A stretch of 64,000 nt of DNA from Escallonia rubra (taxonomy: Eukaryota; Streptophyta; Magnoliopsida; Escalloniales; Escalloniaceae). Of this stretch, positions 1-64,000 are shown one piece after another. How positions within the stretch are numbered: position 1 is the first letter of the stretch; each line of letters opens with the position of its first letter. Made by a program: the position numbers and the translations under genes. The notes below the pieces were generated by a model. The model had not been told where the DNA came from. It saw only the letters and a list, made by a program, of their open reading frames with translations, and ran no database searches. The stretch covers positions 40,221 through 104,220 of the forward strand of contig JAVXUO010000015.1 of assembly GCA_033065855.1 (NCBI GenBank). Direction: 5' to 3'.

Positions 1-1015
1 CAGTATGATTATTATTATTGGAATCCGAATTGATTTTGGAGATTTGAGCTTCTATTAAAGCTCATCGATATTGTTGATTTTTCTGTGTTGACCTGACAAT
101 CTGTTCTGTTATGAGGCGGGTGTTATAAGGCTGATCTGAATCATGCAAGGAATGCAGGCTAGTACCCAAGTGGACTAGTAATTATTCTGGTACATCATGC
201 ATGTGTACACTCGATTAGCTTGCCGGAATGGTATTGCTATTGCCCATGATCAACGTTAATTTTTTATTTTCTCTGCTCTGTATATTGCCGTGACTGCTAC
301 GGAAATGACTGGAAAGTATTCTCTGAAATAATTTGTGCTCGTGTTGAAATTTTTGGGGAAATCTTCAGTGTATTTTGGAAAGAACTGTCTCAGATAATCT
401 GTGTATGTTTTGAAATCTTTTGGAAAACCATCATTGTATCTTGGAATTGATGACTTTGAAAAGGATATTTTGTTGATTATTTTGGGGTCCGTTGGATTGT
501 ATTTGGTGATTTTGGTATCTTATTTATGATGAATTTTGATCCTATTTGGAAATCATTGAGTTGTGACTGTTTGAATTATTCTGGAAATCTCCGTCAGTTG
601 GATTCTTGGAATCGTCTTGTAATTCTTTTGTTGGTCCTTGTACGACCTTACTGAGCTCTTAAAAGCTCACCCTTCGTTTGACTCTTTTCTGCAGGTGATG
701 ATCAGTAGTAGATTGCTCGGGAATGGGTTAGAGACTGAGTGAGATCACGATGAGCACATCACCACGGTATAGTAAGACCCATGCGTGAGTCGGTACTATT
801 GCTTGATCTTAGGAAAATTGAATTGTGAAGAACCTAAGCTGTAATAGTTTAAGCTAAGCAGTTGTGATCTAGTGTTTTGAGAAATCTGAGTTGATGCTGA
901 ATTAGATGATTTGGAATATGTGTTAGTGAACAGGTCTGATAGGTTTGATGTGATCCGGTAGGTTAACGACTTGGGAGTTCGGGGCGACGGAGCTCCAGAT
1001 TTCTGGGGCGTTACA
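1..1015. mobile_element. 3' part of an LTR (solo or 3' LTR), cut by the window edge
   Basis: The block ends at GGGGCGTTACA (1005-1015), the same terminal motif that ends the solo LTR at 32597-36121. About 350 bases before the end both carry a similar stretch: a GAGCTCT-type word, AAAGCTCAC, then a pyrimidine tract and TTCTGCAGG (655-695 here, 35800-35842 there). This makes it a relative of that LTR family. The bases after 1015 do not look like a methionine-tRNA primer binding site, so this is either a 3' LTR or a solo LTR. The left terminus and the target duplication lie outside the window. No coding sequence is seen in it. Confidence 0.6.
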
Positions 1016-1129
1016 TTTTCCCTTAAGACATTGTGTCTGCCACAATTGCAGAACACAGTGACAGTCTAAAAGGAGATTTTGATGTGCTCAAAGAGCACAA
1101 AGCACATATATCAATGCTAGGGCATTGTC

Positions 1130-2121
1130 TTTTAGCTAATTCAGAATGAAGTGGCAAATGCTAATGTATCAGTTGCCATAGAAAACTTAACTTTCTCTGG
1201 AAGGGCTAATTGCCATAAAATTTTCCAAAGTCGTTGGGGCAACCTTAAAGGGGATAAAGGTGGGGAAGCATGCATATCAGCTTTGCGTAGTGCATAAGTT
1301 GACTGAGAGGGCAGCGTATTCGGTTACCACCAATCCATCCAAACTGAAATTGAACGCGCATCCCCAACATGCCACTGAACTCCTTGTTTCAAAACTCATT
1401 GTCCCAATAAGATACTACGCGAAACCCATGAACTAATCTGAGATTTACTAGCTCCAAGAAAAGTATACCGGTTAAAATATTGACCTTTGAAAACTTGAGC
1501 CAACAAGCTGTGAGCCCTTGACCATATTTTCCAGGCTTGTTCAGCTAGAAGCGCGTCATTGAAGGAATAAAAACTAAAAAACGAGCTAGAATTTGATCCA
1601 GCTGACGGCAAAGCCAAACTAAAATTTTATATACGGACATGTAATCAGGAAGATAGCATTGAATGAATGAGCATAGCTCGACCTGCCTTATTAAGGACCA
1701 AGCCTATTTAATGTGCACATCAATCTTGAACATGGTTAACGAGGCCCGTAAAAATTTCCTTGCAATTAACAGTGACATCCAATTGCACTCCCAAATACTT
1801 TCCAAATGAAGAGTGAGTATGAAAATTTATGAGCCTGCTCAATCTGAGCTTTTGCTATAGGGGAAGCACTGGGACTAACAGAAAGGCTGGATTTAGTCCA
1901 ATTAATTCGTTGGCAAGAGATATGACAGTAGAAGTCCAAAATTCAACACAATTCCTCACACCAGAGGGAGCATGCTTGAGGCTGAGGAATAAATAAATAT
2001 CATCAACAAACGTCAGATGGGAAATGGACAGAGAACCTACCGCAGATTTGATTCTCGGAAGCAATCCAAGGTTTTTAGTTTGAACCAAAGCAGCGGACAA
2101 AACCTCCGGTCGCATCAACTT
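1130..2121 (-). pseudogene. LINE reverse-transcriptase remnant
   Basis: Translated on the minus strand, 2118-1855 gives a degraded RT palm segment with ISHLTFVDD in place of the usual F/YADD box. Further downstream, 1617-1396 gives FNDALLAEQAWKIW followed by the typical 'LLAQVFKGQYF' segment found after the RT domain of plant L1 elements. Around 1390-1320 a further frame reads QWHVGDARSISVWMDWW, the usual 'VGdG.sI.iW.D.W' motif. The pieces lie in different frames with stops between them, so the copy is dead. Its 5' part ends abruptly near 2121. No poly(A) tail or target duplication was found. Confidence 0.75.
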
Positions 2122-2284
2122 ATGTCTTCAAAGTTCAAACTCTTACTTTCGTCATAACATGTTGAATAACATAAGCTTATTTTCTTATTGGAAAATGCTA
2201 TTTTTCATCCTTTTTTACCCTTCTTTCTTGCTAAAAAATTGTACTTAATTTAGTGAGAGGTGTTGATCTTTAAGCAAAAACTAA

Positions 2285-2640
2285 CACTACAAGAAAACAA
2301 GGATTTTGCGATGGAGTTTTAGCGACGGAAGGAATTCTGTCGCTAAAAGGTATTTCAGCGACGGCTATAACTGTTGGTAAATATCCGTCGTTAAAACATT
2401 TTAGCGACGAATTATTCTGTCAGTAAAAGATTTTAACGACGGATATTTACCGACGGACTTTTAACGAAAGAACTATGCCGTTGCTAAATGTTTTTAGAGA
2501 ATTTTATAATTTTTGATGGTTTTTAAAATTATTTTAAGCGACAGAATGGTACCTTCGCTAAAAATTATGTCGTTAATGAGGACTTTTACCGACGGGTTTT
2601 TAGCGATGGTACCATTCCGTCACTAAAAGTCCCCCTTAAA
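2285..2640. repeat. CACTA-1 left subterminal repeats
   Basis: Direct and inverted copies of TTTTAGCGACGGA and slightly altered forms are packed in these 350 bases. In the CACTA superfamily such subterminal repeats are binding sites for the TnpA-type protein. The inverted pairs could fold into hairpins. Confidence 0.8.
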
Positions 2641-2659
2641 AAAGATCATATATGTTTTT

Positions 2660-2818
2660 TCTTTCTCCCGTTTCTTTCTGTGTCTCATACGTATCTCTCA
2701 CCCACCGGCATTCTCACCTCCGGCGACACCCCTCGTCCTCCCCCAGACGCTGCGCCACCTCCGGCGGTCCAAATTAAACCCTCCGGTTTCGAGACCTCGG
2801 CCACCACCTACATTCACG
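2660..2818 (+). other. CACTA-1 leader exon
   Basis: This C-rich stretch ends at a good splice donor, GTAAGT at 2819. It matches the corresponding stretch of CACTA-2 on the other strand (about 11640-11412), which also ends at GTAAGT. The shared words include CTCACCTCC and CCTCCGGCGACACCCC. It is read as the 5' leader exon of the element's gene; no convincing ATG-initiated product was found. Confidence 0.5.
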
Positions 2819-2820
2819 GT

Positions 2821-5040
2821 AAGTGCGCTTCATTTTCATTTTACAAGAATGGCGTCTTTTTATTGTTGTTTAACCTAATTTTCCTTGTTTTGATTGGAAT
2901 ATAATAGTAGATATCGGTAGATTTGAAGTGGGTATTTCGCCTTGTGTTGTTTAACCTAATTTGCTTGAAATCTGTTTAACCTAATTTGCCTCGTGTTGTT
3001 TTTTTATGAAGTAGTCAAAATTGTAAAATATGTTACTGCGGTAATTACATTCCTTCTGATTTTTGTGTTTTTAAGGTATGCTTGGCTGATTTTTTGAACT
3101 TCACTTTATGGTACTTCTACAGCTTAAATTGGTTATATGAAGAATTGTCTTTCATGCAAGACCTTTGTCAGTTGTTTGAGTAAATGAATAGAAGGATTAT
3201 GTACATTCTGGAGGTTTAAACATTCCTAAGCTATTGTACTAGCTTGCTATAAGTAGTGATGGAGGGGTAAGATTCATCTAGGCACGATATTGATATCTTT
3301 AGGTTAAAACAACCAAAAGATCGCAAGGGAAAGCCTGTTTGAAGTTTAAACATGCTGTTAATTTGCTTGAAATGCATGCAAATAGTTTTGACTCAATAAA
3401 TGAGAAGCATAAGTTTTTGGGCTCAAACGTACAAAAAGGTTACAACAAGACATCCCATTAGTCACTGCATTTTCTCAAATCATCTAACTTGCAAATGTTT
3501 GTTGTGCTACATGTGCAACATCAGTGATGTTATTCGATGTTTTGGGTTTTGGCACAGCCTCTTATTAAAGCCTTCCAATATAGGAGTCGTAAAGGCAACA
3601 CATGTTGTCTTTAGTAAAACCCTTAAGGTAGAGTCTATACGTAATCTTGAAGCTGATCCAGAAACTGCTAAGTCCTTCTACTTTTGTAGAGGGGTATTTA
3701 GTTTCTAGATTTCTTTGTGCTAAATTCATGGGCAAGAGGTTCTTTTAGACATATAAAAAGGCAGGATGTTCAGTACTTCAGTATGCTTGTGTGCTAATTG
3801 CTTTATAATGGGTATGGAAGAGTGGTACGCTCTTCTGGCTTCATCATACTATGAATGTGCCTGCAGCTTGTATCATTAGGATTTAAGCACAACGATTAGG
3901 ATGTGGCATCTTCATATCACCTTTATAGGTGGATCACGGCTTCACTGTCTCCTATCCAAAAAACATAATGCAATTGAAAAATTCTAAGGTCGTACATATT
4001 TTACGAGTGCATTTTTTTCTTGGAGTATTATCAGGTTCTGGTAACATATAAGTTGAAGATCCATTAACAATGCAGTATATTCAGTGCCTTTTATAGCTAG
4101 ATAAACGCTTATTGCTTGCCAATGGATTGGGCTTGCTAATATTTGTTCATGCGCTGAGACTAGTCGTACATACATCTTGAGAAAAGATCTGCCCACTAGG
4201 AGAATAAAGAAGTCATTCCCTAGAGTGGTAACAGGAAACACAAATATAGTGGCAACTGCTCGACTAACCGAATTCTTATGGAGAGTTGACCGCTTCTTAA
4301 GAATTCAGTGACTTAGGTTGAAGATGCTGATTGGATAATATTGTACCTGTATAGTTCAAGTTAGCTTTACGGTTGCGGGTATTGAAGTGAGTTGCGTACC
4401 AGTAGCACCTTGATCTAGCCCAGACTGCTTAGCTTAAAGCTTAAATGATCTCTAGAAGTCATATTATGTAAGCATTATCACATTGCACCTTTTAGCAAGA
4501 TTAAATAATTTAGATGCTAGTCTCTTTTTGTGCGCGGCATTGCTGGTTACAGGCCTTATTATTTGCCCACGGTTTGCATTTTTCACTGTTTGCAATGCCC
4601 TTGTAGATAGTGGCAACTGGAAAGGGTATGCCAAGTTTTGAGATCTGACTTGCCAAAAGAAAATAAATGGCCATTTCTGGATCTCACACCAACCCTCATA
4701 TGTTGGTGTGAGAAGCAAAGAGTCTCGACTTTATGCTCTATCTATGCACCTAAGGTTATAATCTAGAAACTATGAGATGGTTGACCATGAAAATACATGT
4801 TTCGCCTTTAGGAGCTGAAGGTAATCGTGAGTAAACGTAGACTAGAAGCCGATGTTTCTTTTTGTTAAGTTTGTTCTGAACATTTCTTGAAAAGTTCAAT
4901 CATATTGTTCAAGAAACAAGCTCACATTTATATTTGCACTGTATTAATTTAAAAAAAATCACATCATGCCTTATATTAAAATTTTTGGGGTGTTAATTTA
5001 TATTTGAACTGTATTAATTAATTTATTTACTTCTTTGGTA
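2821..5040 (+). other. CACTA-1 intron-like non-coding stretch
   Basis: About 2.2 kb of AT-rich sequence lies between the leader exon and the first recognisable Transposase_24-like exon. It has scattered stops in all frames. I see no known gene, repeat array or second element in it. By position it is the first intron of the element's gene. Confidence 0.4.
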
Positions 5041-5457
5041 GGATCCTGGAGAATCAGGCGAGGACGAAGATCGGCTTTCTTGTGAAGGGCCAATTCTTCG
5101 AGCCACGCTTGTACTGGAAGGACTGGGATGCCGATACGAGGGAGTCCCTATGGGAGGAGTGGCTGGTACGTTGAAGTATTTTTTTTTTCTGCGATAGTAT
5201 TTGTTTAATTAGAATTTAGTATTTAAATTAATTTGTGTTATTGAATGCCTTGCAGAAGGGGTTCACGTTTGACTCGCCTGATCAGCAGGCGCTGGGGCGG
5301 CAGGCCTTCTTTGCTTACATCGGTAAGAATTACCGCCGATAGCTCCACAACGCACGGGACCAGGCAAAGAAGATGGTCCCAAGGGTGCTCCGAAGACGGA
5401 TATGAAGAGATATCCCCAACATTAGATATCTCCTACTGTATAGGGGCAGATGATAGA

Positions 5458-5830
5458 CACTACAAGAAAACAGGCTTTTAGCGACGGGGAAATCCGCCGC
5501 TAAAAGCCCAAAATCCGTCGCTAAAAGAATTAGCGACGGATTCACCGTCGCTAAAAATCCCTCATATAAAAGACCGTCACTAATAGTTTAGCGACGGAAT
5601 TTTTAAATCCGTCGCTAAATATGTCATTTTTACCGACGGATTTATTTTTCATTAGCGACGGATATTCCGTCGCTAATTATATTTTGAGAATTTTAATTTA
5701 TTTTCTTTTTTGTCAAATTAAAGACGGATTAAATATTTTAGCGACGGAATATTCCGTCGCTAAATAACTGATCGTAGGAATACTTTAGCGATGGAATTAA
5801 TCCGTCGTCAAAAGTCAATTTTTTTTTATT
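5458..5830. repeat. CACTA-2 subterminal repeats (3' side of its gene)
   Basis: There are many TTTAGCGACGGA words in alternating orientation, several as near-perfect inverted pairs such as TTTAGCGACGGAATATTCC followed by GTCGCTAAA around 5740-5765. Confidence 0.85.
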
Positions 5831-6059
5831 TTTCAATTACCCAGACCTGTAATACAATTTTCAATTCTCAACAACAACGCGCAATAATCAATACAGAAAG
5901 AAATATATATAATCAATTATAAAAAATATTTATTATAAAAAAAACTCATATATGTACAAGCCAGGAACCGGATACAACCGGTTAGGATAGGGGAGATGAG
6001 TACAAGCCGGGCGGGGGGGGGGGTGGGGGAAGCTAGGAACGGGCACGGGAAGGGGCTCA

Positions 6060-7727
6060 TCAGGGGTTGCCGAGTCCCGGATCTGGATCCTGCTGATCTG
6101 GGGTCGGCTCGAACTGTCTAGCAGTGCCCTGCTCCCTAATCATCCTCGCCACCACTGTAGCAATGCCCTGGATCTCCTCGTCATCCAACTGAGGACGAGG
6201 AGCCGGTGTCTGTGGAGGGGCAGCAGGGGGTGAGGACGCTCCTATCACGGCACGAGCAGTCGTGCTAGGCAGGCCGCGTATGCGGCCTTTCGGCCGATTC
6301 ACGACCTCCGGCGTATCCATCCATCGCTTCAACCCCCCAGTACTCGCAGCCATACTAGTGGACGCTGATGGTTGTCCGGACTGCTGCTCGAATCCCCTTA
6401 GCTGTTCATAAGAGGCCTGCAAAAATAGTGGTTTAACGATATGTTAGGGCATTAATTAACGAAACGGACATTGAGGATGGAAAGAAAAAACATTAACAAC
6501 TTAAATAAATTGACTCACATCGATCTGCCGGGCAATATCTGAAATATAGTCGCCCGCCCGGTGCGTCTCGTCCTTGTCCTTCTTCTGCACGTGCGTCTAA
6601 GTATAGGTCAGAACTATGACCTCATCCTCCTCCAGATACGGGTGCTCGACCGCGTTCATGTGTCGGACGATGTCGTGTGGCACCAACCCCCCCGTGTGCG
6701 TCGGATCTCTGTTCTGTCTGTTCTCAGCCCCGCTCTTACTCTTGGCGTCCCAACCTGGATCTGCAGCCCACCGATCTATCATCTCCCCCCATACACTATG
6801 AGATATCCAATGTGGGGGATATCTCGTCATGTCCGTCATCGGGGCACCCGCGGGCAGCACCTTCTTCGCCCGGTCCCGTGCATCGTGGAGCTATCGGCTG
6901 TAATTCTTGCCGATGTAGGCAAAGAAAGCATGCTGCCCCAGTACCTGCTGCTGAGGCGTGTCAAACGTGAACCCCTCCTGTAAGGCATTCAATAACACAA
7001 ATTAACAACATAAAACAAACTGTAATTAAACATTTACTAACGCTGAAAAAAATACTTCACCGTACCAGCCACTCCTCCCACAAGGCCTCCCTCGCAGTGG
7101 CATCCCAGTCCTTCCAGTACAGGAGTGGCTCGAAGAATCGGCCCTTCACAAGAACGCCGATCTTCGTCCTCGCCTTAGCCTCCAGGATCCTACCAAAGAA
7201 GTAAATAAATAAATTAATACAGTTCAAATATAAATTAACAGCCCAAAATTTTAAATATAAGGCATGAGGTGATATTTTTAGTAGTTACAGGCCCTCCTGC
7301 GTGAGCGTAACTCTCTGTTTACGCTGGGGGTCGATGCGTACCCCGCGTGTCGGACCACGGCCTCGTCGAGATCCTACAAAACACAGACATTAATACAGTT
7401 CAAATATAAGGCTAGCGAAAATGTACGAAACAACGTTATCAACTATACCTGTGGTAGAACCCACGGAAGATGGAGAATGCACGCGCGTGTGGGATGAATC
7501 TGCGTCGGGCTGGGGCGAATGCTCGAGCTGGACTGGGGCGACGGCTGGGGCTGGGGCGACGGCGACGGCTGGGGTGACGGTGACGGCTGGGGCCCCATCT
7601 ACTGTCCGCGATCACTCTGTGCCTCGTCATCAGTAGGCAATGACGAGGTGGGACCCACCGGGGAGGAAGCAGCTCGGTGTCCAGCCCGGCCACGAATAGC
7701 CCGTATCCTATCCATATCTGACTTCAT
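6060..7727 (-). pseudogene. CACTA-2 Transposase_24-like gene, decayed
   Basis: Reading leftwards, exons with GT-AG borders are 7727-7449 (starts MKSDMDRIRAIRGRAG, then a Pro/Ser/Gln-rich run), 7373-7289, 7189-7066 (ILEAKARTKIGVLVKG), 6977-6519 (contains SGAENRQNRDPTHTGG) and 6416-6060 (ends PDPGLGNP). Exon 7189-7066 has the same length, 124 bases, as its CACTA-1 counterpart. In-frame TAG codons break it inside exon 1, at 6891-6893 and at 6597-6599. The one at 6891 falls on exactly the same codon as the TAG in CACTA-1; the one at 6597 corresponds to an intact CAG in CACTA-1. The protein is the accessory second gene product of the CACTA family, not the DDE transposase. Confidence 0.75.
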
Positions 7728-8545
7728 ATAGATAAATTACAAAGACATTAACACGTTAAAAACAATAATTTGGTAAAAATCATCATCGGCACAATAGCTA
7801 TATATACACATATGAACGGATGTGCAAAAATACATCATTAACTGCTAAGGGGACTGGTCTATCCATTGACTGCACCTATTGTAGATGACGGTAAAAATTA
7901 AGGATAAATCAGTATACTAATTGGCCACAGAACTGTATATAACACATAATATAATTTCGTTAAATAATCTCACACGGATTTTGAACCACTGTACAAATTG
8001 TGATTTCCGATGAGATTCAAGTCCAGCGGGATCAGTGATTAAAGATTCAGCATCGAACTCACTGCAAACCAATATGCATTTGACTCGCTTAACACACTTT
8101 CAATTATGTACAGCAATGTAAGTGAATTAAGACTTTAACTTACTCAACGAATGCCGAAACTTCATCGCAATTTAGAAGGGCATATATTGTTGCAGCACTG
8201 TACTCTTCATCTGTTAGCCATCGAGTATACGTTCGGCTGAACGGACTACCTGACTGCTTGAATATTGACAATTGCCCTTCCAAATTTGTGCTTGCTCCGG
8301 GATCATTTCAGCCTAGTTGATTTAACCTTGTACCGAGTATTGCTGATTAGTCCTAATTAGGCTTTAATTGGGTTATGTTACGGCTAATTAATGTTAATGA
8401 GGGCTAGATTCGGATAATTATAGCTAATTAGGGTTTATTAGGACTAATTAGGGTTATTTAGTCCTAAGTAGGGTTTAATTGTGCCGAGTAGTGCTGATTA
8501 GTCCTAATTAGGGCTAATTGTGCTGAGGTGTAGGGTTTAATTATG

Positions 8546-8945
8546 CAGACACGGACACCGTCGATCAGACGTGGTGTCCGTGTCTGCGCTAACTAACAGG
8601 TATCTCAATCCAATTGGGTCCCATCCTCTGTCAACCATCTCAATTCCGACACCTCATATAGTGTGTCGATATGGTGTCTGATACGTGTCTGACACCTCCG
8701 GACGCCCACCGACACGCACCTCCAGACACATCGGCATACGTTAATTTATTTTTTAAATGTCAGACACCGTCGATCAGACGTGGTGTCTGTGTCTGCGCTA
8801 ACTAACAGGTATCTCAATCCAATTGGGTCTCATCCTCCGTCAAAAATCTCAATTCTCAATTCTTAAATGCTCAATGCAATAAAAATTAACAAAAATCACA
8901 CATTGAATCCAATTGGGTCCCATCCTCCGTCAATAATCTCAATAT
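8546..8945. repeat. Palindrome-bearing direct repeats in CACTA-2
   Basis: A perfect 14-bp inverted repeat, CAGACACGGACACC at 8546-8559 and GGTGTCCGTGTCTG at 8573-8586, sits at the head of a block that is repeated from 8761 and again, partly, from 8907. The shared words include GTCGATCAGACGTGGTGTC and CCAATTGGGTC. Confidence 0.8.
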
Positions 8946-9179
8946 CTCAAATGCTCAATGCACAATTAGCAATCTAAAATCATCAATTAACAACCTAAAA
9001 TCATCAATTAATAATCGCAATTACTGCAAATGAACAGCTAATAACCTAAAATCAACAATTAACAATCTAAAATCACATATAAATAATCACAATTCTCAAA
9101 TGCACAATTAACAACTTAAAATTATCAAACAAATTATCAATGTTCAAATAGGAAAAAATTGTTCAAAATGCACATATCC

Positions 9180-9640
9180 GATGCGCTTGAATTATTTCAA
9201 TTTAGGATTCGATTGTATTAGGGCATTCAATTTAGGGTTCAATTAGTTTAATATATGGTTCAGCTCGATTAGGGCATTCAATTCAGGGTTTAATTAAGGT
9301 TCAATTACATCAATTTAGGGTTCAATTAGGGGGTTCTATTGATTCAATTTAGGGTTCGGTTGATTTGGGGCATTCAATTTAAGGTTCAATTAGTTCAATT
9401 TAGGGTTCAATCAGTTTAAATTACGGTTCGATTCAATTAAGGCATTCAATTTAGGGTTTAATTAGGGTTCAGTTACTTCAATTTATGGTTCAATTATGGG
9501 GTTCTATTAGTTCAATTTAGGGTTCGGTTGAATTGAGACATTCAATTTAGGGTTCAATTAGGGGGTTCAATTAGTTCAATTTACGGTTCAATTGGATTAG
9601 GACATTCAATTTAAGGTTCAATTAGTTTAATTTTGAAAGA
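9180..9640. repeat. GGTTCAATTAG minisatellite in CACTA-2
   Basis: Irregular tandem copies of TTTAGGGTTCAATTAG separated by GGCATTCAAT-type spacers fill about 460 bases, some 1.5 kb upstream of the element's gene. Read on the gene's strand the word is AATTGAACCCTAAATTGAAC. That is nearly the unit of the array upstream of the MULE-2 transposase (48597-51000). Confidence 0.85.
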
Positions 9641-10798
9641 AAATTCAAAACAAAAAAACTGCTTTACCAAACATTCACCTATTTTTTCTCAAAAAAAAAA
9701 AAAACAACTAGTTTTGGTTTTCCTTTTTTCGAAAACTAATACTAAAAACCACAGCTTTGTCAAACAGAAGATTATAAACGAGGCCCAGAATTTTGGCAGT
9801 GGAAGCCAAAACTGTAAAAGATGACAGGTCATCGAGGGTTGATCCTACTTCAGGACCTAGGTTAGTTTTGACAGCTAGCTACAAAAGATTTCATTATGTA
9901 CATATTGCCCGAGGAAAAGCATGCATTTTAGATGGTCCTTATGATGCTTGTCTTAGTCTGCTTGGTTGGTGTTTTATTTCCTATGTGGTATTTTGCTTTT
10001 GCAACTAGCTTGATCGTTCACTATTCTCAGATGGGCGTGTCATCTAATTATATTGTCTTATCGTTTTGGTTCCTGTACTTATCTCACATACTGGTCAGAA
10101 TGATGTACTTCATTCTCATCATGGTATACATTTCTATCTTCACCAAAAAGAAAAAAAAGTCACCCAAAAAAGGGTGTTTTAGTCACGAAATACCTTCACT
10201 GACTCCTTTTACACTATCCTCTTTTTGGCACCGGATATCATCCACTATTTATTATTCGGGCACCATCATAGTGATAGTTTTGTCTTTGACTTTGGTATCA
10301 TTACCTGAAGATTGGTTAAATCTGCTTTAAGCGCTCAAAATTGATTAAATTTAGAATCCTAATTTTCTTAGATTCTCAATTATAAAATTTTGGATAGGGT
10401 ATTAGTAGAGTATCACTTACAAGTTGCAAGTTGCTGGAGTTGATTGATAGTCTAAGAGTTTCAGTAGTTAAAAGGGCAATCTCCAAAATTGCATGAATCT
10501 AATTAGCTTTGGTTTATCTCTAAAACTTGCATGAATCAAAGTCTCACATGGACGGTATTGATGATCTAGAAACCATTTTGATCATGCTAAACCCATATAA
10601 TACTCACGCACAGCAGCACAGACACATCACAGCAGCATACACCTTACGCATAAACCCACATAATACTCACGCACACGCATATACACGCACAACACTCACG
10701 CACAGCCACAACTCACGCATATACCCACACACTGTCACCTAGATTCTTCCACTGCAGTCCCCATATACAACAGCTTACACACTCGGCACCCACACAAC

Positions 10799-10800
<2 letters not shown>
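9641..10800. other. CACTA-2 upstream stretch without recognisable gene
   Basis: There are open frames here (for example 9932-10330 on the plus strand, rich in hydrophobic residues) but none resembles a protein I know and none has a convincing context. The segment 10600-10740 is a loose repeat of ACTCACGCACA/CATATACACGC words. Confidence 0.4.

Positions 10801-10801
<1 letters not shown>

Positions 10802-10843
<42 letters not shown>
10802..10843. repeat. (TC)21 microsatellite
   Basis: Twenty-one uninterrupted TC dinucleotides, preceded by CA-rich sequence, lie within CACTA-2. Confidence 0.97.
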
Positions 10844-10848
<5 letters not shown>

Positions 10849-11411
10849 CCATAGCCCCGTCATGGTTGTTTTCTCTATCTAGATCGCAGCCACTGAAATT
10901 GTTTCTACCCTCATATGATCCATGGCGGTGCCGCAACTCATATCCCCGACAGCTGTGGCCGCTCATGGCTCCAAACCCGCTCACCTGTGCCCACCATGCA
11001 CTCACCATACCTGGCAACCTCACGGCATAATGCTAAACTCCTTAAACTCTCAACAATTTCTTTTCCCTCTTCACAGCTTCTCACATCCAATAGATCCATA
11101 TACCCACAGTCATATATGCAATACAATAATGAAACTTAAACTGATCTCCATAAACTAAGAGAGAAAAAAAAACTAAAAGAAGGCTTACCGAATTACAGAG
11201 TTTGGCAAACTAAATATGGAGCCCAACCTGAAAACTAGATTTATGGCAGCAATCCCACCTTAAGAAAAGAAAATTGCAGGAATAAGCTTTAGCCTTGATT
11301 TTTCTTCAAATATACAAATACAAAGACTTGTTTCTAATTTATGTTACTAACATGGTTTTAGATGGCATAGTGTGTCGAATCATGAACAAATAAAAATAGT
11401 GGACTTACTTT

Positions 11412-11640
11412 CTAATGAAGAAGATAGGTAATAGTGACGGCAGCAGTGGAGGGCGGCGACGTTGGTGGCGCGGCGGTAGTGGAGGTAGAAGGCTTGGTCG
11501 GCGTCGGGGGGAGGTTGGGGTGTCGCCGGAGGTGGGTCACCGTGGAGGTGAGAACGACAGTGGGATCACCGGAAGTGAGCAGATTTTTGAAGAGAGAAAC
11601 GAGAGAGAAAAAAACTAGATCTGGGGGTGTTTATATCGAG
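11412..11640 (-). other. CACTA-2 leader exon
   Basis: This is the counterpart on the minus strand of the CACTA-1 leader exon at 2660-2818. It begins after a TCTCTCGTTTCTCTC tract and ends at the donor GTAAGT (complement at 11406-11411). It is G/C-rich, with CTCACCTCC and CCTCCGGCGACACCCC in common with CACTA-1. The plus-strand open frames seen here are antisense shadows. Confidence 0.5.
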
Positions 11641-11995
11641 GACTTTTGGCGACGGAATGACACCGTCGCTAAAAGTCCGTCGGTGAAGGTCGTATTTATT
11701 ACGACTTTTAACGACGAAATTTTTAGCAACGGTGTTATTCCGCCGCTTAAAATATTTTATTAAACCCTAAAAAAAACTAATTTCCTAATAAATTTTAGCG
11801 ACGGAACTACTGTCGCTAAAAGACCCTAGGCAAAAAGCCGTCGCCAAAAACTTTTTCCGACGGTTGTTTTCGTCGGTAATAGTATTTAAAAACGGACTTT
11901 TACCGACGGTAAATTCCGTCGGTAAAACGTCTTTTAGCGACGGAATATGTTCCGTCGCTAAAAATCCGTCGCAAAATACGTCTTTTCTTGTAGTG
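11640..11995. repeat. CACTA-2 subterminal repeats (5' side of its gene)
   Basis: Copies of TTTTAGCGACGGA and variants (AACGACG, ACCGACGG) lie in both orientations up to the terminus TTTTCTTGTAGTG. Confidence 0.85.
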
Positions 11996-13278
11996 AGATC
12001 GGTGGGTTACGGATCCAGGCTGGGACGCCAAGAGTAAGAGCGGGGCCGAGAACAGACAGAACAGAGATCCGACGCACACGGGGGGTCGGTGGCACACGAC
12101 ACCATCCGACACATGAATGAGGTCGAGCACCCGGATCTGGAGGAGGATGAGATCGTAGCACTGACATATAATCAGACGCACGGGTGGAAGAAGGACAAGG
12201 ATGAGGCGCACCGGGCGGGTGACTATGTTTCAGATATTACCTAGCGGATCGATGTAAGTCAATTTGTTTAAGTTGTTAATTTTTTGTCTTTCTATTCAAT
12301 GTTTGTTGCTTTAATTAATGCACTAACATATCTTTAAATCACAGTTCCTACAGGCCTCGTATGAACAACTTAGGGGGTTCGAGCAGCACTCTGGATAGCC
12401 ATCAGCGTTCACTAGTACGGGTGCAAGTACTGGGGCTTTGAAGCGAGTACTGGATACACTGGAGGTCGCTAATCGGCCGAAAGGCCGCATACGTGGCCTG
12501 CCTAGCACGACTGCACGTGCGATGATAGGATCGTCCCCACCCCCCGTTGCCCCTCCACAGACATCGGCTCCTCCGCGTCCATTGGCCGAGGAAGAGATCC
12601 AGCGCATTGCTACGGTGGTGTTGAGGATGATCAGGGAGCAGTCAGCAGGGCACCCCAGCTGGACATGCCGAGCCGGCCCCGGATCAGCATGATCCAGATC
12701 CGGGACTAGGCAACCCCTGATGAGCCGCTTCTCATGCCCTGTCCCGGCTTGTCCCCCCTGCCCAGCTTGTACTCTTCTCCCCTCCCCTAACCGGCTGTAA
12801 CCGGTTCCCGGCTTGTACATTTTATTTTTTATTATAATAAATATTTTTTAAAGTTGATTATATATAGTTGTTTGTGTCTTGGGGATTGTGCATTGTTGTT
12901 GAGGATTTAATTTTTTATTACAGGTTTGGGCATTAGAAAAAAAAATTTAACTTTTAGCGACGGATTAATTCTGTCGCTAAAAGTGTACTTAATTCTAAGA
13001 TTTTAGCGATGAAATATTCCGTCGTTAAAAATCTCATTTAGCGACGGAATATCCTGTCGCTAAAAATTATATTCCGTCGCTAAATATTTAGCGATTAAAT
13101 TAATTTCACAAAAAAAAAATTAAATACGTAAAATAGCAGAAAATACAATATTAGACGACGGATTTTAAAATTCCGTCGCAAAACTTTTAGTTACACGCTT
13201 TTATACGAGGGACTTTTAGCGACGGCAATTCCGCCGCTGAAACTTTTAGCGACGGATTTTCCCGTCGCCAAGAGAGTG

Positions 13279-14518
13279 AATTAGTATATTAAAAGGTGAA
13301 ATACCATCAACACATTAATCTTACACTTAAAAACAAGAGTAATTTCTTCTTTTTTTCTTCACTCTACATGATGAACATCATTTTTCACATATTTTCAAAA
13401 GGTAAATGCGAATATATGTTAGCCTTAGGCAAGTTGCCTAAGGATAGTGACCAAAATTACGTAGATTTGAGATGCTTTAGTTGGTGCTTTAATTAAAATC
13501 CTTATGTATTCCCTACCGGTTCAAGTCCTTAGATTATTTTATTCTCACACACCGCAACTCTCCATCGTCGGTCTCCACTCTCCATCTCTGCCTCCCTTTC
13601 CAAGTTTCCGACAATGCAAATGAATCCCAAACAAATGATTGTATCGCTTTTTGGTAATTAACAAACTTATTGTATATGTTCAAAAAAGACCAAAATAATG
13701 TAATGATTTATACTCAGATGACAATGTCTTCCACCACTACCAATCATGACCGCCACCACCACCAACGAGCCCACCACCTTCCTCCTATAGACGAGTCAAC
13801 CACCATCATCGCCATCGATTCCAGATCGAAGCCCTACTCTAAAGCTGCACACCATCTTCATCATCAATTTATCACAAGCGAAACCTAATTCGAACTAAAT
13901 CCACCAAGATGGAACGAGCACAAAGCTCAAATCTGCGCCAATGATTGTCAATGATCCAGCATGTTGTCCACTGTGGTAATCAGAGTCGACAGTCATTAGT
14001 GTAGGCAGGGACTGGTACGGTGGGCTTGTCGATGGTGGTGGATCGATGGCTGGTGCAGTTGATGTCGAAACGTTGCGGGGTTGTACGATGGGATTTGTGG
14101 CTGCTGGTTGCGGGTCAGTTTTGTGGTGGTGGCTGTGTGGTTATGTGTGGCCCTGTGGCTGTATGTGGCAGTGTGAGCTCTGTTTTCCATGTGGTTGTGT
14201 GTGGTGTAGACGATGGAAATGGAGCCAACGATGAGGCAGAGTTTGATACGTGAGTGAGAGAAAGGATTGGAGGAGGAAAAGTGGTGGCTATTGTGGTGGT
14301 GTGTGATGTGGACGGTGGAAATGGAAGATCACTGCCGGCGGAGGCTGTCCGGTGATGGAGGCTGACAATGAGGTAGAGTCTGATAGGGAATATGTGAGAA
14401 AGACAGAATGAGTTTATCAGGGTTAGAAGGGAGTGTAAAAGAACAAAATAATAGAATTAGGCATATTCTATCAAAACTAAGTAGTTTTGTTGTTCGCTAA
14501 CCTTAAGCGACTTGAAGC
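13279..14518. other. Intergenic, no gene recognised
   Basis: A small palindrome, CCTTAGGCA with TGCCTAAGG (about 13423-13443), lies near the start. CAC/ACC-rich sequence fills 13730-13870 and GTG/GGT-rich sequence 14000-14360. The open frames in these two parts are consequences of the simple composition. Confidence 0.4.
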
Positions 14519-15065
14519 TAGGGTTGAGCAGGGTTTGGTCGGTTTAGTTTCGAGGCTAAATACCAAACCGAACCGACCAACCTCAGTTTAGGAAGAAAAA
14601 AAAAAAAAGGAATCATGGTTGAACGGTTCGGTTTCTGCCGGTCAAAGGAATTGAACGGATCGGTTTCTGCGATTTAATCGGTTTGGGTCAAACTCAATTA
14701 CGGCAAATTTATGCCCAAAAATTAAGCTCCACAATGCTAATAAGGTAAAAAAAAACAAATGAACTTTTTATCATATCTGATAACACTTAGTGAGATGTGG
14801 GCGGTGGGTGAAAACGGTCAAGGAATTTAGGGTTACTCCCATTTATATGAGTGGTTAGATAACTGGGGTTAATAAAAGATAACTGGGGTTAGGTAAAAGT
14901 ATGAATATTTTATATTATATTCGGTCAATTTTGTTTAACCGAATGAATGGTTTTGGAAAAAAAAAATCAAACACATTGCTTTTTAGATCGGTTTGGAGTT
15001 AGACGGATTGGGCGGTTCGATTTTCACGGTTGGATCGGTTTCAACGATTTAAATGCTCACCCCTA
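14519..15065. mobile_element. hAT-like miniature element
   Basis: The termini are TAGGGTTGAGCA (14519-14530) and TGCTCACCCCTA (15054-15065), complementary at 11 of 12 positions and of the TAGGGGTG type common in plant hAT elements. The flanking 8-mers, CTTGAAGC and CCTAAGGC, agree at 5 of 8 positions and differ only by transitions, as expected for an aged 8-bp target duplication. Subterminal GGTTCGGTT/TCGGTTT words are repeated in both halves. The element is 547 bp and has no coding capacity. Confidence 0.65.
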
Positions 15066-15167
15066 CCTAAGGCTAGAAACATATTCATTTTTTCCTTTAA
15101 TAATGACATATTCTGTTAAGACAATACTAACTTCCCTAAAACCTGATAAACAGCAATTTTTTATATT

Positions 15168-15176
15168 TACAAAGAA
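15168..15176. repeat. MULE-1 target-site duplication, left copy
   Basis: TACAAAGAA is repeated exactly at 27145-27153, on the far side of MULE-1. A 9-bp duplication is the hallmark of Mutator-type insertion. Confidence 0.97.
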
Positions 15177-17160
15177 GGGCCCCGATCAGGGTCTACCAGT
15201 GGATAATATCCACCGGACCGCAACTCCTATGTGCGGTTTGCATGATTGATTTTTTTTTACACCCACCCACCATGCGGTCCCCCTTCCTGCCTGCCACGTG
15301 GTAGCCGGCGCCCTCCAGTCCCCCTTCCTGCCTGTCACGTGGCAGGGGGTCCCCCACTCCCCCTTCCTGACTGCCACGTGGCCCCCCTGCCCAACCCGCA
15401 ACACAAAGTGTTGCGGTCCCCCCCAAATCCGCAACACCTTGTTGCGGTCCCCCCCCCATTTTGCGGCCCCCCTGCCACGTGCCCGGTTCCCCGTCCTTTT
15501 TCCGACCTTTCTCTGCTTTCTTTCGTCTCTCTCCCTCATTTTTTTCTCTTTATAAACCCTTCTCCCCGAACCCTTTCTTTCAGTCCCCATCATCTTTACC
15601 AACACACACTTCATACTCCATATCTCACTTACAAAAAAATTTACGCTAGAAGATCGGTGAATTTTTCTTGAGCAATATATCACGTTAAAACAAGTAAGTA
15701 TTTTGAATTTTCTTATAATTCAATGTTAATTTCAAATTGTTCTTACCAATGATTTGTTTAAATTGTGTTTAGCTTAAATTGTTCTTACCATAGTCTAAAA
15801 TTCGTGTATTTTGAGAGTTTGAAATTAGGGATTGAACTAGCGTTTATTAGCGAATATTCATTCGAAGTAAAAAAATAGTCATTTTTTAGGGCGTCAAAAT
15901 TTGGATTTTTCACGAATTTATAAAAAATAGCTAGAGCTAGATTTTGCCAAAGTACAAAAAAGAGACCCTAGCTAATTTCAAAAGATGTATATCAGGAAAA
16001 ACTTTCAAATTTTTCCCTGGACTGGAAAGGGCTCAACTGATACGGGAAACCTTGTAACTTCGCAGTGTAATTTAAAATATCAAACTAGCGCGATTTTGCT
16101 CGAAAATTTTATGAGAACCCTAGGATGTTGGGAAGTTCGGTTTCCCCGGAATTTGCCCCATTCCGATGTTGTTAGCTATTTTTTTGGCCGAACAGGCTTT
16201 TAAGCGCTCGATCCGGACACCGGTTCGGAAATTTTTGGCGAAACTTTTTAGATCAAGAATGAATTCATGAAGCTTAAAATAGCATTTCAAAGCACTTTTG
16301 AGATTTTCCGATGCCAGGGGGCATTTCGGTAATTTGCCACCCCGAGAGGGGTATTTTGCTAATTCTACACTGTTAAGTTTACAACGACTATAATTTCTAG
16401 AAAGTTAAGTCAAACACCTGAAAGTTTCGCGAAAATATAGCATGACAAAGTTGCACGACAATATAGCATGATATTGAACCCCCGGGGGCGTTTCGGTAAT
16501 TTGCCGCCCATCGGGGGCATTTCGGTAATTTTCCTGTCAAAATTTTCCGAAGGGCCTTTAGTTCGGGAATGGGTGTAAGACACCTGAAAAGTTATTTTAA
16601 AGTTGTTCTGAGATGTTTCCATAGGCTGGAAAGGGGTCAACTGATACGGGGAACCTTGTAACTTTGCAATGTAATTTAAAATATCAAGCTAGCGCGATTT
16701 TGCGCGAAACTTTTATGAGAACCCTAGGATGTTGGGAAGTTCCGTTTCCTCAGAACTTGTGCCATTCAGATGTCGTTAGCTAATTTTTTGGCCGAACGGG
16801 GTTTTAAGCGCTCGATCCATACACCGGTTCGGAATTTTTGGGCGAAAAATCCCAAAAAATACTTTTTAGATCAAGAATGAATTCAGGAAGCTTAAAATAG
16901 CATTTCAAAGAACTTTTGAGATTTTCCGATGCCAGGGGGCATTTCGGTTATTTGCCACCCCGATAGGGGTGTTTTGGTAATTCTACAATGTTAAGTTTTC
17001 CAAATGACTTTTTTGTCCAGAAACCTAAGTAAAACACCTGAAAGGCTGTTTTGAAGCTGATTTGGGGTTCGGAGTGGGTGATAATGAACCCCCGGGGGCA
17101 TTTCGGTTATTTGCCTCTCATCAGGGGTATTTTGGTAATTTTCCTGTCAAAAGTTTCCAC
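15177..17160. repeat. MULE-1 left terminal inverted repeat
   Basis: The outer part (15177-15700) is C-rich and has several CCACGTGG-type E-box palindromes within GCCACGTGG words, the paired words ATCCGCAACACC/TTGTTGCGG, a TATA box and a splice donor. The inner part consists of two roughly 600-base direct repeats: the segment beginning ACTGGAAAGGGCTCAACTG at 16020 recurs as GCTGGAAAGGGGTCAACTG at 16623. Its features reappear inverted in the right end. Confidence 0.9.
15551..15556 (+). promoter_or_regulatory. TATA box in the left inverted repeat (transposase promoter)
   Basis: TATAAA follows a TTTTTCTCTT tract. About 140 bases downstream is the donor GTAAGT at 15694, and the matching acceptor TTTTTTAG ends at 17240, 14 bases before the transposase ATG. 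The transposase is therefore probably transcribed from within the terminal repeat with a 1.5-kb leader intron. Confidence 0.65.
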
Positions 17161-17254
17161 ACAACTGTAGGAAATAATTTTTATACATATTTTATTTAAT
17201 TCTATGACTTGTTGAGAATGATATAATTTTTATTTTTTAGATTTCAGTATAAAT

Positions 17255-19543
17255 ATGGATGCAACTGGAGGAAATATTTTTTGTGAAGATTCTGATCCAC
17301 CTTACTTGGGTCAAGTTTATCAAACACTGGACGAAGTTGAAGCATACTATAGAGCATATTCGAAAACGATAGGTTTCGGTATTAGAATTAAGACGACTAG
17401 AAAATGGGCCAATACAGATCAAATTTGTGGAAGACTATTTGAGTGCCATAGAGGAGCCCTGCATGTACCCCCGGTTGTTCGGATCAGTGACGAAGGGCCA
17501 TCAAGACAAAGAAGACGGGACACATTTCCGGGTACCGGCTACAAGGCCCATGTGTATGCAGTACACCGGAAAAGTGAAAACCATTGGGTTGTGACGGGAG
17601 TGGAGTTGAGCCATAACCATCAGTTGATGACCCCTAGTAAGATTGGTCAAATTCATCAGCACCGAGAAATAAGCGCGGCACACAGAGAACTGATATTTAC
17701 AATGGCCGAGGCTAAAGTTCAACCTTCTAAAATGATGGGGGTTTTCTCAAGCTGGGCTGGGGGGGTTGACAAGTTGAGCTTCAACGAAGTAGACCTCCGA
17801 AATGAACTTCGTGCTCAGAGGAGAGAGTCTTCCTGTAGGAGTGATTCTCAAGCTACACTTGATATCTTCAGGCGCCTTCAGAGTGAGAATTCTGGCTTTT
17901 TCTATAGTCTCCAACTGGATGACGAGAACCGCATTACTAATATATTTTGGTCGGATGCCCGTTCTAGAGCTGCTTACCAAAATTTTGGCGATGTTGTGAC
18001 GTTTGACACCACATACCGCACAAATAAGTACTCTATGCCTTTTGCGCCGTTCACCGGGGTGAACCACCACTATCAGTCAATCTTGTTTGACTTTGCCCTG
18101 CTTAGGGATGAGACGGAGGAGTCATTTACGTGGTTATTTGAAACGTGGCTTGAAGCAATGTATCATATTCCTCCAAAGACCATCACCGACCAAGATCTGG
18201 CAATGAAAAATGCAATTGCTAAGGTCCTTCCAGATACTCACCACGGCCTGTGCACATGGCACATAAGCAACAAATATCCCGAACGGCTTCACAATGTATA
18301 TGCAAACCATCCGACATTTAAGAGTGACTTTAATACATGTGTGAAGAAATCGTTGACGGTAGACGTGTTCGAGGAGAGGTGGGCCAAGTTAATGGATGAC
18401 TGCTATTTGCACAGTCATGAATGGCTGCAAGCGTTGTATGAGATCAGGACACAGTGGATCGGTGCCTACACCAAAAAGTTTTTTACAGCCGGAATGACTA
18501 CGACCTCGAGAAGCGAAGGTATGAATTCATTCTTTGATGGGTACGTACGCTCTTCTTCAAGTATAAGAGATTTCGTACTAGAGATGCAGAAAGCCCTTGA
18601 CAGGCAATTCCACCTTGAGAGAGAAGCCGACGCGGCTACAGTTTACAGAGAAAGACAAATATTAGTTTTTTCACCTTTGGAGGCTCATGCGGCTCAAGTC
18701 TATACCAAGAAAATGTTTAGACAGTTTCAGGATGAACTACTAAAGTCGAATCAATATAGCATGACAAAGTTGCGCGAGCTATGCAACAGATATCTCAAGG
18801 TTTATGCTTTGACAAATGTGACGAATTTTGCCAATCCGTGCTCTTCGTCGGCTCCGAAGAACAGAAGACATTTTACCGTAGCAGTGTGTATGGAGACCGG
18901 GGGTGTTAGTTGCAACTGTCAACTGTTTGAGCATAAAGGTATACTCTGTCGACACGCGTTGAGGTTTTTTAGCGCCAAGAATGCTCGTGAAATCCCTCCA
19001 GAGTATATCTTGGATCGGTGGACGAAGGAAGCCAATAGAGTCCACGGTCACATTCCTTACGTGCCCAATGTTTCAGTCGATTTCGAGCAATCTGAGACGC
19101 TGCTATATAATCACCTTTGTGACATCATGCATGGTTTATCAATGGATGCAGCGTCAACATTTGATGGGTACATGTATCAAGTTGAAGCAGCCGCACGGGA
19201 TAAGGCTAAGCATGCACAATTTAGGATGGCATTACCAGAAAGCCGGGACCCTCGGACGACTCCAGCCGGTAGATTCAATCGAGCTTCACAGCCAGTCATT
19301 TACAGCACTAGCCTGCAAGGTGAGGACGACGACATTTTTGATCCAATTATTTTTCAAACAAAAGGGCGAAAACGAGCAATACGTATGAAGAATCCGATTG
19401 AAGAAGCAACGGGTCAAAAAAAATTGCGAAAGTGTGCGTTGTGTAATAAGATGACTGACCATGACAAGAGAAATCATTATAAAGTGTTAGGTATCGAACC
19501 TGGCAGTGTGGTCGAGGAGGACGATGATGAGGAAGAGTGTTAG
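17255..19543 (+). CDS. FAR1/FRS-type MULE transposase, intact
   Basis: A single 762-residue frame. Residues about 27-125 form a FAR1-type DNA-binding region (GFGIRIKTTRK, C58 and C64, HNHQL at 120-124). The MULE transposase core follows at about 245-340 with VVTFDTTYRTNKY (D251), TITDQDLAMKNA (D312/D314) and LCTWHI; E421 in SRSEGMNSFF completes the likely DDE triad. A SWIM zinc finger lies at 553-567 (CNCQLFEHKGILCRHAL). The tail has a further Cys/His cluster (CALCNKMTDHDKRNH) and ends in an acidic run. This is the FAR1/Jittery-like lineage from which the FHY3/FAR1 transcription factors were domesticated. The enzyme would cut and join the element's ends in the nucleus. The start is the first ATG after a leader-intron acceptor. 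Absence of lesions suggests it may still be functional. Confidence 0.92.
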   Translation: MDATGGNIFCEDSDPPYLGQVYQTLDEVEAYYRAYSKTIGFGIRIKTTRKWANTDQICGRLFECHRGALHVPPVVRISDEGPSRQRRRDTFPGTGYKAHVYAVHRKSENHWVVTGVELSHNHQLMTPSKIGQIHQHREISAAHRELIFTMAEAKVQPSKMMGVFSSWAGGVDKLSFNEVDLRNELRAQRRESSCRSDSQATLDIFRRLQSENSGFFYSLQLDDENRITNIFWSDARSRAAYQNFGDVVTFDTTYRTNKYSMPFAPFTGVNHHYQSILFDFALLRDETEESFTWLFETWLEAMYHIPPKTITDQDLAMKNAIAKVLPDTHHGLCTWHISNKYPERLHNVYANHPTFKSDFNTCVKKSLTVDVFEERWAKLMDDCYLHSHEWLQALYEIRTQWIGAYTKKFFTAGMTTTSRSEGMNSFFDGYVRSSSSIRDFVLEMQKALDRQFHLEREADAATVYRERQILVFSPLEAHAAQVYTKKMFRQFQDELLKSNQYSMTKLRELCNRYLKVYALTNVTNFANPCSSSAPKNRRHFTVAVCMETGGVSCNCQLFEHKGILCRHALRFFSAKNAREIPPEYILDRWTKEANRVHGHIPYVPNVSVDFEQSETLLYNHLCDIMHGLSMDAASTFDGYMYQVEAAARDKAKHAQFRMALPESRDPRTTPAGRFNRASQPVIYSTSLQGEDDDIFDPIIFQTKGRKRAIRMKNPIEEATGQKKLRKCALCNKMTDHDKRNHYKVLGIEPGSVVEEDDDEEEC

Positions 19544-19639
19544 GATTAATGTTTCAGTTGTATAAATTGAACTTTTATAATGTTTATATTTGTGATTTGG
19601 TTTGTGAAATCTTTAATTTGTGATTTGGTTTGTGGATCA

Positions 19640-20765
19640 TTGATATTTTTGGAAGGGCCTATTCGGGCACAATTTAGGGCCCAATGTTTAGCTTGCGCAA
19701 AAAGTTGTAATTTTTTTGTCAATTTTTTTTCGCTCATTGCACCTCATGCACGCTAGTTAGCCCATTTCTATGAATTTCGGCGAAAAACGAGACAAATTAT
19801 TTTTTGGATTTTCCTACGACGCCCCTATTCGCGCACACTTTAGGGCCCAATTCTAGCTTGCGAAAAAAGTTATAATTTTTTTTGTCACTTTTTTTTTCGC
19901 TCATTGCACCTCAGGCACGCTAGTTAGCCCATTTCTATGAATTTCGGCAAAAAACGAGACAAATTATTTTTTGGATTTTCCTACGATGCCCCTATTTGCG
20001 CACACTTTAGGGCCCAATTCTTAGCTTGTGAAAAAAGTTGTAATTTTTTTGTCACTTTTTTTTCGCTCATTGCACCTCAAGCAAGCTAGTTAGCCCATTT
20101 CTATGAATTTCGGCAAAAAACGAGACAAATTATTTTTTGGGTTTTCCTACGACGCCCCTATTTGCGCACACTTTAGGGCCCAATTCTTAGCTTGCGAAAA
20201 ATGTTGTAATTTTTTTGTCAGTTTTTTCCCGCTCAAAGCACCTCATGCACGCTACTTAGCCCATTTCTATGAATTTCAGCAAAAAACGAGACAAATTATT
20301 TTTTGGGTTTTCCTACGACGCCCTTATTCGCGCACACTTTAGGGCCCAATTCTTAGCTTGCGAAAAATGTTGTAATTTTTTTTTGTCAATTTTTTCCCGC
20401 TCAAAGCACCTCATGCACGCTACTTAGCCCATTTCTATGAATTTCGGCGAAAAACGAGACAAATTATTTTTTGGGTTTTCCTACGAAGGGCCTTTTCGGG
20501 CACACTTTAGCGCCCAATGCTTAGCTTGCGAAAAATGTTGTAATTTTTTTGTCAGTTTTTTCCCGCTCAAAGCACCTCATGCACGCTACTTAGCCCATTT
20601 CTATGAATTTCGGCAAAAAACGAGACACGTAATTTTTTCGAATGCGTCATATGAAAGGTATATTCGCGCACATTTTAGCGCCAAATTCATAGCATGCGAA
20701 AAATTATGTACATTTCTTTTTTGTGCAGTTTTTTGTAACATCATTGCACCTTAGCCACGCTAGTC
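19640..20765. repeat. 167-bp tandem array between the two MULE-1 genes
   Basis: The marker word CATTGCACCTCA/CAAAGCACCTCA recurs at 19735, 19902, 20068, 20234, 20402, 20568 and (diverged) 20742, giving a 166-168-bp period with a last step of 174. Each unit contains ATGAATTTCGGCAAAAAACG, TTTTCCTACGA and TTTAGGGCCCAAT. The array lies exactly between the convergent 3' ends of the transposase and the protease gene and runs into the latter's stop codon at 20760. Confidence 0.95.
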
Positions 20766-23484
20766 AGGATAATGGTAATGAAGGCGTCTAGCTTCATTCT
20801 TTTTCAGCTCCCAGGCTATCCTATACCTAAACGTCAAGGCATCCTTCCTAGTCCACGATGAGTGTTTGAGCACTTCCGAGCAAGCATTGTAGTCCATGTA
20901 CTTGAGGACATAAATCCCGCAATCGTGACCGTTATATTGCTTTGGTCGGTCCTTTATCATCACGACCGTCCAAGGCTCCCCAGGTGGCCGTTCGCACTAT
21001 AGCGAGAGGACAGTAGTCTCCATCCAACAATAAAAACGAGAATCAAGCCTACGTAACACGAAGAATATACTATGAGCCAAGGTCGAAAAATAAAAACTAA
21101 CCACTAAAGTGATGTACTCGCTGTACATCTGTGCCAGCAGCTGTCCAGGATCGTCCTCCCTTAGGCTATCGTATATGTGAACCGTTCTGTTCGCTGGATG
21201 GAGAACTAATATGAACAAGTGGTTTGCATGATGACAAGGTATCATGATAAGGTTCGCATCAGTATCGTGACATTGATAGTTTGCGTTCATCATGCCTAAC
21301 ACGTTTCCACCTGGTTAATTCCACAAAATGAGTGGGATACATGTTAAGCTTCAAATATTCAGAACGGTTAAAATGTTGCTCTCTAATCCGGAGCAGATCT
21401 ATGTAAGCGTTCATGACAAAATTTGAAATATCTGTCTCCGGTGCCAACATTCTGATATCCTCATGACCTAGGAATGTCGCAAGAGGAAAGTATGTTGAAT
21501 CGACAGACTCATGCCCGAAGTAGTGCCGGTCGATCCAACCCATCTTGTCCGGCCTCAATGGCTTCGTCGCTTGTCCTTTGTCCGACCGGATGCTTGGGCG
21601 CGAGGCCTGGATTCCTACTTGGGGAACCTGACTCTAGCGCTGAGAGTCGTACGCGTCAGGAGGCAAGCGAGTATACGGCTCCCAGAATTCATAGCTCTGC
21701 GGCGAAGACGTGTCAGAAGGCAAGCGACTAGACGGCTCCCCCAGGCCCTGACTCTGGGGCTGAGAGTTGTACGCGTCAGGCGCTGAGCGACTAGACGGCT
21801 CCCCTGGGTAACCCCGGTACGCAACACTGAAGTTGTGAAGATCAGTCTTGTACCTCTCAATGGACCTCTTGAGACTGACGGGAGCCTGCGCGACAAACCA
21901 GTCAAACGACTCCAGCTGCTTGAACACCTCAGTGCCCTGGTCAACCTAAAAAACATGCATAAACAAAATCACCGTCATCATTTCAAGCATTGTCGATAAG
22001 GTACGTAAATAAATATTGAAACAACACGAGGGTGACTTACAATGTTCAATGCCCAGAACTAGTCATAGAAATCACGTGGCGCATACGATGTCTTCGTCGG
22101 CTGGGAAGGGCGATTCACCCTCGTGCGCGTCACCTTGAGAAACCATTGCAGGTACTCCTCAAGACTGGTGCCGTCGTGCTTGAGCGATACAAGGCTACCA
22201 TACGTTTCTTGCCAAGTATTCCACTGTTCCACCTCGTCGCTCAATAAATTCAAGGCATCAGGCACCTCGAATTTCGGCCATCGAACACTCATGTATGGCC
22301 GCATGTCTACAGGGGGTTTTGGTATCCCTTGTAGACAGCCAGCTTGCTTCATGGCTCGATCGGGCATGTGAAACTCACATACTTCGAAGTGAATAAGCGA
22401 CACCTGAACCAAACCTGCCAGCACGTACGATACCGGAAGTATCCAACAATACTCATCTAACCGATGCATCACCTTGTCGTATGGCTGCCACGTCACCTGG
22501 GGTGCATCCAGCATATCTAGTTCCCCCCGATAGAACTGTAGATGGTGGTGAGGGTTTACCCGTCTCTTCCGGTTGGTCTCCGGCCCCCAGGCCCACACCC
22601 TAGGCCACTCTGCATCGGAATATTCCCGCGGTTGTGGACGTCCCGTGGGTAGCCTCTCGTAAGACCAAACCTGTGAATGCAAACATTATATGGAATTAGT
22701 AAATAATCACGAATACTTTGACACGTCAAAACAAGAATATAAATGCTCATACCTGTAATAGAGTCAGGCAGGCGGCAATAGACTTGGCATCCAATCTCGT
22801 AGCCTTATGCAGTGCTCGATATAGGTGCGCAAGAACAGCTGAACCCCACGAATACGAGTATACCTCCTCAAGATCCTCCAAGAACACCATATACTTTGGA
22901 TGCATGGTGTTTTTCGAATGCGTCGGAAGTAATATGGCTCCAATAATATACAGAAGGAATGCCTTCGTATACGTCACGAAATCATGAGGAGTGTATTCAT
23001 CCGGTAGCACGCCGTACTGTTCTCTCAGCCATTTAAGTTTTATGCCATTAGACGTAAGAGCTTCCCTCGGGATTCCCGGGAAATACTGCCTAGCCATCTT
23101 CGATATGGATGCAGACGTTTTGCTCCAAGTAATGGGTTTGCCGTGACATGGGATTCCAAGTATAATTCCGACGTCCTCTAATGTAATAGTCATTTCACCA
23201 AACAGGAAGTAAAATGAGTTCGTCTCGCCCCTCCATCGTTCAACTAGAGCGGATATAAGGCAATCGTCATGCCGAGACAAAATCCCGGGATCGGTGAACA
23301 TGGTCAAATTTTGACGGTGTAATAGTTGTATTTGTTCCTCGTTCAGTACCCACTCTTCGAGGTGAGTTGTGCTTTGAATTGTTTCCAAAACACCCCTATC
23401 GACACCGTCAAATACGTACCTCGCGACGTGGTCATCGTCATCGTATAGGATTGATGTATCATGAGGTCCGGGGTTGAAATCCAT
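20760..23484 (-). pseudogene. Plant mobile domain (PMD) fused to Ulp1-type C48 protease, lightly damaged
   Basis: Exons read leftwards are 23484-22753, 22670-22041, 21945-21303, 21302-21102 and 20996-20760; introns have GT-AG borders. Exons 1-2 encode a plant mobile domain (TLEDVGIILGIPCHGKPI; EYTPHDFVTYTKAFLLYIIGAI; later SVRWPKFEVPDALNLLSDEVEQWN, split here only for listing). Exon 3 holds a Ser/Pro/Gln-rich linker. Exons 4-5 give the Ulp1/C48 fold with His in HHANHLFILVLH, Asp in VHIYDSL and Cys in QYNGHDCGIYVLKYMDY, so the triad is present. Damage: TAG at 22059-22061, TAG at 21634-21636 and one extra base near 21303. PMD proteins occur in MULEs and as domesticated MAIN-type host genes; Ulp1-like genes are known MULE cargo. 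The role in transposition is unknown. Confidence 0.82.
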
Positions 23485-24934
23485 ATCTCTAAGAACAAAA
23501 TATAATCGTAAACCAACTTAACGTCCATAATATTTACATTAGAAAAATATAACCGGATCTTAAACCTAACTTACCAACGCGTTAGCAATAGTCATTATCT
23601 CAGTATTTCAATGTATTAAAACAATTCCTCACTTCCCACCACTCCGAACGCTTAATTACTCTATTTCCCTAAAATTTAGAGCCAACGTGGCAATTTAACA
23701 ATATACCCCCCGATGGCCGCTACACCACCAACACTACAAAATCGCTTTAAAACCACTTTTTAAATGTATTACGTCAATTATATACCAAATATTTTCTCAG
23801 GGTATTTTAAGGGGGAAAGTTACCAAAACACCCCCAACTTATGCAAAATACCCCCTGACAGCCATCGCCCCAACAAACATCTCAGAACGGGTGGAAAAAA
23901 TAACTTTCCGGGTGTCTTATACCCCTTCCGAAACTAAAAGTAAGTCGGCAAATTTTACAATATTAAATTACCAAAATACCCCCGCTGAGCGACAAATTAC
24001 CGAGATGCCCCCGGGGCATCATTATCACCATAACTCCTCGCAATCAGCTTCAGAACAACATTTCAGGTGTTTTACTTACATTTATGGACTAAGAAGTCCT
24101 TTGAAAAACTTTACCGGGAAAATTACCAAAACACCCCTCTCGGGGTGGCAAATTACCAAAATGCCCCCTGGCTTCAAAAAATCTCAAAAGTGCTTGAAAA
24201 TGCTATTTTAGGCTTCCTGAATTCATTCATGATCTAAAAAGTATTTTTCGGGATTTTTTGCCCAAAAATCCCGAGCCGGTGTCCGGATCGAGCGATTAAA
24301 AGCCCGTTCGGCCAAAAAAATAGCTAACGGCTTTGGAAGGGCCCGAATTCCTGGGAAATGGAACTTCCCAACATCCTAGGGTTCTCATAAAAGTTTCGCA
24401 CGAAATCGCGCTAGCTTGATATTTTAAATTACACTACAAAGTTACAAGGTTCCGCGTATCAGTTAACCCCTTTCCAGTCTTTGGAAAAATCTGAACATTT
24501 TCCCTGATACAGATCTTTTAAAAATAACTAGGGTCTCTTTTTTACACTTTGGCAAAATCTAGCTCTAGCTATGTTTTATAAATTTGTGAAAAATTGTCTA
24601 ATTAAGTTTTCACCTTTAGCGACAATTACGCCCCGCAATCAGCTTCAAAACAACATTTCAGGTGTTTTACTTACATTTCTGGACTAAAAAGTCATTTGAA
24701 AAACTGTACCGGAAAAATTACCAAAACACCCCTCTCGGGGTGGCAAATTACCAAAATACCCTGGCTTCAGAAAATCTCAAAAGTGCTTTAAAATGCTATT
24801 TTATGCTTCCTGAAATCATTCTTGATCTAAAAAGTATTTTACAAAAGTTTCGCCTAAAAATCCCGAACCGGTGTCCAGATCGAGCGTTTAAAAGCCCTTT
24901 CGGCGAAAAAAATAGCTAACGGCTTCGAAAGGAC

Positions 24935-25860
24935 TCGTGGGGGCCACGAAGAAAAAAGTGGAAGGCCGCAGAGAACCGCAACTCCTTGCCATTGGGGGTG
25001 GGGGGCCATGCACGAGAAAGAAGGATATGCAAAAGAAAACAAGAAACGAAAAAAGAACACGCAAAAAAAAACAAGAAAACAAAAAGGGAACCGGGGTGGC
25101 GGCCACGAAGAAAAAAGCAAGGACAGAGAACCGCAACCCCTTGTTGCGGTTCGGTGGTGGGGGAGGAAGGGGGTGGGGGCCACAAATAAAAAAGTAGTCT
25201 CAGAGAACTGCAAGTTGCGGTTCGGGGTGGGGGTGGGGGCCCACGGGAACCGGGGGTGGGGGGGTGGGGGCCACGGCACAGAGAACCACAACCCCTTGTT
25301 GCGGTTCGGGGGTGGGGGAGGAAGGGGTGGGGGCCCACGGGAACCGGGGTGGGGGGTGAGGGGTGGGGGCCACGGTACAGTGAACCGCAACCCCTTGTTG
25401 CGGTTCGGGAGTGGGGGAGGAAGGGGGTGGGGGCCCACGGGGGTGGGGTGAGGGGTTGGGGCCCACGGGAAACGGGGTGGGGGGTGAGGGGTGGGGGCCA
25501 TGGTACAGTGAACATCAACCCCTTGTTGCGGTTCGTGGGAGAGGAAGGGGGTGGGGGCCACGGTACAGTCAACCGCAACAAGGTTTTGGGGGAGAGGAAG
25601 AGGGTGGGGGCCACGGTACAGTGAACCGCAACCCCTTGTTGCGGTTCGGGGGAGAGGAAGGGGGTGGGGGCCCACGGGGGTGGGGGAGGAAGGGGGTGGG
25701 GGGTTGGGGATGGGGGCCACGAAGAAAAGGCAACTACTTGTTGCGGTTCGGGCTGGGGGGTGGGGGGCCCACGGGAATTACGGGGTGGGGGGTAGGGGCC
25801 ACGTAAGAAAGAGAAAAGAAAAAAAGGCAGGGGGTGGGGGGCCACGAAAAAAAAAATGAA
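24935..25860. repeat. G-rich hairpin array unique to the right inverted repeat
   Basis: Units of about 70-130 bases contain a perfect 9-bp hairpin, GAACCGCAA-CCCCTTG-TTGCGGTTC (for example 25128-25152), followed by GGGGGTGGGGGAGGAAGG-type runs and GGGGGCCACGG. About seven hairpin copies lie between 25128 and 25750. Runs of four or more guanines recur every few bases, so the plus strand has strong G-quadruplex potential. All long open frames here come from the repeat. Confidence 0.9.
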
Positions 25861-26767
25861 GCGCAACACCATTTTAGACTTAACATTGTTGAATTAACAT
25901 TGCAAAATCTTAACAGTGTAGAATTAGCAAAATACCCCTCTCGGGGTGGCAAATTACCGAAATGCCCCCTGGCATCGGAAAATCTCAAAAGTGTTTTGAA
26001 ATTTTATTTTAAACTTCCTGAATTCATTCTTGATCTAAAAAGTATTTTACAAAAGTTTCGCCCAAAAATCTGGAACCGATGTCCGAATCGAGCGCTTAAA
26101 AGCCCGTTCGGCCAAAAAAATAGCTAACGACATCGGAATGGCGCAAATTCCGGGGAAACAGAACTTCCCAACATCCTAGGATTCTCGTAAAAGTTTCGCA
26201 TGAAATCGCGCTAGTTTGATATTTTAAATTACACTACGAAGTTACAAGGTTCCCCGTATCAGTTGACCCCTTTCCAGTCCAGGGAAAAATCTGAAATTGT
26301 TTCCTGATATACATCTTTTAAAAATAACTAGGGTCTCTTTTTTGTACTTTGGCAAAATCTAGCTCTAGCTATTTCTTATAAATTCGTGAAAAATCCAAAT
26401 TTTGACGCCCTAAAAAAATGACTATTTTTTTACTTCGAATGAATATTCGCTAATAAACGCTAGTTCAATCCCTAATTTCAAACTCTCAAAAAACACGAAC
26501 TTTAGACTATGATAAGAACAATTTAAGCTAAACACAATTTAAACAAATCATTGGTAAGAACAATTTGAAATTAACATTGAATTATAAGAAAATTCAAAAT
26601 ACTTACTTGTTTTAACTTGATATATTGCTCAAGAAAAATCCACCGATCTTCTAGCGTAAATTTTTTTCGTTTGTACTGTTGTGGAGATTATGTAAGTGAG
26701 ATATAGAGTATGAAGTGTGTGTTGGTAAAGATGATGGGGAGTGGAAGAAATGGTTCGGGGAGAAGGG

Positions 26768-26773
26768 TTTATA
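26768..26773 (-). promoter_or_regulatory. TATA box in the right inverted repeat (PMD-protease promoter)
   Basis: This is the mirror image of the left TATA box (TATAAACCC on the minus strand). Its splice donor GTAAGT lies at 26606-26601. The first acceptor in frame, TTCTTAG ending at 23489, is five bases before the ATG at 23484. Exon 1 of the accessory gene is thus inferred to start inside the right terminal repeat, with a 3.1-kb leader intron. Confidence 0.6.
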
Positions 26774-27144
26774 AAGAGGAAAAAATGAGGGAGAGAGATG
26801 AAAGAAAGCAGAGAAACGTCGGAAAAAGGACGGGGAACCGGGCACGTGGCAGGGGGGCCGCAAAATGGGGGGGGGGCGCAAAATGGTGTTGCGGATTTCG
26901 GGGGGGGACCGGAGGGGGTGCCACGTGGCAGGCAGGGAAGGGGGGACTGGGGACCCTGCGACGTGGCAGGCAGGGAAGGGGGACTGAGGGACCGCCGGCT
27001 GCCACGTGGCAGGCAGGAAGGGGGACCGCATGCCGGATGGTTGGGGGGTGGGTGGGTGGGTGTAAAAAAAATCAATCATGCAAACAGCACCCCCGAGATG
27101 CGGTCCGGTGGATAATATCCACCGGTAGACCCTGATCGGCTCCC

Positions 27145-27153
27145 TACAAAGAA
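27145..27153. repeat. MULE-1 target-site duplication, right copy
   Basis: TACAAAGAA is identical to 15168-15176. Confidence 0.97.
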
Positions 27154-27894
27154 AATACCAACCAAACTTCCCTTTCCAAGAAAACTTCTTACGTCAAATG
27201 AACTTGACATGGAAAGTGAGTTTAATTCTCTTTTATTTCACTTTATTCTGGCTAAGAAAGACTTTCTCGGATGGCACTCGTGACAAATGAACGAAGCCAA
27301 TATGTTAGTATATTTAGAAGTAGAGTTTTAGAATGCCTGGATTTACTTCCCATAGTTTATATGGCCTGCAATTTTTTGAGCCTTGTTACAACTGCTCATA
27401 AGATAATTAAGTAAAGTTTGAAGGTAGCGCCATTTAATATAATTTTCCTTTTTAGTGCAGGACTTTATATCCCTTTCTGAGTGTTTTGAGATGCAAAAAG
27501 TTAAATTCAAGTTATACTGTTTAAGTGAACGGTTAAATTTGCAGAGTACAATACTTTACAGTTAAATAAGATTTTTATTTTGTCTATTTACAGGAGTTTA
27601 TGTCTTTCTTCTGCAGTGTTTGTGAGATTTTAAAGTTAAAATTATACCTAATATGTTACAATACTGTAAGAGTATTGTACACACAAATTTCGAGTCTAAA
27701 GATAAGACATGAAAATTAGCGACAAATGAAATTTATATTGATTTGAAAAGCGAGTACAATTCTCTGAATAAATATTTATACAAAGAAAAGACCCTCTGAT
27801 TCTTCTCTTGATTAACGCTTGACCGAAGGCTTGAAAGCTTGTTTCCGGATCAAACGGCAAATTTGACTAAGTTCGTTTGAACACTTGATGAATT

Positions 27895-28085
27895 TTGCAA
27901 CAAATGGTTTGAATGTCTGACGCAACAGACGACTTGGATGTCTGACGTGACGAGCGGATTTAATGTATGACGCAACAGACATTTTGAACATCTGACATGA
28001 CGGACGCCTTGAATGTCTGACTAGACGAGCATATTTAATATTTGACGTGACGGACGCTTTGAATGTCTGCACTTGAATGATGTAT
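27895..28085. repeat. Imperfect ~32-bp tandem repeat
   Basis: About six copies of GAATGTCTGACGYRACRGACG-like units are separated by short T-rich spacers. Confidence 0.75.
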
Positions 28086-28487
28086 CTTCCAACTTGAAGA
28101 AATTTTTTCTTCAGGTTGACAGAGCTCTGGTTTGGGAGAGTAAACTTTGGCTGGTTGACTTGGAAGACTTCTATTTGGCTGACTTGGGAAAACTTTTGTC
28201 TGACTGACTTGGAAGACTTCTTGCCCTTTGTTTTTTGCACCCCTTAAGGCCATCTCATATATATAGGGGTGGATGGAAGTGTTCTTGTTGAACTGTACCT
28301 CTTTAATGATTATCTTTTATTTTGTAAAGAGATAAATATCATATTACACGTGGCAAATTTTTATTCGACCACGTAGTGATACACGTGCCACCTTCATATT
28401 TGTCATTGACCATTTAATTTAATGACCAATAAATGATTCGTGTCAATTTATAATTGGCATAAAATTTACCCTTCTACAAATGCCCCC

Positions 28488-28545
28488 TCGAGACTTGGTC
28501 GCTGGCGCATTGAAAAATGCGCTTTGAAAAGTGAACGAGTCTCGA
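28488..28545. repeat. Nested inverted repeat
   Basis: TCGAGACT (28488-28495) pairs with AGTCTCGA (28538-28545). Within it GCGCATT (28505-28511) pairs with AATGCGC (28516-28522) around the tetraloop GAAA. This gives a two-tier hairpin. Confidence 0.7.
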
Positions 28546-29880
28546 CACTTTTCTCTTGACATTTTTCTTCTGTATCGTAGGGATTTTGTCCGTGTAACAA
28601 AGAATTTGTAGTCCCAGACATTTTGGAACTTATATTTAGTAGCAACTTCCTTCTATTTCATTTAGAACTCGACGAGGAAAGCTGACAGCCACTTGAATTT
28701 CGATGAACTTGTGTGAAGAAATTTAACATTCACTCGACTCGGACTTGAATTTGGACAAAATTGTGAAGAAATTTAATATTCACTCGACTCGGACTTGATG
28801 CCAAAAGGCCTTAAACTTGAATATCACTACACTTAGAGTTAATGAAGGATGCAAATCCCAATTGGAGTGAAATTTGAAATTAGAATTGGAACCAAGTTGT
28901 GAAATTAGAATTGAAACCAAGTTATGCTTGAAGAATGATTTCAAAAGTAGCTCAAGTACAATTCTATTGAATGTCAACCAACTACCATACATGTTTACCA
29001 AGTCAAAACTTTGGTTTAGTATAACACATCTTTGGTGTTATTTTCAGACTTATTCTAGTACACACAAGTGTCCCTACTATCTAAGTTTCCTTAATTGTCC
29101 ATTCTTTTGACACTAACAGAGACGGTTATCAGGGCAAAAAAGTCATTAATCTCATAGCCCACTCTCTAAGTTCAGTTAGCAGATACCCTTCACGTTGGTA
29201 ACTTCCCTTCAGCAGCTACTCTTCCCCTTCTCCCTTCCTCTACCATTATGACTCTTGAATTGTTGCCCTTCACACTTGAAATTGGAGGTTTTGTGAACTC
29301 CAATTTTGAAATCTTGCATTTTTCTTTCCTTTGCCTGGTTTTGCTCAGAAACAGGGGAAAGGTAAAGACAACGAAAGTCTGGGTTTGTGCTGTTTATTTT
29401 CAAGATCAAATGGTCTGAATTTGTTGTATTAGGCTCAGTTGAGTGGAGTTCAAAACTTGCGGTTCCGCTAATTTTGAGTCCAAACAGAGTTAAAGTGTTA
29501 TATGTTCTGTACTTGATACCCTCCTCAAATTTCTGAACAATTTTGTCTATAATATTTTCCTTTGCGCCAGTCCCGTGAAAATCGACTTATCTCCTCTATC
29601 AGATACACTTCAGGAATTTGATTTTCTACAAGTAAGTTTCTTTCGTCTGCCTTTTTTATAGTTCTTTTTAACGTATTTTCATACTCAAAATCGTTTTTGC
29701 TTTTGACGTGCCTGTGAGTTTCCAAAACCATTTCTGCCTTATGGTTTTTTAATCTGTGTCTGTGAGCTTCTTCTGGAGACGTTGGACATGGTGTGGTCGT
29801 GGGTTTGTTGTTCGTGGTTTGTGGCTGTGTCTGGTGGTCACGGGTTTTGCCGGTTGTCATGTGAGTGGACAGAAGAAGAG

Positions 29881-30361
29881 TTGATGAAACCTCCTCCGGG
29901 TTTTCCCTGTTCATCCATCCGGCTCTATCCCTTTGAATGTCGTGGCATGGCGGCCGCATTCAACTCGGAATACGGCAAGGGGATGTTACTAGCGCAGCGC
30001 CTGTCGATTGCGTTCACTGCATCCGACGCCATTGCGTTCAATACCTGTGTAGAGATGGAAGGGCCTTACTGCGATTTTCTCGAGAAGGCCTTCGGAAAGC
30101 CTTTGATTCTGGCGGGTCCTGTTCTGCCAGATCCACCAACCATAGCACTCGAAGAAAGATGGGCTAGCTGGTTGGAGGGATTCAAGCCCAAGACCGTGAT
30201 TTATTGCTCGTTGGGAAGTGAGATTGGACTAAAAAAGTATCAATTTCAAGAACTGGTTTTAGGTCTTGAGCTTACAGGGCTGCCGTTTCTGGCTGCCCTG
30301 AAACCTCCTGTTGGGGCCACGACAGTTGAAGAGGCATTGCCACAAGGGTTTGAGGAAAAAC
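29881..30361 (+). pseudogene. UGT79-type UDP-glycosyltransferase fragment
   Basis: About 160 residues match the middle of a plant family-1 glycosyltransferase of the UGT79 type (flavonoid glycoside glycosyltransferases): LMKPPPGFPCSSIRLYPFE, FNTCVEMEGPYCDFLEKAFG, GPVLPDPPTIALEERWASWL, KTVIYCSLGSE, FQELVLGLELTGLPFLAALK, EEALPQGFEEKL. The N-terminal acceptor domain and the whole C-terminal PSPG sugar-nucleotide box are missing; a full enzyme has about 450-470 residues. Upstream the frame runs into unrelated sequence. Downstream a 16-bp word, AAAAACTAGGATTGCA, is repeated at about 30356 and 30402, hinting at a small duplication at the break. It is a dead fragment, not an enzyme. Confidence 0.88.
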
Positions 30362-30850
30362 TAGGATTGCAAGTCCAACCAACTGACGAATGAAACAAAA
30401 ACTAGGATTGCAAAAACTAGTTTCTCATGGTTTCACTCTTCTAGTTACAAGCTCTATTGTTTCTCAAGCACTTGATCAGTATCCGAAGAAACTAGTTCTT
30501 CTGTAACTCAAAACAGCTATTTAGATATTACTTGCCTCCTAGAAGAGTGATTTAGAAGAAGCAAGGAGCAGTAAGGGCTGTTTTAGCATCGTGAACAACG
30601 TACCAGTGAGCGGAAGGCCCGATTGAATTCACTCTTCATGTTTTTCCCCATTTTTTTTTTTTTTTGATAAATTCGAGAATTGCATAGATAAAAGCTCAAA
30701 AGAGCAAATTACATCAAAGACGAGAATCATGACAAGCCATGATTTAGCAAAGTAAAAGAACTACCAGAAAAACAATACTAAAAACAGAAAAACACTCCAC
30801 CGATCACTGTGGGACCAAAACACACCACCGATCACTATGGGACCAAAACA

Positions 30851-32596
30851 TTACAAAAGATCTTGGGTGAGCTGAAAAACAAAACTAAATAGCAAGAGTG
30901 TGTCAATCCAGTCTTGATGGACATTAATTCTGGCTTGGCACGCAAAAGTAGCGAGGAGCTTAGCCTCCTTGAGATGTGCTTTACTACCCTTGTACATACT
31001 GAAATAATGAAAGTTAGTGATCATATAGCAAAAGTCATAAAACATGGCTGCCATTGAATCCAAAACGTCTTCAGAATCCGAGATCTGAGAGAGTAAAAAT
31101 GAGGAGTCAGTATATACGTTGACGTGAAGAAAATCATTTGAAAGGGCCCATTTTGATGTGAGTAACAGGCCTTTCAAAATAGCAGAATAATAATCCGATG
31201 CTAGAGTAGAAAATGCAGCAGAACCACAACGCTCATGCATAGCAGTCATACAAGAAATACCCACACCAGCTCTAAGTTTATCTTTGTTGAAGGAAATGGC
31301 AAAGAAAATGTTAACAGAGGTATGAATATTGAAATGACAAAGTGGATTTTGTGGTTGAATTACTATAGGGAAAGAAGAGAACTTAGTCAAAAGCGGAGTT
31401 TTAGAACATGTGAGGCGATGGGGTTTTTTGAAGGTAAAGATCATTTGACCCATATGAATAATTTGACTGATAGAGTTATCAGGTTGCAATCTAGAGTTAC
31501 GGAATACTTGCTTATTTCGGTTTAACCAAATGAACCAAATAGTAGAAGAAATGAAGGCATTATAGAACAGGTGTTGTTTGGCGGGAGAAGTTTTGGTAAG
31601 CCAAGCGATTAGCCAGATTTTAAAAGAGGACTGATATAGATCTGTCTTAACGCCTAGAGGGCCACCAAACCAAAGAGGCCGAACACAAGGGCAACGAAAA
31701 AATAAGTGATCTACAGATTCTTCCTGAGAGTTACACATAGGGCAAAGCGGTGTATCGATAATTCGAAGGTTATGAAGTTTTGCACGGGTTGGGAGACGGT
31801 TCCAAAGAATTTGCCAGATGAGAAAAATAATTTTGAGAGGGATAGGAAGAGACCATAAGGTTTTCCATATAGTAGGGGCGATAGAAGTTAGAGATGAACT
31901 TATTCCACGGGCCATTCTTTCATCCCTGCTGCTGGAGTATAAGATATTATAGGCTGAGTTAACAGTAAAGAAACCTGATTGAGAGAAGAGCCATAATTTT
32001 TTTTTTTTTTTAGGGTGTTCCGAAATGTAAATAGCAAGAATGTGGTTGGCTATATCTTCCGGAAAAAGATCCCGCACCAAGGAGGCATTCCAAGAGTTAT
32101 GGATAATAAGGTCATTAACCAACAAAGGCGGATTAGGCCGAGGAAATTGACAACTTGTCAATTGGTCGAGGGTCACTATCAGCCCTGGAATCCACAAATC
32201 TGACCAAATGGATATTTTAGATCCCGTACCTACATGCCATCGGAGACCTCGACTTAAAACTTTGCGGCCTGCAAGGATGCTTCGCCAACCCCAAGAAAAA
32301 TTACCCGTGGCTGAGCATTCTTCAAAAGAATGTCGAACACAATATTTACCCATTAGCACTTTGGTGAGTAGGCATGCTGGATTCGTCAAGATTTTCCAGC
32401 TCGATTTTGCTAATAAAGCCAGATTAAAGAGGTGTGTGTCCTTGAAGCCCAGGCCGCCCCTGTCTTTTGGAGCACAGAGGGAGTGCCAATTGATCCAGTG
32501 CATACCTTTCCGATTATCGTCCCCTGACCACCAGAAATTGGAAATAATAGCATCAATCTGTTTACACACGTTCTTAGGAAAAAGATATACCTGCAT
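30851..32596 (-). pseudogene. LINE ORF2, 3' portion (post-RT, zf-RVT, RNase H-like)
   Basis: The 581-residue open frame starts right at the LTR insertion point with VYLFPKNVCKQIDAIISNFW, the usual sequence following the RT domain. It continues through WHVGTGSKISIWSDLW, the zinc-finger-in-RT segment (WKTLWSLPIPLKIIFLIWQ, then CPMCNSQEESVDHLFFRCP) and an RNase-H-like tail with VYTDSSFLLSQI. It has no internal stop. The RNase H acidic residues are incomplete: the Asp of YTDSS is visible, the Glu of the usual AELxA helix is not. It is separated from the endonuclease/RT part by the solo LTR, so it cannot be translated as part of ORF2. Confidence 0.9.
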
Positions 32597-35500
32597 TGTA
32601 ACATCCCAAAAATCTGAAGCTGAATATACGGTGAAAATCCCAAACTAATCATCTATCGGACCTTTAGCGACAAAATGGTGAACATTAGACATTTTGATTC
32701 TTAGAATTTTAGTAACCTTAAGTTGTATTTAACAATAGTAGTTATAAGGAATATTGATTAACGTCTTTAGTGATGATTAACATGATCGAACTTTTTATTT
32801 TATTTTTTTTGTGGATAACGTTTAGCGACGAATTTAAATTTTTAACAATGATATAATTTTTAATGACAACATAATTTATTATTTAACGTCGGCGTGTATT
32901 TTAGCGAAAATTATTCTTTTTTTAACATTGATATATCTCTTTAAGCGAAAATTAAACTTCTTTTAATATCGGCGCTTTTGTTAACGACGATTTGTCAAAC
33001 GAGATAGCGCAAAAGACCCGTTAATAAGTTTTCATAGTGCATTTACTATTTGTAGATAATTATTTTGGACCTTTTCACGATAATAAAAGTTTCGGGTGAA
33101 AACTTGAGCGACTAATAGAAGTATAGGGTGTTTCTTGTGATTTTTCCAACTAGGGTTTTTAGGTAGAAATATGCATAGTCCGTGGGCAGCCGTCCAAGGC
33201 CTCCCTTCAATTCGGCAGACGCACCTTGAATGAGAGAACCTTGAATGAGAGAAAGAGAGATACTGAGAGAGACAGAAAGAGGGCTTGATCGAAGAGATCG
33301 TTCCGGCGGGTTTTCCGGTAAGTTGTTTCCTCTTTCTCTCAATTTTTTTCAGTGCTTCAGGGGATTAAGGGGCTGGGCGCGCAGCCGTGTGTACGTGGGT
33401 GAGGGAGCCGTGAAACTACAGAGTAATGGAAAAGTCTTAAAATTTATACATGTGATGGTTATTTATATATATACACAGATATAGACGTAAGTGGCTGAGA
33501 TGCGTAAATGGGTCTCGATATTTTTGTGAAGATCTGTGAATGGGGTGACCCTGGATGAGGATACCGTGAGATATGTGGGTTGTGTATTCGTGGAGGTGGG
33601 TTTTAGAGAGAGAAGACAGCCACGACAGGGCTGTGGGCATGCGAGCTAGAGAGAGCTGTGTGCGTGTGTTTTTGAGTGTGTGTACAAGTGTGTGTGTGAG
33701 TGTGGTTGAGAACTGTCGTGAAGGCAATCAGAGTGAGGGTTGCTGTGGGCAGCCTGTGTGTGGATTTTATGTGTAGTGTGTGCCGTGAGAGGGGCTGCCA
33801 TGGCTGTGTTTGTGCTGTGCGTGAAGGGGAAGCCATGGTAGCTACCACAAGAGTGTGTGCATTGTGGGTTGATGTATGCGAGTGTATGGGTAAGGGAGAG
33901 AGAACACGGCAGTGAGGCAGTGCGTTTGTGTGCATGTATATGTTTACATGTAGTGTGTATACATGTGTGAAGGAAGTGAGTGTATGGGTAAACTGTTTGG
34001 GTGTGTAAGTGGCAATGGATTAGCTGAGTGAGTGGTTTCTCTTTTGTTAACCTGTGTGAGTGGAGGATGAAATGGGTTTTAGTGTAGAAAGAATGGAGAG
34101 CAGCTGGGCATGAAGTGTTTGGTGTATATGTATGTTCACATATTGGTGAGGTGTATCTACATATAAATTTCTTGGAGGTTGATGGGTAAGGTGGAGGTTG
34201 GAAATTAAATGGAAGAAATGGGTGAAGCAGTGAGTGGAAGTGAGATTGGGTGTTTGTATTTTCACCTGTGTGCATGTATGTGTGTGTGAGCATCTGTGAG
34301 GCACATGTGTGCAGATGTATGGTTATATTATATGCGGGGTGAGATTCATGAGTTGTGAGGATATGTAAGTGAAGTAGAGGCTAAGTGCAGTGAATAATAT
34401 AGCGTGGTGCAGAGCGAGTATCGGGTTAGTTTTAAGTGCATCGCGAGCATTGGATAGTCTACAGTTATCCTTAGCACATGAAAATTATAGCACCTTAGTT
34501 TATAATAGAATTTCTGGTGAAGTTTTATATTTTTCTGACAATGTATGCATTTCTTAATATTTTTCGGAAGTTCATAATTATAAAATCCTTTTGGAGCCTT
34601 TAAACCAAGAAAATGTTCAGGGAAAAATTATAGTAATGTCCCTGTGGTATAAATAAAACTCAGTAAAATTTTGATAATTTTTAGAGTTGATTTATTATCA
34701 TTTTCGCATCACATGGAATTTAGCAAAACGAAAATTAAAGAAATAGTTTTAGCACCTTTTAAATCCTGATTTTTATTTCTATGATTTTTATACATATATT
34801 AAGGTTTGTACAAAAATTTTGAGTCTTTATTTCCAGCTAGAAGCAATTATGACAATTTATAGGTCTTTAGTGTATTTAAAGATATTATTTAAAAATAAAA
34901 TAAAAAAAAATATTCAAAAAAAAATTTATTTTTATTCCATATGATGTATTAAGTTGTAAATGAGCGATTAAGAACATTTTTGGGTAATTCTTAGCCTCGA
35001 GCAGGGTAATGAATTTCAGAATAGGTTGGCCGTGTGTGAGACCCGTTTCGAATTTTGCCGTTCCGGGTAGGGAAATAGATACGATGTGGATCACTATATT
35101 AGGTTTATAATATATTAGTTTGGATAGTGTTCTGATAAGTGATTTGTCAACATAGGTTAATTTCGAGAATTTGATCGAGAACGTTTTAGTTTCAGCTCAT
35201 TTGGATCGAGGTAAGGGATTTCTATCCGAAACCCAGTTTCATCTATTTGTGCTCATAAATATTTTTCTGTATTGTTAATGAAATTTTTTTGGACTCCGTT
35301 ATAGTTGAAATGTGAATTGTTTGCCCTAAAATCCTGTTTTGAGCTTATCACGTTATTGACATCTCATTCGATGCTCAGTATTTATTTCTCCTTGAGTGTC
35401 GATTTATTCATTGTAATATCGCTTATTGCATTCTGCATATTGGCATGAGATAGTGTATTGAGGAGTTATAAGGATGGTCTGTATCGGGGGTGATATAAGG

Positions 35501-36121
35501 ATGGTCTGTTATTGTCGGGAGATGCTAGTACCTTGAGGGTCTAGCTAGTGTTCATATGCATATGTAACTTTATCGTTATTAAGCACTGCCTGTGCGGCTT
35601 TGCTAAGTGTTACCCTGCACTGCCTGTGTGGCTTTGCAATTTACTCATGTCCAATATCATCTGCATTGCTTCAGTGAAATCGAAAGTGCATTTATTGAAT
35701 CTTGAATTGCGAAATTGAAAATATTGTTTCTATGTTGTCATTGACATAACCTTCTGACCAAATCATTTGTAATCTTACTGAATTTTGAGCGACCTTACTG
35801 AGCTCTCGAAAGCTCACTCCCTTTTCTGTTCCTTTCTGCAGGAAATAACCGTCAGTAAGATTTTGGGACGGACGAGCGTAAATCTTAGAGTAGATTATGT
35901 TTTTAGAATATTGTTATTTGGGCCTTGTTAGAGAACCATCATGTAATTTGATAATTTAAGTACTTTATTATTGTTTTGAGACGGTTTGTTAAGTTAGTTG
36001 ATGGACTGTAGTGCTCCGATATGAATGTTGTTGGGTTATCTTTAGTAGTACTGAATTGATTGGACAATTGAGGATTCGATGGAATGATCGGATAATGCTC
36101 CTGAAATTTCGGGGCGTTACA
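32597..36121. mobile_element. Solo LTR (3.5 kb) inserted in the LINE
   Basis: It begins TGTAACATCCC and ends GGGGCGTTACA, with TG...CA termini. It is flanked by the 5-bp duplication TGCAT at 32592-32596 and 36122-36126. No internal domain, primer site or second terminal copy is present, so it is an LTR left after recombination of a full element. The size would suit large-LTR Ty3/Gypsy families, but the lineage cannot be told without coding sequence. A TG-rich stretch at 33650-34320 produces many meaningless open frames on both strands. Its family matches the LTR piece at 1-1015. Confidence 0.92.
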
Positions 36122-38574
36122 TGCATGTGGTAAGTAAGAAGAGCCGAGAGTGTCGATGAAATGAGAGTTGCACGCCCCGCTTTGTTAAGAAGTATATTCT
36201 TCCATCCAGCGCATTTTTTCCTTATTCTTTCAATAAGGTGACTAAAAAATTGATTCCGGTGCGTCACGATATCCAGCGTACCACCCAAATAATTGCCAAA
36301 AGAGTCCGAAATTTTGAGACCTAATAATCGGGAGACTTGCTGGTATAGAATAAGAGGCGATGAAGGACTTAAGGTGATGGCTAATTTTGTGTGATTGATC
36401 AATTGTCCGGAAGCTCCGCAATAAATGTCTAACACCTTTTTAATGGCTACACAAGACAAAGGATTTAGCTCTGAAAAAATTAAGGTGTCATCAGCAAAGA
36501 AAAGATGATTAATGGGAGGGCTACGAGGTCCAGCTTTTATGCCTTTGACTGATCCAAGTGTTTTTGCCAAGGTCAACGCTGCAGATAGGGCTTCTGCACA
36601 TAGAATGAAGAGGTATGAAGATAACGGATCTCCCTGTCGTAGCCAACAGGAAGGTTTGAAAACTGCAGAAGGCGAGCCATTCACTAGAATTTGATAAGAG
36701 ACCGATGATACACACTTCATAATCAGGTTTATCAAATGACTTGGGAAATGCATTCTAGTGAGAAGGGCTCTCAGAAAATCCCAGTTAAGTCGGTCATAGG
36801 CTTTGCTCATATCCATCTTAATGACGCCAAGGTGATTAATGCCTGTACGGTACTTGCGAATCTTGTTGGTCAGTTCTTGGGCAATGAAAAGATTATCACT
36901 TATGTGGCGTCCTTGGACAAAGGCATTCTGTTCTTCAGAAACGAGAGAGTTAAGAATAGGTTTGATCCTATTTGCTAATGTTTTTGCGATCACTTTATAA
37001 ATGGTGTTGCAAAGGGAAATAGGTCTGAAGTCATCTGCACTTGAAGGTGAGGGTACTTTGGGTATGAGCACAATAAAGGAATTATTTACCTCTGAAAGCA
37101 AATGACCCGATGGCAAGAAGGAGAGAACTTCCGCTATAATTTGTCTATCCATAAAATGCCAACAATGCTGGTATACCACTGCTGGAATACCATCAGGACC
37201 AGGGGCTTTGAGAGGATGAAGTTGGAATAAAGCTTGTTTTACTTCGGAAGCAGTAAAAGGTCTGTCAATCCACTCTGTTTGACGGGGAAGTAGTCTTTTG
37301 GTTATAGAGACCAAACTCTGTGAAATCAGGGACTGATGCTCTTCCGTTTGTCTTGTGCTAAAAATAGCTTGAAAATGCTCAACCAAACAGTGGGAAATAT
37401 CACCATGAGATTCTAAGAGCCTACCCGAGGCATTAAGTAGAGAAGAAATGGAATTTGATTGCCTCCGAATAAGAGTTGATGCGTGAAAAAACTTCGTGTT
37501 TCTATCTCCGGACTGAAGCCATTGAATCCTTGATTTCTGAGCCCAGTGAATTTCTTCACATTCAAGGAGCCAAGAGAGATGACGTCTAGCATTCTGATCT
37601 AAAATCTGAGCATCTGGGTTTGGCAGTTAAGATTGAAAGTGGGCTATTTGAGCCTGGGTCTGTTGGATTTGAACGTTGAGATTTCCAAAACGCTCTTTGT
37701 TCCATAACCTCATAATTTGGATCATGATTTTTCCCCATGCCATGACTTTAAACAAAGGAGAGCCAGAGACAAAGGTAGACCAGGCAATTTTAATGATTTG
37801 AAGCCCTTGCGGGTGCTTCAGCCACATAGCTTCAAAACACTTCGGCCTCGGTAAAAAGTGAAGATCAGGTCTTAGAACAAGAAGGATAGGGGCATGATCT
37901 GAAGATTGAATGCCAAGGTTATAAATTTGGGCATTGGGGAATGTTAGGATCCAGTCCGGGGTGGCAAAGCCACGATCAAGCCGCTCATAAGTACATGCAG
38001 TCTCAGATCGGTTGTTAGTCCAGGTAAATGGGGGTCCCACCCATTTTAGATCAGTAAGATGATTATTTTCCAAGAAATCTGCCAACCAGATGTGACCCGG
38101 TATGCAAAGATAATTTGGCCCACATTTATCAGCTGAGGTAAGAACTTGATTGAAGTCTCCAATTATCATCAAAGGTAAGGAGATGGATTCGAGAGCTCCC
38201 GAAAGACGAAGCCAAGTTGCCCGTCTTTTAGAGAGATTAGGTTGACCATAGATAAAGCCCGCTACCCAAGGCGAGAGGTTGGGGCCCTTAAATTCCACTA
38301 GAATAAGGTATTTATCCACAAAAATTACAGATCCGGAAAAGTTTGCTTTCCACCCAACCCATAAACCACCTTTAGTACCAAGGACTCCCGACGGTTCGGT
38401 TCCGCTGTACGAAGTAAACCCCATTTTGTGGAACATGGGGAAAACAAGATTTGGAGGTAGTTTTGTTTCTTGAAGGAAAATACAATCAGGTTGGTGGGTA
38501 CTGACCAAATTACGGGCTGCTCGAACTGTGAGGGGATGGCCTAACCCTCGGCAGTTCCAGCTAAGAATTTTCAT
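36122..38574 (-). pseudogene. LINE ORF2, 5' portion (AP endonuclease and reverse transcriptase)
   Basis: Starting at the ATG 38574, the endonuclease shows MKILSWNCRGLGHPLTVRAA, FLQETKL, IGDFNQVL and QSSDHAPILL, the standard catalytic motifs of LINE apurinic endonucleases. A single in-frame TAA at 37627-37629 follows HFQS. The frame then reopens, with QWLQSGDRNTKFFHA and the RT domain (PLKAPGPDGIPAVVYQ; DFRPISLCNTIYKVIAKTLA; DMSKAYDRLNW; LRQGDPLSSYLFI; HLFFADDTLIF). It stops where the solo LTR enters after LLTYHM. The FADD catalytic box is intact. Two lesions, the TAA and the LTR, inactivate it. Confidence 0.93.
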
Positions 38575-41500
38575 TGAGGGTGAAGGGGTTGCGTAGGGGC
38601 AACACCCGAAACCCGACAACACCTTTTACTCGTAGGGCTGTCTAAACCGGAGAGGAACTGAACACACGAAGAAGTCGCATGGAACAAAGGAATCTCCTTT
38701 CCATTAAACAAGGAGTTGAACTGAAGATTATCCAAATCTTCTAGGAAGCAGGAGACTAAGAGACGGGAACGTTTAAGACCAGAGATCGACATAGTCCTTT
38801 TCGGTCTTTTAACCGAAAACTGTCCCAATCCATCTTGAGTAGATGCAGAAAGAAGATCATCCCATATACTCTCCGAAAAAGTACCACAAGTACCAAGCAG
38901 ATGAGAGGAGGCTAAGTACGAACAATCAGAGACAACCCTTTTCCTCTTTAGGCAAATCGATAAGAAGTTTTTGAATTTAGGAAACTTCAGCCATAGAAGG
39001 GCTACCCGAAAACACAAGGAGTCTAACCAATGTGGATCTAAAAAGATGGTTTGCAAGCATAAACTATAGTCTTTTGAACAAACATGCAGCAAATGAAGGA
39101 CTAAGTGAAGATGCCTCTCTAGACAATCAGATAGACTAATATTAAGGAGAGTAGCCACAAAAACGAAAATGACAAGGAATTGTATAAGTGCACCTGGAGG
39201 TTCCTGTTCGATCACTAACTCCAGAGAGACTATAGATTTACAGCGTTTGGTTCCTGCCAAAATTATAGCTTCCTCCTGAAGATCAATGCATTTTCCTTTT
39301 AACTTTCCAGAGTTGCCACTGTCTGTTTCGCTTGAATTTGTTGATGAAGACAGCTGAGATGTATCCAAAGAGTACAACATAGTCACAGAGTGAGAACCAT
39401 TTTCAGCCTTCCTTACTTCCTCAATTATGTCTTCCTCAAATTCTGGTGCAGAAAAACGGTTTCCCATATAGTTGGTAAGCTTTTTGACAGGAGATGAGAG
39501 GAAAGCTTTGGTAGGGGTTGATCGTAACATGTCCGAAAATTGGTTACCAAAAGTTGTAGGTTGTACCAAGTTGGTTGGGTATATAGAGAGAGTGAGATCC
39601 CTTCTAAGTTGGTTCAACTCCAGAGGGTCAAAATAAGGTGAGGTAGAAGAAGTAAAACAGGAAGATGAAGCAGAGCTGGGCAGCAGGTGATATCCGGCCG
39701 GCAGGTTGTATTTTGAGAGGGAGGAGGATAATTTCTGGGGCTCAAACATGCTGGGCGGTTCCAGTAAAGCCAGCGGCCTGCTCTGGCTGGAGAAACCATT
39801 TGGTTCTGCTGGGCTTGGGATGTGAGGCGGTGGTACACCGAGAGAGAAAGGAGTTTGGGGTTGGGCTATTGGAGAGGGGAATGGGCTTTGTTGTGTGAAC
39901 AATTGGGCTAGAAACTGTTTAGGGCTGGATGAGCTTAATGGGTTATGTGAGAGATAGATATTGATAGGTTGCACTAGTAACTTTAGCCCAATTTCCGAAA
40001 TGCTTAAAATAAACTGGGCCCAGGAGTGAAGTGTGCTCGTCTGGCGCAGCATTGATGCTTCCAAAGACCCGGATGAACTATGACTGAAAGCTGGACAATG
40101 CTTTTGCGTAAGAGGTAAGCTCTCCTCTGGTCCCACCGCCCACCTTGAATCAGATCTCCTACCAAAATCTAAAGAAGATAGATTTCCTACAGTGAAATGA
40201 GATATGGGAGGATTTATAGAGATTGGATTTGTCAGCTCCCCGATAATTTCTTCTGACGAGTTCAAATCTGCAAGTGTCGACGGATTTTCCGGATCTGGGT
40301 TGATGATGGCAGAAAATATTGTAGGGATTTGTCTCAAGATTTGGTCATTATGCACAGGTAAGGTTGACACTGTTATGTTCGTCGGCACCGGAAAAAATTC
40401 TGGAGAAGTATTTTCTCGTGAAAGCTCTACCGATTCAACATCAGAAATTGAGTTAACCTTAAAATCATCATCACATATGATTTCATCAGCTTCAGTTTCT
40501 CCGTCAGTAAAATCATTTTCCGAGTTTTGATCGATATTAATATCCATGTCTATATCCATCATATCATCGATCGGTAGTTGTTCCAGCTGTTCCAGGATGT
40601 CATCAATGGGTGGAAGATGAGCGAATTGGTCGGACTCCGCATCGGATTGATCTCCCAAGCCTTGACCGTGAGCCTGAGGTTCCATATGAGCATTCCAATT
40701 TTTAGGTATGAAATGCGGTAAGTTGTCTGGGTTCATATTTAGGTTAGCTTGGGGGTTATGAGGTTCGAAATTTTCATGGTGGTGCGGCTGTTCCTCATCA
40801 AAATCTGCATAGTTTTCCCCAATTTCAGAATTTAGGGATTGGGTGCCTGTGACAAAGGAGTCTTCTTCACTGGCAATAGGGGATGGATTGGGTGAGAATG
40901 CTTCAAAAGCATGGTTAATATGAAGGCCTAAATCATCACTATAAACTGAGATACGAGAGGTCCTATTCCAGTCCGAATTAGGTAGGGCTCTAAGGGGTTG
41001 GGCAAACATGGGATAGTTATTTAGAAAAAAGGTTTCATAAAGGTCAGGACCAGGAATATGTGCGGTTCGTTTAGCAAGAAGTGCGACGATGGCGGGTAAT
41101 GAAGCATTGCATTGTGTGTTATTATGCCCAATACAACCACACCGAAAGCAAGCCGAGAATACCCGTTCATAAGTACACCGAAGAAGTTGAACACCAAGGT
41201 CGTCGAGGAGATGAATAAAAACTCCTGCGATGAGAGGGGTATCGACAAGAACTCTTACTTTTATCCGAAAATAGTCTTTGTTCTTCTGTCTCAACGTCGA
41301 CCAGTCGATTTCTAGGAGAATTCCAGCAGCCATGCCAATCATCTCTGCCAAATAATAGTGAAAACAGTCACTCGGTTCTTCACTGACTCGCATCCATAAA
41401 TCGGCCGTATGAAATTTTACAGTAGAGTAAATGACGTGGGGATACCACGCTGTCCCTGTAGAATCCAACATTCGTTGATGCGACGTTGAATTTTTCGTTC

Positions 41501-41658
41501 TGAGAAGACACGATTGTCAATAAAGCTGCCAAGTAGGATTTTTCCGTACCTTCACGTGCATTTCGGACAATTTGTTCATTTAGCGGAATCATATACGTCC
41601 GCATATTCAGGTTGCTTTCTTCATAAATGTTACCATCATATGGAGAGTACTCTTCCAT
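38571..41658 (-). pseudogene. LINE ORF1 (DUF4283-like / CCHC zinc knuckle)
   Basis: A 967-codon open stretch from 41471 to 38571 holds the second half of a DUF4283-type domain (DLWMRVSEEPSDCFHYYLAE) and a CCHC zinc knuckle CFRCGCIGHNNTQC, then a long acidic and Ser/Pro-rich tail. A likely true start is the ATG at 41658 (MEEYSPYDGNIYEES). That frame does not join the long one: the middle of DUF4283 appears lost or shifted near 41470. ORF1 proteins of plant L1 elements bind RNA and act as chaperones in the transposition particle. The ORF1 stop TGA (38573-38571) overlaps the ORF2 ATG by sharing ATGA. Confidence 0.8.
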
Positions 41659-43406
41659 GAGCGTAGTTGAGTCAACAGGAAGGTGGAAGACAGTAAATGA
41701 GGTTGATCAATGGAGCTGTAAAAGATGTTTGTGCGGTTTGGAGTGGTCCCAGTAAGTGAAGAGAAGCTTTATGTTGGCCTGTGAATTAAAAGATGAAATC
41801 TAGCAGAGAGGTTGTTGTGTGGATGGACAATAGTTAGGCATTTGGTAGTAAATGACTGCAGATTTTTGTGTTGAAAACCTTTACAGGGTAGGGTGGCTTC
41901 TGAAAAGTAGTTGGGAAGTATTGTGTGGCTTGTTTTGAGAGAGTATTCCGACGTGAGCATTGGGATTCATCAATAGTCTCTTTTGATAATTCTAACTAAA
42001 ACCATTGATGTGCGCAAAAATGTATATGCTAGGTTTCTCTACCTTCCCCACCGCAACATCCGCTTAATGTTCTGCACATTGTGTCTCAGCCCATCGGACA
42101 ACTGCCGTAGCAAATTTAGAAGCCCCTTGATTTCCCTTATTGAAGCCCTCATCCTAGCAGCTCACAAATCTGGAAACTGCCCCCATTGCCTCCTATCAAC
42201 CTCGTTAAGCCGTTAAACTCGTACCAGAGTTTACAGCCAAAAATCCTTTAAAGTTTCAATAATGACAATTGAGTCTCCACAAAAGATTCAAAGCCCAGCA
42301 GATTTATGCTGCCTACAAGTGAAAATGAAGTTTAGGCGTACAAGTTACAAGCTCAAACGTAAAAGTTGTACCTTTTTCCCTAAAGATGAAACGCATGAAA
42401 GCAGGAGTATAAATCAAAACAGGTGCAGAACATCTTCCCCCCGCTGGGTTCCTCTCGTTGTTGTGCTTTCCGGGAGGGGGGGGAGTCTGAACGAAGAGTT
42501 TCTCTCAAAAACACATGAAAAACATGACATCCATCGTTCACTGTCTTGTGACCTAAAACAATCAATTCGTCAGATTAACAGTTTATATCAGCGAGCACAA
42601 ACCAAAGAGGCAAACAAATCTGTGAAGATGACACCTTGATTGCCTAGCATTATCAGATCACAGTTTTCCAATAGCATATAACAACTCGCCGTTTTACATC
42701 TACCCATTCCTTTATCAACTACTAACTAACATCGATCATGTCATCAACAAAGTCGCAAACTTCTACTCACCCAAGCTGTCTGAATCCAAAATGTAATATC
42801 CTTGAATCCAGGGACAATCAATTTCAACAATAAATATTTAGATCGAAGAGTTCTCCACAAAACCACGTAAGCAAAATCTGCTCGAGTGTTCAAATAAACA
42901 TACATGGCCATCACCAATAAAGTAAGAGGGGGCTAAGATGAGGTATCAAGATAGAGTGGTGGAAGTGGGTCAGAACACACGTCATGGCATTACAAGACAT
43001 GGTATGTCAAATGCTGCCTATTACTATCTTTTAAGGCAAATAACATTCACAAGGAAAATTATCCTTAAAGTGAGACAGTATGAGAACCAAACCATGCTAC
43101 CTGATTACATTAAACATGAATTGAATAAATTTTCGCTATCATAGGTTTTACCAACATCCCTTGTCGAGCATATCAGTCAATTATTCCCCACAGACCGCAT
43201 TATCAGTTCAGCCCCGGTGTCAACGTGACGGCAAAGTTACGGCTAACTAGCTTGCGCCCTTTAGGTTAACCCAAAAGTACACGATTACTCTACAAAGAAA
43301 CTTGTATTGGGAGAATTCACTCGTGATGAATCGAGACGATTCATTCTTCACACATCCCACTGCTCTTCAGGTCAAGTTTCCCACTGAACAATAACATGTT
43401 TTCTTA
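41659..43406. other. LINE leader and intergenic sequence, no gene recognised
   Basis: The first part is presumably the LINE 5' UTR, but its edge was not located. The remainder has short open frames only (for example 42262-42639) that resemble nothing I know. Confidence 0.4.
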
Positions 43407-43689
43407 TACTCCCTCTGCCTTAAATAAGTGCTCCCTTTGACTTTGCTATACATAAACAAGTTGGTCAAAGCATGTTGTTTTTCCCATGTTTTATTGGTAA
43501 TAGGTCCCTTTTTATTACGAAGTATGTACATGCAACATGTACACATGGGTCATCCCCATCACTTCACTCACTCAGCTAAACAGAGAACCAAATAGAACTA
43601 ATGCAGAACAGAGTGATCAAGGTCAAAAGCTGCACACAGTTGTTTGTTAACAGTGTTAGCTTTCATCTTTTCCACCAAAACACTTGGTA

Positions 43690-44160
43690 CGTCACCCACT
43701 GCTCAATCTGAAACAAAACCTGTTTTGTGTCTATCTGCTAATGATTGAAGATCGCGTTATTCCTAGTATCCCATATACAACACTAAGAACTGCCACAACC
43801 AATTTATTGAGTCTAACTCTGAAGCTTTTGCCTTTGAATTCATGTATTGCAAAAGTGAGGAGCAAACCAGCTATCAAGATTAGTCCTTGTATTGAGCTTA
43901 GTCAAGACTGTTGTCCAAATTTCTCTTGAAAACTGACAAGCGCATGCTCATTGTCTCTTGGTGATCCGAAAATAAAATACAAGCATCCTTTGCAATGGCA
44001 TTCCATGCTCTCAGCCTATCATTCGTCCTCGATCTGTACCTACACAGCAACCAAAAGATGAATGCACATTGTGGAATATGACCAGTGAACCACACGAGCT
44101 TCCACCAAGGCACAATAGGCCTTCCAAGTGTCTTCGAGAGTCACATTAGGTAACCTGTTT
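43690..44160 (-). pseudogene. LINE zinc-finger/RT tail scrap
   Basis: Reading leftwards, WWKLVWFTGHIPQCAFIFWL and NDRLRAWNAIAKDACILFSD match the zf-RVT segment of plant LINE ORF2. Further on is a degenerate version of the 'VYhIWrERN' stretch (VVYGILGITRSS). The scrap lies inside the mariner-like element and is full of stops. Confidence 0.65.
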
Positions 44161-44469
44161 TTCGCATGTTACCATCTCTGAATAAGAAAATTACATGGCC
44201 CACCACTGCCCTTCAATCTCTCTGCTGCTGCTCTTCCAGTCTCTCTTTTGACATAACTTAAATACATACAACTCGTCTGAAGATAAAGAAGATTCCGGTG
44301 GTTTGCCCCCGTCACTGTCCCATGGCTAGTCAAATTTTACTTTTGCCATCTTCACACCCATAGATCTGCAATTTGACCACCGCTGCCAGAGTCATCACCT
44401 CTCAAATCCCCACGGCCTATGAAGCACAGATGCGCCAAATTCGATGAAGCACCAGCATCAAGGGCGCAG

Positions 44470-45353
44470 GTCGGGTGCGGTATGGGTCACACCAAGTGCG
44501 TGTCCCGTAATTTTGAATTATTTTTCAAATTTTCTGAATATCGGGTGCATTCTAGATACGGATTGGACAAGGCATCGGTGCGTATCAGATACTTGAGCGG
44601 AGAAAACAGAAAATAATTTTTCGGGGTCAAAACACTCATTATATATCATATACTTACCTCAAAACTAACGGATTCAGATCTAGGGCTTAAAAGTCTGAAA
44701 CTGAGATGGGGGAGAGAGAGAAAGCAGAGCAGCAACGAGGTTTTTTAATTAAAAGTCTGGAACCGATGACAACCGGCAACCACCAGCAGGTGAGTCTTCA
44801 GATTTGTCTTCCTCTCTCTCTCTTTTGCTCTATTTACTAATTTTCCTTCAAACAAGTTCTACCTTGTCTCAATCTTTTTTGCTTAATACTCTATGTTGTA
44901 GGCTATGTGTGGGTTGTGGACCAATTTTCGGGGTACTTCTCTCTTTGATACTAAGTGTAGTTCCCTTCTTTTCTATTGGTTATTATATTTTTTTATGGGA
45001 CTTGGAGCAATGAATGACAACCAAAATCCTCCACCTCCATCCAATCACGGCACTACACCCCTTTGGAACTTTGCTACTTTTGAAACTATGATTGATGCTA
45101 CTTTTATTATGATGTATTTGGTGGTAGTTATGATGTATTTGGTGCTATTGTAGAATGGTTAAATTTGCAATATATATCCTTTCATTCACTTTCTTAAGAT
45201 TTGCACCGTATCTCACTATTTTGTTTAGACTAAAATACCTAGTATACGTAGTTAAACAAATATAGACAGCACTTGCCATGTCCCCATCGCCCCCGTGGCA
45301 TGTAATGCATCAAACTGACGTATCCGCACAAGTGTTGTATCCGCACCCACACC
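44470..45353. repeat. Possible miniature element with imperfect inverted ends
   Basis: GGTCGGGTGCGGTATGGGTC near 44470 resembles the complement of the CCGCACCCACACC end near 45341-45353. Both belong to the GTGCGGATAC-rich repeat class common in eudicots. No clear target duplication was found. Confidence 0.3.
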
Positions 45354-46085
45354 AAAAGCCGAGCTTCATAGCCCACAATTCTTCAATGGAATTACAGAAA
45401 TTCATCATTTGATAGGTCAATTGACAGCCAAACCTCTAAAATAACCATTCCAAGAACAAAAGGGAGAGAACAAACTAATAACTTCCATGAAGATTAGTTC
45501 AGTTCATTAAGTAGCAATTGCGTTGATTCTGCATTAGCAAAAATGTTGGCTGTTTACCAAAGTCTTTCCATTATCCTTTGCAATGGTGTTGCCACTGTAG
45601 ATCACCGCCCATCCCGCCTAGTGCAACTAGTCCACCGCACAGCCCAGCTGTTGTAGCTGCGTTGTTTAGATCCACGCTTGAAGAGCGATGTGGTCAACGC
45701 GCTGCTTTTCAGATCTGTGGGGAGTTTTGACATTGGTGTGTATGAAAGAGAGAGGTGAAGAGATGTTAAACGTAATTAGAAACCAAAAACAGGATAGCGA
45801 GAAAAGTCTCAGCTCAATTTCAAAGGGGGAAAGAAGAGCGGAACCAGCCATGGCTTCGATGAAAGTGATAGCAATGGCTTCTCAGTTCCGAATAACAATA
45901 TGATGGGGCTAGAGAGGAGAGAGAAAAGGAAATTATGGTGGAAAGAGAGAAGACAAGAAAGTGCGTAAAGAGAAGAAAAGAGAGAAATTATAGAAAGTGA
46001 GCAGAGAAAAGGAGAAAAGGATCAAGGCCAACAACGAGGAGGCAAAAAAGAAAAGGAGCTCACTTATTTACATACGAAGGGAGTA

Positions 46086-46705
46086 AGCCTCAACTATTTC
46101 CTCTCCAGTTAGTTCTCCGAATGACAGTACGAGGACATAACTTGAACATTTGGTAAACAAGTCATATATCATGCATTCTCTCCATCCTCTGCTTATAGAC
46201 AAGGAAAAGATACCCCAAACTCCCTTCCTACCATTTAAGGGGTACGTTAGATAATAAAATGTGTATGTATCAGACACGGTGAAACAATCAAACAAAGATC
46301 AAAATGCCCGAAAATTACAAATTCGTATATATGTTTCCATCAACTTATGCATTCAGAGATACTACCTGAATACAACCATTATGCTTATCCTCATGTCATT
46401 TGTCTCCAATTATCAATAAATGACAGTAACATCAAATCGATCATTCCATAAACCCATTGCCTCTAGATTCTAGGTTCAAGCACACAGACTTCAAAATATT
46501 ACCAAAGCAATTAAACACCCTAACAAAAATTAGAACGCGTATTCATTCACTCATTTAACAGACACGTCATTTTTCTCCAATTACCAGCATTCCAACCATT
46601 AGTATCAAACCCAACATTCTATTAAGCCAGTGTCTATAATACAGTACTTAAAGACCCGAGCAAACCCTAGCTCACAGTTTCGTTCATTCAATTGATTTAA
46701 CAGCC
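46086..46705. other. Flank 3' of the SF3B6 gene, nothing recognised
   Basis: AT-rich sequence without recognisable coding or repeat structure; it presumably contains the SF3B6 3' UTR. Confidence 0.4.
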
Positions 46706-47080
46706 TCACTTATCTTTCGTGGAGACTCCGTACTTCTCCTGCAGCTTGGTGAGCTCCTCGTCCTTCTTGCACTGGTCAAACTTCTTGCTCATTTTGGCTT
46801 GCTGGTAGTAGAGCACAATCAGGTAGCGATTGGCGACGTTGAAGCCGGAGAGGTGGTCGACGGCGGTCTTGGCGTCGTAGATGTCCTCGTAGACGACGAA
46901 GGCGGTGCCGCGGGTGTCCTTGCTGGTGCCGATGCGGATCTGGCGGATGGCGCCTTACTTGCCGAATATGTCGTACATCTCCTCGCTGGTTATGTTGAAC
47001 GGCAGGTCCCGCACGTACAGCACCCGGTTCACCTCCGGCGGGAGCCGCGTGTTTCCCTTCCTCAGGTTGATCGTCGCCAT
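46706..47080 (-). pseudogene. SF3B6: Splicing factor 3B subunit 6 (SF3b14/p14) gene with one premature stop
   Basis: From ATG 47080 to TGA 46706 the frame gives 124 codons before the stop, the length I remember for Arabidopsis p14. It holds one [13 protein letters not shown] (RNP2) and [10 protein letters not shown] (RNP1), with the conserved flanks [19 protein letters not shown] and [20 protein letters not shown]. p14 binds SF3B1 and contacts the branch-point adenosine in the U2 snRNP. Codon 42 (46957-46955) is TAA where the family has Tyr (FGK-Y-GAIRQ), so only 41 residues would be made. The rest is perfectly conserved and intronless. Either a very young lesion, a retrocopy, or a base error explains this. 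The third codon positions are unusually GC-rich compared with the surroundings. Confidence 0.9.
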
Positions 47081-47984
47081 TCTTCTTTAGGGCTTTCGAA
47101 CAAAAAATGGTGGGGATTCGGGGCAAGAGAACTGATAGATAGAGCCGGAGGTAGAGGGAGGGCCTTGAAAAATCAAAAAAGGCCTCCATCCATTGGGCTT
47201 TGTAGGTCGGTCTAAAGAAGCCTCCTCCTCCACCCTTAATTGTGCGCTCATCACCTTACTGTTTTAATTAATTGTGCTAAAAATTTTATATATTACGCTT
47301 AGCGACTAGGTCTAAAAGCATATTTCATGTATCGGGAATCTTGTACACTGATCAAGAAACCATCGCTCTACAAATGATGCATCAAGAACGAATTCATTGA
47401 ACTAGAATCTTTAAAATGGTGAAGTGCATAGACATCAGTTCAAAATATAGTAGTTTCATACCTGACAGTAACATAAAAAAAGTCACGTGACTGTGGTACG
47501 AGGACAATGACTGTTTCTCACTCAAAAGCAAGACTAACAGCTAAAAGAGAAAAATCATTCTCAAATCTCAACACCTACTTATCTTGCCCATGAGAGACGG
47601 ATTCTGCTTCATTATATTGGGTACTTAACAAATGACGCATTTTTTATTTGTCTTAAGACCTCTACGTTGGTTTGTTGTCACTAAATGTACTTTTAGTGAC
47701 AATATAGATGAAAGGTGTCTAGTTAACCATAAAAAAGTTTAAACATGATGTTTGCAACAACCACATCTCATTTGATCCATTTATAGTGGACTTCAAGAAT
47801 ACTGGCGGGGCATTTGACCGATCCTAATATCCCTTTACCCTGCTCACTGTGGATATCATCATCAACCCATTCCGCACCCCCATTCCGTACCTAGTCAAGC
47901 TAACACTTGCTCATGTCTCTTGCCATATGACACCGGCTTAACCATCTCATGTGTTACTGAGTCTCTGCCATCATATACATCTAA
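47081..47984. other. Upstream region of SF3B6, nothing recognised
   Basis: This 0.9-kb stretch lies between the SF3B6 start and MULE-2 and presumably contains the SF3B6 promoter. I see no further gene or clear element in it. Confidence 0.4.
47976..47984. repeat. MULE-2 target-site duplication, left copy
   Basis: TACATCTAA recurs exactly at 55491-55499. Confidence 0.95.
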
Positions 47985-48065
47985 GGGTAAATTACACTAA
48001 AATCTCCTGAGGTTTTACATAATTACACTCCACTGTCTCTATCTTAAAAAATTACACTCCACTCA
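47985..48065. repeat. MULE-2 left terminal inverted repeat
   Basis: Pairs with 55410-55490; the outermost 18 bases are identical. Confidence 0.9.
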
Positions 48066-48314
48066 AAAAATAACTTTTTCTCTTACGGTGTTAACGGTGC
48101 AATGCAAAAAGACATGAATACCCTCAGACAGTTTTCTTGGGATTTTGGAGGGAAAACCTGTTCTTGGGAATTGGAGGGAAACTTCTTCTCGGGAAGGAGG
48201 AAAAACAGGTTGGCAGAGAAGGAGGTAGATAGGGGGTCACTGTGCGATCAGGGGAAGGGAAGCCTAGAAAAAAATCAGAGCCAAACATTTCACAACCCTA
48301 ATCTCATAAAAAAA

Positions 48315-48480
48315 GACGACGCAACCACTTCCGGTGTACCTGTGCTGCGGGACGACGCAACCACTTCCGGTGTACCTGTGCTGCGGGACGACGCAACCAC
48401 TTCCGGTGTACCTGTGCTGCGGGACGACGCAACACTTCCGGTGTACCTGTGCTGCGGGATGACGCAACCACTTCCGGCTC
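48315..48480. repeat. 36-bp tandem repeat, 4.7 copies
   Basis: The unit begins GACGACGCAACCACTTCCGG. Copies start at 48315, 48351, 48387, 48423 and 48458. One base is missing in the fourth copy. In one plus-strand frame it would encode repeats of DDATTSGVPVLR, but the fourth copy breaks the frame. It is taken as leader sequence rather than a gene. Confidence 0.95.
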
Positions 48481-48596
48481 TCTGCTTGAAGGTATGTTTC
48501 CCTAACTCCTTCATGTCTTTCACGTTTTACTCGTTGTTTCCCATTTCTGATCTTTCTTCTTTTGCATGATTTCCGTAGTTGATAGCATAATGTAAC

Positions 48597-51000
48597 CCGT
48601 AATTGGGCCCTGATTTCTGCCCAAATTCACGTAGACACATTTTGAACCCTAATTGGACCATTATTGAACCAATTGAACTCTAATTGAACCATAATTGTCA
48701 CGCCCCCGACCCGGAGGCGGACCTACACAGACTATTTCAAAATATTCCTGCTTACTAGAAATATAATACCCAAGCATTTACCAAGAACATAACCTCAAGA
48801 GATAATCAGACCTCTAAATTATATCTAAAATCAAAGACATTCAAGTTCTTCATCAACGTCTAATAATTGCAGCGAAAGTTTGATAACAATAATCACTTCC
48901 CAAACATTGGGGTTATCAAAAGCTACTTAATCAAACTATTACAAGTTCTTATTTTCAAGACATTAAAAAGAGTCTACAATTAAAGAGCAACCCTGACTCA
49001 TGCTTATAGATAACTCCTCTACTGATGTCTCAGCTTAACTAACTGCAATGGGGTGAAATAGGGGGGTGAGCACAAAGCCCAGTAAAGATCACACGCACAC
49101 ACCCACGGAGTACAACGCTGGTATCCAATAATATATAGCTGAGTCCAAACAAAGCATATGAAAACGAAAGTGCAAAGACGATTAAAAATCTTAGCACGAC
49201 AAATAATCTCACTTCGGAATATCTAACCCATTAAAGATCAAATCACAAAGTCAAAGTCAAAGGAACGTAGTCGAATAATTGAACTAATAATCAAATACGA
49301 TACAATCACGTAGTACGTAACTGTAAAACACGTTAACCTAAGCACGTGAATGTTCTAAGTTCAAAGTTTGCATACCGGTAGCAATTGCCATATCATGTCA
49401 TGACATCACGTTAACTAAAGTACGTGAAGGTTCTAAACATTAGTTCAATTCAATGGGAGTCCAATGAACATCAAATAATCTCAAAAGTATCGAACCCACA
49501 AAGTATCCCATCGTCGAATTTCAAAAAGAATGACTAAATAATTTTAGAAAATACTCAATATTAGACTTAAGTCGAAGAGGATGGAGAGACGAATTCAATG
49601 AAAACAGAATCAGTTGAATCCGAATCCATATGATGTCAATATGAGCAAATAAAGAAGTTGAGTGCCAAAAAGAATTAAACAAACAAGACCCAATGGAAAA
49701 GGTGACATGTGGCCTGCCACGTAGGCAGATCCACACGCCTAGGAAAGGCTGGAAAGTTGAAGTAAAATGGATTTCACCATACTTTTCTAAGCACGTCCAT
49801 GCCATGGTGCTGCATACATGCATCGGTAACTTTTGAATCAGAGAAGAAAAAGGATAAGTAGACGAACTGTTCATGCAACAAATTCACAGAAGCCGGGTAT
49901 CTAAAATAGAAAATAAAGAGCAGGACAAAAACAAGTCTGACAGTACGTTTTGCACATAATTCAATGAGTACAGTAGAAATCCAGTAACCACAACGGAATT
50001 CCAAACCAATAATTAATACGAATTTGACACCACTATCGATCTAAAGAGTAAATATTGTGTATGAAACTCTTACCTCAATTCACGCTATAAGATTCGTAAA
50101 GTTACGTAACCTTCCGAAAGTATCAAACCTAATTGATAAAATCAACCACTAAGATTAAAATCTTCAAATAAATTCTATTTTGATTAACGTTTATGATCCA
50201 TCACTTACCAATTGTGAGTAGAAGATTGAAATCCTCAAGCCCTAATTTTCTATTTCTTCTCCTATCTCTGAAAGACTCAAACTCAATTTAACGACACAAC
50301 CTACTCCGTCTTTTTATTTTTCTAAACTCGGTAAATTACTTAAAAGATCCCTAAAGATATGTCATTATTTATTCAAAAGTATTCCAAAATATTATTAAAA
50401 CTACACAAGTGGCCCCAAAAATTAAAATAATTAACTATATTTTATTTGGGGTCTTACAATAATTGAACCGTAATGTAACCAATTGAACCCTAATTAGACT
50501 CTAATTGAACCAATTGAACTCTAATTGAACTGTAATGTAACCAATTTAACCCTAATTGAACCAATTGAAATCTAATTAAAAAAATTGAACCCTAATTGAA
50601 CCAATTGAACCCTAATTGGACCCTAATGGAACCGTAATTGAACCGTAATGTAACCAATTGAACCGTAATTGAACCAATTGAACTCTAATTGAACAAATTG
50701 AACCCTAATTAGACCCTAATTGAACCCTAATTGAACAAATTGACCCTAATTGAACCAATTGAACTCTAATTGAACAAATTGAACCCTAATTGAACTTTAA
50801 TTGAACAAATTGAACCAATTAAACTCTAATTGAACAAATTGAACCCTAATTGGACCCTAATTGAACCCTAATTGACCAATTGAACCCTAATTGAACCAAT
50901 TAAACTCTAATTGAACAAATTGAACCCTAATTGAACCAATTGAATATCCTAATTCACTTAGCCCCAGCTGATGAACCCTAAATTGAATGCCCTAATTGTA
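48597..51000. repeat. AATTGAACCCTAATTGAACC minisatellite, interrupted by a solo LTR
   Basis: Irregular tandem copies of AATTGAACCCTAATTGAACC and close variants occupy 48597-48695 and 50459-51000. The LTR at 48696-50458 inserted within the array. It ends 40 bases before the transposase ATG, so it lies in the leader or its intron. Confidence 0.93.
48696..50458. mobile_element. Solo LTR (1.76 kb) in the MULE-2 minisatellite
   Basis: It begins TGTCACGCCCCCGACCCGG and ends GGGGTCTTACA. The 5-bp duplication ATAAT flanks it at 48691-48695 and 50459-50463. It has no coding domain. The ends resemble those of plant Ty3/Gypsy LTRs; it is a different family from the 3.5-kb LTR in the LINE. Confidence 0.92.
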
Positions 51001-51042
51001 GCCCTAATTTAACCCCCTAATTATTTTTCCTTGTACTACAGA

Positions 51043-53698
51043 ATGGGCACTGAAAGGATATATGAACTGAGGGTCCACTACTGTAACATTGTTGATAGCA
51101 TAGCTGATGTGGATCCTGACAGATACAGCTATATGGATCTGTTTACCGATGTAAATGATCTTATGTTAAAAGACACCCCCTCTAGTTTAGGTATAGTTAT
51201 TGCCATATACTACACTTTGGCTGGAACCAATGTCAGGTAAGAAATAACATCTAATAAGTCCTTACTTGACATGTTTGCGCTGTATGAGAATTCAGAGGAG
51301 ATTCATGTGTTCTTAGAAACTGTTGGGGCAGAACCTACAGTAGTTAGTTATCCAGAACCAAATGTAGAGGCAGCTAGAAATGACAGTAGACCTGGGACTA
51401 GTAGGGCACCTGAGAGTGAGAGTGAAGATGGCAGTGATGAGGAGTTGCACCACACTAGTGATGATTCTGATTCTGATTCTGAGGATAATGATTGGGAAGT
51501 AAGGGAAGAATTAAGTGAGACTGATGAAGAGGCAAGTGATGAAGAGCCTGTGACAGAGGATGATCAATTAAGTGAAGATGAGTTGTCCAACTGTGATGAT
51601 GAAGATAAAAACCCTATGTACAAGAGTGATGATAACTTGGATGTTGAAGCAGTAAATGTAGACAAATATATGAGGGGAGAGCTATTTGAACATAGGCTAG
51701 GTGAAACTATTTAACTATACAAGGGTTTGTTGTTTGGAGATGTCAATCATTTTAGGAATACTCTGAGGGATTATTGTATTCAGACTGGGTTTAAGCTTGT
51801 CAGAGATAGGAATGAAAAGAACAGGGTTGTTGCCCACTGTGGCAATCCTGGATGTAATTGGAGGATATTTGCATCACCTATTCCTGATGGGAAAACTTAC
51901 AAAATCAAGAGCTTAGGTCCTGAACATTCTTGTGTACGGGGCAATACTAACAACGAGGCCAATTCCACTTGGATTGCACATAAGCTGCTTGGGCACATTA
52001 GGGGAAATCATGATATTACCATAGATGGGCTGCAAGAGCTTTTGCTAGAAAACTATGGTGTAGAGGCCCATAAAATGTAGTTGTACATGGCAAAAAAAGA
52101 AGACACTAGAAAAGATTGAGGGGTCTCATGCTGAGTCATATAAAAAGCTGTGGATGTATGGGCATGAGGTGATGAAGACTAACCCTGGGAGCTTGTTCAA
52201 GCTTGAAACTCAAAGAGTTCAACCTAACCTGGATTTGCCTCACTTCCATAGGCTGTTCTTTTCATTTGTAGCTGTGCAAAATGGCTTTAAGGATGGTTGT
52301 AGGCCATTTCTTACAGTTGATGGATGCCATCTTAAAGGGCCTTATGGAGGTGTATTATTGTCTGTTTTTGGTTTAGATGGGAACAATGGGTTATTCCCTA
52401 TGGGATTTGCTGTTGTTGAGAGTGAGAACACACAGAGTTGGAGGTTTTTCCTACATCACCTTTATACCATCATAGGTGATGGTCCTGATCCAAAGCCATG
52501 GGTGATCATGTCTGATGGACAAAAGGGTATTGAGATTGCCCTAGCAGACATTATACCCCATGCAACTCATAGAAGGTGTTGTAGGCATCTTTTCTGCAAT
52601 TTTAGGTATAGATACCCTGGCAAGAAGCTTAAAAGCTATTTTTGGTCTGCTGCCAAGGCATACAATGTGGATGACTTTAAGCTAGCTATGAGACAGATGG
52701 AAGACTTGTCACCAGAAGCAGCTGAGTGGTTAAAAGGTCATAAAGTAGAGAGCTGGGCTAGGTATACATTTGACCCTGCTGTTAAGAATGAGCAGGTAAC
52801 CAGTAATGTGGTGGAGTCCTTCAACAACTGGCTAGGGAAATTGAGGGGAAACCTGTGCTATCCATGATTGATCATATTAGAACTAGGCTGATGGTAAAGG
52901 TACATGAAAGGTTTGAAAAGGCTGCTTCTTGGGAAGAAGTAGTAACTCCAAGGATAATGAAGAAATGCAAACTGGCAGTTGCTGAATCTAGGTGCTGTAA
53001 AATAGTCATGGGTGCTGGGGGTACAGAGTTTGAGGTATCTGACCTTGGGAAGGTGCATGTTGTGAACTTAGTGAGGAGAAGTTGTTGTTGTAGGGTTTGG
53101 GATCTTACATGCATACGTTGCAAGCATGCATCAGCATGCATCAACACCAGGAGAATGAATGAGTTTGCTTTTGTGGATAAATGCTACAGCAGGGATACTT
53201 ATTTGAAAACTTATGGTCATGTTATGCACCCACTGCATGATGAGACCCACTGGGAGCCAGCTCCAGGGGATCCTTTGCAACCTCCCCCTTTTAGGAGGTT
53301 GCCTGGAAGGCCAAGAAAGGAAAGGAAGAGGGCAGCTGATGAACCTACTAGGGAAGGAAAAAGGTCATGCACTCTGAAGTGTGGAAATTGTAAGCAATTT
53401 GGGCATAATAAAAGGACCTGCCAACGGGCACCAGTGGGAAGCAATAGAAATGCCAATGCTGCAAGACCAGTGAGGAGGGGGAGGCAAGGTAGGGGCAATC
53501 AAGGCAGAGGTAGTGAAGCTGGGTGCAGTCAGATTGGGTGCAGCCAAGTTAGCATGAATGAGCAGGTAACCACTTATTTCTTTTAGTTGTTTTTCAGACT
53601 TTAACTTATTATTTTTTTCCTCAAGTTTTCCCAATCTGTTTTTTTTTTAACAGGGAGGACCTGAGGTGGTGGCTCAAACCCAGGAGTCACAGCCTTAA
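51043..53698 (+). pseudogene. MuDR-type MULE transposase, decayed
   Basis: The ATG at 51043 follows a splice acceptor (TACTACAG). Order: an N-terminal region ending near 51237; a very acidic Ser/Glu/Asp linker (51310-51650); a MuDR-type DNA-binding domain (LLFGDVNHFRNTLRDYCIQ); the MULE transposase domain (FLTVDGCHLKGPYGGVLL, WVIMSDGQKGIEIALA, CCRHLFCNF, VVESFNNW); a SWIM finger (CCCRVWDLTCIRCKHASACI); and a CCHC knuckle CGNCKQFGHNKRTC. A last intron (53566-53653) leads to the terminus ending TQESQP. Lesions are in-frame TAA at 51238, TAA at 51712, TAG at 52078, one extra A in the A-run near 52093-52099 and one lost base near 52850. Restored reading requires all five, so it is non-functional. 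Confidence 0.9.
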
Positions 53699-54480
53699 AG
53701 CTGCAGAGAAGGGTAAGGGTATTTGTAGATATGAAATGACTTTTGTGAAGCTGTGAATGAAGATTATTTTGTGAAGCTAGTTGAAGACAGATTGAAGATT
53801 ATTTTGTGAAGCTAACTGAAGATATTGTGAAGATTATTTTGTGAAGCTGAATGAAGAAATTGTGAATACCTTGTGACTGCATACAAGTTTTTGAAGTTGA
53901 AGTCCAAGGAATATGTTAGCTTTAGGTCCCAAATATGTTGACAGACAATGTGTACACTTTGTAAAGTTTAGGTTACAGTCAACACATGCACAAGTTTGGA
54001 TTATGTAAGCTTAGATCTTGGGGATGATGTAAACTGTCTATTTTTGGATAATGAAACCATGGTTGTATTAAATCTCAGTGCTTTTTGTAATTTACCAATT
54101 AGTTTGTGTGCACACTGCAGTTTGGTGCAATGTGTTTGTGCATTTGATTTGTTGCACTTGGTTGTCTTCATTTGGTCTGTTGCATTGAGTTTATGCAGTG
54201 TGTTGCAGTACAGCAGTGGGTTGCACTGTGTTGGTGCATACTGCTGTGGTGGTGCATTTTGTTTATGGAGTTGGTTGCAATATGTTGGTGATACCCTGGC
54301 ATGATTTGGTGCAGGTTCATAGTGTGCACACTTAGTGCAGTGTCCCAAATATGTTGACAGTTGTTTTGAGCAGTTTGTTTGTTCACTAGTTTTGAGCAGG
54401 GTGTTTGATCATGTCCTGATTTGCTGTTTTTCAGCAATGTCACTCCAATTCAACCATTCATGCATCATATTCATCCACAG
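53699..54480. repeat. Repeat-rich spacer between the MULE-2 genes
   Basis: At 53740-53870 about three copies of GAAGATTATTTTGTGAAGCT are spaced by roughly 45 bases. From 54100 to 54330 TTGGTGCA/TTGGTTGCA/TTGCA words recur irregularly. Open frames here on both strands are unconvincing. Confidence 0.6.
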
Positions 54481-54499
54481 CATGTCATGCGCAAAAATA

Positions 54500-54565
54500 G
54501 TTACTTTTAAAATTACACAGAACTCCCATGAGGTTTGCATTAATTACACTGAGCTCCCATGACGA
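54500..54565. repeat. Internal TIR-like sequence in MULE-2
   Basis: AATTACAC, then CCCATGAGGTTTGCATTAAT and TTACACTGAGCTCCCATGA, resemble the terminal repeat segment that reads AATTACACTCC...CCCTGAGGTTTGTACCC inwards from the right end. It sits between the transposase and the GRF gene. Confidence 0.6.
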
Positions 54566-54718
54566 AAAAGATCAGAGAAGGCCATACAGAGAGAACCCTA
54601 GAAAATCACATTCATTCACCTTCTTCATACAAAGTCATTACAAAATATTACAAAAGAGCTCTGGAAAGGAAAATGAAGCCCACATTACTTGCAGTACATA
54701 AACACACACCCAAATTCC

Positions 54719-55141
54719 TCATTTGCGGACAACAAAAAACATCACCATAATACACATCCATGAGGAAATTAGAGAAGAAATAACCAACAACTTCAGCATT
54801 GCCTGATTAGCTTCAATCAACTGTAATTTTTGACTGGTTACAACTTCATTTCCATAAAAAAATTGCATATTTTCCGCTTCATTGATCTTGGGCCTTTGAA
54901 TCTCTTCAGAAAACTCAGATGAGCATTTCATTGACCTTCCACGTGGCTTCATTGTTGCTCTATCAGGTGTGCACCAACTGAACATTCTACATCCACTTCT
55001 TGCACAAGTGCAGAACAACTTACCTTTACTTGGCTTCTCATCAGATTCAACAATCCTCAAGTTTGCCCTCTTTCTACACCAACAATTCTTGTACCTAAAC
55101 CTTAGATCCAACCACTCTTCACTACTTTCTGACCAAGACAT
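54719..55141 (-). CDS. GRF-type zinc finger protein with C-terminal membrane segment (MULE-2 accessory)
   Basis: The frame of 140 residues starts MSWSESSEEWLDLRFRYKNC. Residues about 20-58 look like a GRF zinc finger: CWC (20-22), then KLFCTC and GCRMFSWC, the usual C-x-C...F-x-C...C-x(2)-F-x-W pattern. A Lys/Glu-rich middle (about 65-110) could form a short coiled coil. Residues about 114-137 (LLVISSLISSWMCIMVMFFVV) form one hydrophobic span that would anchor it in a membrane. Small plant proteins of this finger-coil-anchor layout (At4g04775-like, by memory) are common around MULEs. It is convergent with the transposase. No lesion is seen, in contrast to the ruined transposase. A role in transposition is inference only. 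Confidence 0.75.
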   Translation of the reverse strand: MSWSESSEEWLDLRFRYKNCWCRKRANLRIVESDEKPSKGKLFCTCARSGCRMFSWCTPDRATMKPRGRSMKCSSEFSEEIQRPKINEAENMQFFYGNEVVTSQKLQLIEANQAMLKLLVISSLISSWMCIMVMFFVVRK

Positions 55142-55409
55142 TGTTACCCCTTAAATTGATGGGTCTGATTTTACTTTGGGGATAAGGGTGCACGAGGAGA
55201 AGGTGGAGGAAGGGAAGAAGCAGCTGTGGAGTTGGCTGCAATTTTATAAAACACAACATTACAAGAAGACCACACATGTGTATAGAGAACAAAAGGGGGG
55301 TATTTTGGGTATGAAAATTGCATAAATGAGTGTGTCAGGGAATCTTTTCACGGAGTTGGACGGGCCGTTAAATCTGTGTAGTTGTGTGTAATGCGGGTAC
55401 AAACCTCAG

Positions 55410-55490
55410 GGGTCGGAGTGTAATTTTTAAAGATAGCGGTAGTGGAGTGTAATTACGTAAAACCTCAGGGGGTTTTAGTGTAATTTACCC
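55410..55490. repeat. MULE-2 right terminal inverted repeat
   Basis: Mirror of 47985-48065. Confidence 0.9.
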
Positions 55491-55499
55491 TACATCTAA
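55491..55499. repeat. MULE-2 target-site duplication, right copy
   Basis: TACATCTAA, identical to 47976-47984. Confidence 0.95.
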
Positions 55500-57722
55500 A
55501 ACCACCATCTTACTAGCTCAAGGTAAGACTAGTCCTAAACTCAAAGCATATATTGATTTTTTTTTCAAAACAATGTACAGTGTTAAAAACATGTGGAACA
55601 ATTATTCCCAAAAAAAATATTACTTCGGCCTAAAACTTTTTAAATAATAGAGATATCCTGAAGATATATGAATTTAATAACCAAGTATGACTGTATTGTC
55701 CCCTATTGTGGAGATACTTTCATGCCAACTACTAGGTCATCTCTCTAACAATAAATATCTCAAAGAAAGTCAATTATTGGTCTCAGTACCATGTATGAGC
55801 AGTGATGATCAACAAGTTAGCTAAGTTACATAGTTGATAGTTAATCTAAATGGCTCGACTTCAGTTAGTGGCAGTTCTCCGAGGTTTGCATTTTAGAGTC
55901 TAAAATCCAAAATCGAGCGTTTTTTAACTTAAGGACTCAAAATCATCCCAAAGCTACCGATGGACACTAAGCGGATGGTACAGTGACAATATGAAGATTG
56001 AATGTTGATCGTTGCAATAGTTTTGATATTTTCCGAACTAAATGAAACCAATTGTATCATTAATTTTTTTTTATTTATGTCCCTTGGTTAGTTGGGATAC
56101 TATCCCTAAACTCCTTCACTTTAAAGGGAAATCTGATGTGTATTCGCCGATTATGTACATATCACGTACGTCATTTCACCTGACAGTGTACAAAAGGAGG
56201 TAAAAGCTTTTATAAGATGGCTAATTTTACTCTTTGTTTATCTTGAATTTTTCATTCAGCCATCCCACATCTTCCTTTTCTTTCTTTCTCTCTTTCCAAT
56301 AAAACGCCAACCCCCCCCCCCCCCCCTCATTCCCTGGTTCTTCCCTCTTCAAGTCTAACACCATCACCCACCATAGCCATGACACCACCCCTACACCACC
56401 AACCAAATCCTCGGACACATACATCCTAACATTCAGAGCAATAGAAAGATCTGAACACATTGACACCACCACCAACAATCCGAAGACACATACACCTACA
56501 CATTCACAAACATAAAGAGGTGTGCGCACCCACACACAAGCACGCAAAAATCTGGCCACATGCGCACACACACACACTCACCCATGCGGGTGCACGTACG
56601 AATCTGCACGCACACACTCGCACACATGCAAAGATCTGAACAAACACGCACGCATATATCTAATGTGTGTTGTGTGGTGTGTGGCTGTCTGTCTGTTTGT
56701 GTATGTGTGCATGTGCCTGTATATGTGTGTGTTTCTGTAGATTTGTGCGTGTGTGTCTATGTCGAAGAAAGCGGAGGGAATACGAGGATGTGGGTAAAAT
56801 ACGTATACGAAACTTGTGCGTATTTAAATAGCTGACGTGTGAAAGATCATGTATTGGTTATTTGAAAAGATGGTATGCAGTCAAGTAAAAAATGTATAGA
56901 GTACACACGCTATATATCTATTAACAATTTTTTAGATACCAGAGTGACAAGTAGCATTTTAAAACCGATGGAGTTGACCGAGATTGCCCCTCAACCTCAA
57001 GGGGTTTAAGGACATTATCCCTTATTCTCATCATGAACCTTATCCGAATCTTTGTTTGTGGATACGAAAGATGGGCCCACGACCTAGTAATAATTGACCG
57101 GTACAGGGAGAGTTTTGTGCAGGAGGGGAATCGAGGAAAAGAGAATATTTGAGTTCCGAACACCCATATTTACCATAAGATCGGCTCTTATTTCCCATAT
57201 CACATATTCCATAAAACGTTTATATAATTTTGTTTATCGGGCCTTTACATCGTTAAATGTTCAGTTTAAGTCTTATTTTTTGTCGGTAAAATCTGGCAGC
57301 AAATCACCTGCACCAGAGCTAACAGAAATCGACTTCTTAATGGCATTACCAAAGATAAAAAAATAGGATTGTTCATTTAACTTTTTCTTATAGTTACAAA
57401 GTTGATTTTCAGTGACACTTGTGATGACAAATTGGCTGATACTGCCAGTGTCACCAACACAGTTTGGTGCAAAAAAAGTATCCATTTACCTCTCAATTTC
57501 TAACCTCTAACCAACCTGGCCTAAATACAGACAATTCTCTGATCTGCCAATCCTCTCCCTCTCTCATTATCTGTGTGTCTACCAAGAGTTTCTAACAGAA
57601 AAAAGGGCATGTTTTCTACCGCTGGACTTGAATGGCTAGGAAGCAACTTGTCCTCCTTATTTTTCTGCTGCATTACACCATGTCAAGAAATCATTCCACC
57701 CCCCACCTCCTCTTAGTGCTCT
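55500..57722. other. Intergenic and probable 5' region of the small host gene
   Basis: A run of 16 C lies at 56311-56326. From 56515 to 56760 the sequence passes from CACACACA/GCACAC words to GTGTGTGT words, a loose inverted microsatellite pair. Open frames in both are compositional. The last 200 bases (57540-57722) are C/T-rich (CCAATCCTCTCCCTCTCTC) and read like a plant 5' UTR. Confidence 0.45.
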
Positions 57723-59548
57723 ATGGACAAAGGGAAGCAGGTAAGTCTGAGCAAATTCAAATGTGTAAAGGGCAATATTTGTTCTAACCTCTTTCTTCTT
57801 AAGAGTTCATAATCTGACAATCTCAGAGAACCACTGTTTGGCTGATAGCTTCAAACCCTTCTCATGCTTCAAATTTTGCACAACTTTTCAACAAAATAGC
57901 AACTCTTTCATTCTTTGCTTCCAAAACAAACATTGTTGCTTGGCATATACAAACGTTTACTTGTTCCCTTCATACTGCTTACCATTTCGCAATGTCGTAG
58001 TGTTGTTTATAGAAGGCATTTGTGATTGTAATTAGATAGCGTCATCTTGTAAACAAGGTCACATAAATATTTGCACATGAATTGTTCGCAATTCGGATTG
58101 TTTAAGAAATTCTGAAATAAGAATCGTACACATCGTGAATCATGGCCCAAAATTAGCCGTGTACTCAACATTGTTTTTCATAAGCATGACATACATTGCC
58201 GAGTTCGTTATCTAGCAGCTCATGCTTTAAAGCATATATGGTGACTTGACATGGGATCAAGAGTTCTTTTTTGACAAGGTCTTGGGTGCAGTTTTTTTTG
58301 TTTGCATCTTTGGTCAATTTTCTTAATATTGCAATTTACACTCCGCATATTTGTGCACTTATTGGTGGTGCACCTTCGCTTATATGTCATTGATTTGTCT
58401 ATTTACGTACAATGAAGGCTTGCACATGAAAGAATGTGATAAGCATCATATACGTAGTTGGGCTGATTATCCAACCATTTAAACTTTTAGAGCAAATAAT
58501 AACTTGAAACTTTTCTTTTAGCTTTCGTTCGAGCCTCATGAGAAACTTAAGAATTACCATGTGTTCTTCCATGACTAAAGTGAGAGCGTTGTTTTCTTTT
58601 CTGTTGTCATTCATACATCTCCCTTGTTAGGCTGAAGATGGATCAATCACATGGATGGTCATTCTGCGAATCCTCGCCACGTTGACCATCCATGTGAAAC
58701 TGTATCATATTGACCCCGATTTACCCCCACGCTCTCGCACGCGCAACACAAGCACACACAAATAGAGCTATCAAATTGTTTCTATGCACTGTCGTGAATG
58801 CACTAGCTCTTACTAGAGTGTTCTGCTATAAGAAAGTTCTCTAGTACTTCATGAGCACAGCAGCAGCAACAGCAGCTCCGGCTCCTGATTATTATTTTTT
58901 CGGTTTTTTTTTTCCTTGTTTCTCCTCTTATGTAATCGGTTGATATTCTAATGTTGTACTCGTACTATACTTGAGCTATAGTGGTCAATGTGCATTTGTC
59001 AAGGGGATATTGACCACTACAAGCTCAAGTATGGCAAAGTTGAAGGTCCCATGGATATCTTTCTTCACTAAAACTTGAAATTACACTTACAGAAAGATGA
59101 TAGCTGATATTCCTAATCTTTTTTACTTCAGAAAGATGGTTAGATGTCTGGAGGAGCTACTGATTACTCGATGGTGTTTTCTCGAGCTCATGCCAACAGG
59201 AAACAGCACAAAAGTGACTTGACTCGTTGCAGCCTTGGAAACGAACAAGAGCTCATTGCTAAGCAGCCGGGTGACAACTCAACCATGGTAATATTCCGAA
59301 TTTCTTTTCAATTGAATTGCTCGTACATTTTTTACTCTGTTGAATGCAATTTCCTACTTGGGAACTCTGTTTTGATCCATATCCCCTTGAACAATGCACA
59401 TGGATCATTACATGCCCAAGTATGCCCTGACATAATGTGTAATAGTAATCGGTACCTGGGCACTCTTCTTCCTAATCTTCTAAACTTGCTCTTGGTGCAG
59501 AGGAGACAGAAGAAACTGAACTACCTCAGCTGTTGTATTGGGGCTTGA
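57723..59548 (+). CDS. Small unrecognised plant protein, 63 or 69 residues
   Basis: Exon 57723-57740 reads MDKGKQ and ends at donor GTAAGT. Exon 59144-59287 reads MSGGATDYSMVFSRAHANRK, then a conserved-looking SLGNEQELIAKQ and NSTM at donor GTAATA. Exon 59498-59548 after TTGGTGCAG gives RRQKKLNYLSCCIGA and a stop. The intron before the second exon can end at TTCAG (59131) or at TTAG (59143). With the second, MDKGKQ joins MSGG in frame, giving 69 residues. With the first, MDKGKQKDG is a short upstream frame ending in a TAG that directly abuts the ATG, giving 63 residues. I do not recognise the family. The C-terminal Cys-Cys next to basic residues suggests S-acylation and a peripheral membrane location. 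Confidence 0.55.
58649..58695. repeat. Perfect 13-bp inverted repeat
   Basis: ACATGGATGGTCA (58649-58661) and TGACCATCCATGT (58683-58695) with a 21-base loop, in the first intron of the small host gene. Confidence 0.85.
58967..59032. repeat. 23-bp near-perfect hairpin
   Basis: The arm 58967-58989 (ATACTTGAGCT then ATAGTGGTCAAT) pairs with 59009-59032 (ATTGACCACT, then ACAAGCTCAAGTAT) with one bulged base and a 19-base loop. It lies in the first intron of the small host gene, 110 bases before its acceptor. Confidence 0.8.
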
Positions 59549-59931
59549 GTTCCCCGATATACGTCAGCCCCTGCATTTTCTGATCATTCTAATATTCCCA
59601 TCTGGATATTGCCTCCTGTGCCTCTGTAATATATAGGTGAAACGTTTTGTCTATCGTTAAAGATCAAATACTGAAAGCTATGTAAGCACTGAGTGACCAA
59701 TATGCATCGTGCTTTGTGGGGAAAGAAAGTGAATGAAAGGAGGAGAGAGGAAATGAAGCATTATACTTTTTACGAAATAAGTTTGTTATTCCACTTATGT
59801 TTTATTTAATTACACGTTTCTCAACGTGGATGTATAAGGCTAAAATAATCCTCTAGCTGAAAACCGTATGATACTTCCTATGTAGTCTGTGCCAGATACT
59901 ATACAAGCATGAACATAACAGAACCTGTGCT

Positions 59932-62910
59932 TCAAGAAGTGGCTCTGCTCCGTTTCACCGGAGCTCGAAGGGAGGAGAGGTATGTTGTCTCTGCTTTATC
60001 AATTCCATCAAAAAGATAATTGTAAGGTGGCATTTCTACGTACTTGCCAGAACCAGGAACAACCTTCAGATCATCATTTTCCCAAACAACTCTTCCTCCA
60101 GAGATTGTTACCTCAACCTTTCCCTGAGGAAAATACAAAAACTCCCAAATAATTATAAAACCTAAAGCACCATATAGCATATAGGTATATTTTGATTCTG
60201 AGGGGAATGTTTTGCGGAACGGAGATTCTTCTTAGAAGTTAACTCTCAAATAGTAAGTTCTGCTTTGGTTGTAGTTCTGCTAAAATGTCAAGATTCTGAA
60301 TGCACATAAGACACGAAGTAGTGACAGTGATAGAAAATCCTGATGGTAGGGCGGTATTTTTATGCATAAATCAGGAACATATGCCAAGAGCAAGCACACA
60401 CGTCATAGATGATATTAAAGTCGACACTTTCTGTTTCTTCACAGAATTTTTATATACGATATGTAACCCCTCCATTGGTAAAATATGAAGAACACGGAGA
60501 TTCTAAATTTACCTTCCCTCTTATACCCTCATAGACGTTTGTATCTGATCTGGAATGGTGGGAACTGGCACTTATCTCAAAGCTTGAATTCGGATTGAAT
60601 ATGATTATATCTGCATCTGAGCCAGCAAGTATGGCTCCTTTCCTTGGATATATATTAAATAACTTAGCACTGCAAATTAAATCATATGAAAACCAATGGT
60701 CAATCAGTGTGTGAGTTAAATTGGCATTTAAGTGTGGATATATACACCAGATATGATCCAGATCTACCGCTAGATAAATTGCATTTTATCTAGCAGATTT
60801 AGGGTTGTCGACTTGACAACACAGAGGGTCCAGATTGACTTTATTTTTTTTTTTTAAATTCATCAAACGCCCATCTTTTAGGCGCTCCTTACAAGTTTAC
60901 AGAAATACCCCTTATCCTAAAAACAAACTTATGTTCACTACAAACCACCCGAGGCGATTTGTAGGGAGAAAAAAATGGGAATCATGCGGGGTGTTGTGTT
61001 TGCGCATGCACGTGAATGTGTCTACGCGGGAGGGAAGGGGTGGTTATGTTCGCGCACGCGCAGGGGTGGGTGCATGTGATGGATGGGTGGGTAGGGGGGA
61101 GGGGACAACGGCGTGTGTGTGGGGGGGGGGGGGGGGGGGGGGGGAGAGGGGTGGTTATGTTCGCGCACACGCAGGGGTGCGTGCGTGTGATGGATGGGTG
61201 GGTAGGGGGGAGGAGACAACGGTGTGTGGGGGTAGGGGGTAGGCAACGGGTAGGAACCGACCTGCGTGCAGGGCGTGTCTTTGTGTGTGTGTTTGTGTGT
61301 CGAAGTGTGTGTCGTGTGCATATCTATGCGTGTGGGTGGGTGGATAGGTGTTTGTTGTGGGGGTGTGGTGGGTCGATGGGGGGGTGAAGGGAGGAGGGGA
61401 GGCAATGTTGTGTGTGTGTGTGTGCGGGAATGTGTGGAGTGGTGTGGTGGGGTGTGTGGGGGTGGGGTTGGGGTTGGGAGGTGTGTGTCGTGTTTCGCGT
61501 GTGGATGGAGGGGCGTGTGTGTGCGCGAGCGCGCGCTGGGGTGTGTACGGGGTGGGTGGAGTGGTGCACTAGAGTGTTGGAGGGTGAGAGGTGAGGGAGG
61601 GGAAGTTGGCATGGAGGTGGTGCCAATATGTGGAAGAAAGCTGGAGTTGAAAGACATAGGACAAACTGTCAAGCATCTTCCTCTTCCCCTCTCATCCCCA
61701 TCGCCGGCAAGGGAGATGGTTAGTGAAAAACATAGGACAAACTGAAATTACGTAGATGCTGCCCTTGACAATTATAGACATCTAATTGTGTACACCTTAC
61801 TTTAAATTTTGGAAAAAAAAAGATGCTGCTTACATAATTTGATTTGAAACTACAAAGCGTTTTCGCTTTTAACACTTCCATAAAGGTTTTGAATACTCCC
61901 ACGGCTTTTCATGATCTATCATTTCCTTCTGAATTCAGATAATGGTTTTCTATCCTTTTTAGGTGCGTGATTAAGATCGGTGCCCCACCCAATTTCTTTG
62001 AACTATAGTTATAGGCTAATCTATGGCTTAACGTACCACTGGCTTAATCTGTTATTGTAATGATATGGTCTAGACGCAGCCAAGTAAAAAGGCATTTATC
62101 TATGGGTTAATTGCCTGATCTTCCTTTTAATATTGTTAGTTGAAGGCCGGTGTTGCCCAAAAAATGGACCATATAATTGGTGAGTTTATTGCTGTAAAGC
62201 ATGGAGGTGGTAATTGCCAACAATCCATGGCCTTGTCTCTCCGGGCACCTTGATTTCCAGACGGCAAGAAAGACAGAAAATTAGGTCGTAATCTCTGAAA
62301 AGAAAAAAAGAATACAGTTGAACTTAAACTAAACTACGTAGTTTTGAGGATTTCTTAGATAATTTATCTAAAAAGCCTTCTCATTCACTTCTCCCATGTT
62401 GATACACACATGTGTTTTTATGAATGTCTAGTAGGAGAGCAAGCGGACATGAAAATTGAAATACTCTGAAGACGCTGAAGTAAAAAGAATACCATTCCGT
62501 GCTTGTTACCCGGACATAATCAATTGCAGATATTTGCCCTGACTCCTGAAATGACAAATAATATAGCAGAAAATAATGTTTCTGAGGTGTAAGGTCGAAA
62601 TCTGAGCTGCTGACCCCACTCTGGAAGCAAAAACTCTACTGAGTTCAATTTTTGTTTATGAAATCTTACCACCATAGTATCCCAAACCAGATGCATTCTC
62701 TCCTCTATACCTATATATTCCCACCGTGCATTTGTATTATTAGATCATAAAAACCCAAGTTATTGACTAAGACCAACATAACTGGATCTAGTGGTAAAAA
62801 GAACCATAAAACATGTTATTACCATTGACCCCATTTGGAATTTTCCGAAAATCATCAATTCCAAGAGCTTTCTGCGTGGAATTAAAGGAGCAGTGATCGG
62901 TTCCTACAAG
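59932..62910 (-). CDS. PYD2: Dihydropyrimidinase, last five coding exons (partial)
   Basis: Exons read leftwards are 62910-62823, 62710-62670, 62545-62493, 60669-60513 and 60123-59932, all GT-AG with compatible phases. They encode [20 protein letters not shown], then [69 protein letters not shown] and [20 protein letters not shown], ending [14 protein letters not shown]. Dihydropyrimidinase opens the dihydrouracil/dihydrothymine ring, the second step of pyrimidine catabolism; the enzyme uses a two-metal site and is a secretory-pathway protein in Arabidopsis by memory. The conserved GTDH segment is present. The N-terminal two thirds are not found before the right edge and should lie beyond it. 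No lesions are seen. A 1.8-kb intron holds a G-rich array. Confidence 0.93.
60985..61620. repeat. G/T-rich low-complexity array in a PYD2 intron
   Basis: A segment of about 110 bases with GGTTATGTTCGCGCAC, GATGGATGGGTGGGTAGG and GACAACGG is present twice (from 61041 and from 61151). Between them is GTGTGTGT plus 24 consecutive G (61121-61144). The following 400 bases are GTGTGT/GGGTGG words. All open frames here are compositional. Confidence 0.9.
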
Positions 62911-64000
62911 CTGAACAAGAAGAAGCATCCTGATAATTAGATTACAGAAATAAAAACATTGGTAAATAAATAAGCTCAATATCACATTATAGGTTTATAA
63001 AAAATCGTGAAAGCAAACAAACTGAAGTCAGTATACCGAATGTGGAAGCAAACATGGATCACAAACTGGGCTTGTCTGACAGCCTATCCAATACACCTTC
63101 TCATTCGCAGAGAGAGAAAACTATAAAAGTCTCTTTCAATCTCCATAAATCAGAAATCACTCTTTCTTCAAGCAGATCTGCTTTATGTGCTACTCCCTAA
63201 AGTTTGATTTAGGCGACAATCTCTTGATGTATCGTCTCCTTCGGTTTTAGGGTTGGTTGTTTTTATGACAGCTATCTTAACATATTGTGGTATGCACAAA
63301 ATGTTGGCCTCTCGTCTCCTCTCGTTATGACGGTAATACCAATTGGAGGACCATGTTGGTTCCTACAGGTTCAAATTCGGCTCCTGCACAAATCTCATAC
63401 CCCACTCACTCGAACACGATGGCACCAAAAAATGCGGCATCTCTTATCACTTAATTGCATAGAAGTTAACAGTGTGACGAAAGAGAACGTGCAAAAAAGA
63501 CAGCAGCCCCATCAGACACCCCTCAAAATGAAGAACAAGTCTACGCACCAACATCCAGATCAATTTGAGCATTTTAAGCCTATTGGTGAATGAAGATTAT
63601 GCTCAAATTCACTGCTGCTATGCACTCACACATGTGATTTGATCCCTAATTCGAACAAGAGATTGCTCCCTCCAAATCACTAGAAGCAGAGCCACATATA
63701 AAAGTGATTAGAAACAGTAAACGAGAATAAACACGAATAATTGGGGTAGAGTGGAAGAAGTTCTTCCAGCCCAGTTTTTATTGGTTCCAACACTCTAATT
63801 AGAATATACGTGTATATCGTCCCTTTATGTACATTTTGGTATGTACTAGAAAAATCTTAATCCTAGTTAAAGGCATGACAGGTGATTTTACATAAAACAG
63901 AACCGCGCTACTTGGGCAAGCCCTGTACATGGTTGGATTATATGTTGGATAAGCACCAAAAGTTTCTCCTTCATCGACTCTAGAAACTGGCCCAAAAGTG
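62911..64000. other. PYD2 intron or upstream insertion, nothing recognised
   Basis: The next upstream PYD2 exon, expected to end in the codons before LVGTDHC, was not found in this last 1.1 kb. I see no other gene or element here. The intron is therefore long, or the gene is interrupted beyond the edge. Confidence 0.4.

Follow-up and report, generated by a model that had tools for sequence, protein, structure and literature searches.

A FAR1-type Mutator-like element of Escallonia rubra that carries a convergent PMD-C48 gene

In plants, what is known of transposons that counteract their own silencing with a protein of their own comes mainly from the VANDAL elements of Arabidopsis (PMC5735166, PMC10398659, PMC13317346). 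Their VANC proteins, which combine DUF1985 with tandem peptide repeats, bind noncoding tandem repeats and remove methylation (PMC5735166, PMC10398659), and one of these proteins, KIU, additionally has a Ulp1 domain (PMC13317346). FAR1-type Mutator-like elements (MULEs), PMD sequences in MULEs, ULP sequences in Jittery-like MULEs and insertion into TA repeats have each been described separately as well (PMC6446971, PMC5418596, PMC2528002, PMC4486113). Here we describe an element in which these parts stand together, located in a 64,000-nucleotide stretch of Escallonia rubra DNA (hereafter the window, to which all coordinates refer), and follow its relatives through the genome.

The element, its ends and its two genes

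An earlier note on this DNA, made from the letters alone, had described a complete MULE with a transposase and a protease gene. The borders and the exact 9-bp duplication that it gave are present in the sequence (Table 1). In the window copy, the inverted ends compared by blastn are 86.7% identical over 1298 columns. The left arm continues inward as internal repeats of ~550 bp, which run on to ~17158, and the right arm as more copies of the end sequence, which reach inward to ~23875. The earlier note proposed dating the insertion by the divergence of the two ends, and we rejected this: insertion of a DNA transposon does not generate both ends from a common template, so their divergence is not a valid clock. 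The near-palindrome just inside the tips is also present, with small changes, in the other recovered ends; this palindrome and the repeated CACGTG boxes are candidate binding sites, and the transposase may bind either of them.

Table 1. Coordinates of the element and its features in the window
Feature	Position	Strand	Basis
Mutator-like element, bounded unit	15177-27144		window sequence
Left target-site duplication TACAAAGAA	15168..15176	.	same 9 bases at 27145-27153
Left terminal inverted repeat, ~1.24 kb	15177..16414	+	blastn of the two ends
Near-palindrome ACC(A/G)GTGGATAATATCCACCGGA, just inside left tip	15195..15217	.	mirrored at ~27104-27126
Subterminal ~39-bp repeats with CACGTG	15278..15382	.	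mirrored at 26902-27028
TATAAA, predicted left-end promoter	15551..15556	+	invariant in 9/9 aligned ends
Predicted leader splice donor GTAAGT, left end	15694..15699	+	invariant in 9/9 aligned ends
FAR1-type MULE transposase, 762 aa, uninterrupted	17255..19543	+	open frame and domains
Intergenic tandem array, 5.9 copies of a 166-bp unit	19658..20638	.	window copy
PMD-C48 coding exon 4: C48 Gln and Cys region	20760..21017	-	copy alignment
PMD-C48 coding exon 3: tandem peptide repeats, then C48 His and Asp region	21102..21945	-	copy alignment
PMD-C48 coding exon 2: second PMD half; TAG at 22061-22059	22041..22670	-	Pfam and copy alignment
PMD-C48 coding exon 1: first PMD half	22753..23484	-	Pfam and copy alignment
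G-rich minisatellite array inside right arm	25229..25689	.	sequence repeats
Right terminal inverted repeat, ~1.27 kb	25874..27144	-	blastn of the two ends
Predicted leader splice donor GTAAGT, right end	26601..26606	-	sequence
TATAAA, right end	26773-26768	-	sequence
Right target-site duplication TACAAAGAA	27145..27153	.	exact copy of the left one

The uninterrupted 762-residue FAR1-type transposase with a SWIM finger, also claimed in the earlier note, was recovered as an open frame with an N-terminal FAR1 domain (PF03101, E = 2.6e-12, residues 31-125), a MULE domain (PF10551, E = 9.7e-30) and a C-terminal SWIM finger (PF04434, E = 9.8e-6, residues 551-573), and its placement as FAR1/Jittery-type is by these domains. 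The DDE and C/H positions are taken to lie in the motifs DTTY, TDQD, CTWH and SRSEGM, which start at residues 251, 311, 333 and 418. No match at E 0.1 was obtained when the PDB was searched with the transposase sequence, and an AlphaFold2 model of the transposase alone was discarded (mean pLDDT 34.4). Such a transposase would move the element by cut-and-paste, into TA repeats.

Both ends carry candidate signals for transcription and leader splicing. On the left, the predicted leader finds an acceptor, CAG, that ends at 17247 in the window, and ATTTCAG stands directly before the transposase ATG in all 26 loci shown. On the right, the predicted acceptor AG lies at 23490-23489, immediately before the PMD ATG; upstream of this ATG, 19 of 24 copies carry TAG followed by A(G/A)AT, and the other five (L008, L026, L028, L030, L031) have an AG 2 bases later, before the ATG. 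At sequence level the promoters that the earlier note had placed in the kilobase-long ends are supported by the invariance of the TATA box and splice donor in nine aligned ends, which come from seven contigs and include the window's own site on contig C1839. These signals fit twin promoters as in maize MuDR (PMC3440606), and the two near-identical ends would in that case produce the transposase and its partner together.

The partner gene, PMD-C48, was modeled with four coding exons by aligning 18 copies and then 24, the window included. In the window copy, PMD was matched in two exons (E = 3.7e-43 and 6.9e-20) and the C48 part was divided between two frames. One spliced copy matched PMD (6.1e-69), Peptidase_C48 (PF02902, 4.1e-21) and DUF7745 (8.8e-8) in Pfam; DUF1985 scored 27.0 bits on this copy (E = 4.8e-6) and 33.9 bits on the window exon, in both cases below the Pfam cut-off of 35.1. 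The gene product also aligned with SENP2 (1.7e-10), with matches at the HW, DS and Q-C motifs, which are presumably the catalytic ones of C48 and SENP2. The tandem peptide repeats encoded in exon 3 vary in number between copies.

The earlier note was correct in placing a convergent PMD-C48 gene inside the element but missed that the gene is broken here. Besides the stop in exon 2, exon 3 holds an in-frame TAG at 21636-21634 and a frameshifting net deletion of 56 bp near 21309, before the region of the C48 histidine. With two in-frame stops and this deletion the PMD-C48 gene of the window is dead and the element is intact for the transposase only, so that the earlier description of this copy as a complete autonomous unit does not hold. 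The window copy could still be a source of transposase; the partner protein would have to come from other copies. The same insertion is found on contig C1839, where ~250 bp of flank looks identical and the identity is 98.1% over 7980 columns; it is either the other haplotype of the window insertion or a duplicated segment. The C1839 copy differs from that of the window by 19 substitutions in 2952 sites, has the exon-2 stop in common with it, lacks the exon-3 stop and bears damage of its own.

Among the 24 aligned copies, the splice sites of PMD-C48 are kept except for a lost acceptor in L017, a missing junction in L009 and the lost donor of exon 3 in L030, a copy whose 850-aa frame is nonetheless open. 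A full open frame of 850-880 aa is retained in seven copies, one of which (L028) has a slightly different C-terminus; L009 is open but short (616 aa), and 15 copies, the window among them, are broken by stops or frameshifts.

The transposase and PMD-C48 are paired across the genome

A genome search with the transposase gave 59 scored places including the window; the other 58 were 87-98% identical to it, and 34 of the 59 had no stop. The first exon of PMD was found at no fewer than 247 places, a figure that includes the window itself and may include haplotype duplicates. When the best 20 of the 59 transposase places were taken with up to 6.7 kb of downstream sequence, 18 of them, including the window, carried both PMD and C48, in a constant location and convergent (tail to tail) with the transposase, as the earlier note's single lineage of three parts would have it. 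One of the two exceptions, L020, is a rearranged copy that has kept C48, and a piece of transposase occupies the place of PMD. The other, L012, is without PMD and C48, and its sequence jumps from the equivalent of window position 20250 to that of 23921. Beyond the jump, parts of L012 are 96.6-98.5% identical to L016 and L017, with 87.5-88.2% in the G-rich stretch, and the transposase closest to its own, 1.4% away, belongs to L018. Because these close relatives, L016, L017 and L018, all carry PMD-C48, the loss in L012 is a later deletion. The earlier note had named copies lacking one of the genes at the same borders as a sign that the protease gene came by a separate insertion; we looked for such copies, and L012, explained by its internal deletion, is the only one of the 20 without both domains. 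On the strength of this deletion and the 18 paired copies out of 20 we rejected the arrival of PMD-C48 by separate insertion.

The same arrangement was seen in wider samples. A PMD match lay within 10 kb at a minimum of 35 of the 59 transposase places, and all 35 were convergent. When 150 places with a MULE domain were considered, at least 26 had PMD near (23 convergent and three divergent), and the other 124 had no PMD among the matches listed. Six more copies (L026-L031), picked because PMD was listed there, hold both genes. The pairing of a FAR1-MULE-SWIM transposase with PMD-C48 is real and belongs to one lineage.

Three copies (L011, L013 and L015) are mosaic, with a transposase of subfamily A (distance 0.022-0.026) and a PMD gene of subfamily B (distance 0.010-0.022); therefore, recombination between subfamilies exchanged the halves while the pair stayed together. 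The crossing point probably lies in the intergenic tandem array, which is present in all 27 loci examined with a unit of 166-169 bp in 2.2-9.7 copies. A second PMD-C48 family, ~50% identical in PMD exon 1, stands at two places (C84 and C85) convergent with a MULE transposase frame 6.2-6.5 kb off; this 783-aa open frame has a MULE domain and is absent among the FAR1 matches listed. On C2883, a PMD match of the second-family class is divergent from a MULE match.

Two pairs of transposases, L013/L015 and L016/L017, are very close (0.09%). We dropped the reading of these pairs as recent jumps, since C1839 shows that one insertion can sit on two contigs; L013 and L015 may be one insertion seen twice.

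A fixed tip pattern located 40 ends. They are partly dependent, since some belong to the same element and others probably represent a single site found on two contigs. Of the 40, 29 directly adjoin a perfect 10-nt TA run, seven more are TA-rich, and the four that are neither comprise the two window ends, the C1839 counterpart and one further end. As background, a perfect 10-nt TA run precedes one of 63,988 positions in the window, and 515 of 255,301 positions in the fetched loci, their TA flanks included. TA microsatellites are therefore the target of this family, with the window copy, whose duplication is plain to read, and C988 as exceptions. Among ten other elements, a target-site duplication could be read only in C988 (TACTTTTAA); most of the other nine have flanks of TA repeats, where a duplication is unreadable, and the right end of C1041 was not found.

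Selection on the partner gene and its possible role

In eight comparisons between subfamilies, the dN/dS of PMD (exons 1 and 2) was 0.41-0.50 with bootstrap upper bounds of 0.62-0.75, and that of the transposase in the same eight pairs was 0.44-0.68, with one interval (L004-L030) reaching 1.16; the pairs are mutually dependent. Read plainly, PMD is under purifying selection about as strict as that on the transposase. Constraint on the protease half is less certain: the C48 part gave 0.65-0.77, and the bootstrap interval reached 1 in all three pairs. The sole within-subfamily pair, the window and L016, has too few changes for a clear ratio (PMD 1.06, interval 0.43-5.78). Overall, natural selection seems to keep the partner gene.

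These values bear on whether PMD-C48 is of any use to its carrier. The gene could be a passenger, captured from the host or from another transposon by transduplication and copied without serving the element, as would suit the C48 half without clear constraint, the broken state of 15 of the 24 copies, the existence of L012 without the gene, and the occurrence of ULP sequences in a number of grapevine MULE and CACTA families that are unrelated to each other (PMC2528002). We consider this unlikely in view of the between-subfamily PMD ratios, none of whose upper bounds exceeds 0.75, the splice sites kept with few exceptions, the genes that stay paired even in the three mosaics, and the second PMD-C48 family, which shows the same convergent layout with a MULE transposase at two places.

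A useful partner could act against silencing, and our preferred reading, to which we give about an even chance, is that the element is a FAR1/Jittery-type MULE with an anti-silencing accessory gene of the VANC/KIU type. We infer this because the element parallels VANDALs and VANC in its peptide repeats, Ulp1 domain and noncoding tandem repeats. PMD-C48 may thus shield the element from being switched off: it would recognise family-specific noncoding repeats, and its deSUMOylase-like domain would counter silencing. Kinship with VANC stays at resemblance, short of common descent, because DUF1985 falls below the Pfam cut-off. The 15 broken copies, the C48 half without clear constraint and the PMD ratio of the window-L016 pair also count against this reading.

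The convergent layout and the promoters in the ends also match MuDR (PMC3440606), whose mudrB is apparently needed for integration (PMC6446971), and PMD-C48 could accordingly be imagined as a transposition co-factor like mudrB that aids reinsertion or processes or stabilises the transposase. The PMD proteins studied in Arabidopsis, however, have roles in silencing and gene expression (PMC5418596, PMC8616336), and we regard a co-factor role as improbable.

Those same host proteins allow a further variant of interference with silencing. Transposons are silenced by the PMD proteins MAIN and MAIL1 in concert with PP7L, and a counter-silencing function has been suggested for PMDs that transposons encode (PMC5418596, PMC8616336); PMD-C48 might then be a putative decoy of the MAIN/MAIL1-PP7L complex that competes through its PMD, without binding element DNA. 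The two host-like PMD genes of this genome, however, resemble the element PMD over short stretches only (26-43% identity), and we hold such a decoy to be very unlikely.

The plant light-response genes FAR1/FHY3 came from FAR1-type transposases. The earlier note had suggested that the present lineage may help explain where FAR1/FHY3 and MAIN-type genes came from, a suggestion that finds no support in subfamilies so little diverged (dS ≤ 0.17) or, for MAIN, in the short stretches, 36-43% identical, that the two host-like genes share with the first PMD exon of the element. Ikeda et al. 2017 (PMC5418596) moreover make the case that PMD-C passed from host genes to MULEs, which runs against the proposed MAIN origin.

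Returning to anti-silencing, the preferred reading can be extended, more tentatively, to one that we hold to be possible rather than probable: a FAR1/Jittery MULE would have acquired a VANDAL-type anti-silencing module, PMD/DUF1985-like with a SUMO protease, that crosses between distant transposase types, swaps between subfamilies (probably through the intergenic array) and stays paired; such a module would be an exchangeable cassette for counter-defence, with a protease directed at the silencing machinery.

Comparison with known systems

The element resembles, and differs from, the described systems as follows. First, like the Jittery-like or FAR1-type MULEs of group 36 (PMC6446971), it encodes a transposase with FAR1 at the N-terminus, a MULE domain and SWIM at the C-terminus. 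The plant members of that group, as far as the available part of PMC6446971 shows, have a single ORF, no listed PMD, and TIRs that are either absent or 39-292 bp long, whereas here a second, convergent gene is present in 18 of 20 copies, the TIRs measure ~1.24 kb and PMD is carried. Second, AutoMuTAnT and MuTAnT of Medicago truncatula share a Jittery-similar transposase (833 aa) and insertion into TA microsatellites with our family (PMC4486113). AutoMuTAnT, however, is 4.9 kb long with one gene, in contrast to ~12 kb and two genes here, and the family tips, GGGNNCCGATCAGGG, do not match the MuTAnT tip search mask GGGGTTTGCTAGAACA (PMC4486113).

Third, some grapevine Jittery-like MULEs have ULP downstream of the transposase, as here, with ULP in either orientation, and one of these grapevine elements, Jitvine-1, reaches 11.9 kb (PMC2528002). 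The grapevine ULP was treated as transduplicated sequence, a description that sets it apart from PMD-C48, and the main text of PMC2528002 contains no occurrence of 'mobile domain'. Fourth, PMD is known on MULEs, often antisense to the transposase, as in our element (PMC5418596; groups 42 and 45-50 of PMC6446971). In the available part of the PMC6446971 table, however, PMD appears in MuDR-, VANDAL- and Solanaceae-type groups, outside the FAR1/Jittery group to which our transposase would belong, and PMC5418596 describes PMD-transposase fusions in grasses and Amborella, whereas PMD here is part of a separate gene. The host PMD genes MAIN and MAIL stand alone, in contrast to PMD-C48, which lies in a bounded repeat element and recurs beside a transposase. 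Fifth, maize MuDR has two convergent genes and promoters in its TIRs (PMC3440606); the likeness is one of layout, as the MuDR TIRs are ~215 bp long and mudrB encodes a protein of unknown function.

Among the literature matches listed, we found no report of FAR1/Jittery, PMD and C48/Ulp1 in one element, most subscription papers lying outside the search. A ULP-carrying MULE of melon was reportedly described by van Leeuwen in 2007. What appears new here is a FAR1-type MULE that pairs its transposase with PMD-C48, its single ingredients having been described previously. By targeting TA microsatellites, this two-gene element of FAR1 type may also follow a safe-haven strategy as part of the package, and the natural swaps, in which the transposase of one subfamily is joined to the partner of another, could help to map specificity.

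At last, VANDALs likewise combine a MULE transposase with an accessory gene that bears DUF1985 or Ulp1 and encodes peptide repeats, and with noncoding tandem repeats (PMC5735166, PMC10398659, PMC13317346). VANDALs have absent or short degenerate TIRs and fall in a different MULE group from Jittery (PMC6446971), whereas the TIRs here are long; VANC has DUF1985, whereas the best Pfam match here is PMD with DUF1985 below the cut-off, and anti-silencing by PMD-C48 is a prediction. With a second type of transposase, a measurably constrained partner of like design and a high-copy family, the element would make the function of the PMD/DUF1985-Ulp1 module testable in a system independent of VANDALs.

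Derivative and rearranged copies of the main family

Two loci elsewhere in the Escallonia rubra genome carry altered forms of the FAR1-type MULE. The first, an approximately 4-kb derivative (contig C2359, 89900-94300), retains both ends of the element, between which lies only an inverted transposase piece of ~680 bp; it looks like a non-autonomous member of the family. The second, on contig C1582 (loci L020 and L024), is a rearranged copy: beyond the ~167-bp tandem array and the C48 peptidase region comes a second left half, which is inverted and contains a piece of the transposase.

Minisatellites and other transposon remains in the window

The window also holds minisatellite-like repeats and the remains of other transposons.

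Further repeats and transposon remains in the window
Feature	Position	Strand	Content
GGTTCAATTTA-like repeat	9190-9625		
LINE-type retrotransposon remains	30851-41516	-	reverse transcriptase and zf-RVT frames; zinc knuckle sub-threshold
Minisatellite	50460-50944		TAATTGAACCC-like units
Remains of another MULE transposase	52064-53586	+	two overlapping frames, the first of which has MULE and Transposase_mut domains

The GGTTCAATTTA-like repeat looks like the reverse complement of the TAATTGAACCC-like minisatellite. The second of the two overlapping MULE transposase frames had no family match.

Other PMD genes in the same genome

Four host-like plant mobile domain (PMD) genes, two of which were fetched (L051, L052), are clustered on contig C922 (1278226-1296817), each a single open frame of 643-689 aa holding a full-length PMD. 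A second PMD-C48 family, represented by loci on C85 (L053, 76000-85990) and C1870 (L056), has a PMD exon 1 ~50% identical to that of the main family; among the matches listed, dozens of PMD places have near-identical scores, and L053 falls in that class. On C84 and C85, a 783-aa MULE transposase frame lies 6.2-6.5 kb from the second-family PMD-C48 gene and convergent to it. At two further loci, L054 (C2557) and L055 (C240), a PMD lies downstream of a MuDR-type transposase in the same orientation; the transposases carry the DBD_Tnp_Mut domain, with the L055 match slightly under the cut-off. These two loci are another PMD-bearing MULE family in the genome that harbors the main element.
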